This document shows positions 1-64,000 of a stretch of 64,000 bases of DNA, piece by piece (within the stretch, counting starts at the first letter, position 1; every line of letters starts with the position of its first letter). The DNA is taken from contig CACBMD010000001.1 in NCBI GenBank assembly GCA_902539895.1, positions 1 to 64,000 of the forward strand, read 5' to 3'. This DNA comes from an uncultured SAR116 cluster alpha proteobacterium. GTDB lineage: Bacteria > Pseudomonadota > Alphaproteobacteria > Puniceispirillales > Marisalimonadaceae. The position numbers and the translations under genes are program-made. The notes beneath the pieces were generated by a model. The model ran no database searches. It saw only the letters and a program-made list of their open reading frames with translations, and was not told the DNA's origin.

Positions 1-862
1 TGTTCAAGGTGAAAATCCTGCTATGTCAGATCCAGATTTAATACATACTAGAAAAAGTTTAGCAAAGTTAGATCATTTAGTTGTTCAAGATATCTTTATG
101 ACTGAAACAGCTTGGTTCGCAGATGTTGTTTTACCAGCATCTGCTCATGCTGAAAAACTAGGTACTTACACTAATACAAATAGACAAGTACAAATAGGAC
201 GGAATGTGGTGGATCCTCCAAAAGGTGTTAAACAAGATTGGTGGATCATTCAAGAAATTGCAAAAAGAATTGGATTAGATTGGAATTATACTTCACCAAA
301 AGAAATTTTCAATGAAATGAAATTGATAATGCCTTCATTAAATAATATTTCATGGGAAAGATTAGAAAAAGAAAATTATGTGACTTACCCTGTTAGAAGT
401 AAAAATATTTCAGGTGAAGATATTATATTTTATGATGGTTTTCCCACATCAAACAATTTAGCTAAAATTATACCCGTTGATTTGATTAATCCAAATGATG
501 AATTAAATAGTGATTTCCCATTGATACTATCCACGGGTAGATTATTAGAACATTGGCATACTGGCACTATGACAAGAAAAGCTATAATTTTGAATGATCT
601 TGAGCCAGACCCAATAGTTTTTATAAATGAAATAGACAGCAAATTTTATAATATTGATATGACTAAAGAAGTTTCAATTGAAACAAGACGAGGAAAAATA
701 AAAATAAAAATTAGATATGATAACGACCTTCTTCCTGGAATGTTATTTTTACCTTTTTGTTTTAAGGAGGCTGCTGCCAATGTATTAACTAATTCAGAAC
801 TAGATCCAATTGGAAAAATTCCTGAGCTAAAATACAGTGCGGCTAGGATTTACCAAGTTTAA
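1..862 (+). CDS. Formate dehydrogenase-type molybdopterin oxidoreductase, C-terminal part (partial)
   Basis: This is the C-terminal portion of a molybdopterin-dependent oxidoreductase of the formate dehydrogenase alpha (FdhA/FdhF) type. The track starts it at an internal Met, but the frame is open to the window edge and reads VQGENPAM before SDPD, a stretch typical of these enzymes, so the true start lies upstream. Residues near ETAWFADVVLPAS and the later STGRLLEHWHTGTMT segment match the end of the Mo-cofactor region and the C-terminal molybdopterin-dinucleotide-binding domain. In the family it oxidises formate to CO2 with partner diaphorase/FeS subunits, which would lie outside the window. 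A related molybdoenzyme acting on another substrate cannot be excluded. Confidence 0.85.
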   Translation, partial: VQGENPAMSDPDLIHTRKSLAKLDHLVVQDIFMTETAWFADVVLPASAHAEKLGTYTNTNRQVQIGRNVVDPPKGVKQDWWIIQEIAKRIGLDWNYTSPKEIFNEMKLIMPSLNNISWERLEKENYVTYPVRSKNISGEDIIFYDGFPTSNNLAKIIPVDLINPNDELNSDFPLILSTGRLLEHWHTGTMTRKAIILNDLEPDPIVFINEIDSKFYNIDMTKEVSIETRRGKIKIKIRYDNDLLPGMLFLPFCFKEAAANVLTNSELDPIGKIPELKYSAARIYQV

Positions 863-902
863 ATTAATATACTTATTCTATGATATAATATTAAATAATA
901 AA

Positions 903-1406
903 ATGAGCTGGCAAGATAGAATTTATAATATATTAAAAAATGACGGAGTTAAATTATTTAGCTATGTTCCTGATGCTGGACATAGGATACTAATAGAAAA
1001 TGCAACAAAAGATAATTCAGTCATTGCAATTCCTCTAACATCAGAAGAAGAGGGCGTAGGCATCGCTGCTGGTTCATATCTTGGAGGAACTAAAGCTGTA
1101 TTGTTAATGCAAAGTAGTGGTGTTGGAAATTGTATTAATCAATTATCATTAATTAAACATGGTCAATTTCCTTTTTTTACTATTATAACAATGAGAGGTG
1201 AGTTTGGTGAAGGAAATCCTTGGCAATTTGCAATGGGTGAAGCAGTAATACCAACATTAAATTCAATGGGAGTAAATTGTATTAAAATTGAAAAAGAAGA
1301 AGATGTCGAAAGTACAATAAAAGCTGCTTTGACAATGGTATTTAAGTCAGAGAGATCTGTTGCTGTTTTACTTTCACAGAAATTAATCGGGGCTAAGATA
1401 TTTTAG
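903..1406 (+). CDS. Sulfopyruvate/phosphonopyruvate decarboxylase-type TPP enzyme, alpha subunit
   Basis: This 167-residue protein matches the N-terminal (PYR-type) half of TPP-dependent decarboxylases of the ComD / phosphonopyruvate decarboxylase family. TSEEEGVGIAAG carries the conserved Glu that activates TPP, and LMQSSGVGNCIN and MRGEFGEGNPWQ are family signatures. The track begins at 837 inside the previous gene; I prefer ATG 903, where the family-like MSWQDRIY sequence begins. The C-terminal half is a separate gene 15 bp downstream, as in two-subunit sulfopyruvate decarboxylases. Expected products are sulfoacetaldehyde or phosphonoacetaldehyde, but the sequence alone does not choose the substrate. 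Confidence 0.8.
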   Translation: MSWQDRIYNILKNDGVKLFSYVPDAGHRILIENATKDNSVIAIPLTSEEEGVGIAAGSYLGGTKAVLLMQSSGVGNCINQLSLIKHGQFPFFTIITMRGEFGEGNPWQFAMGEAVIPTLNSMGVNCIKIEKEEDVESTIKAALTMVFKSERSVAVLLSQKLIGAKIF

Positions 1407-1421
1407 TAAAAATTATAAAAA

Positions 1422-1994
1422 ATGAATTTATTAGACAGAAAAAAAGCAATTCCTATTTTGATTGGTGATCATAAGAGATTTCTTATTATTTCAGGTTTGG
1501 CAGGGTCAGCAAAGGATATTGGTTTTTTGACTAAAGAAAGTCCAAATACATTTTTGTTTGGGGGTGCCATGGGAGGTGCGTTGCCAACTTCTCTTGGTCT
1601 TGCTCTATCAAGACCCAATGATAGAGTTCTTTGTGTTTCTGGTGATGGTGATATTTTAATGTCTATGGGTTGTCTGGCGACAACAGTAACTATTAAACCT
1701 AAGAATCTTATTATTATTTGTGTTGACAATGCGTTATATTTGGAAACAGGTGGGCAAACATCTCATACAGGTTTAGGCGTAAATTTAGAAATGATTGCAA
1801 AGGGGTGTGGCTTTTCTATTACCAAAACTATAATAACAGAGCAGGAATTATTAGAAGGAAAAAAAATTCTTGATAATTTTAGCGGACCAGCTTTCATACT
1901 ATTAAAGGTTAGTGAATCAAGTCCTCCTAAATATTCTAGAAATTGGAATGCTTCTGAAGAAAAATTTAAATTCAGAAAAAATTTAATAAACTAA
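1422..1994 (+). CDS. Sulfopyruvate/phosphonopyruvate decarboxylase-type TPP enzyme, beta subunit
   Basis: This 190-residue protein matches the C-terminal TPP-binding half of the same enzyme class (ComE-like). It has the metal/TPP motif GDGDILMSMG followed about 25 residues later by CVDN, and the family segments GGAMGGALPTSLGLAL and ETGGQTSHT. It lies 15 bp after the alpha subunit and is presumably co-transcribed and assembled with it. With a formate-dehydrogenase-like gene just upstream, the pair may serve C3 sulfonate or phosphonate breakdown, which is an inference from context. Confidence 0.8.
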   Translation: MNLLDRKKAIPILIGDHKRFLIISGLAGSAKDIGFLTKESPNTFLFGGAMGGALPTSLGLALSRPNDRVLCVSGDGDILMSMGCLATTVTIKPKNLIIICVDNALYLETGGQTSHTGLGVNLEMIAKGCGFSITKTIITEQELLEGKKILDNFSGPAFILLKVSESSPPKYSRNWNASEEKFKFRKNLIN

Positions 1995-2031
1995 ATATTT
2001 ATCTTTGATTAAATTAGTAAATATGTTAACT

Positions 2032-2055
2032 AAATAGTTTCCTAGTAAACTATTT
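2032..2055. promoter_or_regulatory. Palindromic operator upstream of marR-emrAB
   Basis: A perfect 9-bp inverted repeat, AAATAGTTT and AAACTATTT, is separated by a 6-bp spacer (CCTAGT) whose central CTAG is also self-complementary. It ends 12 bp before the TTG start of the MarR-type gene. The size, symmetry and position are those expected of a MarR dimer operator, so autoregulation of the efflux operon is likely. Binding is inferred. Confidence 0.7.
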
Positions 2056-2067
2056 TGTAGGTATTGT

Positions 2068-2502
2068 TTGAAAGAATCATTTGAAGATAATATAGGTTTG
2101 TTAATTCATGATGTAGCTCGATTACTTCGTGTTTTATATGATCGTCAAATGGCTTCTATAGGTCTAACTAGATCTCAATGGTGGCTCTTAACTTATTTAT
2201 ATTTTAAAGATGGCATAAAACAATCCGAACTTGCAATACTTATGGATATGGAAAAAGCACCATTAAGTAGACTTATAGACCGCATGGAATTAAAGGGATG
2301 GGTTGAAAGAAAAAGTGGAAGTAAAGATCGAAGAATAAAAAATATTTATTTATCTGAAAAAATTAAACCTCTTATTAATTCCATGAGGGACAAAGCGGCA
2401 ACTTATAGAAAAGATTCTTTATCAATATTAAATAATCAAGATCTCAACAAGTTAAGGGATTTACTACAGATTTTAAAAAAAGATTTATCTTCAAAAGTAT
2501 AA
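2068..2502 (+). CDS. MarR-family transcriptional regulator
   Basis: This 144-residue winged-helix repressor of the MarR/SlyA type has the expected family length. The helix-turn-helix and wing region is visible in LTRSQWWLLTYLY, GIKQSELAILMDMEKAPLSRLIDRME and GWVERKSGSKDRRIKNIYL, with the characteristic D-x-R-x-K wing. It starts at a TTG. A palindrome lies immediately upstream and an EmrAB-type efflux pair follows 18 bp downstream, which is the classical arrangement of a repressor released by pump substrates. The ligand is unknown. Confidence 0.9.
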   Translation: MKESFEDNIGLLIHDVARLLRVLYDRQMASIGLTRSQWWLLTYLYFKDGIKQSELAILMDMEKAPLSRLIDRMELKGWVERKSGSKDRRIKNIYLSEKIKPLINSMRDKAATYRKDSLSILNNQDLNKLRDLLQILKKDLSSKV

Positions 2503-2520
2503 TTTAAAGGAAAAGAGTTA

Positions 2521-3780
2521 ATGTCAAATAAAGTTGATAAAGAATTAAATCCTAGCAATAGAGTAGTTAGATTTTTATTATTAATTCTACTTCCCATTTT
2601 AGTTGTGCTCACCACTGTGGGTTATTTTTATTCTTTAGGTAGGTTTATATCAACTGAAAATGCATACATAAAAGCTCCTATTATTTCTGTTCAATCTGAG
2701 GTTTCTGGAAGAGTAGAAATGGTATTTATTAAAGATAATCAAAGGGTAAATAAGGGAGATAAACTTTTTAAAATTGATACCGAAAAACTTGAATTGGATT
2801 TAAGTGAACAAAAACAGAATCTTATAAATATAATTAAAGAAATTGAGAATAGAAAATCAAAATATAACGAGGCGAAAGAAGAAGTAAAATTAGCAAAAGA
2901 AGAAATTAAATTTTATTCTTCTGAAATTAAGAGAGTGAACTCTTTAGTGAGTGTTGAGATTAAGTTAGCGAAGGAAAAAGTTGAATATCAAAAATTAGAG
3001 CTTAATAGAATTAAAAATTTGGTTAAAAAAGGAGTTGGTCTTCAAAGTAAACTTGATGAAGCAAAATTTCTTTATAATTCTGCCATAGCTAATTTAAAAT
3101 ATGTAAATCTAAATAATGATTTAGAAAAAATTAAATATTCGTATTTGTCTTCAAAACAAAAACTAAAAATAAATCAAGATAAACTCAAAACAATACTGAC
3201 CACTTTAAATGGTAATGAAAAAATTTTGCCAAAAAAACATCCATTATACTTAAAACATAAAAGTAAATTAAATAAAATAAACTTTGATATTAAGCAGTCT
3301 ATTATATTTGCTAAACAAGATGGGATTGTTGCTAAATTGAATCTAGAAAAAGGAGAGTATATAGATGTTGGAAAAATTCTATTTGCAATAGTTGATGAAA
3401 AAAATTCTTGGTTAGAAGCTAATTTAAAAGAAACTGACTTAACCAATATAAAAGTTGGTCAATCAGCATATTTTATTCCTGATGCATATCCTGATACAAA
3501 ATGGAAAGCCCAAGTGCAAAGTATAAGTCCTGCCACAGGTGCTGAATTTTCAATTTTACCACCACAAAACTCTTCTGGTAATTGGGTGAAAGTTGTTCAA
3601 AGAATACCTGTAAGAATTTCAATTGGTGATCCGATTAATAAAAATAAAGATAATTTAAATGCTGATAAACAGCTTAGGGTAGGTATGTCTGTGTCGGTTA
3701 CGATAGACACTAAGTATGAGAGTGAAATTCCAATAATAATCCGACCTTTTGCTTTTATATTTAAATTACTAAGAGATTAA
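2521..3780 (+). CDS. EmrA/HlyD-family membrane fusion protein
   Basis: This periplasmic adaptor subunit of a drug efflux system is 419 residues long. It has one N-terminal membrane segment (about 20-45), a first half of the lipoyl/barrel-sandwich domain (SVQSEVSGRVEMVFIKDNQRVNKGD), a long Lys/Glu-rich alpha-helical hairpin (about 95-250), the second half (AKQDGIVAKLNLEKGEYIDVG) and a beta-barrel domain. The ATG has a good ribosome site (AAAGGAAAAG). The stop is one base before the start of the MFS pump gene. It should connect the inner-membrane pump to an outer-membrane channel that is not in this window. Confidence 0.9.
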   Translation: MSNKVDKELNPSNRVVRFLLLILLPILVVLTTVGYFYSLGRFISTENAYIKAPIISVQSEVSGRVEMVFIKDNQRVNKGDKLFKIDTEKLELDLSEQKQNLINIIKEIENRKSKYNEAKEEVKLAKEEIKFYSSEIKRVNSLVSVEIKLAKEKVEYQKLELNRIKNLVKKGVGLQSKLDEAKFLYNSAIANLKYVNLNNDLEKIKYSYLSSKQKLKINQDKLKTILTTLNGNEKILPKKHPLYLKHKSKLNKINFDIKQSIIFAKQDGIVAKLNLEKGEYIDVGKILFAIVDEKNSWLEANLKETDLTNIKVGQSAYFIPDAYPDTKWKAQVQSISPATGAEFSILPPQNSSGNWVKVVQRIPVRISIGDPINKNKDNLNADKQLRVGMSVSVTIDTKYESEIPIIIRPFAFIFKLLRD

Positions 3781-3781
3781 G

Positions 3782-5284
3782 TTGTCACCTCTAATATCTG
3801 AAACTAATACTTCTTTTAAATGGTTTATTTTAGCTACAGCAACATTTGTAACTATGCTTTATGCGATGAATGTAACAATAGCTTCAATTGCATTATCAGA
3901 CATGAGAGGAGCTATGGGAGCAACACAAGACCAGATTTCTTGGGTTGTAACTGGAAATATAGTTGCAACAGCAATCTTTACTCCTTTTGCTGGCTGGTTA
4001 TCTTCGAGAATACAAATTAGAACAATCCTTTTTTTTAGCGTAATAGGTTTTATAATTTCTTCCATTTTTTGTGGAATGTCAGATTCTTTAGAAGAAATTG
4101 TTATTGCAAGGGTAGCACAAGGCATTTTTGGAGCACCACTTCCGCCACTTTCACAAACGCTTGTTTTAGCAGTATTTCCAAAAAGACAAATTTCTGTGGC
4201 TATGGCGGTTTGGGGAATGGGTACAATTCTGGGTCCTGTGATTGCACCAACAATTGGAGGATATCTTGGTGAATTACTAAATTGGAGATGGATTTTTTAC
4301 ACCTTAGTACCATTTGGTTTTTGTGCTTTATTAGCTGTAATTGCCACAGTTCCAAAAAGACCAGTTGAAGGTGGAATGCATTTAGACTGGGTCGGTTTTT
4401 TAGCTCTTGCATGTAGTGTTGCTGCATTACAAATAATGTTCGATAGAGGAGAAAGAAATAGTTGGTTTGATAGCACAGAGACTATTACTGAGTGTGGAAT
4501 AGCTATTATTGGCTTTTATATCTTTATTACTCACAGCCTTACAACAAAAAAGCCTTTTATAAATTTAAGTATTTTTAAAGACAGAAATTACGCTGTAGGT
4601 CTTATTCTAATATTCTTCTTTGGCATGTTAAATTTTGTTCCAATGGTAATCTTTCCACCTCTACTACAAGAATTGAGAGGGTATCCTCAATCTATAATTG
4701 GATTAATATTAGGAATGAGGGGAATAGGAACGTTTGTTGGTTTTGCCATAATAGCTTTTACAAGCAGGATTGACCCAAGAATAATTATTTTTTTTGGCTT
4801 TGGGATACAAGCTATCTCAGGTCTTTACATGTCAACCTTCGATATAAATATGACCTTTTCTCATATAGCCTGGGCCAGCTTAGTTCAGGGTTTAGGTGTT
4901 GGTTTGACTTGGCCTCCAGTGAGTGTTATTTGCTTTGCAACCTTGTCAAATAAATTTCACGGAGAAGCCACAGCTATGTTTCATCTAATTAGAAATATTG
5001 GATCAAGTTTTTTTATTTCAGTAAGTGTTGCAGTTGTTCTTCATATGGGTCAAATTAACTATGAAGAAATTGGTTCTACAGTATCCTTATGGAACCAAGG
5101 GATTAACTTTTCAGGTGTCATTAATTCATTAGATGATTTGAATGTTACAAAGTTAACAAATGAATTAAATAGACAAAGTCTTATGGTTGGGTATATAGAT
5201 GCATTTAAATTATACTCATGGGTAGGTTTTTTATCTATACCATTAATTTTTTTAATAAAAATAAAAAAGACTCAAAATAATTAA
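3782..5284 (+). CDS. EmrB-like MFS multidrug transporter (DHA2 family, 14 TMS)
   Basis: This 500-residue major facilitator protein is hydrophobic throughout and has the size of 14-helix DHA2 drug/proton antiporters. Family-like segments include the opening helix with MNVTIASIALSDMRG, the motif-C-like WGMGTILGPVIAPTIGGYLGE and WRWIFYTLVPFG. It starts at TTG one base after the emrA-like stop, implying translational coupling. With the adaptor and the MarR repressor it forms an EmrAB-type export operon. The exported compound cannot be read from sequence. Confidence 0.9.
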   Translation: MSPLISETNTSFKWFILATATFVTMLYAMNVTIASIALSDMRGAMGATQDQISWVVTGNIVATAIFTPFAGWLSSRIQIRTILFFSVIGFIISSIFCGMSDSLEEIVIARVAQGIFGAPLPPLSQTLVLAVFPKRQISVAMAVWGMGTILGPVIAPTIGGYLGELLNWRWIFYTLVPFGFCALLAVIATVPKRPVEGGMHLDWVGFLALACSVAALQIMFDRGERNSWFDSTETITECGIAIIGFYIFITHSLTTKKPFINLSIFKDRNYAVGLILIFFFGMLNFVPMVIFPPLLQELRGYPQSIIGLILGMRGIGTFVGFAIIAFTSRIDPRIIIFFGFGIQAISGLYMSTFDINMTFSHIAWASLVQGLGVGLTWPPVSVICFATLSNKFHGEATAMFHLIRNIGSSFFISVSVAVVLHMGQINYEEIGSTVSLWNQGINFSGVINSLDDLNVTKLTNELNRQSLMVGYIDAFKLYSWVGFLSIPLIFLIKIKKTQNN

Positions 5285-5305
5285 TTCTGATTTATAGGGA
5301 AATAC

Positions 5306-6193
5306 ATGGTTAATAATATAATTCTTGTTGATGGTGGTATGGGCCAAGAATTAATACATAGATCAAAAGTTAAACCAGATGGTCTCTGGTCAGCAAGAGT
5401 GATGCTTGATAACTATGATTTAGTTGTGGATTTGCACAGAGATTTTATAAAAGCTGGTGCAGAGGCAATAACATTAAATTCTTATAGTGTCACACCACAA
5501 AAGTTAAAAAGACATAATTTGGAAGAATTATTCATACCTCTTCAAAAAAGTGCAATTAAAGCGGCCATTGAGGCCAAAAAGTCATCGTCAGTTGAAACTG
5601 ATATAAAAATTATTGGCTGTTTGCCTCCACTAGTTATGAGTTATAAGACAAATATAGGCATGGATAAAAATGAAGCAAAAGATACGTATAAGAAAATAAT
5701 AGAAATTCAAGAACCACATGTAGAAATACTTTGTTGTGAGACAGTTTGTTCAATTGAAGAAGCTCATATAGCAACTGAAACTGCTTTAACTACTGATAAA
5801 AAAGTTTGGTTAAGTTTCTGTGTCAAGGAAGAAGACGGAACCTTATTACGATCTGGAGAGAGTTTAGAAGATGCTTTAAGAGAATTTAATAATTCAAAAA
5901 TTGATTCCTTTTTAATAAATTGTGCTCCACCTGAAGCTATTCATTCTTCAATTAATGTTATGAAAAATTTTTCCAAGCCATATGGTGCTTTACCTAATGC
6001 TTTTGTAACAGTAAATGACCTAGACATTCACAATGATGTATCAATTCTTAAAAAAAGATCTGATTTAAACATTAATAAATTTACAGGTGAAATATTGAGT
6101 TACATTAAAAATAATGCTTCTATAATTGGAGGATGTTGTGAGGTAGGTCCAAAATATATAGAAGCACTAAAAAACGAAATTTTTAATAAATAG
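5306..6193 (+). CDS. Homocysteine S-methyltransferase family protein
   Basis: This 295-residue TIM-barrel enzyme belongs to the zinc-dependent homocysteine methyltransferase family (MmuM/BHMT-like). Conserved elements are DGGMGQEL at the start, ETVCSIEEA in the middle, NCAPPEAI with the first zinc Cys, and GGCCEVGPKYI near the end with the Cys pair. Family members move a methyl group from S-methylmethionine, betaine or a similar donor to homocysteine. It sits 21 bp after the efflux gene on the same strand and may be read through from that operon. The donor is not determined. Confidence 0.85.
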   Translation: MVNNIILVDGGMGQELIHRSKVKPDGLWSARVMLDNYDLVVDLHRDFIKAGAEAITLNSYSVTPQKLKRHNLEELFIPLQKSAIKAAIEAKKSSSVETDIKIIGCLPPLVMSYKTNIGMDKNEAKDTYKKIIEIQEPHVEILCCETVCSIEEAHIATETALTTDKKVWLSFCVKEEDGTLLRSGESLEDALREFNNSKIDSFLINCAPPEAIHSSINVMKNFSKPYGALPNAFVTVNDLDIHNDVSILKKRSDLNINKFTGEILSYIKNNASIIGGCCEVGPKYIEALKNEIFNK

Positions 6194-6218
6194 ATCAAGT
6201 TTTTGGAGTTAATAAAGA

Positions 6219-7058
6219 ATGAAATTTAATGGAACTCAGAATTATATTTCAACTGAAGATTTGAACGTTGCAGTAAATGCAGCAATTTCACTTGAAAAAC
6301 CATTGTTAATTAAAGGTGAGCCGGGAACTGGAAAAACAGAATTGGCTAGACAAGTATCGGACAGCCTAGGATTAGGTATTATTGAATGGAATATAAAATC
6401 CACAACAAAAGCTCAGCAAGGATTATATGAATATGATGCTGTTAGTCGTCTCAGAGATAGCCAACTAGGCGATAAAAAGATAGAAAATATTGGAAATTAC
6501 ATAAAGAAAGGAAAGATTTGGAATGCTTTTGAATCTAAAGAAAGATCAGTACTATTAATTGATGAGATTGATAAAGCAGACATAGAATTTCCAAATGACC
6601 TACTTCAAGAGTTAGATAAAATGGAATTTTTTGTTTATGAAACTAGTGAAATTGTAAAAGCCAAAAAAAGACCCATAGTCATAATAACATCTAATAATGA
6701 AAAAGAACTTCCTGAGGCATTTTTAAGAAGATGTTTTTTTCACTACATTCAATTTCCTGAAATTGACACTTTAAAAAAGATTGTTCAAGTACACTTTCCT
6801 GAAATTAAAAAATCATTACTAGAAGCAGCACTAAATAGATTTTTTGAAGTTAGAGAAATTCCTGGATTAAAGAAAAAACCATCAACTTCAGAGGCCTTAG
6901 ATTGGATTAAACTTTTATTACTTGAAGATATTAATCCAATAGATTTAAAAAGTGATGGAAAGGATTTGTTACCTAAGTTACATGGCGCTCTAATTAAAAA
7001 TGAACAAGATATTCATTTGTTTGAGAGGTTAGCTTTTATGGCAAGAGGAAATAGATAA
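6219..7058 (+). CDS. MoxR-type AAA ATPase
   Basis: This 279-residue AAA+ ATPase of the MoxR/CoxD class has Walker A GEPGTGKT at about 33-40 and Walker B VLLIDEID at about 111-118. Sensor 1 is in IVIITSNNEKELPEAFLRRC, which also carries the arginine finger. Such ATPases act as chaperones with VWA-domain partners in maturing metalloenzymes or complexes. The VWA partner follows 4 bp downstream, although it carries frameshifts in this sequence. The client enzyme is unknown. Confidence 0.9.
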   Translation: MKFNGTQNYISTEDLNVAVNAAISLEKPLLIKGEPGTGKTELARQVSDSLGLGIIEWNIKSTTKAQQGLYEYDAVSRLRDSQLGDKKIENIGNYIKKGKIWNAFESKERSVLLIDEIDKADIEFPNDLLQELDKMEFFVYETSEIVKAKKRPIVIITSNNEKELPEAFLRRCFFHYIQFPEIDTLKKIVQVHFPEIKKSLLEAALNRFFEVREIPGLKKKPSTSEALDWIKLLLLEDINPIDLKSDGKDLLPKLHGALIKNEQDIHLFERLAFMARGNR

Positions 7059-7062
7059 GAGA

Positions 7063-8255
7063 ATGTTTCTAAATTTCTTTTTCAAATTAAAAGATGCCAG
7101 AATTCCAGTTACATTAAATGAATTTTTTACATTTTTACAATCAATTAAATTAGACTTCATTCAATTTAACACTGAAAATTTTTATTACATGGCTAGAGCA
7201 AGTCTAGTCAAAGATGAAAGATTAATCGATCGATTTGATGTTGTATTTGCTGAATATTTTAAGGGTATTGAAACCTTAAAATTAGAAGATGTACTTGAAC
7301 ATTTAAAAGTCCCAAAAGAATGGCTTCAAAAAATGTTGGATAAGCATTTTACTAAAGAAGAAATTGAGGAAATAAAATCTTTGGGTGGTTTTGATGAACT
7401 AATGAAAACACTTGAACAAAGACTAAAAGAACAAAAAAAAACGTCATCAAGGTGGTAATAAATGGATAGGTACAGCAGGCAAATCACCCTTTGGAGCTTA
7501 TGGATACAATCCAGAAGGAATTAGAATTGGACAACATGCAAGAGGGCAGGGAAAGGCTGTTAAAGTATGGGACAAAAGGGTATTTCGAGATTTTGATGAT
7601 ACAAGAGAATTAGATACACGAGGAATGCAAGTTGCATTAAAAAGATTAAGGCAATGGGCGAGAACTGGTATTGATGAAGAGTTAGATATAGATAATACAA
7701 TATCATATACTGCAAAAAAATGGTTATTTAGACATAAAAACTAGAAAAGAAAGAGAAAATGCAATTAAAATATTACTTTTTCTTGATGTAGGTGGTTCTA
7801 TGGATGACTATATCAAACAAGTAGAAAATTTATTTTCGGCTGCAAAAAATGTTTTCAAAAACCTTAACTTTTTTTACTTTCATAACTGTCTATATGAAGG
7901 TGTTTGGAAAAGTAACGTAAGACGATGGAAAGAACAATTTTCTACAACAGAAATTTTTAGGACATATGGAAAAGAATACAAATGTATCTTTGTTGGTGAT
8001 GCTTCAATGAGTCCATATGAAATTTTAGTAGAGGGTGGTGGTAATGAACATTTTAATCAAGAAACAGGACAAGTTTGGTTAGAAAGAGCTATTACCCAGT
8101 GGCCGTCAAATGTCTGGATTAATCCAACAAAACAGGAGCATTGGAATTATTCTCAGTCTACACATATCATTAAAGAAATATTTTCAAATAGAATGGTACC
8201 CCTAAGCATAAAAGGAATAGAAGAAGCAACCAAAATTTTATCCAAAACTAATTAA
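7063..8255 (+). pseudogene. CoxE-like VWA-domain protein, interrupted by two +1 frameshifts
   Basis: This reading frame resembles the CoxE-like VWA proteins that pair with MoxR ATPases, about 395 residues if repaired. Frame 1 covers 7063 to about 7440. Frame 2 continues with HQGGNKWIGTAGKSPFGAYG and GMQVALKRLRQWARTG. Frame 3 continues from about 7721 through KILLFLDVGGSMDDYIKQ (the MIDAS-like DxGxSM motif) to the stop. Both shifts need removal of one A, from the A9 run at 7433-7441 and the A7 run at 7714-7720. All family segments are present in order, so loss must be recent, corrected during expression, or an assembly error. The track shows only the first and last pieces. Confidence 0.8.
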
Positions 8256-8276
8256 AATAAATAGGTCATTTAATAA

Positions 8277-8780
8277 ATGAAAGAAAACAAAATTGGCGAT
8301 CAGAATTCAACTCCAATTATTCTTCCTGAACAGAAAGTTTTAAAAGAATGGTTGGATTATAATGGCCATATGAATGTTGCATACTATACATTAGCATTTG
8401 ATAAATCCTTAGATATATTTTTAGAAGATTTACTTGGAATAGGAGAAACTCATGCTTATGAAAATTCCCAGGGTCCGTTTGTTGTTCAAGCTCATTATCA
8501 TTATTTAAATGAGATGAAATTAAATGAAAAATTTAACGTACGCTTATTTGTAGTTGATTGTGATAAAAAAAAGATGCACTTATGTTTAGAAATTTTTTCA
8601 CAGCTTCAAGAAAAAGTAATCGCAGTTGTTGAACAAGTTTTAATAAATGTAAACTTAAAACTACGTAAGTCTGAACAATATCCGTCATGGGCTTTTGAAA
8701 AACTTCTCAAATTAAAAAATGCTCATAAAAATGCCTCACTACCATCTGCTTTTGGAAAATCCATAGGATTAAAAAAGTAG
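8277..8780 (+). CDS. Thioesterase family protein (hotdog fold)
   Basis: This 167-residue 4HBT-type acyl-CoA thioesterase carries the signature EWLDYNGHMNVAYYTLAFDK with the active-site Asp. The YNGHMNVAYY wording resembles thioesterase domains found next to or fused with carnitine dehydrogenase (betainyl-CoA thioesterase-like), but no carnitine genes are nearby, so the substrate is open. It follows the CoxE-like gene by 21 bp. A polytopic membrane protein begins 5 bp downstream, suggesting one transcript. Confidence 0.8.
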   Translation: MKENKIGDQNSTPIILPEQKVLKEWLDYNGHMNVAYYTLAFDKSLDIFLEDLLGIGETHAYENSQGPFVVQAHYHYLNEMKLNEKFNVRLFVVDCDKKKMHLCLEIFSQLQEKVIAVVEQVLINVNLKLRKSEQYPSWAFEKLLKLKNAHKNASLPSAFGKSIGLKK

Positions 8781-8785
8781 AAAAA

Positions 8786-10094
8786 ATGATATTAAAATTA
8801 ATTTTGACATGTTTTTGCTGGGTGGCTGTTTTGCCAATAATTTACGGTGCAAATTTAGGAGAAGAATATATTTTTTTAATAATTTTCATTTATTTTTTAT
8901 TATTGTCTTGGATGTTTATATTCTCAAAAAACTACTACTAAGATAATTATCACCTTATTATTTTTATTTACTTTTTTAATTTTAGATAATTTCCCATCAA
9001 AAGAAAATTTTCTTAAAGCTGGTAATTTTTTTATTATTTTTTCTGCTTTCCTTCCAAGTTTATGGCTTTTAAGGGCTACAGCTATTACAATGCCATCAGT
9101 TCAAAACACTCAATCGCTTCTATCAAAATTAAATGCAAAAAAAATACTTTCAGGGCTTCAAGTTACATCTCATTTTCTTGGAAGTGTAATTAACATTGGT
9201 TCTTTCCCGCTATTGTCGTCCGTGCTTCCAAAAAATTCAAAAATTAGTTTAAGACAGTCTGCTGGAGAAGCGTCAATTCGTGGGATGAATACTGCGGTTT
9301 TATGGTCACCTTTTTTTGTTAGTTTTGCTGTTGGACAAATTTATCTTCCTGAAATGTCAGCGTGGATGGGAATTGGATTTGGAATCATTATAGCAACTCT
9401 CTTTAATCTTATAACAATAAAATTCGTTATTGGAAAATTAACAATAAATTATCTTTTGGATGCTTTGTCATGTATTAAACCAATATTTTCAAGATTACTT
9501 ATTTTAGCAATATCTGTATTATTTGTTGGTCAAATTTTTAACAAAACTGCTTTGAATGCCATAATAATTGTAGTACCAATTTTAGTGTTTATTCAAATAT
9601 TTAGACGACCAGAAACATCAAACTTCATTTTCAAAAATTTAAAAAATTTGATACAAAATTCAGGAGATGAAATGTTACTAATTTCAGTATCTATGTTTTT
9701 AGGATCAATATTAACTAATTCCGTTGAAATTCAAAATTTTGTAAGTAGTAATGTAAGTGATTATTTCCCATTTTGGATGATGATCATTTCATTACCGCTT
9801 ATAGTTTGGTGTTTTAGTTTAATTGGTGTACATCCAATAATTACGTCAGCTCCGATTTTATCTATATTTGGTCCTTTATTATCTGTTTGGGAAGCAGCTT
9901 TTTTAATGCAAGCACATCTTATTGGTTGGTGTGCCGGAACAGCAATAAGTTTTACATCTCTTTCTGTCTTGACAAGTGCTGAAAATTTTAAAATATCAAT
10001 ATCAAAATTAGTATTTGGACCTAACTTTTTTGCTACAATTGGGCTCGTTTTTTTTGGAGCAATTACCTTAATCATATCAAATTATTTTTTGTAA
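8786..10094 (+). pseudogene. Polytopic membrane protein of unknown function, interrupted by a +1 frameshift
   Basis: From ATG 8786 a hydrophobic frame (MILKLILTCFCWVAVLPIIY onward) stops after 51 codons at 8941. A second frame, joined by dropping one A of the A6 run at 8926-8931, continues as KTTTKIIITLLFLFTF and on into the tracked ORF that starts at 9090. The tracked ATG has no ribosome site, and the frame is open upstream of it with further membrane-like sequence. The joined product would be about 435 residues with ten or more membrane segments. A conserved-looking core reads ISLRQSAGEASIRGMNTAVL. I do not recognise the family; an organic-anion permease is one guess. Its 3' end overlaps the opposing EamA gene by 18 bp. 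Confidence 0.6.
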
Positions 10095-10991
10095 AGTTTT
10101 ATTTGAATTTATTTTATCTATTTTGTGTTCTTTGTAAGAAACATAGCAGACACACATCATTATTATTGTGCCTCCTAATATTACAAAAGGATCAAATTTT
10201 TCATCAAAGATGAATAAACCTACCATAGATGCCCATACAAGCTGTAAAAATAATATAGGTTGAGTTACAACCATTGGTGCTACTTTTATGGCTTTTGTCA
10301 TAGTTATATGTCCAATAGTTGCTATTATTGCAGTGACAGTTAGTATTAATAAAGCCTCAATTGAAAGTGATTCCCAACTATAAATTGCTGAAGGAATTAA
10401 AAATATTGTTGTAAAAATAGAGAGCATTGCAACAATTTCAGAAGAAGTTCTTTCTTTTGATACAACTTTAGCGATTAGATATGACATAGTGAAAACTACA
10501 GTTGCCAATAACATACTTATTTGGCCACTTTCAACTATCTTAAAACCTGGTCTTAAAATTATAAGAGCGCCAATAAAAGATATTATTATTGCGAATAACC
10601 TGTGTTTATGTAAAGTTTCCTTTAGAATATAACATGCTCCAAAGGACACAAAAATATATGTTAGAAAACCAATTGCTGTCACCTCTGCGACGGGCATAAC
10701 AGACATAGCATAAAACCATAAAGTAACACCAATAGAGTGAACAAATCCTCTTAAAATAAATTTTTTCATTAAAGGTTTATGAGGTCTGAATTTTGTTAAT
10801 GAAATCAATGAAGGAATTAATAGAATTGTCCCTATTGCATATCTTAAGAAAGCAGCTTGCGGAGCAGGTACTTCTCCCTCTAAATATCTTACTGTAGCTG
10901 TAACGCCAACAAACAAAATTGTAGTGATTACCATCCACAAAATACCAACCAAAGATTGATTCAAATCGAAATCCTTTATTTTATTTATCAT
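10077..10991 (-). CDS. EamA/DMT-family transporter
   Basis: This 304-residue inner-membrane protein has about ten hydrophobic segments in two EamA-type halves. Typical elements are APQAAFLRYAIGTILLIPSL in the first half and VTAIIATIGHITMTKAIKVA with PILFLQLVWASMVGLFIFDE in the second. Drug/metabolite transporters of this group export small metabolites or amino acids. It is convergent with the membrane protein on the plus strand, overlapping it by 18 bp, and lies 43 bp after ETF-QO on its own strand. The substrate is unknown. Confidence 0.85.
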   Translation of the reverse strand: MINKIKDFDLNQSLVGILWMVITTILFVGVTATVRYLEGEVPAPQAAFLRYAIGTILLIPSLISLTKFRPHKPLMKKFILRGFVHSIGVTLWFYAMSVMPVAEVTAIGFLTYIFVSFGACYILKETLHKHRLFAIIISFIGALIILRPGFKIVESGQISMLLATVVFTMSYLIAKVVSKERTSSEIVAMLSIFTTIFLIPSAIYSWESLSIEALLILTVTAIIATIGHITMTKAIKVAPMVVTQPILFLQLVWASMVGLFIFDEKFDPFVILGGTIIMMCVCYVSYKEHKIDKINSNKTLQKII

Positions 10992-11034
10992 GTTAATTAA
11001 ATAATTTAGTTAAGTCTAACTAATTGTTTTAAAA

Positions 11035-12660
11035 TTACATTCCTTGGTAATTCGGACCACCTCCACCTTGAGGTGTTACCCAATTAATATTTTGAGTTGG
11101 GTCTTTGATATCACATGTTTTACAGTGGACACAATTTTGTGCGTTGATTTGTAATTTTGGTTTATTATCATTTAAAATAATTTCATATACGCCTGCTGGA
11201 CAATATCTTGTCTCTGGATTGTCATACAATTCAAAATTAGTATTTATAGGTACTTTCTCGTCTTTTAATTGCAAATGGCAAGGTTGATTTTCTTCATGAT
11301 TTGTTCCTGAAAAAGAAACATTTGTAAGTCTGTCAAAGCTTATTACATTATCAGGTTTTGGATAATTTATTTCCTTGTAATCATGTTTGTTATCAAGACT
11401 TTCGTGATCGGTTCCATGGTGATCGATTGTCCAAGGTGCATTTCCACGAAAAATATAAGTATCAATAGCACTATAAAATATTGCTTTCCAGAAACCCCAT
11501 TTAAAAGAAGGTCTAATATTTCTTACTTTGTATAATTCTTTCCATAACCAACTTTTCTTAATAGAGCTTTCGTACTCTAATATTTCATCATTTTTATCTA
11601 TGTATTCAAAAATTGATTCTGCTGCAATCATGCCTGATTTCATTGCTAGATGGGTTCCTTTAATTTTGGGTACGTTAAGAAAACCAGCTTCACATCCTGA
11701 TAAAATTCCACCAGGAAAAGTCAGTTTTGGTAAAGACTGAACCCCACCTTCATTTAATGCTCTTGCACCGTAATTAATCCTTCTTCCACCCTCAAGTAGT
11801 TTCTTTATTGCAGGATGATGTTTGAAACGTTGAAATTCAAGATAGGGAGATAAATAAGGATTTTTATAATCTAAACCTATTACGAAGCCTATAGATACTT
11901 TATTATCATCCAAATGATATAAAAAAGATCCACCGTATGTATCATTATCTAGAGGCCATCCTGTAGTGTGCATAATACTCCCCGGTTTACTGTTTTCAGG
12001 AGTCACTTCCCATAATTCTTTTATTCCAATGCCGTAAGTTTGTGGAGAGTTGTCTGAATTAAGATTAAATTTTTCCATTAAAACTTTTCCTAAATGCCCT
12101 CTGCAACCCTCAGAAAATATTGTTTGTTTTGCTCTTAATTCTATACCTCTTTCAAAGTTAGGTCCCTCAGAACCATCCTTTAATCTTCCCATATCGCAAG
12201 TTGCTATACCCAAAACTTTATTATTTTCGTCAAAAAGTACTTCTGATGCGGCAAAACCTGGATAAATTTCTACTTCAAGTTCTTCAGCCTGTTGAGCTAA
12301 CCATTTAGTAAAATCGCTTAAACTAATTATGTAGTTACCTTTATTATGCATTTGCGGAGGGGTAGGTAGTTGATATGATTTAGTCTCTGTAAGATACAAA
12401 AATTTATCATCTTTTGCTTTAGTTTTTAATGGGCTATTTTTTGTTTTCCAGTCTGGTATAAGTTCGTCTAACGCCTTAGTTTCAATAACTGCACCAGACA
12501 CAATGTGTGCTCCAACCTCTGATCCTTTTTCAATCACACAAACTGATAACTCTTTATTAGCTTCTTTAGTCAGTTGTTTTATTTTTATAGCAGCACTTAG
12601 TCCAGAAGGCCCAGCTCCTACTACAACAACGTCATATTCCATTATCTCTCTGTCAGTCAT
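11035..12660 (-). CDS. Electron transfer flavoprotein-ubiquinone oxidoreductase
   Basis: This 541-residue membrane-associated flavo-FeS enzyme passes electrons from ETF (fed by acyl-CoA and dimethylglycine-type dehydrogenases) to ubiquinone. The N-terminal FAD Rossmann motif is VVVGAGPSGLSAAI. A ubiquinone-binding region with GFVIGLDYKNPYLSPYLEFQ follows. The C-terminal 4Fe-4S cluster uses the Cys in CPAGVYE plus CVHCKTCDIKDP, ending in the family tail TPQGGGGPNYQGM. The length is normal. ETF subunits are not in the window. Confidence 0.95.
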   Translation of the reverse strand: MTDREIMEYDVVVVGAGPSGLSAAIKIKQLTKEANKELSVCVIEKGSEVGAHIVSGAVIETKALDELIPDWKTKNSPLKTKAKDDKFLYLTETKSYQLPTPPQMHNKGNYIISLSDFTKWLAQQAEELEVEIYPGFAASEVLFDENNKVLGIATCDMGRLKDGSEGPNFERGIELRAKQTIFSEGCRGHLGKVLMEKFNLNSDNSPQTYGIGIKELWEVTPENSKPGSIMHTTGWPLDNDTYGGSFLYHLDDNKVSIGFVIGLDYKNPYLSPYLEFQRFKHHPAIKKLLEGGRRINYGARALNEGGVQSLPKLTFPGGILSGCEAGFLNVPKIKGTHLAMKSGMIAAESIFEYIDKNDEILEYESSIKKSWLWKELYKVRNIRPSFKWGFWKAIFYSAIDTYIFRGNAPWTIDHHGTDHESLDNKHDYKEINYPKPDNVISFDRLTNVSFSGTNHEENQPCHLQLKDEKVPINTNFELYDNPETRYCPAGVYEIILNDNKPKLQINAQNCVHCKTCDIKDPTQNINWVTPQGGGGPNYQGM

Positions 12661-12770
12661 TTATTTGCCTTATATATTGTTTGAAAAAATTATATTGTTA
12701 CTGGTAATTTTTACAATTTATTTTATATTACGTATTTAATGATTATTATATAAATTAAAAGGTTTAAAAA

Positions 12771-12869
12771 ATGAATCCTGATGTTGGCATTATATTATTA
12801 ATTCTTTATCCAATCGTCCTCGTTGGTGCAATTATTTGGTTTGGGAAACACTCTGTATCTCCTGATTGA
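12771..12869 (+). CDS. Small single-pass membrane ORF (32 aa)
   Basis: This ORF is too short for the track. It reads MNPDVGIILLILYPIVLVGA and ends in a polar tail, so one hydrophobic span dominates the product. An AAGG site lies nine bases before the ATG. It overlaps the 3' end of the opposing SufU-like frame. It may be a genuine small membrane protein or chance; I know no family for it. Confidence 0.4.
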   Translation: MNPDVGIILLILYPIVLVGAIIWFGKHSVSPD

Positions 12870-13303
12870 TAGTTTGATTATATTTTATATCAACAGACTT
12901 ACAAGTTGCTTCAAACGGCATTGTTATACACTTGTGTCTATTTTTAATTTCTCTGATAGGTTCAAAAAACCTCCATTTCAATCGGCAATTGATCTGAGAA
13001 ACTTTTTTCAGTATTTTCAAGCCAACTTAAAAATTCATCTAAAAATTTTTCATCTGGAACATCTTTATTTTTAAATAATTCAACAACTAATCCAGCTGAA
13101 GCCTCACATAGTGCGCATCCTCTTACAACTGCTGAAATATCAATTATTTTAGTTTCAACTAATTTTAGTCGAACTTTTACTTCGTCCCCACACATAGGAT
13201 TACGCATTTCAAAAGATCTGTTAAAGTCTTTTAAAGCAATAACTTTTTTATTTTTCGCAGCAAGACTTAATATTTTTTCTTGATAAATTGATAGATTATT
13301 CAA
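12832..13303 (-). pseudogene. SufU/NifU-like Fe-S scaffold protein, interrupted by a +1 frameshift
   Basis: The first frame (13303 to 12962) gives an IscU/SufU-like domain with the cluster-ligand Cys in MCGDEV and in RGCALCEASAGLV. It stops right after IEMEVF. One T fewer in the coding-strand T6 run (plus-strand A6 at 12964-12969) joins it to FEPIREIKNRHKCITMPFEA, the C-terminal segment of this family, which carries the third conserved Cys. The repaired length of about 157 residues is normal. The product would assemble Fe-S clusters with a cysteine desulfurase. As written, the third ligand is lost. Confidence 0.75.
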
Positions 13304-13435
13304 TTATTGATTAACCATTAATAAAACTACACTTGCAACGGCTATTGCATAAAATACATACAGTAAAATATGAGTGTTCTCGTAGACATTCTCTTCAGGA
13401 ACTCCGTTGGGTAAATCTTTTTTATTTTTCTTCAT
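13304..13435 (-). CDS. Small single-pass membrane protein (43 aa)
   Basis: This ORF is shorter than the track limit. A GAGGA ribosome site lies close to its ATG at 13435. The product starts with a charged Lys-rich stretch (MKKNKKDLPNGVPEENVYEN) and ends in one hydrophobic span rich in Ala, Val and Leu. Its stop codon directly abuts the start codon of the SufU-like gene, so the two are probably co-translated. Function unknown. Confidence 0.6.
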   Translation of the reverse strand: MKKNKKDLPNGVPEENVYENTHILLYVFYAIAVASVVLLMVNQ

Positions 13436-13486
13436 TTTTTCCTCAATATTATAAAGAAGAGTTTTTTAATTTAACTATTTTACAAT

Positions 13487-15184
13487 TTATAAATAAATTT
13501 TCCATACAAAGATGAAAATTAATAAAATTATAAAAAGTTGTATAACTATTAAAGTATCTTGACCAACTTCTCTATCAAAAACTTTGTTTTTTTTCATTAT
13601 ATTAGCAAAAAACTTTCTAATATTCATAAACATAAATCCAATTAATTGTTCAATTTTTTTATTGATATTATTAATAAGATTTAAAAGAGGTAATAAAACC
13701 CCTGGTATCATTTTTCTATAAATCCAATCGCTATTTAAAACAGTTGAGTTCAGCTCTGGAGGATAGATTTTGAAATGCCATAAACATATAAATGCAAATG
13801 CAGCAAATGTTAAAAGCTGCAACTGTCCAACAACGTGGCTAAAGTCATACGGTTGATATTGAATTTGATAGGGTAGAATTTCATAGAAATAAGAAGGAAA
13901 AACTCCAATTAATATACAAAGAGTAGATGCCGTAATCATTGCAATTATCATATTTAATGGAGCTTCTTTTGTTTTAATACCACTTTCATGAGCAAAAAAA
14001 GCAAAGAATGGGATTTTAATCCCAGAATGATGAAGTACACCAGCAGATGCAAATAAAAGCATAAAGTAGACAAAAACCAGTCCTTCTTTGCCAAGTGCTG
14101 ACATTATAAGTGATTTTGCAACAAACCCACTGAATAAAGGAAAAGCTGATATGGATATAGCACCAATGATAGTGCATATCGCAGTAATTGGCATGAATTT
14201 AAATAGCCCTCCTAATTCAGAAGCTTTACATGTTCCTACTCTATAAAGAACTGCTCCCATTCCCATGAATAGTAAACCTTTGTAAAGAATATGAGCAAAG
14301 GCATGAGCTACAGCCCCATTAATAGCTAATTCAGTACCAATTCCAATTGCAACTATCATAAAGCCAAGTTGGTTATTAAGGCTATATGTTAAAACTCTTC
14401 GTAGATCATTTTCAATAACTGCAAAGAAGATAGGATAAAAAGTCATAATTGCACCAATTATAATAAGTATTTCAGTACCTGCAAAAGATTTGGCAAAACA
14501 AAAAATAGCTAATTTAGTTGTAAATGTTGAAAGAGCAACTGTACCTATCTCTGAGGCTTCTGGATAAGAATCCTGTAACCAGCCATTTAACAATGGAAAA
14601 GCTGCTTTTATTCCAAAAGCTATGAAAATTAATTGTCCATAAAGGGAATCAATGTCAAAATTTTTAAATTCAGCACTACCAGTTTCAGACATTAATAAAA
14701 TTGCTCCTGCTAATAAAAACATGCCAGAACCAACTTGAATTAAAATGTATCTAAATGCTGATTTATAAGATCTTTCGGTTTTACTTACTAAAATAAGAAA
14801 AACTGAAGTAAATGCTGTTGCTTCCCACCATATAAATAACGTGAATAAGTCTCCAGCATGCACTGCTGCAATTGCAGCTCCACTGTAACTCATAATTGCT
14901 ACATGCTGATTCCAGTGTTTTTCGTGAGCGCCATAAATGACATTTAATATAGCTGCGATGTGAAATATTATTGCAAAGGGTAAGGTTAAGGTATCTGATT
15001 GAAATATTATGAATTCAATATCCATTACATTAATTTTAGAGTGTATACCAAAACCTAATGTTAATGCGTAGGCTGATACCAGAATTAGAACCATCATATA
15101 TATCTGTCTAATAATATGAGGTAAAAATGGGATTAATAATGCCCCAATCATCATTATTAAACCTGGAGGAAAGCTACTTATCAT
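13487..15184 (-). CDS. Mrp-type antiporter large subunit (MrpD/NuoM-like), third copy
   Basis: This polytopic protein of about 565 residues belongs to the proton-translocating antiporter family shared by Mrp/Mnh and complex I (Proton_antipo_M). Recognisable stretches are HAGDLFTLFIWWEATAFTSV, FGIKAAFPLLNGWLQDSYPEAS and HAFAHILYKGLLFMGMGAVL. The track starts at 15196; I prefer ATG 15184 because GAGG sits just upstream, giving an 11-base overlap with the preceding small gene. It has an extended C-terminus compared with the other two large subunits. It is the last gene of the antiporter operon. Confidence 0.8.
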   Translation of the reverse strand: MISSFPPGLIMMIGALLIPFLPHIIRQIYMMVLILVSAYALTLGFGIHSKINVMDIEFIIFQSDTLTLPFAIIFHIAAILNVIYGAHEKHWNQHVAIMSYSGAAIAAVHAGDLFTLFIWWEATAFTSVFLILVSKTERSYKSAFRYILIQVGSGMFLLAGAILLMSETGSAEFKNFDIDSLYGQLIFIAFGIKAAFPLLNGWLQDSYPEASEIGTVALSTFTTKLAIFCFAKSFAGTEILIIIGAIMTFYPIFFAVIENDLRRVLTYSLNNQLGFMIVAIGIGTELAINGAVAHAFAHILYKGLLFMGMGAVLYRVGTCKASELGGLFKFMPITAICTIIGAISISAFPLFSGFVAKSLIMSALGKEGLVFVYFMLLFASAGVLHHSGIKIPFFAFFAHESGIKTKEAPLNMIIAMITASTLCILIGVFPSYFYEILPYQIQYQPYDFSHVVGQLQLLTFAAFAFICLWHFKIYPPELNSTVLNSDWIYRKMIPGVLLPLLNLINNINKKIEQLIGFMFMNIRKFFANIMKKNKVFDREVGQDTLIVIQLFIILLIFIFVWKIYL

Positions 15185-15401
15185 AATAATCCTCATCTTT
15201 CATAAGGAATGATCGTAAACTAACACCAATTTTAAAAATAACTATGCATGACACATATCCAAAAAAAGCTGGAAAGAATAAAATATCTTCTATTGATGTT
15301 TCTCCATGCCTATGTCCAATTAATTCTAAAATTAGAAAAATTATACAGAGAAAAAGCACTGAGGTATTTATTTTACCAAATTTTTCAATTAAATACTTCA
15401 T
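15174..15401 (-). CDS. Small membrane protein of the antiporter operon (75 aa)
   Basis: This 75-residue protein has two hydrophobic stretches, around VLFLCIIFLILELIG and FFPAFFGYVSCIVIFKIGV, separated by a polar loop HRHGETSIEDI. It overlaps the gene before it by 4 bp and the gene after it by about 11 bp, so translation is coupled to two antiporter-like subunits. I do not recognise it as a standard Mrp subunit. It is probably a small accessory subunit of this complex. Confidence 0.65.
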   Translation of the reverse strand: MKYLIEKFGKINTSVLFLCIIFLILELIGHRHGETSIEDILFFPAFFGYVSCIVIFKIGVSLRSFLMKDEDYYDK

Positions 15402-16855
15402 ATCCTACTCACAATCATAGAAGTTAGATTTTGAAATGGTTCTATAAAAAAGAATAATAAAATAGTTAAAAAAGAAGTTATTAAAGTTGGGATTAAAATA
15501 AGTTTTGGTATTTTTATATTGATTTCTCTTTCTTTTTTAAAAAAGAATGCTCTAGCAGGGATTTCCATCAAATAAAATGCATTAAGTATAGTAGATATGC
15601 AAAAAACACCAATAACAACTACATAACCACTGTCTGCTGCACCTAACATTAAAAAGAATTTACTCCAAGAACCTACCATTGGAGGAACTCCAATTATTGA
15701 GAGTGAACCAACAAAAAAAGCAAGAAAAATTAGTGGCGCGCTCATGCCATGACCATTCAAATCTGAAATTTTTGTAATTTTTGCTCCAACATACAAAGCT
15801 CCTGCTACAAAAAATAAAGTAATTTTACCAGCAGCGTGTGTAATTATGTGCAAAGCTGCGCCTTGTGTTGCCATTGAAGAAGCCAATGCTCCTCCTAACG
15901 TTATATAAGAAAGTTGACTAATAGTTGAATATGCCAGTCTTGCTTTTAAATCATCTTTGTAAATGGCTATTATACTTGTTGCTAGAAGAGTAAAAGATGC
16001 TAACCAGATTAGCCATTCTGATGCACCTGTCTTGGCTAAAAAATCTATTCCAAAAACATTTGTCAGCACTATTAACATTGTAAACACACCCGCTTTTACA
16101 ACTGCTACAGCATGTAAAAGGGCGGATACAGGTGTTGGTGCAACCATAGCAGCAGGTAGCCACTTATGAATTGGCATAAGTGCTGCCTTTCCAATTCCAA
16201 AAACAAACATTGCTAATAATAGTGGTGCATAGGCTGCATCTAATTTTCCTTCTAAAACGCCATTTTGGGACATTTCTAAAGAACCTGTAGCAACCCAAAC
16301 CCAAATGATTGCTGGAAGAAGTAATATAACAGAAGATCCAACTAATATGGACATATATAATCGACCAGCTTTTTGAGCTGTTTCATTTTGATTATGAGTA
16401 ACTAGAGGATATGTTGAAAATGTAAGAACTTCGTAAAAGATAAATAATGTTAATAAATCACTAGCATAAGCAATACATATAGCGGCATGAACAGCCATTG
16501 CATAAAATGCATAAAATCTTGTTTGATTTTTTTCTTTATTTCCCCTCATGTAGCCAATTGAATAGATAGCTGCAAAAATCCAGAGAAATGATGCAACCAG
16601 TCCAAAAATAGCACCTAAGGGTGTGACTTCAAAACCAATTGATACTCCTTCAGCTATCTTAACAATTTCTAGTGTGGTGTTTTGATTATTAAGTGCTGAG
16701 TTCATAATATTTAACGCACCCCAAGAACTAATAATACCGCCAATTGGTCCCAAGAAATCTCTCAAAATTGTATTTTTTGAAGTGAATGGAGTTAAAACAC
16801 AAACGATTAGAGGTGATAAAATTGTGATTAATATAAAATTTTCAATTGTTATCAT
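15398..16855 (-). CDS. Mrp-type antiporter large subunit (MrpD/NuoN-like), second copy
   Basis: This 485-residue polytopic protein of the Proton_antipo_M family has AYASDLLTLFIFYEVLTFST in the transmembrane region with the key Glu. KAALMPIHKWLPAAMVAPTP holds the conserved Lys, followed by SALLHAVAVVKAG. These residues form the ion-translocation path in Mrp and complex I relatives. Start and stop overlap the neighbours by 4 bp on both sides. The operon has three such large subunits, so this is not simply MrpA plus MrpD. Confidence 0.85.
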   Translation of the reverse strand: MITIENFILITILSPLIVCVLTPFTSKNTILRDFLGPIGGIISSWGALNIMNSALNNQNTTLEIVKIAEGVSIGFEVTPLGAIFGLVASFLWIFAAIYSIGYMRGNKEKNQTRFYAFYAMAVHAAICIAYASDLLTLFIFYEVLTFSTYPLVTHNQNETAQKAGRLYMSILVGSSVILLLPAIIWVWVATGSLEMSQNGVLEGKLDAAYAPLLLAMFVFGIGKAALMPIHKWLPAAMVAPTPVSALLHAVAVVKAGVFTMLIVLTNVFGIDFLAKTGASEWLIWLASFTLLATSIIAIYKDDLKARLAYSTISQLSYITLGGALASSMATQGAALHIITHAAGKITLFFVAGALYVGAKITKISDLNGHGMSAPLIFLAFFVGSLSIIGVPPMVGSWSKFFLMLGAADSGYVVVIGVFCISTILNAFYLMEIPARAFFFKKEREINIKIPKLILIPTLITSFLTILLFFFIEPFQNLTSMIVSRI

Positions 16856-18342
16856 TTTATATCCCCAATTAATTTATCAGCGGCTTCAAAACTTCCGTTA
16901 ACAACTAATGAAGCATCTAGACCAAAATAAATATTTAGAAAAGTTATAATGATAAGTGATATATAAATTGTTGGGTTTTCTTTTTTTACAATTTTTTTTC
17001 CCTCACGCATCCACATGACTTCTATTATTTTCCACAAATAAACAACTGATAATGCTGAACTAATTAATATGAGTACTGCTAACCATATACCATCTGAGCT
17101 GATAGATGCTTTAATTAAATATAATTTTGATATAAATCCAGCTGTAAGTGGCAGGCCAGCTAGGCTTAATGAACATAGAACAAAACAAAAAAAAGTGATA
17201 GGCATTTCTCTACCTAGACCAGATAAATTATTTACAGTAACTCTTTTATTAATGTAGAAAGCAATTGACGTTATAGCTATGAACAAACCACCTTTAATAA
17301 TCGCATGATTGAACATATGTATAAAACCAGCTGCTATACTCGCTTTTGTTCCAATAGCAAATGCTAGAGTTATATATCCTATTTGAGCAACTGAAGAGTG
17401 AGCTAGTAACCTTTTAATATCTTTCTCATATATAGCCATAATTGTGCCAGCAAACATAGCTAATAGTGAAAGTGGAAGTATAACAAACAATAAAGTGTTA
17501 TTTACCAAATCTTCTGAATTTTCAAAAATAGAAAATAATATCCGAGCTAATATATACAAAGAAGCTTTTGTTGCTGTTGCTGCCAGTAATACAGATACTG
17601 CAGATGGAGCATAAGCATATGCTCGTGGTAACCAAATATGTAATGGGAAAACAGCTGCTTTTACCATAATCCCAATTATCATAAAACCAAAACCTGCGAT
17701 TAATGCTCTGTTATTATTGATATCAGCAATTCTATTTGTTAGGTCAGCCATATTTAAAGTGCCAGTTACCCCGTATAGTAATCCTACACCTATTACATAT
17801 AACGTTGCCCCAACTGCGCCTATGATAAGGTAATTATAAGCGGCAACTAAAGCCTGTTTATCTTTATGAGCACCTATTGCCACAAGAGCAACAGAGGCTA
17901 AAGATGATATTTCTAAAAAAACAAAGAGGTTGAATGCATCGCCTGTAGTTACAAGACCTAGTAAGCCTGCTATAGCTAAAAGCCATAAACTATAAACTTT
18001 AGATATTGATTTCTTTTCTATTTCCTCAGGCATTATCTTATAAGCAAAGATAGTTGCTAAAAAACTTATACCTGAGATTATTATAATTGGAATTATTGCT
18101 ACCTTATCAATAATATATTCTATTCCTATTGGTGGCATCCATTTGCCTAAAGCATAAGAAATATGTGAATGAATTTGAATTTCTTGATATAATAAAATCG
18201 AAAATAAAAATGTTAAAAAAGTACTTAAAGTTGTCAAAGCCCATGAAAAAAATATATTAGGAATCAGCACAACTAATAAAGACATCATCAATGGACATAA
18301 AACTACAATAATTGGAAGATTTTTTATTAAAATGTCTATCAT
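16852..18342 (-). CDS. Mrp-type antiporter large subunit (MrpD-like), first copy
   Basis: This 496-residue membrane protein is the most MrpD-like of the three. TGDAFNLFVFLEISSLASVA carries the conserved Glu, AAVFPLHIWLPRAYAYAPSA the Lys/His region, and HMFNHAIIKGGLFIAITSI a later helix. It couples Na+ or K+ export to proton entry in the assembled complex. It overlaps the subunit C gene by 4 bp, the canonical C-D order of Mrp operons. Confidence 0.9.
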   Translation of the reverse strand: MIDILIKNLPIIVVLCPLMMSLLVVLIPNIFFSWALTTLSTFLTFLFSILLYQEIQIHSHISYALGKWMPPIGIEYIIDKVAIIPIIIISGISFLATIFAYKIMPEEIEKKSISKVYSLWLLAIAGLLGLVTTGDAFNLFVFLEISSLASVALVAIGAHKDKQALVAAYNYLIIGAVGATLYVIGVGLLYGVTGTLNMADLTNRIADINNNRALIAGFGFMIIGIMVKAAVFPLHIWLPRAYAYAPSAVSVLLAATATKASLYILARILFSIFENSEDLVNNTLLFVILPLSLLAMFAGTIMAIYEKDIKRLLAHSSVAQIGYITLAFAIGTKASIAAGFIHMFNHAIIKGGLFIAITSIAFYINKRVTVNNLSGLGREMPITFFCFVLCSLSLAGLPLTAGFISKLYLIKASISSDGIWLAVLILISSALSVVYLWKIIEVMWMREGKKIVKKENPTIYISLIIITFLNIYFGLDASLVVNGSFEAADKLIGDIK

Positions 18343-18752
18343 TTCTTAAACTTAAAATCGAAATTTTTGCCAGTTTCAATGTCATCGTGATAATCTACAA
18401 GATCTTGTGCAGATACATCATCTTCTTCAATACTGCCGTATTCTGAGTTAATTCTTAACACTAAAGATAATCCCAAAGCTGTTGTTGCCACACCAACAAC
18501 AATAGCAGTAAGTATCAAAACGTGAGGAAGAGGATTTGAATAAATAGTGTCAATAGATTCATTTAAAATTGGAGGTGTGCCTCCTTTGATTTTTCCAAAA
18601 GTTATATATAGTAGAAATACAGATGTTTGAAAGATAGCTAATCCAACAATTTTTTTTAAAAAATTTTTTCTCCCTATTACTAGAAACAAACCAATCATCA
18701 TTAGACAAAAAACTATCCAGTAATTCCAAATGCCAATTGTTGAAGAAATCAT
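18339..18752 (-). CDS. mnhC: Mrp-type antiporter subunit C (MnhC/NuoK-like)
   Basis: This 137-residue protein has three predicted membrane helices, the size of MrpC and its complex I homologue NuoK. Family-like segments include AIFQTSVFLLYITFG and DPIYSNP-type loop text here reading DTIYSNPLPHVLILTAIVVG, followed by TTALGLSLVLRI. The C-terminal tail is acidic. It lies one base after subunit B and overlaps the MrpD-like gene by 4 bp, the standard order. Confidence 0.9.
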   Translation of the reverse strand: MISSTIGIWNYWIVFCLMMIGLFLVIGRKNFLKKIVGLAIFQTSVFLLYITFGKIKGGTPPILNESIDTIYSNPLPHVLILTAIVVGVATTALGLSLVLRINSEYGSIEEDDVSAQDLVDYHDDIETGKNFDFKFKK

Positions 18753-18753
18753 T

Positions 18754-19182
18754 TTATTTCTCTTTTACTTTATCGTAACTAGCGAAAGCGTTAAAAAGTG
18801 CAATCATTACGTTTGAAACTGTTAAACCAACACCAAATTCAACTAACAGTATACCAATGTGCTGACCTGATTGTGGGGAAGAACCAAGTATATTGTACGC
18901 TAAAAACTCATCTCCTAATATCATTGAAACAATGCCAACACCACCATAGACTATTCCGCCTAAAGCCAGTAATATCAAATTAACGTTTGTTGGAAACAGT
19001 TTTTTGCCTGCCTCAATACCAAATACAAGAGAATATAGGATAAATGCACTAGCTACAATTACTCCAGCTTGGAAGCCTCCTCCAGGACCAAAATCTCCAT
19101 GAAATTGTACATAAAGTCCAAAAAGTATGATAGGTGCAAAAAGTATTTTAGTAGAAATTCTCAAAATTGGATTATTATGCAT
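18754..19182 (-). CDS. mnhB: Mrp-type antiporter subunit B (MnhB)
   Basis: The protein has about 142 residues and four membrane segments. HGDFGPGGGFQAGVIVASAF is the hallmark of MrpB, followed by GVGIVSMILGDEFLAYN and FGVGLTVSNVMIALFNAF. The track extends the frame to 19251 inside the upstream gene. ATG 19182 (MHNNPILRIST) is more likely and overlaps the preceding stop by only 8 bp. Confidence 0.9.
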   Translation of the reverse strand: MHNNPILRISTKILFAPIILFGLYVQFHGDFGPGGGFQAGVIVASAFILYSLVFGIEAGKKLFPTNVNLILLALGGIVYGGVGIVSMILGDEFLAYNILGSSPQSGQHIGILLVEFGVGLTVSNVMIALFNAFASYDKVKEK

Positions 19183-19753
19183 TTTTCTTAATCTTTTGTT
19201 TAGGTTGAGATTTATTCTTTTTAGTAGTGTTTTTCTTCTCCAGAAGGGCAAGCACAGCTACTCCTGCAGTAAAAACGACTATTGTTTCGCCAAAAGTATC
19301 GTAACCCCTATAACTTGCCAATACTGAAGTAACTATATTGGGAATACCAATATCCTCTTTAGATCCTTTAATATATTCAGGTGCAATATGTTGGTGTATT
19401 GGAGCTGTTAACTGTCCAATTTCAGGTAAATCAAAACTACACCAGATTAATATTCCTCCTAGGATTACACAAGAAAGTGCCGGAATAAATTCACTGCTAA
19501 TGCTCTTTTCTTCTTTTTTGGGCAAATAAGCCATAGCTGCTAAAAATAGTATAGTAGAGATTCCTGCGCCAACTGATGCTTCTGTAAAAGCAACGTCAAC
19601 TGCATCTAATGTTATAAACATTAATGCAGCTACAAGAGAATATGCACTTGTCAAAATTACGGTAAATATAACAGTTCTAGTTTTAATAAGAGCTATTGCG
19701 ATACTAAGCATAATTGTCACTAAAAAAGCATTAATTAATAGTTCAGAAATCAT
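19175..19753 (-). CDS. Mrp-associated DUF4040/MbhD-like subunit
   Basis: This 192-residue membrane protein corresponds to the region that in canonical MrpA is the C-terminal DUF4040/MbhE-like part, here a free-standing gene. SLVAALMFITLDAVDVAFTE followed by ASVGAGISTILFLAAMAYL is the DUF4040 signature, and FGETIVVFTAGVAVLALLE is the MbhE-like end. Together with three separate large subunits this shows that the MrpA function is split over several genes. It overlaps subunit G by 4 bp. Confidence 0.85.
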   Translation of the reverse strand: MISELLINAFLVTIMLSIAIALIKTRTVIFTVILTSAYSLVAALMFITLDAVDVAFTEASVGAGISTILFLAAMAYLPKKEEKSISSEFIPALSCVILGGILIWCSFDLPEIGQLTAPIHQHIAPEYIKGSKEDIGIPNIVTSVLASYRGYDTFGETIVVFTAGVAVLALLEKKNTTKKNKSQPKQKIKKNA

Positions 19754-20070
19754 AAAATTTTCCCAATCTTCTTCCCTAGTGGAAGTATATTTTTTTGCCT
19801 TGCTAAATTTGCTGTTACATGACTTGTTACAGGACTAGTAAAAAAAATGAACACACCAATTAATATCAACTTAACGGTTATTAATGACCAACCAGTTTGA
19901 AAAATCATCCCTAAAATAAAAAACGCAGTACCGCCAGTATCAATCATACCAGCGGCATGAATTCTTGAAAATACATCTGGTAGCTTAATAAGTCCACAAG
20001 CGCCAATTATAATAGACAGAGAACCAATAAAAAAACAAATGCCTGAGAAAATATCTAATATCAATTCCAC
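19750..20070 (-). CDS. mnhG: Mrp-type antiporter subunit G (MnhG)
   Basis: This 106-residue protein with three membrane segments matches MrpG. It has the signature GLIKLPDVFSRIHAAGMIDT and the later IFFTSPVTSHVTANLARQ. Its length is normal. It lies two bases after subunit F and overlaps the DUF4040 gene by 4 bp. Confidence 0.92.
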   Translation of the reverse strand: MELILDIFSGICFFIGSLSIIIGACGLIKLPDVFSRIHAAGMIDTGGTAFFILGMIFQTGWSLITVKLILIGVFIFFTSPVTSHVTANLARQKNILPLGKKIGKIL

Positions 20071-20072
20071 TT

Positions 20073-20336
20073 TTACTTATCTCCTCCCAAGGAGCCAGTG
20101 CTAAAAAGTTTTAAAACAGCAACTGTTCCAATAAAATTAATCAATGCATAAACAATTGCGATGTCTAAAAATTCTGGTCTACTTGAATAAAAACCATGAA
20201 GAGAAATCCCGATAACTATAACAGTGCCAAGACTATTAACTGCTAAAATTCTATCAAATGTAGTTTTGCCTAAAATAATTCTCACTAAAATGAGAATACC
20301 TGTAATTGCGCAGGCAATTAAACCAGCTAAAAACAT
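20073..20336 (-). CDS. mnhF: Mrp-type antiporter subunit F (MnhF)
   Basis: This 87-residue, three-helix protein matches MrpF in size and sequence. RIILGKTTFDRILAVNSLGT is the conserved first-loop motif, and DIAIVYALINFIGTVAVLK the last helix. It is directly adjacent to subunit E (one-base overlap) and G. Confidence 0.92.
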   Translation of the reverse strand: MFLAGLIACAITGILILVRIILGKTTFDRILAVNSLGTVIVIGISLHGFYSSRPEFLDIAIVYALINFIGTVAVLKLFSTGSLGGDK

Positions 20337-20803
20337 TATTTCTTACCCTCTAACCAAGTTACTTTGTTGTCCATTTCATTTGTTCGAACATCATTTCCAA
20401 AATCAGAATTTAATGCATGTACCTCAAAAACATCCTTCTGCATTTTTGTTGTAACTGTTCCTGGTGTAAGTGTTATCGAGTTAGCATATGTAACTTTTGC
20501 AACATCGGTGACCTGAGAAGCTTTGACGGTAAAGGTTTCAGGCTCAACTTTTCCGTTTATAATTACTTTTGCAGTGCTTAAATTTGATTTCAATATTTCC
20601 TTAAATAACCATATAATATAATTCAAAAGTCTTGGTATGAAAAATATTGGCAGACCTTCATCATCAATGAGCTTGCCACGTTTAGCAACAAAAACACAAA
20701 ATGCACATGAAAATATACCTAGACTTATTATGAGTATACTATAGTGTCCTGACATCAATAACCATAAAGTAAGTAGTATGAAAAAAAGGATTAATGATTT
20801 CAT
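20336..20803 (-). CDS. mnhE: Mrp-type antiporter subunit E (MnhE)
   Basis: This 155-residue protein has two or three N-terminal hydrophobic segments and a soluble C-terminus. YIIWLFKEILKSNLSTAKVI and the later YANSITLTPGTVT are the MrpE signatures. It is the first gene of the antiporter operon on the minus strand. The 76 bp between it and the transporter binding-protein gene downstream holds no gene, and I see no clear terminator there. Confidence 0.9.
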   Translation of the reverse strand: MKSLILFFILLTLWLLMSGHYSILIISLGIFSCAFCVFVAKRGKLIDDEGLPIFFIPRLLNYIIWLFKEILKSNLSTAKVIINGKVEPETFTVKASQVTDVAKVTYANSITLTPGTVTTKMQKDVFEVHALNSDFGNDVRTNEMDNKVTWLEGKK

Positions 20804-20879
20804 TAATTTAAACCTTCACTAAATTATTATTAATTTTTAACTAATGTTAGGTTTTATTTCAATAACAGTTTTGATAGCT

Positions 20880-21818
20880 TTATGGTTTTGCAAAAGTTTC
20901 TACTTTTGTGATCTTTTTTATAATTCCTTTTCTTTTAAGGAAATTACTAAAATTTGAATAAGTTTTTAAATCATGTGCTTGTGGTCTTAGAGCAAACCTA
21001 GATATAGTATCTTTGTAAGCTCTTTTATTTAATTCATCATTTAAACCTTTTCTAAAAGAAGAAAAGTCTTTCCATGTAGAAACTGGGTCATTTATAATTG
21101 TTAAAGTAGCTTTCTGGATTGCACTAAAAAACTTATCGAAAAGGGGGTTGTTTTTATTTTTTTTATTTGCAATGTATATTAGTTCTTCATAAGTAGGTAC
21201 GCCGTGCTCTTCAGGATAGAAAGCTCTACCTGGGTGATTAACAATGTCCATTTGATTGAGCTCAAAATTCCTAAAAGCTCCAATTACTGCGTCAACTTTC
21301 TTTGCAATTAATGAGGGTGATAATGAAAAGTTAATATTCACTAAATTTACATCAGACATATTTAGGTTATATTTTTGAAGCATTCCAGATAGTAGAGCCT
21401 CTTCAAATCCACCAACTGAAAATCCAACCTTTTTTCCTTTAAGATCTGAAATTGTTCTAATGGGCCCATTTTTTAAGACAACTAGGGAATTTAAAGGAAC
21501 ACTTACTAATGTTCCTACTCTTACAACTGGCAATCCTTGATCAACTTGAATATGTAGTTGTGGTTGATATGAAATTGCTAAGTCTAATTTACCAGCTGCT
21601 ACTAATTTTGGAGGATCATTTGGATCAGCTGGCTCGATCATCTCAACTTCAAGGTTAAGGTCTTTAAAAAAATTTCTTTTTTTAGCAATTATTATGGGAG
21701 CATGATCAGGGTTTATAAACCAATCAAGTCCTATGGTTAATTTTTCAGATGAAGCATTAACATTACTAGTGAAAGTTAATAGCAAGATACTTAAAAGTAT
21801 TTTTAAAATAATTTTCAT
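20880..21818 (-). CDS. ABC transporter substrate-binding protein, NMT1/THI5-like (thiamine precursor)
   Basis: This 312-residue periplasmic binding protein begins with a signal peptide (IILKILLSILLLTFTSNVNA). SEKLTIGLDWFINPDHAPII followed by AKKRNFF is the opening of the NMT1/THI5-like family. The TPP riboswitch directly in front of its start indicates a thiamine-pathway ligand, most likely the pyrimidine precursor HMP or a formyl-aminopyrimidine. The permease lies upstream on the same strand. No ATPase gene is in the window, so the ATP-hydrolysing subunit must be encoded elsewhere. Confidence 0.88.
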   Translation of the reverse strand: MKIILKILLSILLLTFTSNVNASSEKLTIGLDWFINPDHAPIIIAKKRNFFKDLNLEVEMIEPADPNDPPKLVAAGKLDLAISYQPQLHIQVDQGLPVVRVGTLVSVPLNSLVVLKNGPIRTISDLKGKKVGFSVGGFEEALLSGMLQKYNLNMSDVNLVNINFSLSPSLIAKKVDAVIGAFRNFELNQMDIVNHPGRAFYPEEHGVPTYEELIYIANKKNKNNPLFDKFFSAIQKATLTIINDPVSTWKDFSSFRKGLNDELNKRAYKDTISRFALRPQAHDLKTYSNFSNFLKRKGIIKKITKVETFAKP

Positions 21819-21821
21819 TTG

Positions 21822-21902
21822 CTTCTCCCTCCGCTGGTTTTAACCAGATCAGGTTATAAGGGTTAATTTCTCAGCTAGACTAATGTCACGCACCCCTGGC
21901 AG
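21822..21902 (-). promoter_or_regulatory. TPP (thiamine pyrophosphate) riboswitch
   Basis: Read on the minus strand, this segment has the THI-box landmarks in order: GGGGTGCG, CTGAGA, AACCCTTATAACCTGATC, TGGTTAAAACCAGCG and GGAGGGAG. The last element ends about seven bases before the ATG of the binding-protein gene, so the aptamer's 3' strand also supplies the Shine-Dalgarno sequence. Translational control by direct occlusion when TPP is bound is therefore likely. Edges are approximate. Confidence 0.95.
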
Positions 21903-21944
21903 TTTAATTCTATTACAAATAATATAGAAAAAATCAATAATAAT

Positions 21945-22670
21945 TTATTTCCACCATACGTATTTACTTAGAACGTAATCTGTAATTTTATAAATGGTGA
22001 TGGTCATAAAAATAAGAATTAATAGAGCGGCAAACATGTTATCAGTTTGCAATCTTGCGTTACTGTATATCATAAAAGACCCAAGTCCTGTGCTTCCCCC
22101 AATCCATTCTCCAACAACTGCTCCAATTGGAGCAAAGCAAGCAGCAACTCTTAGCCCAGAACATAATCCAGGTAAAGAAGAGGGAATTTTGATCTTCCAA
22201 AACAATTGAATTTTGGAGAGGTTTAATGTTTTCCCAGCGTCAATTAGTTCTTGAGGAACTTTATTTAAGGCATCTGTGAAATTAGATGTTATTGGAAAAA
22301 AAACTATCAAAACACCTATTACTATTTTACTAATCATTCCGTATCCAAGCCACAAAATTAACAATGGAGCTAAAGCAAAAACAGGAATTGATTGGCTGGC
22401 AAGTAATATTGGCATTATCCATCTTTTTAATGTGACCGAAGAAGAAATTATCAAAGCTGTTGATATTCCAATTATAGAGCCAATTGCTATAGATGCCAAA
22501 ATTTCAATAAGTGTGTAGGATGCGTGAATTATGAGTTCATCCCAATTAACATAAATTGATACAAATATTTTTGATGGAGGAGGGAGCATAAAAACAGGTA
22601 GCTGAAAAAATAAACAGCTTATTTCCCATATCACAAAAATAGTTGTTGCAATTAATATTCCTCTTATCAT
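21945..22670 (-). CDS. ABC transporter permease (ThiX/SsuC-like)
   Basis: This 241-residue inner-membrane permease has about six helices. The cytoplasmic EAA-type loop DALNKVPQELIDAGKTLNLS contacts the ATPase, and PVFALAPLLILWLGYG and GAVVGEWIGGSTGLGSFMIY are typical of the SsuC/TauC/ThiX family. It is followed on the same strand by the TPP riboswitch and the NMT1-like binding protein, which assigns it to a thiamine-precursor importer. It diverges from the HDAC-family gene across 52 bp. Confidence 0.88.
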   Translation of the reverse strand: MIRGILIATTIFVIWEISCLFFQLPVFMLPPPSKIFVSIYVNWDELIIHASYTLIEILASIAIGSIIGISTALIISSSVTLKRWIMPILLASQSIPVFALAPLLILWLGYGMISKIVIGVLIVFFPITSNFTDALNKVPQELIDAGKTLNLSKIQLFWKIKIPSSLPGLCSGLRVAACFAPIGAVVGEWIGGSTGLGSFMIYSNARLQTDNMFAALLILIFMTITIYKITDYVLSKYVWWK

Positions 22671-22722
22671 TGTAACCTTAGTAAGTAATTTTATATCAAT
22701 TATATATATTAAATATAAAAGA

Positions 22723-23850
22723 ATGCAGAATTTTTTATTTACAAGTGATATTTTTAGAGGCTCTAGATATGAAAAAGGTCATCCCCTCGACATGGATAGA
22801 GTATGGCCAAGTGTAGAGCTTATAAAACTTATGGGATGGGTAAAAGAAGATCAAATTATAAAAAACTCACCCGCGGATATTAGTGAATTAATTAAATTTC
22901 ATGATTTAGACTATGTAAAAGCATTAAAAAAGGCTGAAGAAGATCAAAATCTTCCAGACAATCTTAAGAAGAAATTTAATATTGGTATTGGAAATAATCC
23001 AATATTCAGAGAGGTTTTCTCAAGACCGGCAACTGCTGCTAAAGCCTCTATAAAAGCTGTTGAAATGATAGTGAACAAAAAAGCAAAAAAAATTTTAAAT
23101 ATATCTGGTGGAACTCATCACGGACGAAAGTCACAAGCTTTCGGCTTTTGTTTTCTAAATGACTGTGTTTTAGCGATTCTAAAAGCCTTAGAATTTAATT
23201 TAAAAAATATCGTTTATGTAGATCTTGATGCTCACCATTGTGACGGAGTGCAAGATGTTTTTTCTGAAAATGAGAATGTGTCAATTATATCGATTCATGA
23301 AAAAAATAGATGGCCTAAAACTGGTAAATTTGAGGATAACAAACTTTTCAACGTAATAAACTTTCCTGTCAATGAGGATTTTAATGATAATGAAATGGAC
23401 TATATAGTAACTAACGTTATTATTCCTTTTTTAAAAATCAAGAAAGCTGATCTTTTAATAATTCAAGCAGGTGCTGATATGTTAGATGGTGACCCTCAAT
23501 CAAGAATTAGTTTGAGCAACAATGCGTATTGGAAGGCAGTCAGAGATATTCAGTCTCTTAATGAAAATGTTATAATCTTGGGTGGTGGTGGCTATAATCC
23601 ATATTTAACGGCAAAGGCTTGGGCTGGTAACTGGGTTTTAATAAATGATAAAGAAGAATATTTAGACCAAGAGATGAAGCCGCAGTGTTATGATTTTCTT
23701 AAATCTCTTACTTGGCATAATAGACGAGTTAAGAACGGGATCCCAAATAAATGGATTAGTGCATGGAGAGACGAATATAAAAATGCTGCAGTAGGTGATG
23801 ATATTTTATTTCTTGTAGATAAAATGTTAAAAATTAAAAAAATATGCTAA
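22723..23850 (+). CDS. Histone deacetylase-family hydrolase (AcuC/HDAC-like)
   Basis: This 375-residue zinc amidohydrolase belongs to the arginase/deacetylase fold. GGTHHGRKSQAFGFCFLNDC gives the active-site His pair and the substrate-pocket region. DLDAHHCDGVQDVF and GADMLDGDP give the zinc ligands (Asp, His, Asp). GGGGYN holds the loop before the transition-state residue. Bacterial members act on acetylated proteins, acetylpolyamines or small amides. It overlaps the DUF192 gene by 7 bp. Confidence 0.88.
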   Translation: MQNFLFTSDIFRGSRYEKGHPLDMDRVWPSVELIKLMGWVKEDQIIKNSPADISELIKFHDLDYVKALKKAEEDQNLPDNLKKKFNIGIGNNPIFREVFSRPATAAKASIKAVEMIVNKKAKKILNISGGTHHGRKSQAFGFCFLNDCVLAILKALEFNLKNIVYVDLDAHHCDGVQDVFSENENVSIISIHEKNRWPKTGKFEDNKLFNVINFPVNEDFNDNEMDYIVTNVIIPFLKIKKADLLIIQAGADMLDGDPQSRISLSNNAYWKAVRDIQSLNENVIILGGGGYNPYLTAKAWAGNWVLINDKEEYLDQEMKPQCYDFLKSLTWHNRRVKNGIPNKWISAWRDEYKNAAVGDDILFLVDKMLKIKKIC

Positions 23851-24311
23851 GCCAAATCATAATTTCTATGTTAGGAACTTTCCTAATAGCTTTTCCAAGT
23901 TCTTTATTTTCTGAAATTAATAGTCCAATATTCAAACAAATTGTTTGTAGTGTTAATTTTGGAAATAAAAATGCTAAAGAGTTATCATTAGAAATTGCTG
24001 ACAATGAACAAAAAAGATCCTATGGATTAATGAATAGAAAAGACATGAAATCTAATTCAGGAATGTTGTTTATTTGGAAAAATAGACAAATTCGGAATTT
24101 CTGGATGAAAAATACTCATTTTAATTTAGATTTGTTTTTTTTGAATAACCAAGGTGAAATAATTGAGATTTATAAAAATGCTAAAGCATTTGATGAAACT
24201 AACATTAAAAGTCAAAATGAAGTAAAATTTGTGGTCGAATTAAAATCTGGAGAGTATCCACTCCAAATAGGAGATAAATTTAACTGTCCATTTAAAGAAT
24301 TATTGAAATAA
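23844..24311 (+). CDS. DUF192 family exported protein
   Basis: This 155-residue protein begins with a hydrophobic signal sequence (IIISMLGTFLIAFPSSLFS), followed by a DUF192 domain. The characteristic stretches are QKRSYGLMNRKDMKSNSGML, RNFWMKNTHFNLDLFFL and the C-terminal VELKSGEYPLQIGDKF. It is probably periplasmic; the biochemical role of the family is unknown. It overlaps the HDAC-family gene, so the two share a transcript. Confidence 0.85.
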   Translation: MLSQIIISMLGTFLIAFPSSLFSEINSPIFKQIVCSVNFGNKNAKELSLEIADNEQKRSYGLMNRKDMKSNSGMLFIWKNRQIRNFWMKNTHFNLDLFFLNNQGEIIEIYKNAKAFDETNIKSQNEVKFVVELKSGEYPLQIGDKFNCPFKELLK

Positions 24312-24372
24312 ATTGAATTTCTTTAAAGTAAAGCTTGATTTTGAAGATTTCTAAAGTATAAATCGAATTGTT

Positions 24373-24449
<77 letters not shown>

Positions 24450-24473
24450 AATTTTATTATTTATCTTCGATTT

Positions 24474-25340
24474 TTAGGCCATCATAGGTTCTTGGTCACC
24501 AACTAAGGTAACTCTATGCATAATCCTTTTGATAGTATTGTTATCAAAAGGTTCAACTGAATGCATTGTACATCTATTATCCCACATCACAATGTCATCA
24601 TTATTCCAAATATGTTTGTAAACATATTTAGATTGAATTGAATGTTCTATTAAGAAATCAAGCAATTCTCTTCCTGCACTATCATCATAATCAACAATTT
24701 TTACCATCGTATGTGGTGATAAAAAGAGACTAGATTTCTTATTTGAAGGATGTTTCCTTACCAAAGGATGAATAACAGGATCAAGTTTATCATAATTGCC
24801 TTTGTTTTTTCTTTTGCTAAGTTCGTCAGACAAACTTATTATAAAGTCGTTATCGTGTACTACATTTAAGCTTTTTATTTTCTGTTTCATCGACTCTTCT
24901 AGGTCATCATAAGCTTTATACATATTTGCAAATAGAGTGTTTCCTCCTTTATTTGTGGTAGAAATACCATGAAGAATAGATCCATTACTTGGTATTTTTC
25001 GAAATGAACTATCAGTATGCCAAAGCCAGGATTGTTTCAAATATTGCCAAGAAGTTTCTTTGTTAGTAATAATTTTACCATTTTCATCAACATTTGAAAC
25101 TCTATAAATTTCAGGATTTCTTGATGATCTATGAGATAAAGAAGGATGAATTTCTAGTTCACCAAATCTTTTCCCAAATTCAATATGAACTTCATCAGAA
25201 ATATTTTAATTGGGAAATACAATAACTAGATATTCAAGCCATAATTTTTTTATTTTTTGAAAAGTATCGTTATCTAAATTTGAAATTTTAATGCCTTCAA
25301 TTGAAACTCCTATATTCTCATGTAATTTTTTTACAATCAT
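24474..25340 (-). pseudogene. TauD/TfdA-family dioxygenase with an in-frame TAA
   Basis: The frame from ATG 25340 (with AGGAG about nine bases upstream) runs MIVKKLHENIGVSIEGIKIS to LVIVFPN, then meets TAA at 25208-25206. It continues in the same frame without another stop as NISDEVHIEFGKRFG through WHTDSSFRKIP to the end at 24474. The product would be 288 residues, normal for alpha-ketoglutarate-dependent taurine/2,4-D-type dioxygenases. The iron ligands (HTD, and the distal His in CTMHSVEPF) and the distal Arg region are all present. The stop is where the family usually has Gln, so one C-to-T change explains it. The track lists only the part after an internal Met. Confidence 0.8.
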
Positions 25341-25375
25341 AATAATAAACTCCTTTGATGTGATATTAAAATTTT

Positions 25376-26128
25376 TTATTTCAATTTAATTAGTAAATCT
25401 GCAGTACGTCTCTGGTTTGCTACAACACGTTCGCGATCTGCTTGTATGCGTTCACGTCGTTTAGCAATGTCATCACCAAGTTCTAAGATGCCTTTTGTGT
25501 CGTTCTCGACACGATTTACCAAATCATTAGCGTCTTTCTCTGCTATATTTGCTCTTTCTAGCAGTTTGTCTAATCGTTCGGTATTAGATTTTACAAATTG
25601 TGCATTTGCATTTGAAGTTGCCTTTCTCATTTGCTTAGCAATAGATCCATCAGCCCAGTCAGCATTTTCAGAAATCATGGTATCACCTTGTTCAACCACT
25701 GACTCATTTGCTTCAGTAATCAAACCGTTAACTGACTGCAACATCTGATTTACTTCAATCATTTTTGTAGCAATGTCACGTAGAGTATCATTGAGGTCAG
25801 TACGGTTTTCAAGTTGTTCAATCCTAACTTGATTTGACATTCTAACCTTGAAATTATTTTGAACATCAGATGTGGGTTCTAGTGCTTCAAGCATTGCCAT
25901 TCTACAGCCATACAGATCATTGACATTGTCAATTGCTATTGATCGGTTGCCCATAAAAGCAGAAGTAAAATTTCTTTGTAGCAACGAACGATTTTCCTCA
26001 ATATCAGCCAGTAAAAGCATGAGTTCAGCGTATGTCGTAGACACCTCTGCATCCAGCTCAAAAATCCTACGTCTGTTCTTACGAATATTCGTTTTATTTT
26101 CAGATATTAAATCAGTTTTTTTTGCCAT
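25376..26128 (-). CDS. Coiled-coil protein of the DUF1538/PII operon, function unknown
   Basis: This 250-residue soluble protein is almost entirely charged helical heptad-like sequence, for example NRRRIFELDAEVSTTYAELM, NTERLDKLLERANIAEKDAN and DDIAKRRERIQADRERVVAN. There is no signal peptide or membrane segment, so it should be cytoplasmic and oligomeric. It lies 11 bp after the second PII-like gene and has the same higher-GC composition as the rest of the operon. I do not recognise a family. It may link the PII-like proteins to the membrane protein, which is inference only. Confidence 0.75.
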   Translation of the reverse strand: MAKKTDLISENKTNIRKNRRRIFELDAEVSTTYAELMLLLADIEENRSLLQRNFTSAFMGNRSIAIDNVNDLYGCRMAMLEALEPTSDVQNNFKVRMSNQVRIEQLENRTDLNDTLRDIATKMIEVNQMLQSVNGLITEANESVVEQGDTMISENADWADGSIAKQMRKATSNANAQFVKSNTERLDKLLERANIAEKDANDLVNRVENDTKGILELGDDIAKRRERIQADRERVVANQRRTADLLIKLK

Positions 26129-26139
26129 GGTTTCACCTA

Positions 26140-26526
26140 TTATTCTGTAATTTCCTCTAACTCTGTGTGATCATCATCCTGGAGTACATGTTTAGTGGAT
26201 TTCTTTAGTTTGTTCATATAGATTATTCCTTTATTTGGCTCTGATAAGTCGCAGAAGCGATAAATAAAATCAAATATATTCTCAGCTTGGTCAGCTGTTA
26301 CTACAGCATGAAATTGTTCTACATCAAAAGAACCTGAAACACCTGAAACAGTTTTCTGCCCGATCATTGTGCCAGCCACGTTGTAAAAGTAAACTTCATT
26401 TATATTACGTTTCATTAGCTCAGGGATTAACTTGTCTGTACCACCTTCATACAATATACCTGAAATTAACCAAGTATAATCAAGATAGTTTACCCTAGGA
26501 TCTGTTTTTATTTCAGAAAAGACCAT
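26140..26526 (-). CDS. PII-like protein, second copy
   Basis: This 128-residue protein has the alternating pattern of the PII trimer fold. Segments include LIPELMKRNINEVYFYNVAG, EQFHAVVTADQAENIFDFIY and EPNKGIIYMNKL; the last has the PxxGxIY beta-strand typical of PII-like proteins. The C-terminus is an acidic extension. No T-loop uridylylation Tyr of GlnB type is evident. It follows the first PII-like gene by one base, and the two differ enough that a heteromeric or two-input arrangement is possible. Confidence 0.65.
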   Translation of the reverse strand: MVFSEIKTDPRVNYLDYTWLISGILYEGGTDKLIPELMKRNINEVYFYNVAGTMIGQKTVSGVSGSFDVEQFHAVVTADQAENIFDFIYRFCDLSEPNKGIIYMNKLKKSTKHVLQDDDHTELEEITE

Positions 26527-26527
26527 C

Positions 26528-26887
26528 TTACGAACCTACATATTTAGATAAAATGGAAGGTGGAACGTAGGTGGCAGCCTGCATTAGAGGAGTAGCGTAC
26601 ATGAAACCCATACCAGGCGTATCCAACTTTCCAGCTAAAAACATTCGTTCAAAAACTCTATCTACTTCATCACTTGAAACCATAACATTGACGACATCTC
26701 TTTCGGCATCAACAGCAACACCTAAAGCCCCTAATCTTTCGCGAATCCCGACACCCATTGCGCCATGCACGGTTGATCCTTGAATTCCTACCTCCAGTAA
26801 AGCGTCAGTAATGATTTCCCCATAACCATGTTGAACAACTGCAGTAATTAGTGTTGCTTCAGTTAAGGTGGTAAATGAACGTTTCAT
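26528..26887 (-). CDS. PII-like protein, first copy
   Basis: This 119-residue PII-superfamily protein reads LTEATLITAVVQHGYGEIIT for strand and helix one. GIQGSTVHGAMGVGIRERLG occupies the T-loop region, DVVNVMVSSDEVDRVFERMF strand and helix two, and DTPGMGFMYATPL the closing strand. PII proteins sense nucleotides or metabolites and gate transporters or enzymes. Its start overlaps the stop of the DUF1538 membrane gene by 4 bp, so control of that membrane protein is the natural guess. Confidence 0.75.
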   Translation of the reverse strand: MKRSFTTLTEATLITAVVQHGYGEIITDALLEVGIQGSTVHGAMGVGIRERLGALGVAVDAERDVVNVMVSSDEVDRVFERMFLAGKLDTPGMGFMYATPLMQAATYVPPSILSKYVGS

Positions 26888-28674
26888 TTTGTTTCTCCTT
26901 CAAGAGCAAGCTCACGAGCAACGCGGCGCTCCTCACGTTTTACTTTAAATTGTACATAAATACCAAGTGTCAAAACTGCGACAATAGGGCAAATTGATGC
27001 TGCAGCCAAAATTCCAAATCCATCTGTTGAGCCAAGTGCATTTCCAAATCCTAGACCCATCGCAAGCACTAATGGAACAGTTACAGGCCCAGTAGTCACA
27101 CCTGCAGAGTCCCAACCAACATTGACGAATTCCTCAGTCGATAAAAGAGTTAATATTAATCCAAGGGTGTAGCCAGGTATTAAAATATACATTATATGAA
27201 ACCCATATATAAGCTTTAAAACACCTAGCATAATTCCAGTACCCACACCAAATGCGACAGCTATCATTAACATGGATTTTTTAAATGCACCGTTTGTTAA
27301 ATTTTGCACTGTCATCCCAAGGGCATTCAGAGCAGGCTCTGCAAGAGTGGCTGATAGACCAAGAACCCAAGCAAACAAACCTGCAATCCCGACACCTACA
27401 GTCATGCTATAAAGCGGACTTGCTGTGATTGCATCAATTGATGTAAAAGCACCTGCAATCAATCCGCCGGATTGATCTCCGAGTTTCGCTAAACCGTAGG
27501 TTAAACCGATATTAAAAATACACATTCCAACGACTGCTAGTATAATTCCATAGTAAGTTATGAAGGCATTTTTCAACTTTTCTCGCAAAATTACTAATAG
27601 CACCACTGCTAAGAAAATCACCAATGGTACAATGGCTCGTACACCTAAAATTACTTCTGTCCAAGGGGTAACTTCATACCATTGTGGCTGAGAGGTTGCA
27701 GTCTGAGCGGCTAATTTTATTTCAGCTGCCTTTTCGATAATCAGTTCAGCAGGAACTGTGTAAGCAGTATAAAAGCTTAGTATCAACACGCCCAGGATTG
27801 GGAACACTGATGCCAATGTCACAATACCAAACCCGGATAATGAAGAATCTGCACCTTTACCGGCTGCTGCAGCGACACCAATACCAAGTGCAAGGACTAA
27901 TGGTACTGTTACTGGACCAGTTGTAACTGCCCCACAATCCCAAGCTAAACCAACAATTTTAGTTAGTTCAGGGTCCATGAAAGCAATAATACTCAAAATT
28001 AAAGTAGGGGTAACGCTCATAAAAATCATTGGCTTTAAACTCCAGCCACGTAAGAACCTTACTGTCCCCAAAACTGCTGCTAAACCAACGCCAAGTCCAA
28101 CTAGTAAAACAGTCGCACCAGAACGATCATTTAGTAGTGTAAATAAATAAGGTGCTTGTTCTGGATTGACAATTGATCCAGCTACCTGCAATGCGCCAAT
28201 TGCTGGCTCGGCAAATGTTACACCTATCCCTAACAGGAATGCAATAAATAGTACGCCAGCCAATGGTAATTTACGAGGTAAAGTGTTTCCAATTATCTCA
28301 CCGAAAGGCATAAGTCCAAGCTTCAGGCCCTCCATAAACATCATCAAGCCAATCATAACAGCAAACAATCCGCCTGCAATTATACTTGCGTCCATAACAG
28401 GTGTTTGAAGAACTAAATATTGGAAAAGTGCCAAATAAATTGCCAGTGGAACAACTGCACGTGCCTGATCAATAAATCGTGTAGACAAATATGGTTGCAG
28501 AATTTTAAATATATCACCACCGCCCAATTTCATTTTTGGAACAGGTTGTGGATGTTCATTACCATGACGATCAAACAATGGCTCTGGCATTAATTCTTGG
28601 TATGGAATTTTTTGACTGTCGATTGACATTGCTTGGATGTAATCACCAAATCTTATGGTTTTGCGTCGTGCCAT
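26884..28674 (-). CDS. DUF1538 polytopic membrane protein with internal duplication
   Basis: This 596-residue inner-membrane protein has two DUF1538-like halves. The near-identical segments WDCGAVTTGPVTVPLVLALG (about 245-264) and WDSAGVTTGPVTVPLVLAMG (about 521-540) mark the repeat, as do FAEPAIGAL (about 154) and LAEPALNAL (about 444). A soluble N-terminal stretch of about 65 residues precedes the first helix, and the C-terminus is charged and cytoplasm-like. It leads an operon with two PII-like genes and a coiled-coil gene. A PII-gated transporter or channel is the likeliest role, but the substrate is unknown. Confidence 0.85.
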   Translation of the reverse strand: MARRKTIRFGDYIQAMSIDSQKIPYQELMPEPLFDRHGNEHPQPVPKMKLGGGDIFKILQPYLSTRFIDQARAVVPLAIYLALFQYLVLQTPVMDASIIAGGLFAVMIGLMMFMEGLKLGLMPFGEIIGNTLPRKLPLAGVLFIAFLLGIGVTFAEPAIGALQVAGSIVNPEQAPYLFTLLNDRSGATVLLVGLGVGLAAVLGTVRFLRGWSLKPMIFMSVTPTLILSIIAFMDPELTKIVGLAWDCGAVTTGPVTVPLVLALGIGVAAAAGKGADSSLSGFGIVTLASVFPILGVLILSFYTAYTVPAELIIEKAAEIKLAAQTATSQPQWYEVTPWTEVILGVRAIVPLVIFLAVVLLVILREKLKNAFITYYGIILAVVGMCIFNIGLTYGLAKLGDQSGGLIAGAFTSIDAITASPLYSMTVGVGIAGLFAWVLGLSATLAEPALNALGMTVQNLTNGAFKKSMLMIAVAFGVGTGIMLGVLKLIYGFHIMYILIPGYTLGLILTLLSTEEFVNVGWDSAGVTTGPVTVPLVLAMGLGFGNALGSTDGFGILAAASICPIVAVLTLGIYVQFKVKREERRVARELALEGETK

Positions 28675-28844
28675 AATTAATCCTTACAATATATTAATAT
28701 CTATAAATAACTGTAATAAAGTACTAAATCAATAAATTTTATTTAAGAATGTATAAATATAAACTGTAAAACCTACAAATTTTAAATAAATGATTTTTAC
28801 TTTTATCTAATTAAATCAATTACTTACTAAATTTATGATAGATT

Positions 28845-29642
28845 TTATGTTTTCCATTTAGGTTCTCTTTTTTCCAAAAAGGCTTTCAAACCTTCCTGGG
28901 CATCTGGGGTTGTTGCAGCATTACAAAAATCTTCAACTGCATTAGCAACACCTCTTCTGTAATCAAGATCATTAGTTCTTAAAAAGGCTGCTCTTCCTAA
29001 ATTCATAGATATTGGTGATTTCTTTGATAAGTTTATTGCTATTTCATTAGCTTTTTCTCTAATTTCACTTGATAAAACTTTTCGACTAATTAACCCTAGC
29101 ATAAGCGCTTCATCAGAATAAAATGTTCTACCACTAAAAAGTAAGTCAAATGCTTTATATCTTCCGATAATTCTTGGAAGATGTGTGAAATGGATTGCAG
29201 GTAACAATCCTAAGTTTATTTCTGGATATCCAAATGAAGCTTTTTCTGAAGCAATAATTATATCACATGATATAGCTAGTGTCATGCCTCCACCTCTTGC
29301 AGCTCCGTTGATTGATGCTATTGTAGGCTTTCCCATGTTATATTGAATATCCCAAAGATCTATATAGAGGCGTTTTAAAAACTCTCTAATTTCTAATCCT
29401 GACTTATTTATTAAAAGATTTAAATCTAGACCTGCAGAAAATATCCCGTTGACGACACTTTCTAAAATGATAGCTCTTACTTCTTTATCTTTAGAGGCAA
29501 TTTTAAGTCTGTCTAAAATATCATTTAAAAAATCAATGCTAAATGCATTGGAAGGATTACGTTTCAGTGTTATCCATGCAATGTGATCTATAACTTTATA
29601 TTCAATTAATTTGTCCATATTGATATTTAAATTTAACTTCAC
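28845..29642 (-). CDS. Enoyl-CoA hydratase/isomerase family protein
   Basis: This crotonase-fold enzyme of about 265 residues has the oxyanion-hole segments SVVNGIFSAGLDLNLL and SINGAARGGGMTLAISCDII, followed by FGYPEINLGLLPA. The expected acid/base Glu in the last motif is present in PEINLG. The annotated start is GTG 29642; an ATG at 29618 would remove eight residues and neither has a strong ribosome site. It may act in fatty-acid or amino-acid breakdown. About 170 bp between it and the DUF1538 gene shows nothing recognisable. Confidence 0.88.
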   Translation of the reverse strand: MKLNLNINMDKLIEYKVIDHIAWITLKRNPSNAFSIDFLNDILDRLKIASKDKEVRAIILESVVNGIFSAGLDLNLLINKSGLEIREFLKRLYIDLWDIQYNMGKPTIASINGAARGGGMTLAISCDIIIASEKASFGYPEINLGLLPAIHFTHLPRIIGRYKAFDLLFSGRTFYSDEALMLGLISRKVLSSEIREKANEIAINLSKKSPISMNLGRAAFLRTNDLDYRRGVANAVEDFCNAATTPDAQEGLKAFLEKREPKWKT

Positions 29643-29762
29643 CTAATTAATTGATTAAAATTTTGACATAAATGAAATTTAAATTGCAAAAATAAATAAC
29701 TAATAAAATTTATGATAATTTCATATATATATAATTAAATATCATTATTTATATTTTTAATC

Positions 29763-31595
29763 ATGCAACAATTAGATTATTTTGAAAAGATATTAAAAAA
29801 CATTGTTTCTGATAAAGATTTATTAAATTTATCTTTAAAAAATTCTAGTGATAGCTTTTCTAAGCTTTGTAGAGCTTTTATTTTTAAGTTTTACAATGAA
29901 AACAAAGATTTCAATGAATCTATGTCTTTATTAAATTCACTTAAGGATGAAACTTGCTTGAGCCTTTTTGATAAATTTTTTAATTCACAATCACAAAATA
30001 TTACATTTAATTATAATAGAAAATACAATGATCACATTTGGGATATTTTTTGTCCAGAGGCTCTTGAGTCTTATAATAAACCTGAAGAGATAAAGAATAA
30101 AATATTACGAAAAAGAAAACTGACTAATCTCAAAGAGAGTAAAAATCACCTTACAAACCCAGCTAAAGAGATACTTTTTTTAAGCAATGTTTTAATCACA
30201 ACACCAATAGATTATTTTTCACCAAACATACCAATTGAAATTAAAGATGAATTACAAAAATTTAAGAATGTAAGACAAAACTATTGGTATGATCATCCAA
30301 TACCTTTGGATGCGACAATTAATGAAAATGAAATAATTTATGGATTAAAAAATCTTGATGAAGCAATTGCTTACGAAGCACAAAGGAATAACTTAAAAAT
30401 TTCAGATAAAATCAAACTAGTTCTATCTGTTTCCGTCACACATAATGGTCTGGAAAAAATTGCGCTAGAATACGTTAAATTAATTATTAAGAAATCTTTA
30501 AATTTAAAATTTATTGAAGTTTATCTCTTTGATGAGGATATTTGTAGTAAAATTTACTCAACAATATTTCAACAGAATGATAAATTTAACAATTTATTAG
30601 GAGTCAATGGAAATTATGGTCGTCATTACACCTTTTTAAAATATATCTTATTAATTTATAATAAGGTAATTAACTCAGATTTTAGATATAGTTTTAAGAT
30701 TGATTTAGATCAAGTTTTTGATCAGAAGATGTTATTAAAAAATACTGGTTTTTCAATATTTGAAATTTTTAAAAATCAAAAATTTTGGGGAGGTACTGCA
30801 ACTGATTTCGAAGGAAGAAAAGTTGATTTAGGCATGCTGGCTGGAGCATTAGTAAATAAGAATGATATCTCCAAAGGTTTGTTTACACCAGATGTTCAAA
30901 GACCAAAGATAAAAGATTTTGCATCTGAATTATCATCAAAAAGAATTTTTTGTCCTGAATGGCCACAATCATTGTCAACAGAAGCAGAATTAATGTACAA
31001 ATCTAACGATATTCAAAGAATACATGTAACTGGTGGCACTACAGGAATAACAGTAGAAAGTTTAAAAAAATGGGCTCCATTTACGCCTAGTTTTGTTAAT
31101 AGAGCGGAAGATCAAGCTTTTGTTATTTCATCTATTAATAAAAACGAATATCTGAGTCATTGTCACGCCAAAAACTTGGTCATGAGACATGATAAACATG
31201 CGTTTGCTCAAAAAAGTATAGAAATGTCCAAGTTTGGAAAAGAAATAGGAAATTTAGAGAGAATATTAATATTTAGTAATTATTTTGAAGCGCATCAACT
31301 TGATTTTAAAATTTTAAAAGACCACTTCTGGCCATTTACATCAGTCTTTTCTACTAAGCATGCTGAATTCCTTGTAGGATTAATATTTTTAATTGATGGG
31401 TGTTTTAATGGTGAAAAATATGTAAGTTTGGGTGCAAAAAGGTTGTTGGATACTCAAAAATTTTGCAAAACAAAACTAAATGCTCAATACAAAACTGAAA
31501 AACGATTTTGGCGGGAGTTTGTAGATCGATTAGAATTTTTTGATGATAAAAATAATGTGTTAAAATCAATTATAAATTCAACTAAAATATTATGA
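29763..31595 (+). CDS. Large orphan protein with glycosyltransferase-like motifs
   Basis: This 610-residue soluble protein has no signal peptide. A Lys/Asn-rich helical N-terminal region (about 1-215) precedes an alternating segment LVLSVSVTHNGLEKIALEYV and FIEVYLFDEDIC. A DxD-like FKIDLDQVFD lies at about 311-320, FVNRAEDQAFVIS at about 444-456 and LVMRHDKHAF at about 472-481. DxD, then ED, then His in this order recalls metal-dependent GT-A glycosyltransferases. I cannot name a family. It stands alone between a divergent enoyl-CoA hydratase and a convergent hydrolase, and its very low GC fits the host. Confidence 0.6.
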   Translation: MQQLDYFEKILKNIVSDKDLLNLSLKNSSDSFSKLCRAFIFKFYNENKDFNESMSLLNSLKDETCLSLFDKFFNSQSQNITFNYNRKYNDHIWDIFCPEALESYNKPEEIKNKILRKRKLTNLKESKNHLTNPAKEILFLSNVLITTPIDYFSPNIPIEIKDELQKFKNVRQNYWYDHPIPLDATINENEIIYGLKNLDEAIAYEAQRNNLKISDKIKLVLSVSVTHNGLEKIALEYVKLIIKKSLNLKFIEVYLFDEDICSKIYSTIFQQNDKFNNLLGVNGNYGRHYTFLKYILLIYNKVINSDFRYSFKIDLDQVFDQKMLLKNTGFSIFEIFKNQKFWGGTATDFEGRKVDLGMLAGALVNKNDISKGLFTPDVQRPKIKDFASELSSKRIFCPEWPQSLSTEAELMYKSNDIQRIHVTGGTTGITVESLKKWAPFTPSFVNRAEDQAFVISSINKNEYLSHCHAKNLVMRHDKHAFAQKSIEMSKFGKEIGNLERILIFSNYFEAHQLDFKILKDHFWPFTSVFSTKHAEFLVGLIFLIDGCFNGEKYVSLGAKRLLDTQKFCKTKLNAQYKTEKRFWREFVDRLEFFDDKNNVLKSIINSTKIL

Positions 31596-31621
31596 TTTAT
31601 AATACTATTTTAAATTATACC

Positions 31622-32449
31622 TTAAATAGCAACGTATTTATATCCACTACCAAATTTATCTAAATATCCAAATTTTGGTTCTAGAATATGGCCTCCTGAA
31701 CAAATTATTCTATCATTACACACCATATCAAAAGCTTTTTTTCTTGATTTCAGTCCTTGCTCAACATCAATGTCAAATAGTACAGAAATATTTGGGTCTG
31801 ATAACTGTAAATTAGGTGTATGTAAAACATCGCCCATTTGAACAAAACTAATATTATCATCGTCTATTCTAAAGCCACTATGTCCAGGTGTGTGTCCTGG
31901 AAGTGGTACAGGGAATACTCCAGAAATTATTTCTTGATTAGTTTTTATTGTTTTTACTCTTTCACCATAGGCTTTGATAACAGATTTGTTTAAATCAGCC
32001 ATGTTTTTACCATTTACCTCAATATCTTCAAAATCATCCTTACTCCAAAAGTTTAATTCATCTTCTATAATGTTAACGGTTGCATTTGGAAAAATTGCCT
32101 TACCATCTTTGTTAATTGATCCTCCTACATGATCAGGATGTAAATGAGTAAAAAAAATGTCAGTTATATCTTCAGGTTTGACATTAGCTTTTGCAATTTC
32201 TTCATGAACAAATCCACAGGTTGGTCCAAATAAATCTCTACATCCTGAGTCAACTAATAGAATTTTTTCATTTTTGAATATTAGATAAGCATTAATTTGA
32301 CTGTTTGTGAGTTGATTATTTTCTTCAGAGAGTTTTTTTGTAGTTTCTTCATCTATATTAAGAAGTATTTCCTTAGGTAATGTTAACTCTCCATCCTTAA
32401 GAGCAACTACTCTTGTTGAACCAACCATTAGTTCTTGTAAATCTGACAT
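31622..32449 (-). CDS. Metallo-beta-lactamase-fold hydrolase
   Basis: This 275-residue MBL-fold enzyme carries the metal site FFTHLHPDHVGGS (HxHxDH). Further ligands are in PGHTPGHSGF and MGDVLH, with a late His in CSGGHI. The length and layout resemble AttM/lactonase-like and other small-molecule hydrolases rather than the nuclease type encoded just downstream. The substrate is unknown. The 81-bp gap to the ligase gene makes a separate transcript likely. Confidence 0.82.
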   Translation of the reverse strand: MSDLQELMVGSTRVVALKDGELTLPKEILLNIDEETTKKLSEENNQLTNSQINAYLIFKNEKILLVDSGCRDLFGPTCGFVHEEIAKANVKPEDITDIFFTHLHPDHVGGSINKDGKAIFPNATVNIIEDELNFWSKDDFEDIEVNGKNMADLNKSVIKAYGERVKTIKTNQEIISGVFPVPLPGHTPGHSGFRIDDDNISFVQMGDVLHTPNLQLSDPNISVLFDIDVEQGLKSRKKAFDMVCNDRIICSGGHILEPKFGYLDKFGSGYKYVAI

Positions 32450-32530
32450 GTTTTACTCCTATAAAATAATCTACAATTAAATGTTAGAAAATAAAATTTT
32501 GTAATTCAACACAATTAATATAAAAAATTT

Positions 32531-34096
32531 TTACAAAAACTCTAATTTGAATTCACAAAGTTGTATCACTTCGCTCGTTGGCTTATCTTCTCTAAGCCTC
32601 TTAATTCTAGGAAATCTCAACGCAACTCCAGATTTATGTCTTGTGCTAGAGTTAACAGAGTCAAAAGCAACTTCAATGACGAAAGTTTTTTCTACTTCTC
32701 TAACAGGACCAAATTTTTTAATCGTGTTGTTACGAACAAATTTATCTAAAATTTTTAATTCATTATCATTGAATCCAAAATATGCTTTTCCAATCGGAGA
32801 AAGTTGGTTTCCATCCCATAAACCAAAAGTAAAGTCAGAATAATAAGAGCTTCTTTTGCCGTGACCTCTTACTGCATACATTAAAATTGCATCAACAGTT
32901 TTAGGGTCTTTTTTCCATTTATACCAATGTCCTTTTGGACGACCAGAAATATAAGGGCTAGACTTTCTTTTTATCATTAAGCCTTCGTGTTGTTCGTCTA
33001 TAATTTCATTTTTTCTAATTGCAGTTAAATTCTTCCAACTATTAAAATTAATTATTTTTGATAAATCAAAAAATTCATTTTTGTTTTTATAATACCAATT
33101 CTCAAGTAAATTTCGTCTTTCTTCCCAATTTTTTTCTCTTAAATCATTATTGTTTAAATACAAAATATCATACAGCTTTACAAAAGCAGGGAAGTCATCA
33201 ATGTGCTTCAAACTTACTTTTTTTCTATTCAATCTTTGTTGTAGTGAATTAAAATTCATAGGGATATAATTTCTTCCTACTAATAATTCTCCATCAAGTA
33301 TAACCATATCTTTTTCAAGACTTTTTATTTCAGGAAATGAAAGACTAATATCATCACCTGTACGAGAAAAAATTTTGATGTTAGAATCATTTATAATAAT
33401 TTGTACTCTTATCCCATCCCATTTCCATTCTGCAACAAATTTATTGTAATTAAGATTTATAAAATCTTTATCTTCTAATGGATTGGCAAGCATCATAGGG
33501 TTAAATGTATTTTTAAGATCAATCTCTGGGATAGGACCTGTATCACATAACCATTTAAATAAATTTTCATATGGTGGGTCAATTCCGTGCCATATTTTTT
33601 CTATATCATCTAATTTTTTTTCTCCAAATTTAGCTAATGCGGTTTTAGCTAGTCTTGATGAAACACCTATTCGCAAACCACCGCTAATTAATTTAATTAA
33701 GGCCCATCTTTCAGTTTCATTTGCAATGGAAAGAAAGCTATGAATTTTTCTTTTTAATTCATTTTTATTGATATTTTTTAAAATACCTATCATTTTTGAA
33801 ATTTGAGGAAGATTACCATTTTCTTTATTAGGCCAGATTAAAGAAATAGTCTCCGCTAGATCTCCAACATAATCGTATGATAACGCAAATAACTCTTCAT
33901 CGACGGTTTCTCGAACTATCTCTTTTATTTTTGAAATTGGAACATTTTTTATTTCTAGACTGTTAGTAATAATAGCAAGAGTAAAACCTCTATCTGGATC
34001 AGGAGTGTTTTTAAAATAATCACATAAAACATCAACTTTTCTATTCCTAGATGAAGTTAACAATAATTTATTAATTAATTCACTAAAACTTCTCAC
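32531..34096 (-). CDS. ATP-dependent DNA ligase (ligase-associated DNA damage response type)
   Basis: This 521-residue ATP-dependent DNA ligase has an N-terminal helical DNA-binding domain (about 1-200). The adenylation motif I EWKWDGIRVQI has the nucleotidyl Lys at about 225, followed by FSRTGDD, DGELLVG and EGLMIKRKSSPYISGRPKGH, then a C-terminal OB-fold with RHKSGVALRFPRI. It belongs to the conserved bacterial set of ligase, MBL exonuclease, Lhr-like helicase and PdeM phosphoesterase, all four of which are here. It overlaps the exonuclease gene by 4 bp. Confidence 0.92.
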   Translation of the reverse strand: MRSFSELINKLLLTSSRNRKVDVLCDYFKNTPDPDRGFTLAIITNSLEIKNVPISKIKEIVRETVDEELFALSYDYVGDLAETISLIWPNKENGNLPQISKMIGILKNINKNELKRKIHSFLSIANETERWALIKLISGGLRIGVSSRLAKTALAKFGEKKLDDIEKIWHGIDPPYENLFKWLCDTGPIPEIDLKNTFNPMMLANPLEDKDFINLNYNKFVAEWKWDGIRVQIIINDSNIKIFSRTGDDISLSFPEIKSLEKDMVILDGELLVGRNYIPMNFNSLQQRLNRKKVSLKHIDDFPAFVKLYDILYLNNNDLREKNWEERRNLLENWYYKNKNEFFDLSKIINFNSWKNLTAIRKNEIIDEQHEGLMIKRKSSPYISGRPKGHWYKWKKDPKTVDAILMYAVRGHGKRSSYYSDFTFGLWDGNQLSPIGKAYFGFNDNELKILDKFVRNNTIKKFGPVREVEKTFVIEVAFDSVNSSTRHKSGVALRFPRIKRLREDKPTSEVIQLCEFKLEFL

Positions 34097-35082
34097 AAAT
34101 CCTCCTCATCTTCTCTTCCAGATAAGGATAGTGCTAATCCGTTGATCTGATTCATTTTGCACCAATGAACTATTGCTTCTTCTCTGCCGTGAGTGACATA
34201 AACATTTTCAGCGCCCGTTAATTTTATATAATGAGTCAACTCATTCCAATCTGCATGATCAGAAATTATAAGAGGAAGTTCAACTAGGCTTTGTTTAGCT
34301 CTTTGTTTGATTGACATCCATCCAGATGCTTGACAAATAATTGGATCTTCGAATTTTCTAGACCATACATTTTTAATTGCAGATGGTGGAGCAAGAATAA
34401 TTTCTCCTTGATACTCCTTTTTATCTTTGAGGTTTGTCTTTAAAAATTTTCCTAAAAAAATTTTTTCTTCTACATAATAATTACATAATTTTTCTAATGC
34501 TCCATGTATAAAAATTTCTTTATCATATCTTTGTTGTCTTAATAAGCCTATTATTCTTTGTGCCTTTCCAAGAGCATAAACTCCAACTAGATGTGGTCTT
34601 TTTGAAAATAATTCAAGTGATCTTAAGAGTTTTTTTATTTCATTATGTTCATTTGGATGTTGAAAAACAGGCAGTCCAAAAGTAGCTTCAGTAACTAAAG
34701 TGTGACATTTTACAGGTTCAAAATTTTCACAAGTTTTATCCTTTTTAGTTTTGTAATCACCTGTAAAATTTATTCTTTCGCCCTTATACTCTGCTAATAC
34801 TTGAACACTTCCTAATATATGTCCAGCTGGATAAAAGGTGATTTTAACATCATCAATTTTTAAAGTTTTATTTAATGTTAACTCTTGAAAATTTTGTGCA
34901 CAATTTTCACCATACCTTATTTTCATAATATTTATTGTCTCTTTTGTTGCTAAGACATTTTTATGACCTGGTTTGGCATGATCAGCATGTCCATGGGTTA
35001 TAATTGCATTTTCCACTGGCTTAGAAGGATCAATATATGTATTGATTGGAGATATATATAAATTTTCATTAATCCATTTCAT
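34093..35082 (-). CDS. Ligase-associated DNA damage response exonuclease (MBL/SNM1-like)
   Basis: This 329-residue metallo-beta-lactamase/beta-CASP-type nuclease has metal motif THGHADHAKPGH. Next come YPAGHILGSVQVL, NFTGDYKTKKDK and, near the end, ISDHADWNELTHYI and VYVTHGREEAIVHW. It is the exonuclease partner encoded with the ligase, which it overlaps by 4 bp. Its start codon lies only 17 bp from the start of the divergent helicase gene. Confidence 0.92.
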   Translation of the reverse strand: MKWINENLYISPINTYIDPSKPVENAIITHGHADHAKPGHKNVLATKETINIMKIRYGENCAQNFQELTLNKTLKIDDVKITFYPAGHILGSVQVLAEYKGERINFTGDYKTKKDKTCENFEPVKCHTLVTEATFGLPVFQHPNEHNEIKKLLRSLELFSKRPHLVGVYALGKAQRIIGLLRQQRYDKEIFIHGALEKLCNYYVEEKIFLGKFLKTNLKDKKEYQGEIILAPPSAIKNVWSRKFEDPIICQASGWMSIKQRAKQSLVELPLIISDHADWNELTHYIKLTGAENVYVTHGREEAIVHWCKMNQINGLALSLSGREDEEDL

Positions 35083-35099
35083 TATAGTAATATATAATA
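35083..35099. promoter_or_regulatory. 17-bp divergent start-to-start region of the ligase/helicase locus
   Basis: Only TATAGTAATATATAATA separates the start codon of the exonuclease gene (minus) from that of the helicase gene (plus). There is no Shine-Dalgarno sequence on either side. Both transcripts must be leaderless or start inside the opposite coding region. The AT-rich tract could hold overlapping -10 elements, which is inference. Confidence 0.5.
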
Positions 35100-37523
35100 A
35101 TGTCAGATATTTTAAAGATTGAACCTATCGATAATTGGTTGAAAAAAAATAATTGGTCCTTTTACAATCATCAAGTTGAAACCGTAAAATTATCTGAAAA
35201 TGGTTTTGATGTTTTACTTGTTGCACCTACTGGAGGTGGTAAAACTCTAGCTGGTTTTTTACCATCACTAAAAGACTTAATTAATAATAAATCAGAAAAA
35301 AATAAGCTGCATACACTATATATATCTCCCCTCAAAGCACTTACAATCGATGTTCATAGAAATTTAACTAGTCCTATCGAAGATCAGGGTTTGGATATAA
35401 GAGTTGAAACAAGAACAGGTGATACTTCAGCTTACAAAAAAAATAGGCAAAAGATTTTACCTCCTCATATGCTTATGACTACCCCTGAATCATTAGCTTT
35501 GTTATTGTCAAATAAGGAATCAAAAGATTATTTTAAGGATCTAAAATATGTAATTATTGATGAAATACATGTTTTAGTTAATTCAAAACGAGGTGATTTA
35601 CTATCACTAAATTTATCTAGAATTCATTCAATTAGTCCAGATTGCAAAAGAATAGGTTTGTCTGCAACTGTTAAAAATAAAGAAACTGTATTAAAATTTT
35701 TAACTTCAAAAAATAAGGCAAAAATTTTAAACGTTAAAGAAACATCTTTTCCCAAAATAGAAATTTTAGAAACAAAAACTAGGGTTCCATGGTCTGGTCA
35801 TATGGCAAGTTATGCAATTGAGGATATATATCAAAAAATACAAAAATCGTCATTAACGATTGTTTTTGTTAACACAAGAGCGCAAGCAGAATTAGTTTTT
35901 AATAAACTATGGCAAGAGAATGATAATAATTTAAGAATTGCTATCCATCATGGAAGTTTAGAAAAAGAGATTAGAAGAAAAGTAGAAAACTTAATGTCTC
36001 TTGGAAAAATCGACTGTGTAGTAGCAACAAGTTCTCTAGATCTTGGAATTGATTGGGGAGATGTTGATTTAGTTATTCAAATTGGTTCACCAAAAGGGAT
36101 TTCAAGATTTTTACAACGTATAGGAAGGAGCAATCATAAATTTGATGAACCTTCAAACGCAATTTTAGTGCCATCAAATAGATTTGAATATTTAGAATGT
36201 TTATCTGCAATACATTCAATTCAAAATAAGTTATTAGATGAAACAAGAGAAAAAAAAGGAAGTTTAGATGTACTTGCCCAGCATGTTTTAGGTGTTGCAT
36301 GTAGTGAACCATTTGAAGTTGATGATTTGTATAATCAAGTCATAAATGCATGGCCATATAGAAATTTAACAAAAACAAAGTTTCTTGAAGTTGTCGAGTT
36401 TGTTAAAAATGGTGGGTATTCTCTAAAACATTATGAACAATATTCTAAGATAGGACTTAATAAAGATAAACTCTACGCAATTAACAATAAAAGTGTACGA
36501 AATAGATATAAATTAAATGTAGGTACTATTGTTGAATCTTATATGCTTAATGTTAAATTAGGAAATAAAACTCTAGGTCAAGTAGAAGAATGGTTTATAG
36601 AAGGATTGAATGAAGGAGATACTTTTTTATTTGGTGGTAGAGTTTTAGAATATCAAAGTATTTCAAATAATAATATAATTGTAAAATCTACAAGTCATAC
36701 ACATCCAAAAATTCCTTCTTATGCTGGAGGAAGATTACCTCTAAGTACAGAACTTTCAATTGAAGTAAGAAAATTATTGAGTAAAAAACAATTTTGGAAA
36801 AATTTCCCAAATCAAATTAATGAATGGTTAAAATTACAATCTAAATTTTCAAATTTACCATCTTTAAATGGGCTTTTAGTTGAAACTTTTCCTCGTTTAA
36901 TGAGTGGTAAAAAAAGATTTTTTTTGATTTGTTATACTTTCGAGGGAAGGAACGCTAATCAAACACTTGGTTTTTTAATGTCAAAAAAAATGTTACGTAT
37001 CGGTTATAAACCTATAAGTTTTGTTGCCACAGATTATGCTTTAGCAATATGGTCAATGAATGAGGTAAAAGAAGTAAACAGTGTTCTAAATGAAGATCTT
37101 ATGTTAGATGATTTATATGAATGGTTAGAAGAAACACCATTATTGAAGAAAAATTTTAGAGATGCCGCTATTATTTCAGGATTGATAGAACGATCAATAC
37201 CTGGGCTGAAAAAAACTGGTAAACAGGTTTTATTTAACTCTGATTTAATTTTCAATGTTCTTAAAAAACATGAGCCAAAACATCTTTTATTAGAAGTTGC
37301 AAGAGAAGATTCTTATCGAGGGCTAATAGATTTAGATAGATTAAGTGAATTTTTGAAAAGAATTGAAAAAAATATTACTCATAAAAAACTTGATAGAATT
37401 TCACCATTAGCAGTTCCACTAATTTTAGAAATAAACAGACAAACTATTGATAAATCTGAAATGGAAGAATACTTCCTTGAAGAACTTGAAAATGAAATGT
37501 TAAGTGAAGTTGGTTTGAATTGA
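35100..37523 (+). CDS. Lhr-like DEXH-box helicase, ligase-associated
   Basis: This 807-residue superfamily 2 helicase has Walker A APTGGGKTLAGF at about 42-49 and DEIH box VIIDEIHVLVNSKRG at about 154. Motif III is GLSATV, and motifs IV-VI include VFVNTRAQAE, ATSSLDLGIDWG and FLQRIGRSNH. A winged-helix and DUF4145-like C-terminal part typical of Lhr follows. It works with the ligase, exonuclease and PdeM in a DNA-repair module. Its TGA overlaps the TTG start of the next gene. Confidence 0.92.
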   Translation: MSDILKIEPIDNWLKKNNWSFYNHQVETVKLSENGFDVLLVAPTGGGKTLAGFLPSLKDLINNKSEKNKLHTLYISPLKALTIDVHRNLTSPIEDQGLDIRVETRTGDTSAYKKNRQKILPPHMLMTTPESLALLLSNKESKDYFKDLKYVIIDEIHVLVNSKRGDLLSLNLSRIHSISPDCKRIGLSATVKNKETVLKFLTSKNKAKILNVKETSFPKIEILETKTRVPWSGHMASYAIEDIYQKIQKSSLTIVFVNTRAQAELVFNKLWQENDNNLRIAIHHGSLEKEIRRKVENLMSLGKIDCVVATSSLDLGIDWGDVDLVIQIGSPKGISRFLQRIGRSNHKFDEPSNAILVPSNRFEYLECLSAIHSIQNKLLDETREKKGSLDVLAQHVLGVACSEPFEVDDLYNQVINAWPYRNLTKTKFLEVVEFVKNGGYSLKHYEQYSKIGLNKDKLYAINNKSVRNRYKLNVGTIVESYMLNVKLGNKTLGQVEEWFIEGLNEGDTFLFGGRVLEYQSISNNNIIVKSTSHTHPKIPSYAGGRLPLSTELSIEVRKLLSKKQFWKNFPNQINEWLKLQSKFSNLPSLNGLLVETFPRLMSGKKRFFLICYTFEGRNANQTLGFLMSKKMLRIGYKPISFVATDYALAIWSMNEVKEVNSVLNEDLMLDDLYEWLEETPLLKKNFRDAAIISGLIERSIPGLKKTGKQVLFNSDLIFNVLKKHEPKHLLLEVAREDSYRGLIDLDRLSEFLKRIEKNITHKKLDRISPLAVPLILEINRQTIDKSEMEEYFLEELENEMLSEVGLN

Positions 37524-38185
37524 AGGTAATAAATTTCAATAATCATAAATTTCAAATTAGTAAAGAGGGCATCTTATTTTGGTTTGATAAACAAATTGCA
37601 ATAATTGCAGATTTACACCTTGAAAAAGGAAGTAGTTTTGGTCCTTCTGGTCAATTTTTACCACCTTATGATAGCGAAGAAACTCTAAAAAAAATATTAA
37701 ATACAATTAAAGACCATAATATAAAAAAAATTATCCTTCTAGGTGACACTTTTCATGATAAGAATGCAATCAGTAGAATGTCCAAAAAAGTAATTATTCT
37801 TTTTAGGTCACTTATAGAAAAATACGAAGTTATTTTTATTCTTGGCAATCATGAAAGTAAGTTTGAAATTGGCCAAATAAATTTTTTAAATGAATACGTT
37901 ATTGATGACATACACTTCATTCATGAAGCTTTACAAACAAGTGTATTTCAAATATCTGGACATTTTCATCCAGTAGCTACTGTAAAATCAAATATTAAAA
38001 AAATTACAGCGAAATGTTTGTTACATACAAATAACCACATTATTTTGCCCTCATTTGGTCAATACACTGGTGGTTTAAATATAACTAATCCGGTCTTGAA
38101 ACCGTTTTTAAATAATGAAACTAAAATTTATATGCTTACAAAAAAATCTATTTACAAATTTACAAGTAAAGAAATTGAAATGTAG
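37520..38185 (+). CDS. pdeM: Ligase-associated metallophosphoesterase PdeM
   Basis: This 221-residue calcineurin-like phosphoesterase has the four metal motifs IADLHLEKGSSF, LLGDTFHDKNA, ILGNHESK and SGHFHPVA. The length and order fit PdeM, the fourth member of the ligase-associated repair set. It starts at a TTG overlapping the helicase stop by 4 bp, so it is translationally coupled. Confidence 0.9.
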   Translation: MKVINFNNHKFQISKEGILFWFDKQIAIIADLHLEKGSSFGPSGQFLPPYDSEETLKKILNTIKDHNIKKIILLGDTFHDKNAISRMSKKVIILFRSLIEKYEVIFILGNHESKFEIGQINFLNEYVIDDIHFIHEALQTSVFQISGHFHPVATVKSNIKKITAKCLLHTNNHIILPSFGQYTGGLNITNPVLKPFLNNETKIYMLTKKSIYKFTSKEIEM

Positions 38186-38246
38186 TATTTATGACTTTGG
38201 TATCTTTTTTGCATTTTGATATTTAATTTTTTTATGGAGATTTAAA

Positions 38247-38477
38247 ATGTATGGTATCAAGATCTGGTCCTCTGAAAAAGATAATGATTGGTATTTATTA
38301 AGAGATATGAATGACGGCATTGTTCATGTTTGGGACAAAAAAGAAGAAGTTGAAAGAGTGCAAAACAATTTAAGTTGTAAGAGGTCAGCTATTACTAAAA
38401 TTATGTCAAGCGTGATAATTGACAGAGCTTTAAATAAACGTAAAGAGAAAGAAAATTTAAAATACTTTTTAAAATAA
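38247..38477 (+). CDS. Small conserved-looking hypothetical protein (76 aa)
   Basis: This 76-residue soluble protein begins MYGIKIWSSEKDNDWYLLRD, with an aromatic-rich N-terminal beta-like half and a Lys/Arg-rich helical tail. The ribosome site TATGGAG lies eight bases before the ATG. I do not recognise a family. It sits alone between PdeM and the YeiH-like gene. Confidence 0.6.
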   Translation: MYGIKIWSSEKDNDWYLLRDMNDGIVHVWDKKEEVERVQNNLSCKRSAITKIMSSVIIDRALNKRKEKENLKYFLK

Positions 38478-38525
38478 TAATTTAATTTTTCTGTATTAGA
38501 GTGTTTTTGTGTTAAATATTCTAGC

Positions 38526-39566
38526 ATGAATATTATTAAGCAAAATATAGTAGGCGTTATTACAATCTCTAGCCTTGTTTTTTTTTCTACTTTATTAAGT
38601 CATTTTTTATCTTCCAAAAATATATTAATTTCATCTGCCTTCTTATGTATTTTTTTTGGTTTAATAGTAGGAAATATTTTTTCTTTCAAAATGATTGAAC
38701 CATTCGCGAATTTTTGTTTAAAAAAACTTCTAAGAATTGGAATAGCTTTTCTTGGTTTAAGTTTAAGCTTAAATGAGCTTTTTAATTATGGCTTAACAGC
38801 TTTTTTGTTAGTCATCATAAACATTATAATAGCATTTTTGATTATAAAATATCTGTGTAATATTTTAAAAATACCTAATGTTTTGGGTTACTTAATTACT
38901 ATGGGAACTTGTATTTGTGGTGTGACTGCTGTTATAGCCACCTCTTCAATAATAAAGGCTGATAAAGACCAAACTAGCTACTCAGTTGGTGTTGTTACAT
39001 TGTTTGGAATTATTGCTGTGTTTTTTTATCCTTACATTGCAAATCATTACTTTCATTTATCACCAGATCTCGCAGGTATTTTTCTTGGTACAGCAATTCA
39101 TGATACTGCGCAAGTTACTGCTGCAAGTGTAATTTATTCTGATATGTTTAATAGTGAAGAAGCTCTCAATTCTGCTATGACTACAAAACTATTAAGGAAT
39201 TCATTTTTAATAATTTTAATTCCTTTGATTGCTTATCTTTATAAAAAAGAAAAACAAGTAGATGTGAAAAGTTCAGTAAAAGAATTTTTTCCATTTTTTG
39301 TTCTTGGATTTATAATATTATGTTTCTTAAGAACAATAGGAGATCGTTTATTTCTTGATAATGATATGTTGTATTACTGGAAATATTCATTATTTTTATT
39401 CAAAGAAATGTCAATTTGTTGTATACTGTATTCAATGGTTGCCATTGGTCTGCAAACTAATCTGAAAGGGATGATGTCATTAGGAATAAAACCAATGGTC
39501 ATAGGTTTTTTTGCGGCAACTATCGTAGGTTTGATAAGTGTTTTTTATCTTTTAATACTCTTGTAA
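38526..39566 (+). CDS. YeiH-family (UPF0324) putative sulfate exporter
   Basis: This 346-residue polytopic protein has about ten helices. The family signature GTCICGVTAVIATSSIIKA is in the middle helix region, and FLGTAIHDTAQVTAASVIYS follows. Members are annotated as putative sulfate or sulfonate-linked exporters, on limited evidence. Given possible C3-sulfonate metabolism at the left edge of the window and TauD-like genes elsewhere, sulfite or sulfate export would make sense, but this is speculative. Confidence 0.85.
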   Translation: MNIIKQNIVGVITISSLVFFSTLLSHFLSSKNILISSAFLCIFFGLIVGNIFSFKMIEPFANFCLKKLLRIGIAFLGLSLSLNELFNYGLTAFLLVIINIIIAFLIIKYLCNILKIPNVLGYLITMGTCICGVTAVIATSSIIKADKDQTSYSVGVVTLFGIIAVFFYPYIANHYFHLSPDLAGIFLGTAIHDTAQVTAASVIYSDMFNSEEALNSAMTTKLLRNSFLIILIPLIAYLYKKEKQVDVKSSVKEFFPFFVLGFIILCFLRTIGDRLFLDNDMLYYWKYSLFLFKEMSICCILYSMVAIGLQTNLKGMMSLGIKPMVIGFFAATIVGLISVFYLLILL

Positions 39567-39608
39567 TTAGAATATGATAAAATCAATCAACATATCCAGA
39601 ACTCACAA

Positions 39609-40247
39609 ATGACTATATTTAAACCAAAAAATGAACAATGTTTCTTAGCCCCTTTCGGACCTACGATGGGCTATTTTAAAATGCCAAATGAAATGGTAGA
39701 TTACCTTAATAGTAGTATAGACAAAAAATTAGATGATTTTTCTGACTATCTAGTTGGGAAAGTAAGTCAAGAGCTTCATTTTGATAAAGAAATTAGACAG
39801 TATGTTTCAAATGAATTAATAAATTTTATTGTTGATTACCATGATTTCACTAAAAATAGAAACTCGATGGGTGAATTAAGTTTAGATAAGAATAAAACAC
39901 CTAACCTTGATATCATTGCTGCTTGGTTTGTAAGACAATTTGAAAATGAATATAACCCTATACATGTTCATACAAATTGTACTCTATCATGTGTCGGTTA
40001 CTTAAAACTACCTGAAGGTATTGATGAAGAGTGGGAAGAAGATTACAAAGATCATTATCCAGCAAATGGACACATCAATTTTATTTATGGGTCTGAGGGA
40101 TTGTATACTAACTCAAACTTTTTAGTAAAGCCACAGGTTGGTGATTTTTATATTTTTCCTAGTTACTTATTTCATGGTGTTTATCCGTTTTATACTAAGG
40201 GTGAAAGAAGGTCTTTTAGTATGAATATGATTTTTAATATGTCTTAA
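39609..40247 (+). CDS. Putative 2OG-Fe(II) oxygenase
   Basis: This 212-residue protein carries a double-stranded beta-helix oxygenase pattern. PIHVHTNCTLSCVGYLKLPE supplies the first iron His, VGDFYIFPSYLFHGVYPF the distal His, and ERRSFSMNMIFN the 2-oxoglutarate-binding Arg. It resembles the small putative 2OG-Fe(II) oxygenase family found in marine bacteria and phages. Substrate unknown. It is read from the same strand as the YeiH-like gene, 42 bp downstream. Confidence 0.8.
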   Translation: MTIFKPKNEQCFLAPFGPTMGYFKMPNEMVDYLNSSIDKKLDDFSDYLVGKVSQELHFDKEIRQYVSNELINFIVDYHDFTKNRNSMGELSLDKNKTPNLDIIAAWFVRQFENEYNPIHVHTNCTLSCVGYLKLPEGIDEEWEEDYKDHYPANGHINFIYGSEGLYTNSNFLVKPQVGDFYIFPSYLFHGVYPFYTKGERRSFSMNMIFNMS

Positions 40248-40279
40248 TAATTTCATCTTATTTTGTTAGTTGAACTAAA

Positions 40280-41875
40280 TTAATATGAAATAAGTCTAAT
40301 TTTTTTAACGATGTAAGTTATTAAAATTGGAATTATTAAAGTTAATAAACATACAGCTATAAGCAAAATGCCAAGTTCAGAATAATCAGCAGGCACTTTT
40401 ATTTCTCCATTCTCATTTTTAACTTCACGAGTAATTACAAATAATTGATTTAAGTACTTTGTACCTAAATTACTCGCTGAGAGGGCTAAATTAGTAAAGC
40501 TAGCTAAAACAGCAAAGAATGTAGCTTTTAAATGATTAGGTGCTGACTGAGCTATCCAAGCGAGAATAGGTATCATTGATACTTGACCTAGTGGACTCTC
40601 CAACGCAGTATTAAAAATAGCGATAAAACGAGCATCTACCAAACCATTTGTAAGTTTAGATGTGAACTCATGAAACTCATAAAACATTGCAATTGATGGT
40701 AAAATAAAGAAAGAGCCAGCAATAGAAAGTATAACTATTAATCTTGTCATTGAAGACTTTTCCATTAACGGTCTTAAAACAAAAATACCTAAAATAGTAA
40801 GGAAAGACGCTATTAATCCAAGTAATGATAAAAACTCTTGATCAAAACCTAAAATATCTATTTCAAACCAGCTTCCTCCTTGACCAACACCTGGCATTGC
40901 TCTGAACACAAATATAATTATAGCAGTTCCAATTAACATTTTTTTTGCATTGGCATCTAATTCATTTGATAACTTAAAAAGTAAAAACAAAATTATCATA
41001 AATGAACCAATGAAAACGATTTCTTGCGAAAAAACCATTTTTGAAGTTCCAACAACTAGAGTAAATATTACAAAAAATATGGAGCCTATTATAATTAATA
41101 AATTGGGCTTAGTTACTTCTGGAATATTAAATATGATATTTGCAGCTTTTTTAGGATTAATACCATTGCTAATGAGTAATTTATATCTTTTTTGCTGATT
41201 AAAATATGATAAAAATATACCTGAAACTGATATAATAGGTACTACTAGGGAGTATAAGTAAATATTTCCATATGCCGTGACTTTTTCTAATTCGGTCATA
41301 TCTGATGAGTTTGAAAAAACAAATAAATTTATCATTGATACAAGCAATGTTCCAAAAATGATAGACACTCTTCCAAGAAGTTGCATTGAAACATTCATTG
41401 ATTTCAACTCATTAAAACTTATCTCATTTCCTTTTTCATCAGTTTTAGGTACAGCCTCCACTGTCATTGCATCAGCAACAACGTCTTGCAAAACAAATCC
41501 AATAGGTGCAAGTAAAGTTGAAATGACAAACCATGTTTCTGCATTAAAAATAGCAATCATTTCAGATTTATATTGAATTAGGAAAAACATAATTATGCTA
41601 CTAGCTGCCATTACAAGAGCACCCAATATCACAAGAATTGACTTAAACTTCCAAAGTATATCAACTAAATGTCCCAAAGGCATTTTTAACACCCATGGAA
41701 GACCAGCCCAAAACCCTAATCCAGCAAGAAAAACTGCAGATAGATCTAAATACTCTTTCACAAAAAACAGACCAACTATATTTGTAATTCCTGAAACACC
41801 TGCAGCTAAATAAATCATTAAAGGCGGAATAAATGAAAATTTAAAAGAACCAAAAATTTTATAAAAATTTTTCAT
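40280..41875 (-). CDS. BT1-like (folate/biopterin-type) MFS transporter
   Basis: This 531-residue membrane protein has about 12-14 helices. The N-terminal segment GLGFWAGLPWVLKMPLGHLV and the following APIGFVLQDVVADAMTVEAV resemble the BT1/folate-biopterin transporter group of the major facilitator superfamily, in which the VxDxxVxA helix is conserved. Substrates of bacterial members are unknown. It converges on the oxygenase gene and diverges from the cyclase gene. Confidence 0.75.
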   Translation of the reverse strand: MKNFYKIFGSFKFSFIPPLMIYLAAGVSGITNIVGLFFVKEYLDLSAVFLAGLGFWAGLPWVLKMPLGHLVDILWKFKSILVILGALVMAASSIIMFFLIQYKSEMIAIFNAETWFVISTLLAPIGFVLQDVVADAMTVEAVPKTDEKGNEISFNELKSMNVSMQLLGRVSIIFGTLLVSMINLFVFSNSSDMTELEKVTAYGNIYLYSLVVPIISVSGIFLSYFNQQKRYKLLISNGINPKKAANIIFNIPEVTKPNLLIIIGSIFFVIFTLVVGTSKMVFSQEIVFIGSFMIILFLLFKLSNELDANAKKMLIGTAIIIFVFRAMPGVGQGGSWFEIDILGFDQEFLSLLGLIASFLTILGIFVLRPLMEKSSMTRLIVILSIAGSFFILPSIAMFYEFHEFTSKLTNGLVDARFIAIFNTALESPLGQVSMIPILAWIAQSAPNHLKATFFAVLASFTNLALSASNLGTKYLNQLFVITREVKNENGEIKVPADYSELGILLIAVCLLTLIIPILITYIVKKIRLISY

Positions 41876-41968
41876 TTAATCATCCTTAAAACTTTGTATC
41901 ATTTCAAGATAAGTGTAATTATATTTATATATTAAGTATACTATTAGAATAATTGGGGTCCCCTAAAA

Positions 41969-43822
41969 ATGTCAAACGAAGAAATTAACCGAAAGATAGC
42001 AGTAATATTTGCCACAGATTTAGTTGGCTACAGCAAACACATGGAAAAAGATGAGAATGCTACTCTGCTCGGTCTAAGACAATGTAACAAGATCATTGAA
42101 CCTCTTATTAAAAAACAAAAAGGCCGTATATTCAATACAGGAGGGGATTCTGTGTTTGCTGAGTTTCCAAGCGCTGTTGCTGCCGTAGATACGGCTGTAG
42201 AGTTTCAGAAACAGATTAAAGCCCGTAATGATAAAGACACAACTAAAGTTAAATTAGAATACCGTATAGGTATCAATATGGGTGATGTTGTAAAAGAAGA
42301 TGGTAATTTATTAGGTGATGGAGTAAATATTGCTGCTAGATTAGAAGCGTTGGCCCAACCAGGCGGAATAACAATATCCAAGAATGTATATGATCTTGTT
42401 GCTAATAAGACGAAATACGAGTTCAATGATCTTGGTACGCAAAAGGTAAAACAAAACCAGTTTCATGCCTATGACTTACTCTTAGATCCATCACAAAAGA
42501 GAAAGCTTAAGACACAATCATCTAATGCCAAGATAATAGCTATGATAGGAGGTACCATAGCTGCCGTATTCATAGGACTGTTCTTTTCGGGTGTGTTGGA
42601 TACACAAAATAAATTAGATAAAGATAGTGCTGTTTCATCATTATCTATTCCTACTATTTTAGTTTATCCATTCGAAGATTTGTCAAATACAGAAAATACT
42701 AAAGGTATTAGTCCTGCTTTAACAGAAAGCATGATCTCAAGCCTTTCTAAATATATTGGTATAAGAGTTTTGTCTGGGACGACTAGTCAACATGCAAAAA
42801 AAAATAATTATTCAGAAACACAATTTAGAGATGAATATAACGCCGATTATGTAATCAAAGGATCTATACAAACTATAGTTAATCAATCTCGTATAAATCT
42901 TCAATTAGTCGATTTAAAGCAGAATAAAGTAGTGTGGTCTGACAAAGAAGAATTTGATTTAAAAGATATTTTCAAAGTTCAAGATAACATAGGGAATAAA
43001 ATACTAAAACACCTTCAAATAAAAGTAGTTACAGGATCAACTGGTGATTTATATTCTAAAAGATTTAAAAATATTGAAAATTTAACTTTAGTTTTGAACT
43101 CACGTGCTGAGTGGAGAAAATATACCATTGACGGTCACAAAAAATATGTTGAATATCAAGAACAATTAAGAAAAAATTTAGGACCAAAATCACCAGCCAT
43201 ATATAACGGTATGGCATGGGAAATTTATCAAAGAATAAGGCTTGGTTTATCAAAAGATAAAAAAAGCGATATAAAAAAATTAGTACAATATGCTGAAGCT
43301 GATGTTGCTGCTTACAAAGATGCATCAGCATATGCATTAAGAGCTTTGGTTGAATTTCGTTATGTTTCGAAAGATTGTGAAAAAACTAAATCATTCGTTA
43401 AGAAAGCTATCGATGCAGGTGGCTCAGTAGATACTTTTTCAATTGCTGGTTCAATATACAAAAGATGTTCTGATTTAAAATCAGCAATTTCTTTTTACAA
43501 AAATGCATTACAATTGGCTCCAAATGACAATGGATTTTTTATTACTAAAAGTTTACTTGCGGCTTATTATCAAAATAATGACTTAGATTCAATTGAACGT
43601 ACTATAGTACCAAAATTAAATGTAAAAGATATCGATCCGGTAATGTTAGGTTTTTATTCGTATGTTCTTTTAACGAAAGGAAAAGATGAAGATGCCCAAA
43701 AATTTTTTTTGAAAGCAAAAGAAAAAGGTTTGACAAGAAAACGTTTAAGTCTATTTGTTAATTATAAAAAAGTATTAGATGAATTTATTGAAAAGTTAAA
43801 ACCGCTAGGAAGTTTAGACTAA
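41969..43822 (+). CDS. Class III adenylate/guanylate cyclase with TM, TolB-like and TPR regions
   Basis: This 617-residue protein has an N-terminal class III cyclase domain (about 8-170). FATDLVGYS holds the first metal Asp, FNTGGDSVFAEF the second, and GDGVNIAARLEALAQPGG the adenine/transition-state residues. A membrane helix, KIIAMIGGTIAAVFIGLFFS, follows at about 188-208. Next come a TolB_N/FlgO-like region starting ILVYPFEDLSNTE and C-terminal TPR-like repeats. It probably makes cAMP in response to an external or envelope signal. The N-terminal third looks richer in GC than the C-terminal half. Confidence 0.88.
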   Translation: MSNEEINRKIAVIFATDLVGYSKHMEKDENATLLGLRQCNKIIEPLIKKQKGRIFNTGGDSVFAEFPSAVAAVDTAVEFQKQIKARNDKDTTKVKLEYRIGINMGDVVKEDGNLLGDGVNIAARLEALAQPGGITISKNVYDLVANKTKYEFNDLGTQKVKQNQFHAYDLLLDPSQKRKLKTQSSNAKIIAMIGGTIAAVFIGLFFSGVLDTQNKLDKDSAVSSLSIPTILVYPFEDLSNTENTKGISPALTESMISSLSKYIGIRVLSGTTSQHAKKNNYSETQFRDEYNADYVIKGSIQTIVNQSRINLQLVDLKQNKVVWSDKEEFDLKDIFKVQDNIGNKILKHLQIKVVTGSTGDLYSKRFKNIENLTLVLNSRAEWRKYTIDGHKKYVEYQEQLRKNLGPKSPAIYNGMAWEIYQRIRLGLSKDKKSDIKKLVQYAEADVAAYKDASAYALRALVEFRYVSKDCEKTKSFVKKAIDAGGSVDTFSIAGSIYKRCSDLKSAISFYKNALQLAPNDNGFFITKSLLAAYYQNNDLDSIERTIVPKLNVKDIDPVMLGFYSYVLLTKGKDEDAQKFFLKAKEKGLTRKRLSLFVNYKKVLDEFIEKLKPLGSLD

Positions 43823-43826
43823 TTAC

Positions 43827-45596
43827 TTAATCACCAATAGCTATTCCCTCTCTTCTATGGTCAGATCCTCCGTATAATTTATTATTAATATGGATTATAT
43901 TTAAACCAGACGAAAAATTTCTTAACTTAACTCTATATTTCATATCCTCTAATGAGGGCAACAGCTTGCTCATAATGGTATTTTTCTCTAAATAATAAGT
44001 TCCAAATTTATTTATTCCATGATCTACCGATGCAGCTTCCTGGGCATTTTTCTCCCAATCAATCATTGAAATTATAGCATTTACAACATATCCAATAATA
44101 TTACTTCCTCCAGGACTTCCCAAAATATAAACAGGTTTATTATTTTTTAAGATTATAGTAGGGGCCATAGATGATCTCGGCCTTTTACTTGGTTCAATAC
44201 TATTAGCTACTTTTTTTCCATTTTTAAATGATGTAAATGAGAAATCAGTTAACTCATTATTCAGCAAAAAACCACCATTTGTCATTAATCTAGAACCAAA
44301 TCCATTTTCAATCGTAGTAGTCATTGATAATGCATTTCCATACTGATCTACTATTGAAATATGCGATGTTGATGGGAGCTCTATTGAATTATCTGCACTC
44401 CATTTTATTGATAAATTAGTTGTTAACTTGCCAGGTTTAATTTTCTTAAGTTTAATTTTTCTGTCTAATAATTTTGAGCGATCTTTCAAGTAGTTATTGT
44501 CTAATAACTTTTTAACTGGGACATCTATAAAATCACTATCAGCTATATAGATAGATCTATCCGCAAAAGCTAATCTTGAGGCATCTCCTATTATTCTCCA
44601 AGTCTCAGGATTTTTAGGTCCAAGTTTTGAAATATCAAAATTTTCAATTATTCCTAGAATTTGAGCAATTGTTATAGCTCCTGATGAAGGAGGCCCCATT
44701 CCACATACTTGATATCCTCTATAATTTGAACAAATGGGCTTTCTTTCTATAACCTTATAATTAATCATATCCATAATAGATAAAATTCCAGGATTATGAC
44801 TGGCATTATTCACAGTTGAGACAATATCATTTGCAATATAACCATTATAAAAAACTTCCGATCTATTTTTTTCAAAAGCTTTAAGAGTATTTGCATAATT
44901 TTTATTAAAATGAATGTCACCGGGTTCTAGTGGCATATCATTGGGTAAAAAATAGGATTTAGTTTTCAAAAACTTATTCAATGATTTCCTACTTTTTTTT
45001 ATAGAAGAGCTAAGTTTATTTGAAATTACAAAACCATTATTTGATAAATTAATCGCATCATCGAATAATAAAGACCATTTAGTTTTACCCCATTTTTTAT
45101 ACGCCATTTCAAGTAAAGCTGGAGTACCAGGTGTGCCAACTGATTTTCCTCCTACAACGGCATCAAAAAACTTTAATGGGTTCCCGTTAATATCTTGAAA
45201 TACATTTTCATTAATTAGTAATGGCGCTGTTTCACGACCATCAAGAGTTGTGACTTTTTTAGTTTTATTATCAAAATAAACTAGAAATGCGCCACCACCA
45301 AGACCAGAGGATTCAGGTTCAACTAAACCTAAAACCAATTGAGCTGAAATCATTGCATCTACAGCTGTACCTCCATTTTTAAGTATTTTAGCAGCAGCCT
45401 CAGAAGCTTGGGTATTTGCTGTGACAACCATCCATTTATCAGAAATTACTGGTTTACCTTCTTTTTTGAATTTCAGATATTTATTTCCAGAGTTTAAATT
45501 GTAATTTTCTGATTTGTTTAGATCAGATTTTTGATTCCCAGACGCTAAAATTGGTATAAATAAAAATAAAATAGTTAAAATTTTAATAAAATACAT
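43827..45596 (-). CDS. ggt: Gamma-glutamyltransferase
   Basis: This 589-residue Ntn hydrolase is made as a proenzyme and exported. The signal peptide is YFIKILTILFLFIPILASG. ATEAAAKIL-type text here reads ANTQASEAAAKILKNGGTAV. The autocleavage/catalytic Thr lies in PSTSHISIVDQYGNALSMTT, and SSMAPTIILK and GSPGGSNIIGYV are late signatures. It hydrolyses or transfers gamma-glutamyl groups of glutathione and related peptides in the periplasm. It follows the DehI-like gene by 10 bp. Confidence 0.93.
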   Translation of the reverse strand: MYFIKILTILFLFIPILASGNQKSDLNKSENYNLNSGNKYLKFKKEGKPVISDKWMVVTANTQASEAAAKILKNGGTAVDAMISAQLVLGLVEPESSGLGGGAFLVYFDNKTKKVTTLDGRETAPLLINENVFQDINGNPLKFFDAVVGGKSVGTPGTPALLEMAYKKWGKTKWSLLFDDAINLSNNGFVISNKLSSSIKKSRKSLNKFLKTKSYFLPNDMPLEPGDIHFNKNYANTLKAFEKNRSEVFYNGYIANDIVSTVNNASHNPGILSIMDMINYKVIERKPICSNYRGYQVCGMGPPSSGAITIAQILGIIENFDISKLGPKNPETWRIIGDASRLAFADRSIYIADSDFIDVPVKKLLDNNYLKDRSKLLDRKIKLKKIKPGKLTTNLSIKWSADNSIELPSTSHISIVDQYGNALSMTTTIENGFGSRLMTNGGFLLNNELTDFSFTSFKNGKKVANSIEPSKRPRSSMAPTIILKNNKPVYILGSPGGSNIIGYVVNAIISMIDWEKNAQEAASVDHGINKFGTYYLEKNTIMSKLLPSLEDMKYRVKLRNFSSGLNIIHINNKLYGGSDHRREGIAIGD

Positions 45597-45606
45597 AATT
45601 AATTTT

Positions 45607-46458
45607 CTAATTATTCAAATCTAAGAATCTTTGTTTTTCTATCCATTTTTGCATAATGAAGCCAATTACAACCATTCGTATAACCTTGTCTTTTTCGTAC
45701 ACGTAACTTTTAATTACAGAATAAGCCCTTGAAGATAAATCATTTTTAAAATTAACTTTTGCTTCTATTAACAAACCTCTGTCTTGTAAATATTTTTGAG
45801 TTTTAAACAGTAATGATTGAAGAACTCTTTCCTCAGATAACTTACTTAGTTTTATATACATTATTTCAAGAAAAAAAGGCCAATGGGCCAAGTGTCTCCA
45901 TAAAGTTGCTACATGAGAATTTTTTCCATTTGGCGCGCATATACTGTTAACATTACATACTAGCTGCCAAATATTGGGTTTTATTTCTTCTTTTTTTTGG
46001 AGTTTTCGTAGTACAGGCCAAATTATTTTTTTTTTGTTATTTTTTGGGATTTCTAAGCATCTTGGAAAATTTTGTTTGATAATTGAGTGCAATACAACCA
46101 TATTCATACCATTTGAACGGTTATAAGCTTTTAAAATAATCAAAATTTCTTCCCAATCTTTAGGGGTAAGTCTGCATTTTGAAACCTCTTCATCTGTAAA
46201 TTTTGGCAGTAAAGGAAGTTTAATTTCTTCAATAATTTCTTTTAGTTTTTTTTCAGGATTCTCTGTTTCATATATTGGTCTAGCAATAGTCCAAATTTTT
46301 TCTAAACTATCGTCTATCTCTGCTAAACCTCTCCAAATAGATGTTATGAGTGGAATGTTCATAGTCTCTCTAATATCTTTGAAAATTTTTGCAGTTTCTC
46401 CAATAGCTTCTTTTTCATCTATAACTGAAACTGGGTCATAAGAAATATCAGAATTCAT
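45607..46458 (-). CDS. DehI-like (halocarboxylic acid dehalogenase-like) protein
   Basis: This 283-residue helical protein has two related halves. NIPLITSIWRGLAEIDDSLE and KNSHVATLWRHLAHWPFFLE share the xxxWRxLA pattern, and KLPLLPKFTDEEVSK and KAYNRSNGMNMVVLHSIIKQ link them. This layout matches the DehI family, whose founding member hydrolyses D- and L-2-haloacids. Whether the dehalogenase Asp is kept cannot be settled here. Its neighbours are a TauD-type dioxygenase and gamma-glutamyltransferase on the same strand. Confidence 0.65.
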   Translation of the reverse strand: MNSDISYDPVSVIDEKEAIGETAKIFKDIRETMNIPLITSIWRGLAEIDDSLEKIWTIARPIYETENPEKKLKEIIEEIKLPLLPKFTDEEVSKCRLTPKDWEEILIILKAYNRSNGMNMVVLHSIIKQNFPRCLEIPKNNKKKIIWPVLRKLQKKEEIKPNIWQLVCNVNSICAPNGKNSHVATLWRHLAHWPFFLEIMYIKLSKLSEERVLQSLLFKTQKYLQDRGLLIEAKVNFKNDLSSRAYSVIKSYVYEKDKVIRMVVIGFIMQKWIEKQRFLDLNN

Positions 46459-46479
46459 TTTAAATCATACAATTTAATT

Positions 46480-47385
46480 TTAATTATTATTTAATCTTAC
46501 TTCATTTGAAAATGGACCAAGAACAGGAACTTCTCCTTCAACAGTTCCCCTAATCATTGCTCTTCTATATTTAGCGTAATCATAGGGAATTACCCTATGT
46601 AACAACACTCTATTATCCCACATGATAAGATCATTTTTTTGCCACTTATGGGTATAACAAAATTTAGGCTGGCTAATATAATTAACAAGCCATTTATGTA
46701 ACTCCTTACCTTGTTCCAGGCTCATTCCACCAATTTCAAGGCTTGTATTTGAGGTAAAATAAAGAGATCTTTTAAAGTTTCTATCAGGATGAACTCTTAT
46801 GATAGGATGAGTGACAGGTGGAAAGTTTGATTTCTCTTTATAAGTAAGTTCTGGAAGGCCAGGTTCTAATCTTCTAATATCATTGTAAGAGTGAACTTGG
46901 TGTAGTGGTTCAAAAAGAATTTTTTTATCCTCAGGCAAATGATCATATGCTAACAACATATTTGAAAACTGAGTTTGCCCCCCTTCTGCTTTAGGAGGTA
47001 AAGTTTCTTGACCATATAGGATAGAAAAAATAGATGGTAAATATCTGTAAGAGCTATCTGTATGCCACCTTGAATTATTTTTTTGGAGAATAACTCTTTG
47101 GTCATCAGGATCTAAATGTTCACCATCTTCAGAAACATTAGAAACATTAAATATTTCTATTTTCCCCTTTGTTTTATCTCTTTCTGGATAGGCCTCTAAT
47201 TTACCAAAGTTTTTTGTAAAAGTAGCAAGTGTATCCCCATCTAATTTTTGATTTTTAAAGCATATGAAATGTCTATCTTGAATAGTTTTTTTTAATAAAT
47301 TTAATTCGTCATAACCAATTTTTTTTGAGCAATCAAAATTTCTAACTTCTACACCAAAATCATCAGTTAAGTTTTTAATATCCAT
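46480..47385 (-). CDS. TauD/TfdA-family dioxygenase
   Basis: This intact 301-residue alpha-ketoglutarate-dependent dioxygenase has first His and Asp in NSRWHTDSSYRYLPS. The distal His is in NRVLLHRVIPYDYAKYR, and the Arg binding 2-oxoglutarate is in RRAMIRGTVEG. The overall pattern follows taurine/2,4-D dioxygenases, but the substrate is not determined. A related but interrupted copy lies at 24.5-25.3 kb. It leads a three-gene minus-strand run with DehI-like and GGT genes, and diverges from the VOC gene across 120 bp. Confidence 0.9.
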   Translation of the reverse strand: MDIKNLTDDFGVEVRNFDCSKKIGYDELNLLKKTIQDRHFICFKNQKLDGDTLATFTKNFGKLEAYPERDKTKGKIEIFNVSNVSEDGEHLDPDDQRVILQKNNSRWHTDSSYRYLPSIFSILYGQETLPPKAEGGQTQFSNMLLAYDHLPEDKKILFEPLHQVHSYNDIRRLEPGLPELTYKEKSNFPPVTHPIIRVHPDRNFKRSLYFTSNTSLEIGGMSLEQGKELHKWLVNYISQPKFCYTHKWQKNDLIMWDNRVLLHRVIPYDYAKYRRAMIRGTVEGEVPVLGPFSNEVRLNNN

Positions 47386-47505
47386 TGTGAATTTTCCCTG
47401 TACAAAAATTCATTATTTAACTTTATTGAAATTGTTCTTTTTGTAAACATTTGTTACGTTAACAATTTAATATTCAAAATTATTAATAAAAAATAAGGAT
47501 AATAG

Positions 47506-48339
47506 ATGAATTGGACAATTTTGAATGTCTCCATTCCTGTTTACAATTTACAAAAATCAAAACAATTTTATGATATGCTTATTGGTTATAATGAAAATCA
47601 AAAATTACTTTACCAATCCTTATATAAAAATGAAGAAAGTATTTTTTTTGGTGATAAGGGGTTTGGATTAAGATTATTCAAACCAATTCCAGATTTATCA
47701 ATTTCAAATCATATACAAAGTAGAAGAAGTTATATTACATTATTGGTAGATAATCTTGAAAATATCAAAGAAAAATTAGAACTCAAAGATATAAAGTTTA
47801 TTTATAAAAAATCAGACAATGAGTTATTTAAGAGTCTATATGTTCAAGAGCCTTCATTAAATTTAATACATTTAGTTGAAAACACTTCTGGTTTTGAAGA
47901 TCATGTAAATGGTTGGTCTATGGGTTTGGATTGGGGAATTCATCACATGAATTTAGAATCTTTGAATGTTAGAGAGTCTATTCATTTTTTTTGTGATTTG
48001 TTGGGTATGAAAGAAGGGCAATGGGTTGCACCGGTTAATAAGGGTGATTTTAGTATTGATCCATCTGAATTAGCAATATTACCATTATCTAATAATAATA
48101 GAGGATTACATGTTATAAAGCCTGACGATGGATTTGGTTATAGAAATAATTTTGCACATAATCCATCAATTGCAGGGCATCCAGCATTCACAATTAAAAA
48201 TTTATCGAATTTAACGGCTAAACTTGATGAAGAAAAAATTTTATACTCTGATGCCAAAGTATACGCAATGCCTGGGTTTCATCAGATTTATCTTTATGAC
48301 AATAATGCTAACATGTTAGAAATTAATCAGGCAGTCTAG
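47506..48339 (+). CDS. VOC-family protein (two-domain glyoxalase/extradiol dioxygenase type)
   Basis: This 277-residue protein has two vicinal-oxygen-chelate modules. The first starts LNVSIPVYNLQKSKQFYDML and the second reads WGIHHMNLESLNVRESIHFF followed by CDLLGMKEG. Candidate metal ligands are the His in GIHHMN and HVIKP and the terminal Glu in NMLEINQ. Such enzymes include extradiol dioxygenases and glyoxalases. It leads a plus-strand run with an SDR, a DUF2842 gene and an enolase-superfamily gene, which suggests catabolism of a small organic acid or aromatic. Confidence 0.8.
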   Translation: MNWTILNVSIPVYNLQKSKQFYDMLIGYNENQKLLYQSLYKNEESIFFGDKGFGLRLFKPIPDLSISNHIQSRRSYITLLVDNLENIKEKLELKDIKFIYKKSDNELFKSLYVQEPSLNLIHLVENTSGFEDHVNGWSMGLDWGIHHMNLESLNVRESIHFFCDLLGMKEGQWVAPVNKGDFSIDPSELAILPLSNNNRGLHVIKPDDGFGYRNNFAHNPSIAGHPAFTIKNLSNLTAKLDEEKILYSDAKVYAMPGFHQIYLYDNNANMLEINQAV

Positions 48340-48353
48340 TTTAAATTGAAAAA

Positions 48354-49139
48354 ATGATAAATAGGATTTTTAAAAATGTATGTGTTACTGGAGCTGGAAG
48401 TGGCATCGGGAAAGCTATTGCAATTGCAATGAGCAATCAGGGATATAACGTAACTTGTGCAGATATAAACTTAAAACAAGCTAACGAAACTCTTGAAATA
48501 ATATTAAATAGTAATGGATCGGGTGTTTCAATTGAAACTGATGTTACCAAAATTAATGATATAGAAAACATGATCCTAAAAACTGTAAAGCAATTTGGTA
48601 CAATTGATATTTTAGTAAATAATGCAGGAGTAACTAGAACATCGAATATTATGGATTTAACTGAAAAAGATTGGGATTGGATACATAATGTTAATGCGAA
48701 AGGAACATTCTTTTGTTTACAGATAGCGGCTGACCAAATGATAAAGCAAAACAAAGGAGGAAGAATTATTAACATGGCCTCTGTAGGTGGGAAAGGCTTT
48801 GTAGATGTGTCTAATGCTATTTATGCCGCCAGCAAAGGTGCTGTAATTAGTTTGACAAAAACAGCGGCTCAAGAACTCGCAAAATACGAAATAACTGTAA
48901 ATTCAATTTGCCCAGGTATTACATATACAAATATACTTTCAGATATAGTAAAGAAGAGAGCTTCAGAACAAAATAAAACTGAAGAAGAAATAATGAAACA
49001 TTATGTAAGAGATATTCCTTTAAAGAGACCAAATAATCCAGAAGATATTGCATCAATGGTAGTTTTTTTGTCCTCTGAAGGTGCTAGAAATATTTCTGGT
49101 CAATCATATAATGTTGATGGTGGATTAATTCCAAGTTAA
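48354..49139 (+). CDS. Short-chain dehydrogenase/reductase
   Basis: This 261-residue NAD(P)-dependent SDR has the cofactor motif VTGAGSGIGKAIA and the structural NNAGVTR motif. The catalytic Ser is in INMASVGG, the YxxxK in IYAASKGAV, and the C-terminus is NISGQSYNVDGGLIPS. It follows the VOC gene by 14 bp and is probably part of the same pathway. Substrate unknown. Confidence 0.92.
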   Translation: MINRIFKNVCVTGAGSGIGKAIAIAMSNQGYNVTCADINLKQANETLEIILNSNGSGVSIETDVTKINDIENMILKTVKQFGTIDILVNNAGVTRTSNIMDLTEKDWDWIHNVNAKGTFFCLQIAADQMIKQNKGGRIINMASVGGKGFVDVSNAIYAASKGAVISLTKTAAQELAKYEITVNSICPGITYTNILSDIVKKRASEQNKTEEEIMKHYVRDIPLKRPNNPEDIASMVVFLSSEGARNISGQSYNVDGGLIPS

Positions 49140-49164
49140 TTTAAGTTAAAGTTAGGATTTTAAT

Positions 49165-49368
49165 TTGAAAAGATGGCGTCATTTAATTGTAGTAATTGGA
49201 ATAATCCCTTCATTAATTATTTATGTAGCATTTTTTATGTATATTTTTGATTATATAACAGGCTATCACTGGTCAATAGACTGGTTGATATACATTTTAG
49301 CAGGTTTCCTGTGGTTATACCCTGCTACTAAAGTTATAAAATGGTTGGCAGATAACGAAGCTCATTAA
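49165..49368 (+). CDS. DUF2842-like small membrane protein
   Basis: This 67-residue protein has two hydrophobic spans, LIVVIGIIPSLIIYVAFFMY and a second ending in GFLWLYPATKVIKWL. Size and pattern fit DUF2842, a small alphaproteobacterial membrane family of unknown role. It starts at TTG with AGGAT upstream and is embedded between the SDR and the enolase-superfamily gene. Confidence 0.65.
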   Translation: MKRWRHLIVVIGIIPSLIIYVAFFMYIFDYITGYHWSIDWLIYILAGFLWLYPATKVIKWLADNEAH

Positions 49369-49385
49369 AATATAATAGGTTAAAT

Positions 49386-50483
49386 ATGAAAATAACTAAT
49401 TTAGAGGTTTACGAATTAAAAATACCATTTTCAATAGGCATAAAATCATCCTCAGCTGACTTTTTGAAACAAGATGGAATGGATTTTTGTGTTATCAAAA
49501 TTGAAACAGATAACGGTATTACTGGTTGGGGTGACGCATTTTCATTTAATTGTAGAAGAGCTGTTTCAGAAGTAATTCTAAATATGGTTAAACCACACCT
49601 AATTGGAAAAAACCCACTAGATGTTCAGAATATAAATTTTGAATTACAAAAAAAGCTCCATCTTTTTGGACGTTATGGGATTACAATGTTTGCAATCAGT
49701 GGAGTAGATATAGCTCTGTGGGACATTGTAGCCAAAAATAGTAATTTACCATTGTGCAATGTTTTAGGATCAGCGGGTATTAAAAAGATACCCGCATATG
49801 CAAGTTTATGGCGCTATGAAAATAAGGAGGCAGTTAAAGATAGATGTTCATATGCCAAAAATTTGGGATATAATTATATAAAATTACATGAAGTGTTTAC
49901 ATCCGAAGTTAGAGCAGCTAGGGAAGTGCTTGGTGAAGAGATCCCAATTATGGTTGATACAAATTGTCCATGGACAAAAGATGAAGCAAGACAAATACTA
50001 AATAGTTGGGAAGAATTTAATTTATATTGGGTTGAAGAACCTATAAATCCACCAGAAGATTTTGAAAGTTTGTCTAATATTAGATCTGAATCACTTATTC
50101 CATTAGCAGCAGGAGAAAATGCTTGTACTTCATTTGAATTTAAAAAAATGTTTGAAGCTGAAGCTGTTGATTATGCCCAACCAAGTGTAACAAAAGTTGG
50201 TGGTATCACTGAATTTAATAAAGTTGTTTCAATATCTCAAAGTTATGGAGTACAGGTAATGCCGCATTCTCCTTATTTTGGGCCAGGGTTTTTAGCCACA
50301 TTGCATCTTGCTCAATCAATGCCTAATCCAGGACTTTTAGAGAGGTTTTTTATTGACCTTGAGGCTTATCTATATCCTGAAGATATTTTTACTCCGAGAG
50401 ATGGTTTTTTTAAAATTAATGGTGGTATAGGATTGGGATATGAACCTGATGTAAATGTATTAAAAGACTACATTGTAAAATAA
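49386..50483 (+). CDS. Mandelate racemase/muconate lactonizing enzyme family protein
   Basis: This 365-residue enolase-superfamily enzyme has a capping domain (about 1-120) followed by the barrel. Barrel residues include YIKLHEV (catalytic Lys), the metal ligands in IMVDTNCPW, YWVEEPINPP and AAGENACTS, and the general-base His region VMPHSPYFGPG. Members abstract a proton next to a carboxylate (racemisation, dehydration or cycloisomerisation). The substrate is unknown but should be an acid handled by the VOC and SDR neighbours. Confidence 0.9.
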   Translation: MKITNLEVYELKIPFSIGIKSSSADFLKQDGMDFCVIKIETDNGITGWGDAFSFNCRRAVSEVILNMVKPHLIGKNPLDVQNINFELQKKLHLFGRYGITMFAISGVDIALWDIVAKNSNLPLCNVLGSAGIKKIPAYASLWRYENKEAVKDRCSYAKNLGYNYIKLHEVFTSEVRAAREVLGEEIPIMVDTNCPWTKDEARQILNSWEEFNLYWVEEPINPPEDFESLSNIRSESLIPLAAGENACTSFEFKKMFEAEAVDYAQPSVTKVGGITEFNKVVSISQSYGVQVMPHSPYFGPGFLATLHLAQSMPNPGLLERFFIDLEAYLYPEDIFTPRDGFFKINGGIGLGYEPDVNVLKDYIVK

Positions 50484-50484
50484 A

Positions 50485-51105
50485 TTAATATCCTGCTCCA
50501 GATTTGGAAGTTTCACTTTCTGGAACATAAGTTTCAAAAGCCATTGATTTCAATCTTTCCCAACATTTATCGTTAAGATTAGTTACTTCTTTATTTTTTT
50601 TGAAACTAGTAAATTTAGTATTTTTTTCCTCTATATAATCATAAGTTTTTAAGTAAGAATAACTTGTAACTTTAGTATCTAGATTTGAATTAACATATAT
50701 TTTTTTTTCTTTTGTAAATGCAATTATCTCTTTTTGCTCATTTTCTAATATCAAATTAATTTGTTGTTCTTCTGCAATTATTCCCATAGCTGCAAGTAAA
50801 AATTTTGAGTTATCTATATAGCCCTCCCAAGTAATTTTGTTTGCAGAAACATATTCTACTAGAAGCAGTCCTATTAAAGCAGAAGCTAATGGTTTTTTAT
50901 TTGTGTTTTCATTAATTGAAATAGTTATTTCTTTTTTTTGATAAAGGTCTGCTGTTTTTAAAATTGATCCAAGAAAATTTTGACCGTGTTGTACTAACCA
51001 TTTTGCTTTGTTTGCAGAGTCTTTAGCTAAACTCCATTCAATATTAACACTTCGTAATGCTTTGTAAGTTTCTGAGTATATCTCATTCAAAGAAACACTA
51101 ATCAT
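50485..51105 (-). CDS. DUF3726-like protein
   Basis: This protein of about 206 residues matches, as I recognise it, the DUF3726 family in its N-terminal ISVSLNEIYSETYKALRSVN and WSLAKDSANKAKWLVQHGQN segments. The track start at 51138 lies inside the upstream gene; ATG 51105, two bases after that gene's stop, is where family similarity begins. It is the last of three genes with an M19 dipeptidase and a large unknown protein. Function unknown. Confidence 0.65.
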   Translation of the reverse strand: MISVSLNEIYSETYKALRSVNIEWSLAKDSANKAKWLVQHGQNFLGSILKTADLYQKKEITISINENTNKKPLASALIGLLLVEYVSANKITWEGYIDNSKFLLAAMGIIAEEQQINLILENEQKEIIAFTKEKKIYVNSNLDTKVTSYSYLKTYDYIEEKNTKFTSFKKNKEVTNLNDKCWERLKSMAFETYVPESETSKSGAGY

Positions 51106-51107
51106 AA

Positions 51108-52811
51108 TTATACATTTGATAAATTTGGAAATAGCCAATCATTTATGTTCTTTTTCCATAATTCATTAGGTAGTGGGGCTCCTTGAAAAAGAGTTATTCT
51201 TGTCCATAAATTAGATTTAGGATCAAATTTTGAGGCTCCAAAAAAACTTAATTTACACCTCAAAATATCAATCGGCCTCATATCCTTACCAATTAAATTA
51301 TTTTGTATCTCGCTGTATGGCATTGATTTATTAATGATAACTCTCTTAATTATATTCCTTAATTCTGGGTGATTTATCATTACTTCAGCAGCAGTCATAT
51401 TAGAAGGTAATTTATTTAATGTATTTACTGCTTGTTTTATCTGATGAGCAATATCAAAAGGTAGTTGTTTTTCTATTCCAGCATCTTTTTTTGTAATACC
51501 AAGACGTGGTTCTAATTTTGTTTGAGAAGTATACCAGAAACAATAATTTTCTTCAGGTTTTGAAGTGTCTATTTTAATAGCCCAATTAAAATTATCTTTA
51601 ATAATGTCTAGTATATCGTTAACTGTATAACTTATAAAAACAGATTTTTTTTCTTCTGCTCCCATATTATTTATTAAATCCTCTAATAACTCAGGAAAAG
51701 GTTCAATAAAGATAGAGTTTAGCATTTCTTGTGTTTCTAAAGTGATATCATCTTTAAAGAAATTAAAAAATCTTTTAATAGGATAATCAAAATTCAAAAG
51801 CTTCGTCAGTTCTTCATTTTGTAAAATTTTTTTTAGGTCTGAGTTTAGCTTCTCAATTTTTTTTGACTGTAATTTATCATCAACTTTCCATTGTAAGCTG
51901 TATTTAAATGCTTGATGGATATAATTTATAATTTTATTTTGTGTTTTTTTATTTAGTCGTTTAATTGAAAAAACTCTCGATATAGCTGTTTCTCTATTAT
52001 AAATCCATTGATGAATTAACTCTTGATGGTTTACCAAAAATGGAGCCATACCTAAACCCGTAGCATTGCCCACTCCTAAATGTTTTGTAAGGTGTTTGGA
52101 TAGAATTACAGATTTTTTACCTCCTTTTTTTTTAGCAAGAAAATTAATTAATTCTATTGAAAAATATCTAACAAGATACACAGTCAACATTTCTGCCTGA
52201 AAAGGTTTTTGTAAAAAGATATGTCCGTTGGTTTTAGAAAAATCTTCTATCCCAAATTTACCATTGCCATATACAGCAGTAGTTCTAACAAGGTAACCTA
52301 CATCATTAATAAGTTTTTCAGATGGCTGTTTTCCAATTGATAAATCATTTAATACTTTTTCAAATATTCTTTGAGACTTGTTAGCTCTACTTAAAGTTAA
52401 CTGTTTTGAATTATGTCTTCCTGATTCCTGTATTATCAGATTTTTGGATAATTGATTTAATTCATTTTTATTTGGGATACCCTTAAAAAGTGAGAAAGTC
52501 ATATCCCATTTCTCAGCTATAACTCTATCAGTTCTCTCTTCATCATTTATAGAATGGCAAAAGATTACTAGTGATAAAGTTTCTTTTTTTAAAGCTAATT
52601 TAATAATAGCACTTCCAATTCCACTATTATCAATATCCCATTGGTAAATTTCTATTTTACTTTTTTGATACTTAAGATCATCAATAAGACGCCTTGTGAA
52701 AGATAGACGTGATTGATGAAAGCTTCCTAATCTATCAAGTTTCATAACTGTTGAGGGTGATCTTATAGGATGATTATAGTCCAAATTACTTGTAGTGTTT
52801 TGAAAGCTCAT
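51108..52811 (-). CDS. Large hypothetical protein of the dipeptidase/DUF3726 operon
   Basis: This 567-residue soluble protein has no signal peptide or membrane helices. Distinctive segments are LDRLGSFHQSRLSFTRRLID at the start, GLGMAPFLVNHQELIHQWIY in the middle and KLEPRLGITKKDAGIEKQLP later. The length and unbroken frame make it a real gene. I do not recognise a domain or catalytic motif. It follows the M19 dipeptidase by 3 bp and precedes the DUF3726-like gene by 2 bp, so the three almost certainly act together. Confidence 0.75.
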   Translation of the reverse strand: MSFQNTTSNLDYNHPIRSPSTVMKLDRLGSFHQSRLSFTRRLIDDLKYQKSKIEIYQWDIDNSGIGSAIIKLALKKETLSLVIFCHSINDEERTDRVIAEKWDMTFSLFKGIPNKNELNQLSKNLIIQESGRHNSKQLTLSRANKSQRIFEKVLNDLSIGKQPSEKLINDVGYLVRTTAVYGNGKFGIEDFSKTNGHIFLQKPFQAEMLTVYLVRYFSIELINFLAKKKGGKKSVILSKHLTKHLGVGNATGLGMAPFLVNHQELIHQWIYNRETAISRVFSIKRLNKKTQNKIINYIHQAFKYSLQWKVDDKLQSKKIEKLNSDLKKILQNEELTKLLNFDYPIKRFFNFFKDDITLETQEMLNSIFIEPFPELLEDLINNMGAEEKKSVFISYTVNDILDIIKDNFNWAIKIDTSKPEENYCFWYTSQTKLEPRLGITKKDAGIEKQLPFDIAHQIKQAVNTLNKLPSNMTAAEVMINHPELRNIIKRVIINKSMPYSEIQNNLIGKDMRPIDILRCKLSFFGASKFDPKSNLWTRITLFQGAPLPNELWKKNINDWLFPNLSNV

Positions 52812-52814
52812 CTT

Positions 52815-53786
52815 TTAAACTGACCTAAATGAATTCTTGAAAAAATTTAACCAATTTTTACCTTTAATTTTATCAACTTCTTCTTCATTAAAACCAATAT
52901 CTTTTAACCCAGTTATAATATTATTCCAGTCTCTATTATCTCTAAACCAAGTTGGCATATTAGGAAAACCTGGGTTAGAAGCAGAGCCCTCACCATAGTC
53001 AATATTTTTGGTCCACTTACCCACTCTCATCCATTCTACAATACTATCAGGTTGATCTTGGCATAAATCTGATCCGAAACCTATATGATTAATTCCCATA
53101 ATATCGACTGTTTTTGCTATCATTGAACAAAAATCCTCTAACGTACAACTGCTTCTATTATTTAGATGATGTGGGTAAAGTGAAAATCCTAAAATGCCAT
53201 TACTTTCTGCTAGTTTGGATAAAATATTATTAGATTTATTTCTTTTAGCTGAATACCAAAAAGATGGATTGGCATGACTTATAACAATTGGTCTTTCGGA
53301 TACTTCAATAGCTTGCAGAGTTGATTTCTCAGAAGAATGAGACATATCAACAACCATTCCCACTCTATTCATTTCTTTTATTACTTCTTTACCCATTCTA
53401 GTAATACCTGGGTCATTTTCTTCGTAACAACCGGTCGCTAATAATGATTGATTATTATATGAAAGTTGCATAAACCGTCCACCAAGTCTGTGAAGAATTT
53501 CAACCAAACCGATGTCATTTTCAATAGGTGATGGATTTTGAAATCCAAAAATTATTGCTGTTTTATTTAGTTTTTTTGCTTGCTCGACATCCTCCGCAAA
53601 ATATGCTGGCATTATAAGTGAAGGATATTGTTCAAACCATTTATTCCATTGTTCAAAATTTGAAACTGTTTCTCTGAATTGTTCATGATAAGAAATTGTT
53701 ACGTGTATAGCGGTGACATTAGAATATCTTAACTCACGGAATATTTTTTCAGACCAATTACAATATTGTAAACCATCAATAAGCAT
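52815..53786 (-). CDS. Membrane dipeptidase-like hydrolase (peptidase M19 family)
   Basis: This 323-residue TIM-barrel metallohydrolase belongs to the renal dipeptidase family. Metal and catalytic segments are VVDMSHSSEKSTLQAIE, PIVISHANPSFWYSAKRN and HIGFGSDLCQDQPDSIVEWM. No signal peptide is seen, so it is probably cytoplasmic. It is the first gene of a tight three-gene operon with two uncharacterised proteins, which suggests a specialised amide or lactone substrate rather than ordinary dipeptides. Confidence 0.85.
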   Translation of the reverse strand: MLIDGLQYCNWSEKIFRELRYSNVTAIHVTISYHEQFRETVSNFEQWNKWFEQYPSLIMPAYFAEDVEQAKKLNKTAIIFGFQNPSPIENDIGLVEILHRLGGRFMQLSYNNQSLLATGCYEENDPGITRMGKEVIKEMNRVGMVVDMSHSSEKSTLQAIEVSERPIVISHANPSFWYSAKRNKSNNILSKLAESNGILGFSLYPHHLNNRSSCTLEDFCSMIAKTVDIMGINHIGFGSDLCQDQPDSIVEWMRVGKWTKNIDYGEGSASNPGFPNMPTWFRDNRDWNNIITGLKDIGFNEEEVDKIKGKNWLNFFKNSFRSV

Positions 53787-53925
53787 TTAAAACAATTATC
53801 ATATTTATGAATTATGGTGAATTATTAAATTTTTCTAGTTTTTTTAATAGATTTACTTGTTATTGCCTGAATTTTTTATTATTCAGTAGATTTAAAATAG
53901 ATTGTTTTATAAGTGAGAAATTTAA

Positions 53926-54972
53926 TTGAATTATAAATATTTAGGCAATTCGGACTTAAAGGTATCAACTTATTGCCTTGGTACAATGACATTTGGAGAA
54001 ACAACTTCAGAAGAGGATGGTCATTATCAATTAGATGAGTCATTAGCATCAGGAATTAATTTTATTGATACAGCTGAAATGTATCCAACATGTCCATTAA
54101 GACCTGAAACCACTGGTGATACTGAAATTATAGTTGGAAATTGGATTTCAAAAAATAAATCTAAAAGATCCTCGATAGTCCTTGCAACTAAAGTTTCTGG
54201 TAAAGGCTACATGGCAGTAAGAAATGGCGAGGGCATAAATGCCGAAACTGTAAAAATTGCAGTTGAAGGAAGTTTAAAAAAACTTCAAACTGATTATATT
54301 GATCTCTATCAATTACATTGGCCAAATAGGGGATCTTATCATTTTAGACAAAATTGGAATTATGATCCAACCAAACAAAATAATGAAGAAGTTAAGGAAA
54401 ATCTTCGAGGTGTTATAAATTCTTTATCTGAACTTCAAAAAGAAGGAAAATTTAGATATCTTGGACTATCAAACGAAACCTGTTGGGGTACATTACAATT
54501 TATTAAATTTTTAAAAGACTTTCCAAATCTAAAGTTAGTCTCCACTCAAAATGAGTATAGCTTGCTGTGCAGATTATACGACCTAGATATGGCTGAAATG
54601 TCTCACCATGAAAATATAAGTTTATTAGCTTATTCACCACTCGCAGGTGGATTTTTAACAGGCAAGTACATGAATGATAATGTACCTAATAATTCAAGAT
54701 TATCTAGAGTACCTAGTTTGTTTGGACGAATTAATGAAAATTCTACCTTAGCAGTCTCTGAGTATGTGTCATTAGCTAATAAATATCAAATTGATCCAGT
54801 GCACATGGCTATAGCTTTTTGTAATAAGAGACCTTTTATGGGGTCAGTTATTTTTGGTGCAACTGATAAAGCACAATTTAAAAATATTTTAAAAGGTGTA
54901 GATGTTGTACTTTCTGAAGAAATGATGTTGGAAATTAATCAATTATATAAAAAATTTCCAATTACTTTTTAG
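53926..54972 (+). CDS. Aldo/keto reductase (Tas-like)
   Basis: This 348-residue NADPH-dependent aldo/keto reductase has STYCLGTMTFGE at the start, INFIDTAEMYPTCPLRPETT with the catalytic Asp and Tyr, and YIDLYQLHWPNR with the active-site His region. YRYLGLSNET-like text here reads FRYLGLSNETCWG, followed by LLAYSPLAGGFLTGKY. The AEMYP wording resembles the Tas subgroup. It starts at a TTG. The 139 bp upstream, divergent from the dipeptidase gene, contains a weak CTGAAT/ATTCAG inverted repeat. Confidence 0.9.
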   Translation: MNYKYLGNSDLKVSTYCLGTMTFGETTSEEDGHYQLDESLASGINFIDTAEMYPTCPLRPETTGDTEIIVGNWISKNKSKRSSIVLATKVSGKGYMAVRNGEGINAETVKIAVEGSLKKLQTDYIDLYQLHWPNRGSYHFRQNWNYDPTKQNNEEVKENLRGVINSLSELQKEGKFRYLGLSNETCWGTLQFIKFLKDFPNLKLVSTQNEYSLLCRLYDLDMAEMSHHENISLLAYSPLAGGFLTGKYMNDNVPNNSRLSRVPSLFGRINENSTLAVSEYVSLANKYQIDPVHMAIAFCNKRPFMGSVIFGATDKAQFKNILKGVDVVLSEEMMLEINQLYKKFPITF

Positions 54973-56178
54973 TTACTCTAAAGCATTTCCAATTTCTTTA
55001 AAAACAGAGAACATCAACTCTTCTGTTTTTATATTAATTGGATCAGATGCTGATGACATTCTAATTATTGTAAGTTCTTTTTTAGGGTTAATCCAAATAT
55101 TTTGACCATGTATACCTATTGCACAGAATTCATTTTCTTCAAAACCTGTTTGATACCATTTTGATCTATAATTTCCATTAGGAAATCTTTTTAAATCATC
55201 TTGATTTAAGTAACATGAGTTATCTTCATAATTCTTAATATCATTTATCCAGTTTTCTGGAACTATTTGCCCATTTTTGTTTGCGCCATTTGTACGTACC
55301 ATTTCTGAAATTAATAATAAGTCGTATGGTGATATACTAATTCCGCCTGCTGATCTAGTTGCACCAAATCTATCTAGTGTTACATTGGCATCATTTATTA
55401 TTCCTGAGGGTTTGAATAATAAATCAGATATAATTTTAGAATACTTATCTCCTGAGACTCTCTCAATTATCCAACCCAACAAATCACTATGTGGAGAGCA
55501 ATAATGATATTTTTTTCCATGTAGATGCATAGATTTTGGCAAATTTGAAAGAAATTCATGTAAACCACTTAAATGTGTCATATCATTATTCGATGGTATA
55601 TCCCATCCTGTGGAGGATCTATATTTTTGAAATATTTCAGCTTTTCCTGAATAATCTTCTATAAAATTAGATGCTACATTCATATCAAGAACATTTCTTA
55701 TAGTCGCATCTTCATAAGCTGAACCAATTGTTTCTGGTAAAATTTTAGATACGGTAGTATTCACGTCAATTAATTTTTTATCTACTAAAATACCTGTCAA
55801 CAAACTAGTAAGTGATTTGGAAATTGAAAATATAATGTGAGGTGTTTCATAAGTTGTAAAATTATTAAAAAATTCAAAAACTAATTTTCCTTTGTGCATT
55901 ACAAGGAGACTGTCAGTATTACAATCAACTAAAATATCTTTCAATTTTTTTTTAGTATTATTATGAGAAATTTTTATTTCATCGAGGTTTGTTAACTTTT
56001 TAATAAAATCAATTTTTTGTTTTGCTTCAAACTTAATTGAAGAAGTAGGAATAATATTTCTTACATTTACAAATGCCCAAATATTATATGGATATTTTCG
56101 CCAATTTTCTAATGTTACTTGATATTCCAAAGGTGGCGGACTTCCTTTCATAATTTTATTCGCATCTAATTTTATCAT
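54973..56178 (-). CDS. Serine hydrolase, beta-lactamase class C fold
   Basis: This 401-residue protein of the AmpC/esterase (Beta-lactamase, class C) superfamily has the SxxK nucleophile motif in IFSISKSLTSLLTG. The second motif is YHYCSPHSDLLGWIIE (Tyr-x-Ser type) and a third region is GIHGQNIWINPKKELTIIR. No signal peptide is seen, so an esterase or amidase role inside the cell is more likely than antibiotic resistance. It abuts the aldo/keto reductase stop, tail to tail. Confidence 0.85.
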   Translation of the reverse strand: MIKLDANKIMKGSPPPLEYQVTLENWRKYPYNIWAFVNVRNIIPTSSIKFEAKQKIDFIKKLTNLDEIKISHNNTKKKLKDILVDCNTDSLLVMHKGKLVFEFFNNFTTYETPHIIFSISKSLTSLLTGILVDKKLIDVNTTVSKILPETIGSAYEDATIRNVLDMNVASNFIEDYSGKAEIFQKYRSSTGWDIPSNNDMTHLSGLHEFLSNLPKSMHLHGKKYHYCSPHSDLLGWIIERVSGDKYSKIISDLLFKPSGIINDANVTLDRFGATRSAGGISISPYDLLLISEMVRTNGANKNGQIVPENWINDIKNYEDNSCYLNQDDLKRFPNGNYRSKWYQTGFEENEFCAIGIHGQNIWINPKKELTIIRMSSASDPINIKTEELMFSVFKEIGNALE

Positions 56179-56278
56179 TTACTATCTTTATATAACTTGG
56201 TTAAAAAATATAATTACATTTGACAAATATCTAATTTAAACATACCCCATTATAATCTTAATCAGTAAAGAGATACTA

Positions 56279-57490
56279 ATGAATTTAACATTTAATGATA
56301 TTACAAACGTTCACAAAAAAATAAAAGATAATGTCAAATGGACTGAAACTACTTTCACATCTTCTATTTCAGAAAAATTAGGTATAGATACGTTCTTGAA
56401 GTTAGAAAATAGACAGCATACTGGTGCTTTTAAAATACGAGGCTCCTATTCAAAATTATTATCTTTGTCAGCTGCAGAAAAAAAAGCAGGTGTGGTTGCT
56501 ATGTCAGCCGGCAATCATGCGCAGGGTTTGGCTTATATTTCCAATAAAATGAATATTAAATCAAACATTGTTATGCCTGAAGGCACTCCATTTACAAAAA
56601 TTAGAAGGACACAAAATTTTGGTGGAAATGTAATTATTAAAGGTCAGGATTTAAATGAATCATATCAACATGTTCAAGACTTAATTTTAAATAATGGTTT
56701 TGTAGAGATACATCCATACAATGATCTTAATGTAATTTTAGGGCAAGGCACAATTTCATATGAAATGATTACAGATTGCAATGAAATAGATGTTTTATTA
56801 GTTCCTGTTGGTGGAGGAGGGTTAATTGCCGGTTGCTCAATAGCAGCTAAACACATGAAAAAAGACATTGAAGTTATAGGTGTAGAATCTGATCTTTACC
56901 CATCATTGTCTAACAAAATGTTTAATAAGAAATCAAAGTGTAAAGGTTCAACTTTAGCAGAAGGTATTGCAGTAGCAGAAATAGGTGATATTCCTTTTTC
57001 AATATTAAAGGATTTTGTTGATGATGTTTTAACTGTTTCTGATAAATCGATTGAAAGAGCTATTGCAATGTTAGCAGAGCATGAAAAAATAGTTGTTGAA
57101 GGAGCTGGTGCTACAGGTTTAGCAGCTTTATTGCAACATGGAACTAAGTTTAAAAATAAAAAAGTTGGAATTGTCATCTGTGGGGGTAATATCGATTCTA
57201 AAGTATTGTCCTCAATTTTAATGAGAGATCTAGTGAGATCAGGTCAGGTGACAACTTTGGGTATTACTATGCCTGACAAACCAGGACAATTGCAGATAAT
57301 TTCAAAAATATGCGCTGTGAATGGAGCAAACGTCTTGCAAGTTGAGCACAGTAGGTTTGCAATGGATCTTTCGGCTAGTTTAGCAAAATTAAATATAACT
57401 ATTGAAACACAGAATGCTTCTCATCTAAAAAAAATTATAAAGGAAATTGAGATCAACGATTTGCCAGTTAATATAGAAGGTATAATTTAA
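56279..57490 (+). CDS. Threonine dehydratase (PLP, with C-terminal ACT domain)
   Basis: This 403-residue fold type II PLP enzyme has the cofactor Lys in HTGAFKIRGSYSK, the substrate loop MSAGNHAQGLAYI and the phosphate-binding glycine loop VPVGGGGLIAGC. The C-terminal 75 residues form an ACT-like domain (LGITMPDKPGQLQIISKICA). It deaminates threonine or serine to the 2-oxoacid. The length fits the ACT-containing catabolic/biosynthetic ilvA-type short form found in alphaproteobacteria. Confidence 0.92.
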   Translation: MNLTFNDITNVHKKIKDNVKWTETTFTSSISEKLGIDTFLKLENRQHTGAFKIRGSYSKLLSLSAAEKKAGVVAMSAGNHAQGLAYISNKMNIKSNIVMPEGTPFTKIRRTQNFGGNVIIKGQDLNESYQHVQDLILNNGFVEIHPYNDLNVILGQGTISYEMITDCNEIDVLLVPVGGGGLIAGCSIAAKHMKKDIEVIGVESDLYPSLSNKMFNKKSKCKGSTLAEGIAVAEIGDIPFSILKDFVDDVLTVSDKSIERAIAMLAEHEKIVVEGAGATGLAALLQHGTKFKNKKVGIVICGGNIDSKVLSSILMRDLVRSGQVTTLGITMPDKPGQLQIISKICAVNGANVLQVEHSRFAMDLSASLAKLNITIETQNASHLKKIIKEIEINDLPVNIEGII

Positions 57491-57491
57491 T

Positions 57492-58547
57492 TTATATTTT
57501 ACCTAATTTTAGATGTATAATTTCATTTTTTGAACCAAGTCTTATTTTTGGTCCCCAGCATGCTGCACCTGAACTTACGTATAGGTTTGAGTTATTCATA
57601 CTATATAAACCATAGATAAATTTGAATTTCAATTTAACTATAAAGTTAAAAGGAAATATTTGTCCATTGTGAGTATGACCTGATAACATAAGATGATTTT
57701 TGCAATTTAATTTTTGCCAAATATCCGGTTTATGACAGACAACCAAATTGAATAAATTATCATCACAAAGCTTGTTTGCAAAATCAATTTTTGATTTTTC
57801 AGTCTGGTTATCATCAATTCCAATCAGATTAATATCTTCAATTTGTATCTTTGTGTTTCTTAAATGTTTAATATTAAAGGATGAAAGTTGACTCATTTTA
57901 TTTTGAAAATCTTTTAAGTAATATTCATGATTACCACTAACAAAATATATTGGTTTGTTAATTTCATTTAGAATATTTAGATCTTTAAAATTAAAAGAAC
58001 TAGAGTCGATCAAATCTCCACCGACCAATAAAAAATCAAAATTAATTTTTTTAATTTTTTTAATAATTTTTACTAAGTGGTTTGTGTTGTTACTTCCTAG
58101 ATGAACATCACTTATAAATAATACTTGATAGTTTTTTAATAAATTTGGTGATTTTATATCTATTTTTTTGATATTTATGGTTCTTGCATTATATGAACCA
58201 AACAAATAAATCAAAATTATTAATATTAGGGAAATTATTCCGATAAAGAATGTGTTGAATTGTAAAATATAATTAAAAGAAACACATATTGATACTACCA
58301 TAAAACTAATAAAACCAATTCCTAAACCTTCATAAACAAAAAATTTTAATGGTTTAAAACTATTATTTGATCTTAAATAGTACAAAATTAAAATATAAAA
58401 AATTATAGTATTTATTAAAGAATATTGAAATGATTGTGTTTGATTAAACAGTAATTCATTTAATGTTTCGAATGGGAAAATATAAAATAGATACGTAATT
58501 ATAAATAAAATAAAATAAAATAAAAACCTGTAGATATTTTTATTCAT
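57492..58547 (-). CDS. Membrane-anchored metallophosphoesterase (YkuE/YaeI-like)
   Basis: This protein of about 352 residues has four N-terminal hydrophobic spans (about 5-135) followed by a calcineurin-like domain. Metal motifs are FISDVHLGSNNT, LVGGDLIDSSS, FVSGNHEYYL, CHKPDIWQ and SGHTHNGQIFPF. The track start at 58613 lies inside the photolyase gene; ATG 58547 directly after the photolyase stop is better. Family relatives act on UDP-glucosamine lipids or other phosphoesters, but the substrate here is unknown. Confidence 0.88.
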   Translation of the reverse strand: MNKNIYRFLFYFILFIITYLFYIFPFETLNELLFNQTQSFQYSLINTIIFYILILYYLRSNNSFKPLKFFVYEGLGIGFISFMVVSICVSFNYILQFNTFFIGIISLILIILIYLFGSYNARTINIKKIDIKSPNLLKNYQVLFISDVHLGSNNTNHLVKIIKKIKKINFDFLLVGGDLIDSSSFNFKDLNILNEINKPIYFVSGNHEYYLKDFQNKMSQLSSFNIKHLRNTKIQIEDINLIGIDDNQTEKSKIDFANKLCDDNLFNLVVCHKPDIWQKLNCKNHLMLSGHTHNGQIFPFNFIVKLKFKFIYGLYSMNNSNLYVSSGAACWGPKIRLGSKNEIIHLKLGKI

Positions 58548-58548
58548 T

Positions 58549-59991
58549 TTAAGGTTGTTTGGTTTTTGCAAACGCGTCCAAAGCAGTTTGTCTTGAACTT
58601 TTAATTTCCACAATAGGTTTTGGATAATTTTTACCTAGTTCAACTCCTGCTTTTTCCAAAATTCCATAGGGTGCCTCCCATGGATTAAACAAGTATTTGT
58701 TTGGAACTAATTTCAACTCTGGCACATATTTTCTAGTATATTCGCCAATAGGGTCAAATTTAATACCTTGTGTGACAGGATTAAAAATTCTAAAATATGG
58801 TGCAGCATCAGCACCACACCCAGCTACCCATTGCCAACTTGCACTATTGCTTGCTAAATCAGCATCAACTAAACAATCCCAAAACCATCTTTCACCTTCA
58901 TGCCAATGTATAAGTAAATTTTTCACTAAAAAAGAACCAACTATCATTCTAAGTCGATTATGCATATATCCGGTAGACCACAGCTCTCTCATTCCTGCAT
59001 CCACGATAGGATACCCAGTTTGCCCAGTTTTCCATGCTAAAAGATGTTCTGAGTTATCAATCCAAGGAAAATTGTCAAACTTTGTTTGTAAATTTTTTTT
59101 TGGTAATTCTGGGTAATAATACAATAAGTAATTTGAAAATTCTCTCCATCCTATTTCAGATAAAAAAACATCCGTATCTTGTTGATGTTTTAATCCCATT
59201 TGATTTAGGTCTTTAACGGCGTGCCACACTGTGTTTGGAGAAATTTCGCCCCAATGTAAATGTGGAGAAAGTCTAGATACATTTTTCTTATTTGGAAAAT
59301 TTCTACCTTCCTTGTATCCATCTAATTCATGATTAATAAATTGATTTAATCTGTTAGTTGCAGCCTTTTCTCCGATAGACCAACTTTCCATTATTTTATT
59401 TTTCCAATTATGTTTTGGTAGTAAGTCTAATTCATCAATTTTTAAGCTTTTAAAATTTTTAACCTCGACGTAATCAATAATTTTTGGTTTTTCAAAAGGT
59501 CTTCTTGGTTCTGTTGAGTTTAAACAACCCCTTCTAAAATAAGGAGTAAAAACTTTATAATTTGTTTTATCATCTTTAAGTATATCCCATGGTTCCCATA
59601 GGAGTGAACTATTATAAGAGTATGTATCTATTTTTAATTTTTTTAAATTTGTTTTTATTTTTTTATCTCTAGAAATAACCCACGGTTCATAAACTCTGTT
59701 CCAATAAATTTTTTTTATTGATTCTAATTGACATATCTTGACTAAAATTTCTTCTGGATTACCTTTAGCAAATATCAATTTATTCTGAAATTCTTTATCA
59801 AGCTCTTTTAATGATTGGTGAAGCCAAACTCTTCCGGCTTGTCCAATTTTATGATCGTCAGAGTTAACATCATCAAGAATATATATTGGAATTATTGGAC
59901 CATTTTTTACGGATTCAATTAATGCAGGATTATCGTGTAATCTTAAATCTTGTCTTATCCAATATAAACTAACGTTTTCATTCATTATCAT
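58549..59991 (-). CDS. phrB: Deoxyribodipyrimidine photolyase
   Basis: This 480-residue class I CPD photolyase uses light to split UV-induced pyrimidine dimers. The N-terminal antenna domain starts YWIRQDLRLHDNPAL. The FAD-binding domain carries TGYPIVDAGMRELWSTGYMH, NRLRMIVGSFLVKNLLIHW and SWQWVAGCGADAAPYFRIFN. The length is typical. It is co-directional with the metallophosphoesterase, one base apart, and fits life in sunlit water. Confidence 0.96.
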   Translation of the reverse strand: MIMNENVSLYWIRQDLRLHDNPALIESVKNGPIIPIYILDDVNSDDHKIGQAGRVWLHQSLKELDKEFQNKLIFAKGNPEEILVKICQLESIKKIYWNRVYEPWVISRDKKIKTNLKKLKIDTYSYNSSLLWEPWDILKDDKTNYKVFTPYFRRGCLNSTEPRRPFEKPKIIDYVEVKNFKSLKIDELDLLPKHNWKNKIMESWSIGEKAATNRLNQFINHELDGYKEGRNFPNKKNVSRLSPHLHWGEISPNTVWHAVKDLNQMGLKHQQDTDVFLSEIGWREFSNYLLYYYPELPKKNLQTKFDNFPWIDNSEHLLAWKTGQTGYPIVDAGMRELWSTGYMHNRLRMIVGSFLVKNLLIHWHEGERWFWDCLVDADLASNSASWQWVAGCGADAAPYFRIFNPVTQGIKFDPIGEYTRKYVPELKLVPNKYLFNPWEAPYGILEKAGVELGKNYPKPIVEIKSSRQTALDAFAKTKQP

Positions 59992-60130
59992 CTAGTTCTT
60001 GAAATTGTAAGATATAATTTGTCTTATTGATAAATTAAATTAATGATTTGGTTTGTAATTAAATATTTGGTGTTTTTTTTACAATTTATCAATAGATTAA
60101 TATTAATAATTTTGTTTAGAGAGAAATTCC

Positions 60131-61312
60131 ATGTCATATCAAAAACCATTTAAAGGTCTTAAAGTTATTGATTTTTCTCAAGGCGTAGCCGGTCCATATT
60201 GCGGCATGCTTTTAGCTCAACATGGAGCAGAGGTAATTAAGGTAGAGCCCAAAGAAGGTGATTGGGCAAGAAATCTTGGACAAGAGTATGGTGAGCATTC
60301 TGCTTTTTCAGTAGCTGCAAATTTAGGTAAAAAGAGCATTATAGTTGATTTAAAGAATACAAAAAGTCAACCTATTTTAGATACAATTATTAAACAATCC
60401 GATATTTTTATTGAAGGTTTCAGACCAGGTGTAATTAAACGACTTGGCTATGATTATGATAGGTTAAAAAAAATAAATCCAAAGTTGATTTATTTGTCTA
60501 TATCAGGCTTTGGACAAAATGGCCCTATGAGTTACAAACCTGCTATGGACCCAGTCCTTCAGGCTTTTACAGGTTTTATGGCAGAAAACAAAGGCCCAGA
60601 TAATATTCCTCATAGAACACCTGTTATAATATTTGATATGACTACAGCCTTATATGCAACTCAGTTAATATCTACATCATTATATGCGAGAATTAATGAA
60701 AAGTTTGGAAGAAAGATAGAAATAAGTCTAATGGAAGCTGCAGCAGCCATACAATCAATAAGACTTATGAGTGGTTATATGGAAGGGCCTTATACTCATG
60801 CTTCATCTCCATCAGGTACATTCAAAACAAAGGATGGTTGGATACAAATTATAGTTGTAAAAAATCATGAATTTATTAAATTTTGTAATGCTATCGGTTG
60901 GAAAAAATTCATCAAAGATAAGCGTTTTGTAAATAATTCTGAAAGAAGAAAACATGAAGCAATTCTTTCAAGAGAAGTTCAGAAACTATTTATTAAAGAA
61001 AACACAGATTATTGGAAAAATTTACTTAATAAGTATGAAGTTCAAAATGAAAAGGTTCAAGACTACAAAGATTTCATAGAAAGTGATCAAACAAAAGCAA
61101 TAGACTTAATTTCTTGGTTAAAGCAACCAACAACTGAACAAATATGGCCAGTTCCAAACATCCCTGGTATGCCAAGATTTGTAGATAATGACATACTATC
61201 TAAGGCACCAACTTTAGGGCAACATACAGAAGAAATACTGATATCTTTAGGTTATTCAAATAATCAAATAGAAGAACTGATTAATGAAGGAGTGATAAGG
61301 AAATCTATATAA
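60131..61312 (+). CDS. CaiB/BaiF family III CoA-transferase
   Basis: This 393-residue family III CoA-transferase has the N-terminal VIDFSQGVAGPYCGMLLAQH motif and KVEPKEGDWARNLG. RPGVIKRLGYDYDRLKKINP follows, then YLSISGFGQNGP and the catalytic Asp region KPAMDPVLQAFTGF. Such enzymes move CoA between organic acids. GAGAGAAATTCC precedes the ATG. The acid substrate is unknown; a GMC oxidoreductase follows after about 400 bp with two small ORFs between. Confidence 0.92.
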   Translation: MSYQKPFKGLKVIDFSQGVAGPYCGMLLAQHGAEVIKVEPKEGDWARNLGQEYGEHSAFSVAANLGKKSIIVDLKNTKSQPILDTIIKQSDIFIEGFRPGVIKRLGYDYDRLKKINPKLIYLSISGFGQNGPMSYKPAMDPVLQAFTGFMAENKGPDNIPHRTPVIIFDMTTALYATQLISTSLYARINEKFGRKIEISLMEAAAAIQSIRLMSGYMEGPYTHASSPSGTFKTKDGWIQIIVVKNHEFIKFCNAIGWKKFIKDKRFVNNSERRKHEAILSREVQKLFIKENTDYWKNLLNKYEVQNEKVQDYKDFIESDQTKAIDLISWLKQPTTEQIWPVPNIPGMPRFVDNDILSKAPTLGQHTEEILISLGYSNNQIEELINEGVIRKSI

Positions 61313-61409
61313 TGCCAGTAATAGTAAATAGCAGTGGAAAGAAAAGAATTACCGCTAGTATGGTCTCTGATTTTAAACTTTCAGTAAATGTGTATTCGTC
61401 TTTACTCAT
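61305..61409 (-). CDS. Small membrane ORF (34 aa)
   Basis: This short ORF reads MSKDEYTFTESLKSETILAV and continues as one hydrophobic span. AGAGGA lies six bases before the ATG. It overlaps the 3' end of the CoA-transferase gene by 8 bp on the other strand. It could be a genuine single-pass membrane peptide; no family is recognised. Confidence 0.45.
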   Translation of the reverse strand: MSKDEYTFTESLKSETILAVILFFPLLFTITGII

Positions 61410-61504
61410 AAAATGTCCTCTTTTTTTTTATACTTTATTTTTTTTTTAATAGAATTCAAGTATTTTTAAATTTATTATAAAAAAATTTATAATAGGGGAT
61501 AATA

Positions 61505-61627
61505 ATGACTTTTATATTTGGAATAATAATTGCTGCTCTAGTTTTTTTCTTTTCAAATGAAATTCAAGAAATTATGATCTCCACCGGTTTAAGAGATTAT
61601 TTGGTAGATTGGCTTCAGTCTTGGTGA
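61505..61627 (+). CDS. Small membrane ORF (40 aa)
   Basis: This ORF reads MTFIFGIIIAALVFFFSNEI and then an amphipathic tail with GLRDYLVDWLQSW. AGGGGAT lies five bases before the ATG. It has one N-terminal membrane span and a short Trp-containing cytoplasm- or membrane-surface segment. It stands alone in the 61.3-61.7 kb gap ahead of the GMC oxidoreductase. Function unknown. Confidence 0.5.
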   Translation: MTFIFGIIIAALVFFFSNEIQEIMISTGLRDYLVDWLQSW

Positions 61628-61718
61628 TTAGATAACACTTTTCTAATTGTATAAAATTTAGCTTTAACTATTATCAAGTAATAAACATAACTTAAATTTT
61701 CTAATTTGGGTAACTTTA

Positions 61719-63359
61719 ATGGCAGATAATTTTGATTACATTATAGTTGGTGCAGGATCTTCTGGTTGCGTTTTGGCAAATAGGCTGAGTGCAAATCGTA
61801 AAAATTCAGTATGTGTATTGGAAGCAGGTCCGACTGACTGGAATCCATTTATACATATACCTGCAGGTTTTATGAAAACTCTTGTTAATCCAAATGTAAA
61901 TTGGTTATTTAAATCTGAACCTAGTTGGGGTACAGATGGAAGAGTAATAGACATTCCAAGAGGTAAAACATTAGGCGGATCAAGTTCAATAAATGGTATG
62001 GTTTTCAATAGAGGACAAAACCTAGATTTTGATGTTTGGGCTCAAAAGGGTAATAAAGGTTGGAGTTATTCAGATTTACTTCCATATTTTAAAAAATATG
62101 AAAAAAGACTGGGTGAATTTGATGACGTTTATCGAGGAACACAAGGCGAATTGCCAATCACAGATCTTGAATACAGAGATCCTTTATGTGAAGCATTTAT
62201 CAAAAGTGCTATAGAACAAGGTATTCCACTTAATAAAGATTACAATGGGAAATTGCAAGAAGGTGTTTCTTACGTACAACGTACCACTAGAGGTAGATTT
62301 AGAGTAAGTGCTGCAAAAGCATTTTTGAAACCAGCCAAGTCCAGAAAAAATCTCCAAATAATAACCAACGCATTCGTTACAAAAATTAACTTTAATAATA
62401 AAACAGCAATTGGTGTTGAATATTTAATAGGAGGAAGAGGAGGAAAAAAGATTAACCTTAGAGCAAATAAGGAAATAATATTATCATCTGGTGTTATAAA
62501 ATCACCTCATATTCTACATATGTCGGGTGTTGGTCCCGTTGAAGATCTTAAAAAACTTGGAATAGATGTCATTCATGATCTTAAAGGTGTAGGAATGAAC
62601 TTAAGAGACCATTTTGCTCCTAGATTAACTGCAAGAGCTAAAAATGTTGAAACAGTAAATGAAAAATCTAGAGGGTTTAAACTTCTAAAAGAAATTGGAA
62701 AATATATAATTGGTAAACAATCTATAGTAAATTTAAGTCCTACGTTAGTATATTGTTTCTGGCATTCTAATGAAGAAATAAGAAATCACGATCTTCAAAT
62801 GACTTTTACTCCAGCATCGTATAAAGAAGGTGTTCAATCGACCTTAGATACTGAACCTGGATTTACGGTTACTGCGTGGCAACAAAGACCTGAATCACTT
62901 GGTTGGATAAAATCAAAAACAAATGACCCATTCGACGCTCCATTAATTCAACCTAATTACTTGGATGCTGAAGAAGATAAGAGGGTAGTTGTTGCGGGAT
63001 TAAAACTATCTAGAAGACTAATGCATTCTAAAGCTCTTTCACATTACTTTGATTATGAAGTTTATCCTGGAATTGAAAAACAATCAGATGAAGAATTACT
63101 TCAAGTTGCAAGAGAAAGAGGAACTACAACCTATCATCAGATGGGAACATGTAGAATGGGTCCAAAAACTGACCCAACTGCAGTTGTTGATGATAATCTT
63201 AAAGTTTATGGTTTAAACAATCTTAGAGTTATTGACGCGTCGATTATGCCAACAATGTTATCTGCAAATTTACACTCTGGCGCTACATTAATAGGAGAAA
63301 AAGGTTCTGATTTAGTACTTGGAAAAGAACCAATTGATCCAATAGTTTTAAATTATTAA
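61719..63359 (+). CDS. GMC-family oxidoreductase (choline dehydrogenase-like)
   Basis: This 546-residue FAD enzyme of the glucose-methanol-choline family has N-terminal dinucleotide motif DYIIVGAGSSGCVLANRLS. GMC signature 1 lies around RGKTLGGSSSINGMVFNRG, and signature 2 around SSGVIKSPHILHMSGVGP. The C-terminal catalytic region has TTYHQMGTCRMG and DASIMPTMLSANLHSGATLI. It resembles BetA and other alcohol dehydrogenases; a non-choline alcohol is equally possible. YghU follows 25 bp downstream. Confidence 0.92.
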   Translation: MADNFDYIIVGAGSSGCVLANRLSANRKNSVCVLEAGPTDWNPFIHIPAGFMKTLVNPNVNWLFKSEPSWGTDGRVIDIPRGKTLGGSSSINGMVFNRGQNLDFDVWAQKGNKGWSYSDLLPYFKKYEKRLGEFDDVYRGTQGELPITDLEYRDPLCEAFIKSAIEQGIPLNKDYNGKLQEGVSYVQRTTRGRFRVSAAKAFLKPAKSRKNLQIITNAFVTKINFNNKTAIGVEYLIGGRGGKKINLRANKEIILSSGVIKSPHILHMSGVGPVEDLKKLGIDVIHDLKGVGMNLRDHFAPRLTARAKNVETVNEKSRGFKLLKEIGKYIIGKQSIVNLSPTLVYCFWHSNEEIRNHDLQMTFTPASYKEGVQSTLDTEPGFTVTAWQQRPESLGWIKSKTNDPFDAPLIQPNYLDAEEDKRVVVAGLKLSRRLMHSKALSHYFDYEVYPGIEKQSDEELLQVARERGTTTYHQMGTCRMGPKTDPTAVVDDNLKVYGLNNLRVIDASIMPTMLSANLHSGATLIGEKGSDLVLGKEPIDPIVLNY

Positions 63360-63384
63360 TTTAAATTTTTTTAAAAGGGAAAAA

Positions 63385-64000
63385 GTGGCAAAATCAGAAA
63401 AATATGTACCTCCAAAAAAATGGGAGTGGGACAAAGATAATGGTGGTAAATTCGCCAACATTAACAGGCCAATCTCAGGTAATACTCATGTAAAAGATCT
63501 TCCAGTTGGGAAACATCCTTTTCAATTATATTCTCAAGGTACGCCAAATGGTGTTAAAATAACCATTATGCTTGAGGAATTACTTGATTTAGGAATTAAG
63601 GAAGCAGAATATGATGCATGGTTAATAAGAATAGGAAATGGAGATCAGTTTAGTTCTGGCTTTGTAGAAATTAATCCTAATTCTAAAATACCTAGTCTTT
63701 TAGATAAATCTCGAGATCACCCAGTGAGGATTTTTGAATCTGGGTCAATTTTATTATATTTAGCAGAAAAATTTGATATTTTTATTCCTAAAAAATTTGA
63801 AGATAGAACAGAATGTCTCAACTGGTTGTTTTGGCAAATGGCAAGTGCACCTTATTTAGGAGGTGGCTTTGGCCATTTTTATGCTTATGCTCCAGAAAAA
63901 TATGAATATCCAATAAATCGATTTGCTATGGAAGTTAAAAGACAATTAGATGTCTTAGATAAGTTATTATCTGATAAAAATTTTATTTGTTGTGAAGAAT
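63385..64000 (+). CDS. yghU: YghU-like glutathione S-transferase/disulfide reductase (partial)
   Basis: This gene is open to the right edge and is absent from the track because it starts at GTG and runs off the window. It reads YVPPKKWEWDKDNGGKFANI, then LPVGKHPFQLYSQGTPNGVK, DAWLIRIGNGDQFSSGFVEI and NPNSKIPSLLD, very close to E. coli YghU. The thioredoxin-fold domain is complete and about 205 residues are present. Members reduce disulfides of glutathione adducts and organic hydroperoxides. AAAGGG lies just upstream. Confidence 0.92.
   Translation, partial: MAKSEKYVPPKKWEWDKDNGGKFANINRPISGNTHVKDLPVGKHPFQLYSQGTPNGVKITIMLEELLDLGIKEAEYDAWLIRIGNGDQFSSGFVEINPNSKIPSLLDKSRDHPVRIFESGSILLYLAEKFDIFIPKKFEDRTECLNWLFWQMASAPYLGGGFGHFYAYAPEKYEYPINRFAMEVKRQLDVLDKLLSDKNFICCEE

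Follow-up and report, generated by a model that had tools for sequence, protein, structure and literature searches.

A conserved three-gene operon core in a SAR116 bacterium with a probable role in homarine breakdown

Homarine (N-methylpicolinate) is a common and abundant osmolyte of algae; the SAR116 clade, common in the surface ocean, is known chiefly through single-cell genomes and metagenomes. A chemical precedent for breakdown of such a compound is the trigonelline pathway encoded by the Acinetobacter tgn genes, which opens the N-methylpyridinium ring, oxidizes the aldehyde and hydrolyzes the N-formyl amide. The homarine operon of Ferrer-Gonzalez and colleagues is reportedly homABCDER, comprising five genes along with a regulator. 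The report of a catabolic pathway for homarine dates from 2026 (Ferrer-Gonzalez et al., Nat Microbiol, doi 10.1038/s41564-026-02313-7, cited in PMC13390433), Mgd participates in homarine catabolism (PMC13390433) and R. pomeroyi draws homarine down rapidly (PMC12817926).

The genes described here lie in a window of 64,000 nucleotides, the whole stretch of SAR116 DNA that was analyzed, from an assembly of 1.44 Mb in 71 contigs that is 68.8% complete. ORF calling placed three genes in tandem on the minus strand, downstream of an A+T-rich intergenic region:

52815–53786, minus strand: M19 gene, first of the unit; 323 aa, Peptidase_M19/amidohydrolase fold, non-canonical
51108–52811, minus strand: gene of the 567-aa protein, a family without a name
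50485–51105, minus strand: DUF3726 (PF12525) gene, 206 aa from its ATG
53787–53925, no strand: A+T-rich intergenic region between the starts of M19 and a divergent aldo/keto reductase gene

The M19 and 567-aa genes are separated by 3 bp, and the ATG of DUF3726 lies 2 bp past the stop codon of the 567-aa gene (a longer ORF, 50485–51138, begins at TTG); these ORF coordinates bear out the tight unit of the original prediction. An enolase-superfamily gene, convergent with the unit, ends 1 bp past DUF3726, and the aldo/keto reductase gene begins 139 bp upstream of M19. Neither was counted in the unit, since both lie on the other strand and neither turned up among its companions in annotated records of other lineages. 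Close relatives keep the identical three-gene order and both flanks; the nearest named ones are SAR116 single-cell genomes, whose 567-aa proteins are 95–96% identical. Judged by position, the promoter probably lies in 53787–53925, where promoter-like matches were no commoner than in shuffled sequence. Promoter and terminator scans of 50200–54200 likewise gave matches not above shuffles, and no Rfam families were found in 45000–58000.

Elsewhere in the window, 45607–46458 encodes a 283-aa protein with no Pfam family above cut-off and a weak DehI haloacid dehalogenase hint (E 0.11), and 29763–31595 a 610-aa protein with no Pfam match. An apparent DNA-repair cluster, read partly from sequence, packs ligase-like, metallo-beta-lactamase-fold, helicase-like and calcineurin-like phosphoesterase genes into 32531–38185. 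Two adjoining ORFs at 837–1994 resemble a split TPP-dependent decarboxylase, the first with a weak TPP_enzyme_N match.

A profile of the 567-aa family, compared with public genomes, yielded at least 583 confirmed coding stretches, from which 80 loci were fetched. The protein has no match above cut-off among Pfam, NCBIfam and PDB profiles; the original view of it as an unknown is corrected in that it has relatives in hundreds of genomes, the count of stretches being a lower bound. A DUF3726-like ORF directly follows the 567-aa gene in nearly all fetched loci with enough downstream sequence, and the two often have the 4-bp overlap seen in translational coupling. Among 192 alphaproteobacterial genomes, DUF3726 was found in 24, all of which carry the 567-aa gene with DUF3726 downstream at a gap of 5–72 bp (Fisher p about 5e-26 for co-occurrence over the 192 genomes). 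The 567-aa gene itself is present in 29 of the 192 genomes, and an M19 gene lies within 2.5 kb of it in 24 of these. Neighborhood conservation of DUF3726 genes, proposed earlier as a check on the grouping, is complete with respect to the 567-aa gene in this set (24 of 24), and the three genes are not scattered in other genomes. With the short Pfam profile, five of the 29 genomes gave no DUF3726 match, but at least three of the five carry fragments or broken copies. At two loci (L026 of Mesorhizobium, 815 aa; L069, 773 aa), the 567-aa and DUF3726 proteins are fused, as a complex of both would lead one to expect. Together these genes make up the core of an operon that is widely conserved and, in other lineages, larger than in the window.

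In Rhodobacterales and rhizobia, the order runs LysR, aldehyde dehydrogenase, M19, optionally a BCCT transporter, 567-aa gene, DUF3726 and often an Ldh-type reductase. The top score of the operon aldehyde dehydrogenase is for alpha-ketoglutaric semialdehyde dehydrogenase, though under that family's cut-off. Betaine transporters (glycine-betaine ABC or BCCT) accompany the operon in rhizobia, Roseobacters and others, and a sarcosine-oxidase-like complex is often linked to it in Rhodobacterales and rhizobia; near Roseobacter operons this complex may be an N-methylglutamate dehydrogenase or a sarcosine oxidase. Aliiroseovarius has a self-contained module of four sarcosine-oxidase-like subunits, an HTH regulator, LysR, aldehyde dehydrogenase, M19, 567-aa, DUF3726, Ldh and BCCT genes, and the Ruegeria TM1040 counterpart of its HTH regulator joins AraC-type HTH and DJ-1/PfpI domains. 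Two SAR116 loci (L050 and L053) carry sarcosine-oxidase-like subunits upstream of M19–567-aa–DUF3726, with an Ldh_2 gene in between in L053. The beta subunit of the L053 complex passes the sarcosine oxidase cut-off; alpha, gamma and delta do not reach theirs. The closest plasmid relatives of the SAR116 oxidase-like copy include ones beside 567-aa operons.

Further features were seen around some copies. Genes for the large, FeS and FAD subunits of a molybdenum hydroxylase are found downstream of DUF3726 at L053:13281–16992, and ORFs of similar size are present at L050:10679–14389. One copy, 66% identical to the SAR116 protein, is on a contig labeled Bacteroidetes (L040), probably through contamination of that bin. 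A record named Roseateles sp. XES5 (L033) has an operon closely like that of Shinella and is flagged UNVERIFIED_ORG; its name may be wrong.

The conserved order, the two fusions and the companions (aldehyde dehydrogenase, Ldh-type reductase and betaine transporters) give good support to a dedicated catabolic pathway. The original prediction of a dedicated hydrolytic pathway holds in its first part, whereas hydrolysis can explain one step at most: metal ligands are gone from the M19 protein, DUF3726 is kin to NAD(P)H-dependent reductases and the other usual members are oxidoreductases. In our assessment, the three genes are probably the core of an operon for breaking down a betaine-like compound with an N-methyl group, most likely homarine. 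The companions suggest a betaine-like substrate that gives rise to an aldehyde, an amide and an N-methyl imino acid, possibly ending at the sarcosine-oxidase-like demethylase; homarine fits as a betaine-like methylpyridinium and through the role of Mgd in its catabolism (PMC13390433).

We infer both the substrate and every reaction step, as follows. The 567-aa and DUF3726 proteins would activate the N-methylpyridinium ring and open it between C5 and C6 to an N-formyl-N-methyl amino acid bearing an aldehyde at C5, which the aldehyde dehydrogenase would oxidize to the carboxylate. The M19-fold protein would then cleave the N-formyl amide with release of formate, the Ldh_2-type reductase would convert the N-methyl imino acid to N-methylglutamate, and the sarcosine-oxidase-like complex, acting as N-methylglutamate dehydrogenase, would demethylate this to glutamate. 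From homarine (C7) to N-methylglutamate (C6) one carbon is lost, plausibly as formate. This route has the same chemical logic as the Acinetobacter trigonelline pathway. Ring opening there, however, is the work of a flavin-dependent monooxygenase with a reductase, and the 567-aa/DUF3726 pair matches no such family.

The operon is probably the one described for homarine in 2026. Five genes plus a regulator, the reported makeup of homABCDER, fit the aldehyde dehydrogenase, M19, 567-aa, DUF3726 and Ldh genes plus LysR found around the homologues, an agreement in gene number that is a lead and not a test, whereas only three of those six genes are together in the window. The original prediction of a pathway not yet described is thus probably out of date; what is left as new is probably the chemistry of the 567-aa/DUF3726 pair.

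We propose that the 567-aa protein is the large subunit of the ring-opening enzyme, with DUF3726 as its partner. Its AlphaFold model is of high quality (pLDDT 91, pTM 0.91), and a Foldseek search of the PDB and viral libraries returned nothing at E ≤ 0.001; a phage match was also looked for, and none was found. Over 72 sequences from two subfamilies, 25 residues are invariant, including R96, D103, Y173, R176, E362, W410, W426, Y427, E434, R436 and R490. The Trp and Tyr residues may form a box for a cationic ring. No His or Cys is invariant in these sequences, which argues against the usual iron site, and the protein has no recognized oxygenase motif. A second, divergent family, 23–30% identical, occurs on Sinorhizobium pSymB and in Aminobacter, Mesorhizobium ciceri and Natrinema. 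At these loci in rhizobia and the haloarchaeon Natrinema (L156:11944–15390, L157:12127–14657, L158:12061–14462 and L159:11956–15364), each 567-aa relative is followed by a small protein that scores weakly for DUF3726, and in Sinorhizobium and Aminobacter an M19 gene comes next too. The pair therefore appears to represent a wider type of two-part enzyme.

DUF3726 itself is not mentioned in the literature searched. The window protein is a borderline match to PF12525 (20.4 bits, or 22.2 when the genomes were searched, for a cut-off of 22.1), and 54 of 57 homologues match that profile at E ≤ 1. With its predicted model (pLDDT 88), the best 22 Foldseek matches were all of Ldh_2 type (probability 0.63–1.00, E 0.003–0.16, TMq 0.36–0.44), and hhalign aligned the N-terminal 56 columns with Ldh_2 (PF02615) at E 7e-5 and a probability of 63%. 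The Natrinema partner in the same position is a nearly full Ldh_2 protein, matching that family at E 4.8e-9 with a score that narrowly misses the curated cut-off. Together, the fold matches, the N-terminal profile comparison and the Natrinema match point to DUF3726 as a reduced relative of Ldh_2, the family of type 2 malate/lactate dehydrogenase, ureidoglycolate dehydrogenase and piperideine-2-carboxylate reductase. The two have the predicted fold and N-terminal profile in common, but DUF3726, at about 206 aa, apparently lacks the central region with the T-N-P motif, which is invariant in operon Ldh_2 proteins and absent from the DUF3726 alignment rows viewed (one row in two). Its C-terminal tail is conserved, with a Ser and a Gly-Ala-Gly. 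We propose DUF3726 as the small partner subunit of the 567-aa protein.

These features also bear on a variant of the pathway that is compatible with homarine, in which the 567-aa and DUF3726 proteins are a reductase or hydratase that dearomatizes the ring without oxygen, the carbon being lost later by decarboxylation and not as formate. The resemblance of DUF3726 to an NAD(P)H-dependent reductase family is in its favor, as is the lack of an invariant His or Cys to hold iron in the 567-aa protein. However, the apparent loss of the central part and T-N-P motif makes NAD(P)H binding by DUF3726 doubtful, and the amidohydrolase-fold gene and the purU near some copies fit release of formate; we regard this variant as possible but rather unlikely.

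Less probable still is that the same operon serves another betaine (trigonelline, proline betaine, pipecolate betaine or a carnitine-like compound) and feeds sarcosine or methylamine metabolism instead of N-methylglutamate. The transporters are indeed of generic betaine types, sarcosine-oxidase-like genes are common, Rieske demethylases are among the neighbors in Phaeobacter and Ruegeria THAF33, purU lies near some other copies and the divergent 567-aa family of Sinorhizobium adjoins a different kind of ABC transporter. Saturated betaines, however, would not need a ring-opening pair together with an aldehyde dehydrogenase and an imine reductase, and trigonelline, with its nitrogen beta to the carboxylate, would give no N-methyl alpha-amino acid.

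The M19 protein has a clear family assignment (Peptidase_M19, PF01244, E 1.8e-74, 251 bits against a cut-off of 26), and its closest solved relative is 2i5g (E 2.3e-54), with which it has a non-canonical ligand pattern in common. With family M19, which includes renal dipeptidase and GliJ, it has in common the fold, the strand His residues, the Arg-Asn and the Asp: H150, H171, R182 and D240 are kept in 68 of 68 operon-type homologues and N183 in 67. The canonical His-x-Asp and bridging Glu, by contrast, three of the five metal ligands, are missing in all 68, replaced by Leu/Cys-Gln-Tyr/Phe and Gln (Leu-Gln-Tyr and Gln in the window protein). Canonical M19 controls of the same class (L143–L146) have every ligand, including these three. 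Several further M19 paralogues have the same loss, which marks it as a trait of a subfamily. The 'dipeptidase-like hydrolase' of the original prediction has the profile match but lacks the His-x-Asp and Glu metal ligands of true dipeptidases. A real dipeptidase in a unit for peptide uptake or trimming, to which the other two genes would be accessory, is highly improbable despite the strong Pfam match, as the missing ligands led us to reject that function and the conserved companions are redox enzymes together with transporters of betaines instead of peptides. From its sequence, the M19 protein may be a one-metal or metal-free amidohydrolase, and we propose that it hydrolyzes an amide (N-formyl) bond. 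In Shinella zoogloeoides (L029:13009–14001), the first conserved strand His of the M19 protein is replaced by Asp.

In the genus of the window, only M19, the 567-aa gene and DUF3726 stay together; the Ldh and oxidase-like genes, where found, are at a separate locus that also has a RidA-like gene and two TRAP transporters. Across 23 genomes of this genus, Ldh (54% or more) and oxidase-like genes occur in 6 of 12 genomes with the 567-aa gene and in none of 11 without it (p 0.009, uncorrected for relatedness and completeness of the genomes). Several observations count against assigning the operon to homarine. Orthologs of Ldh (54% or more) or the oxidase-like genes were found neither in the source genome nor in another genome with the 567-aa gene that is 99% complete (G014). 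The oxidase-like complex could be a genuine sarcosine oxidase, plasmid relatives of the L053 subunit occurring in other surroundings too, including glycine-betaine-like contexts. Some copies of the 567-aa family adjoin other transporters, and the missing oxygenase motif of the 567-aa protein also speaks against the assignment.

'Membrane dipeptidase' is a misleading label for the operon-type M19 subfamily, and the DUF3726 family gains a structural relation to Ldh_2. As the 567-aa/DUF3726 pair has no recognized relative among solved structures, assaying the pair directly could bring new enzyme chemistry to light. Tentatively, and at less than even odds, the 567-aa protein and its partner of reduced Ldh_2 type may be an enzyme class of a new kind, novel in fold, in which N-methylated pyridinium rings are opened with no conserved metal site. 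The class would be spread among Proteobacteria of sea and soil, and its divergent relatives in rhizobia and haloarchaea would act on other N-heterocycles. If homarine is the substrate, these genes would tie a named and abundant compound to a common surface-ocean group that has been seen mostly through single-cell and metagenome assemblies.
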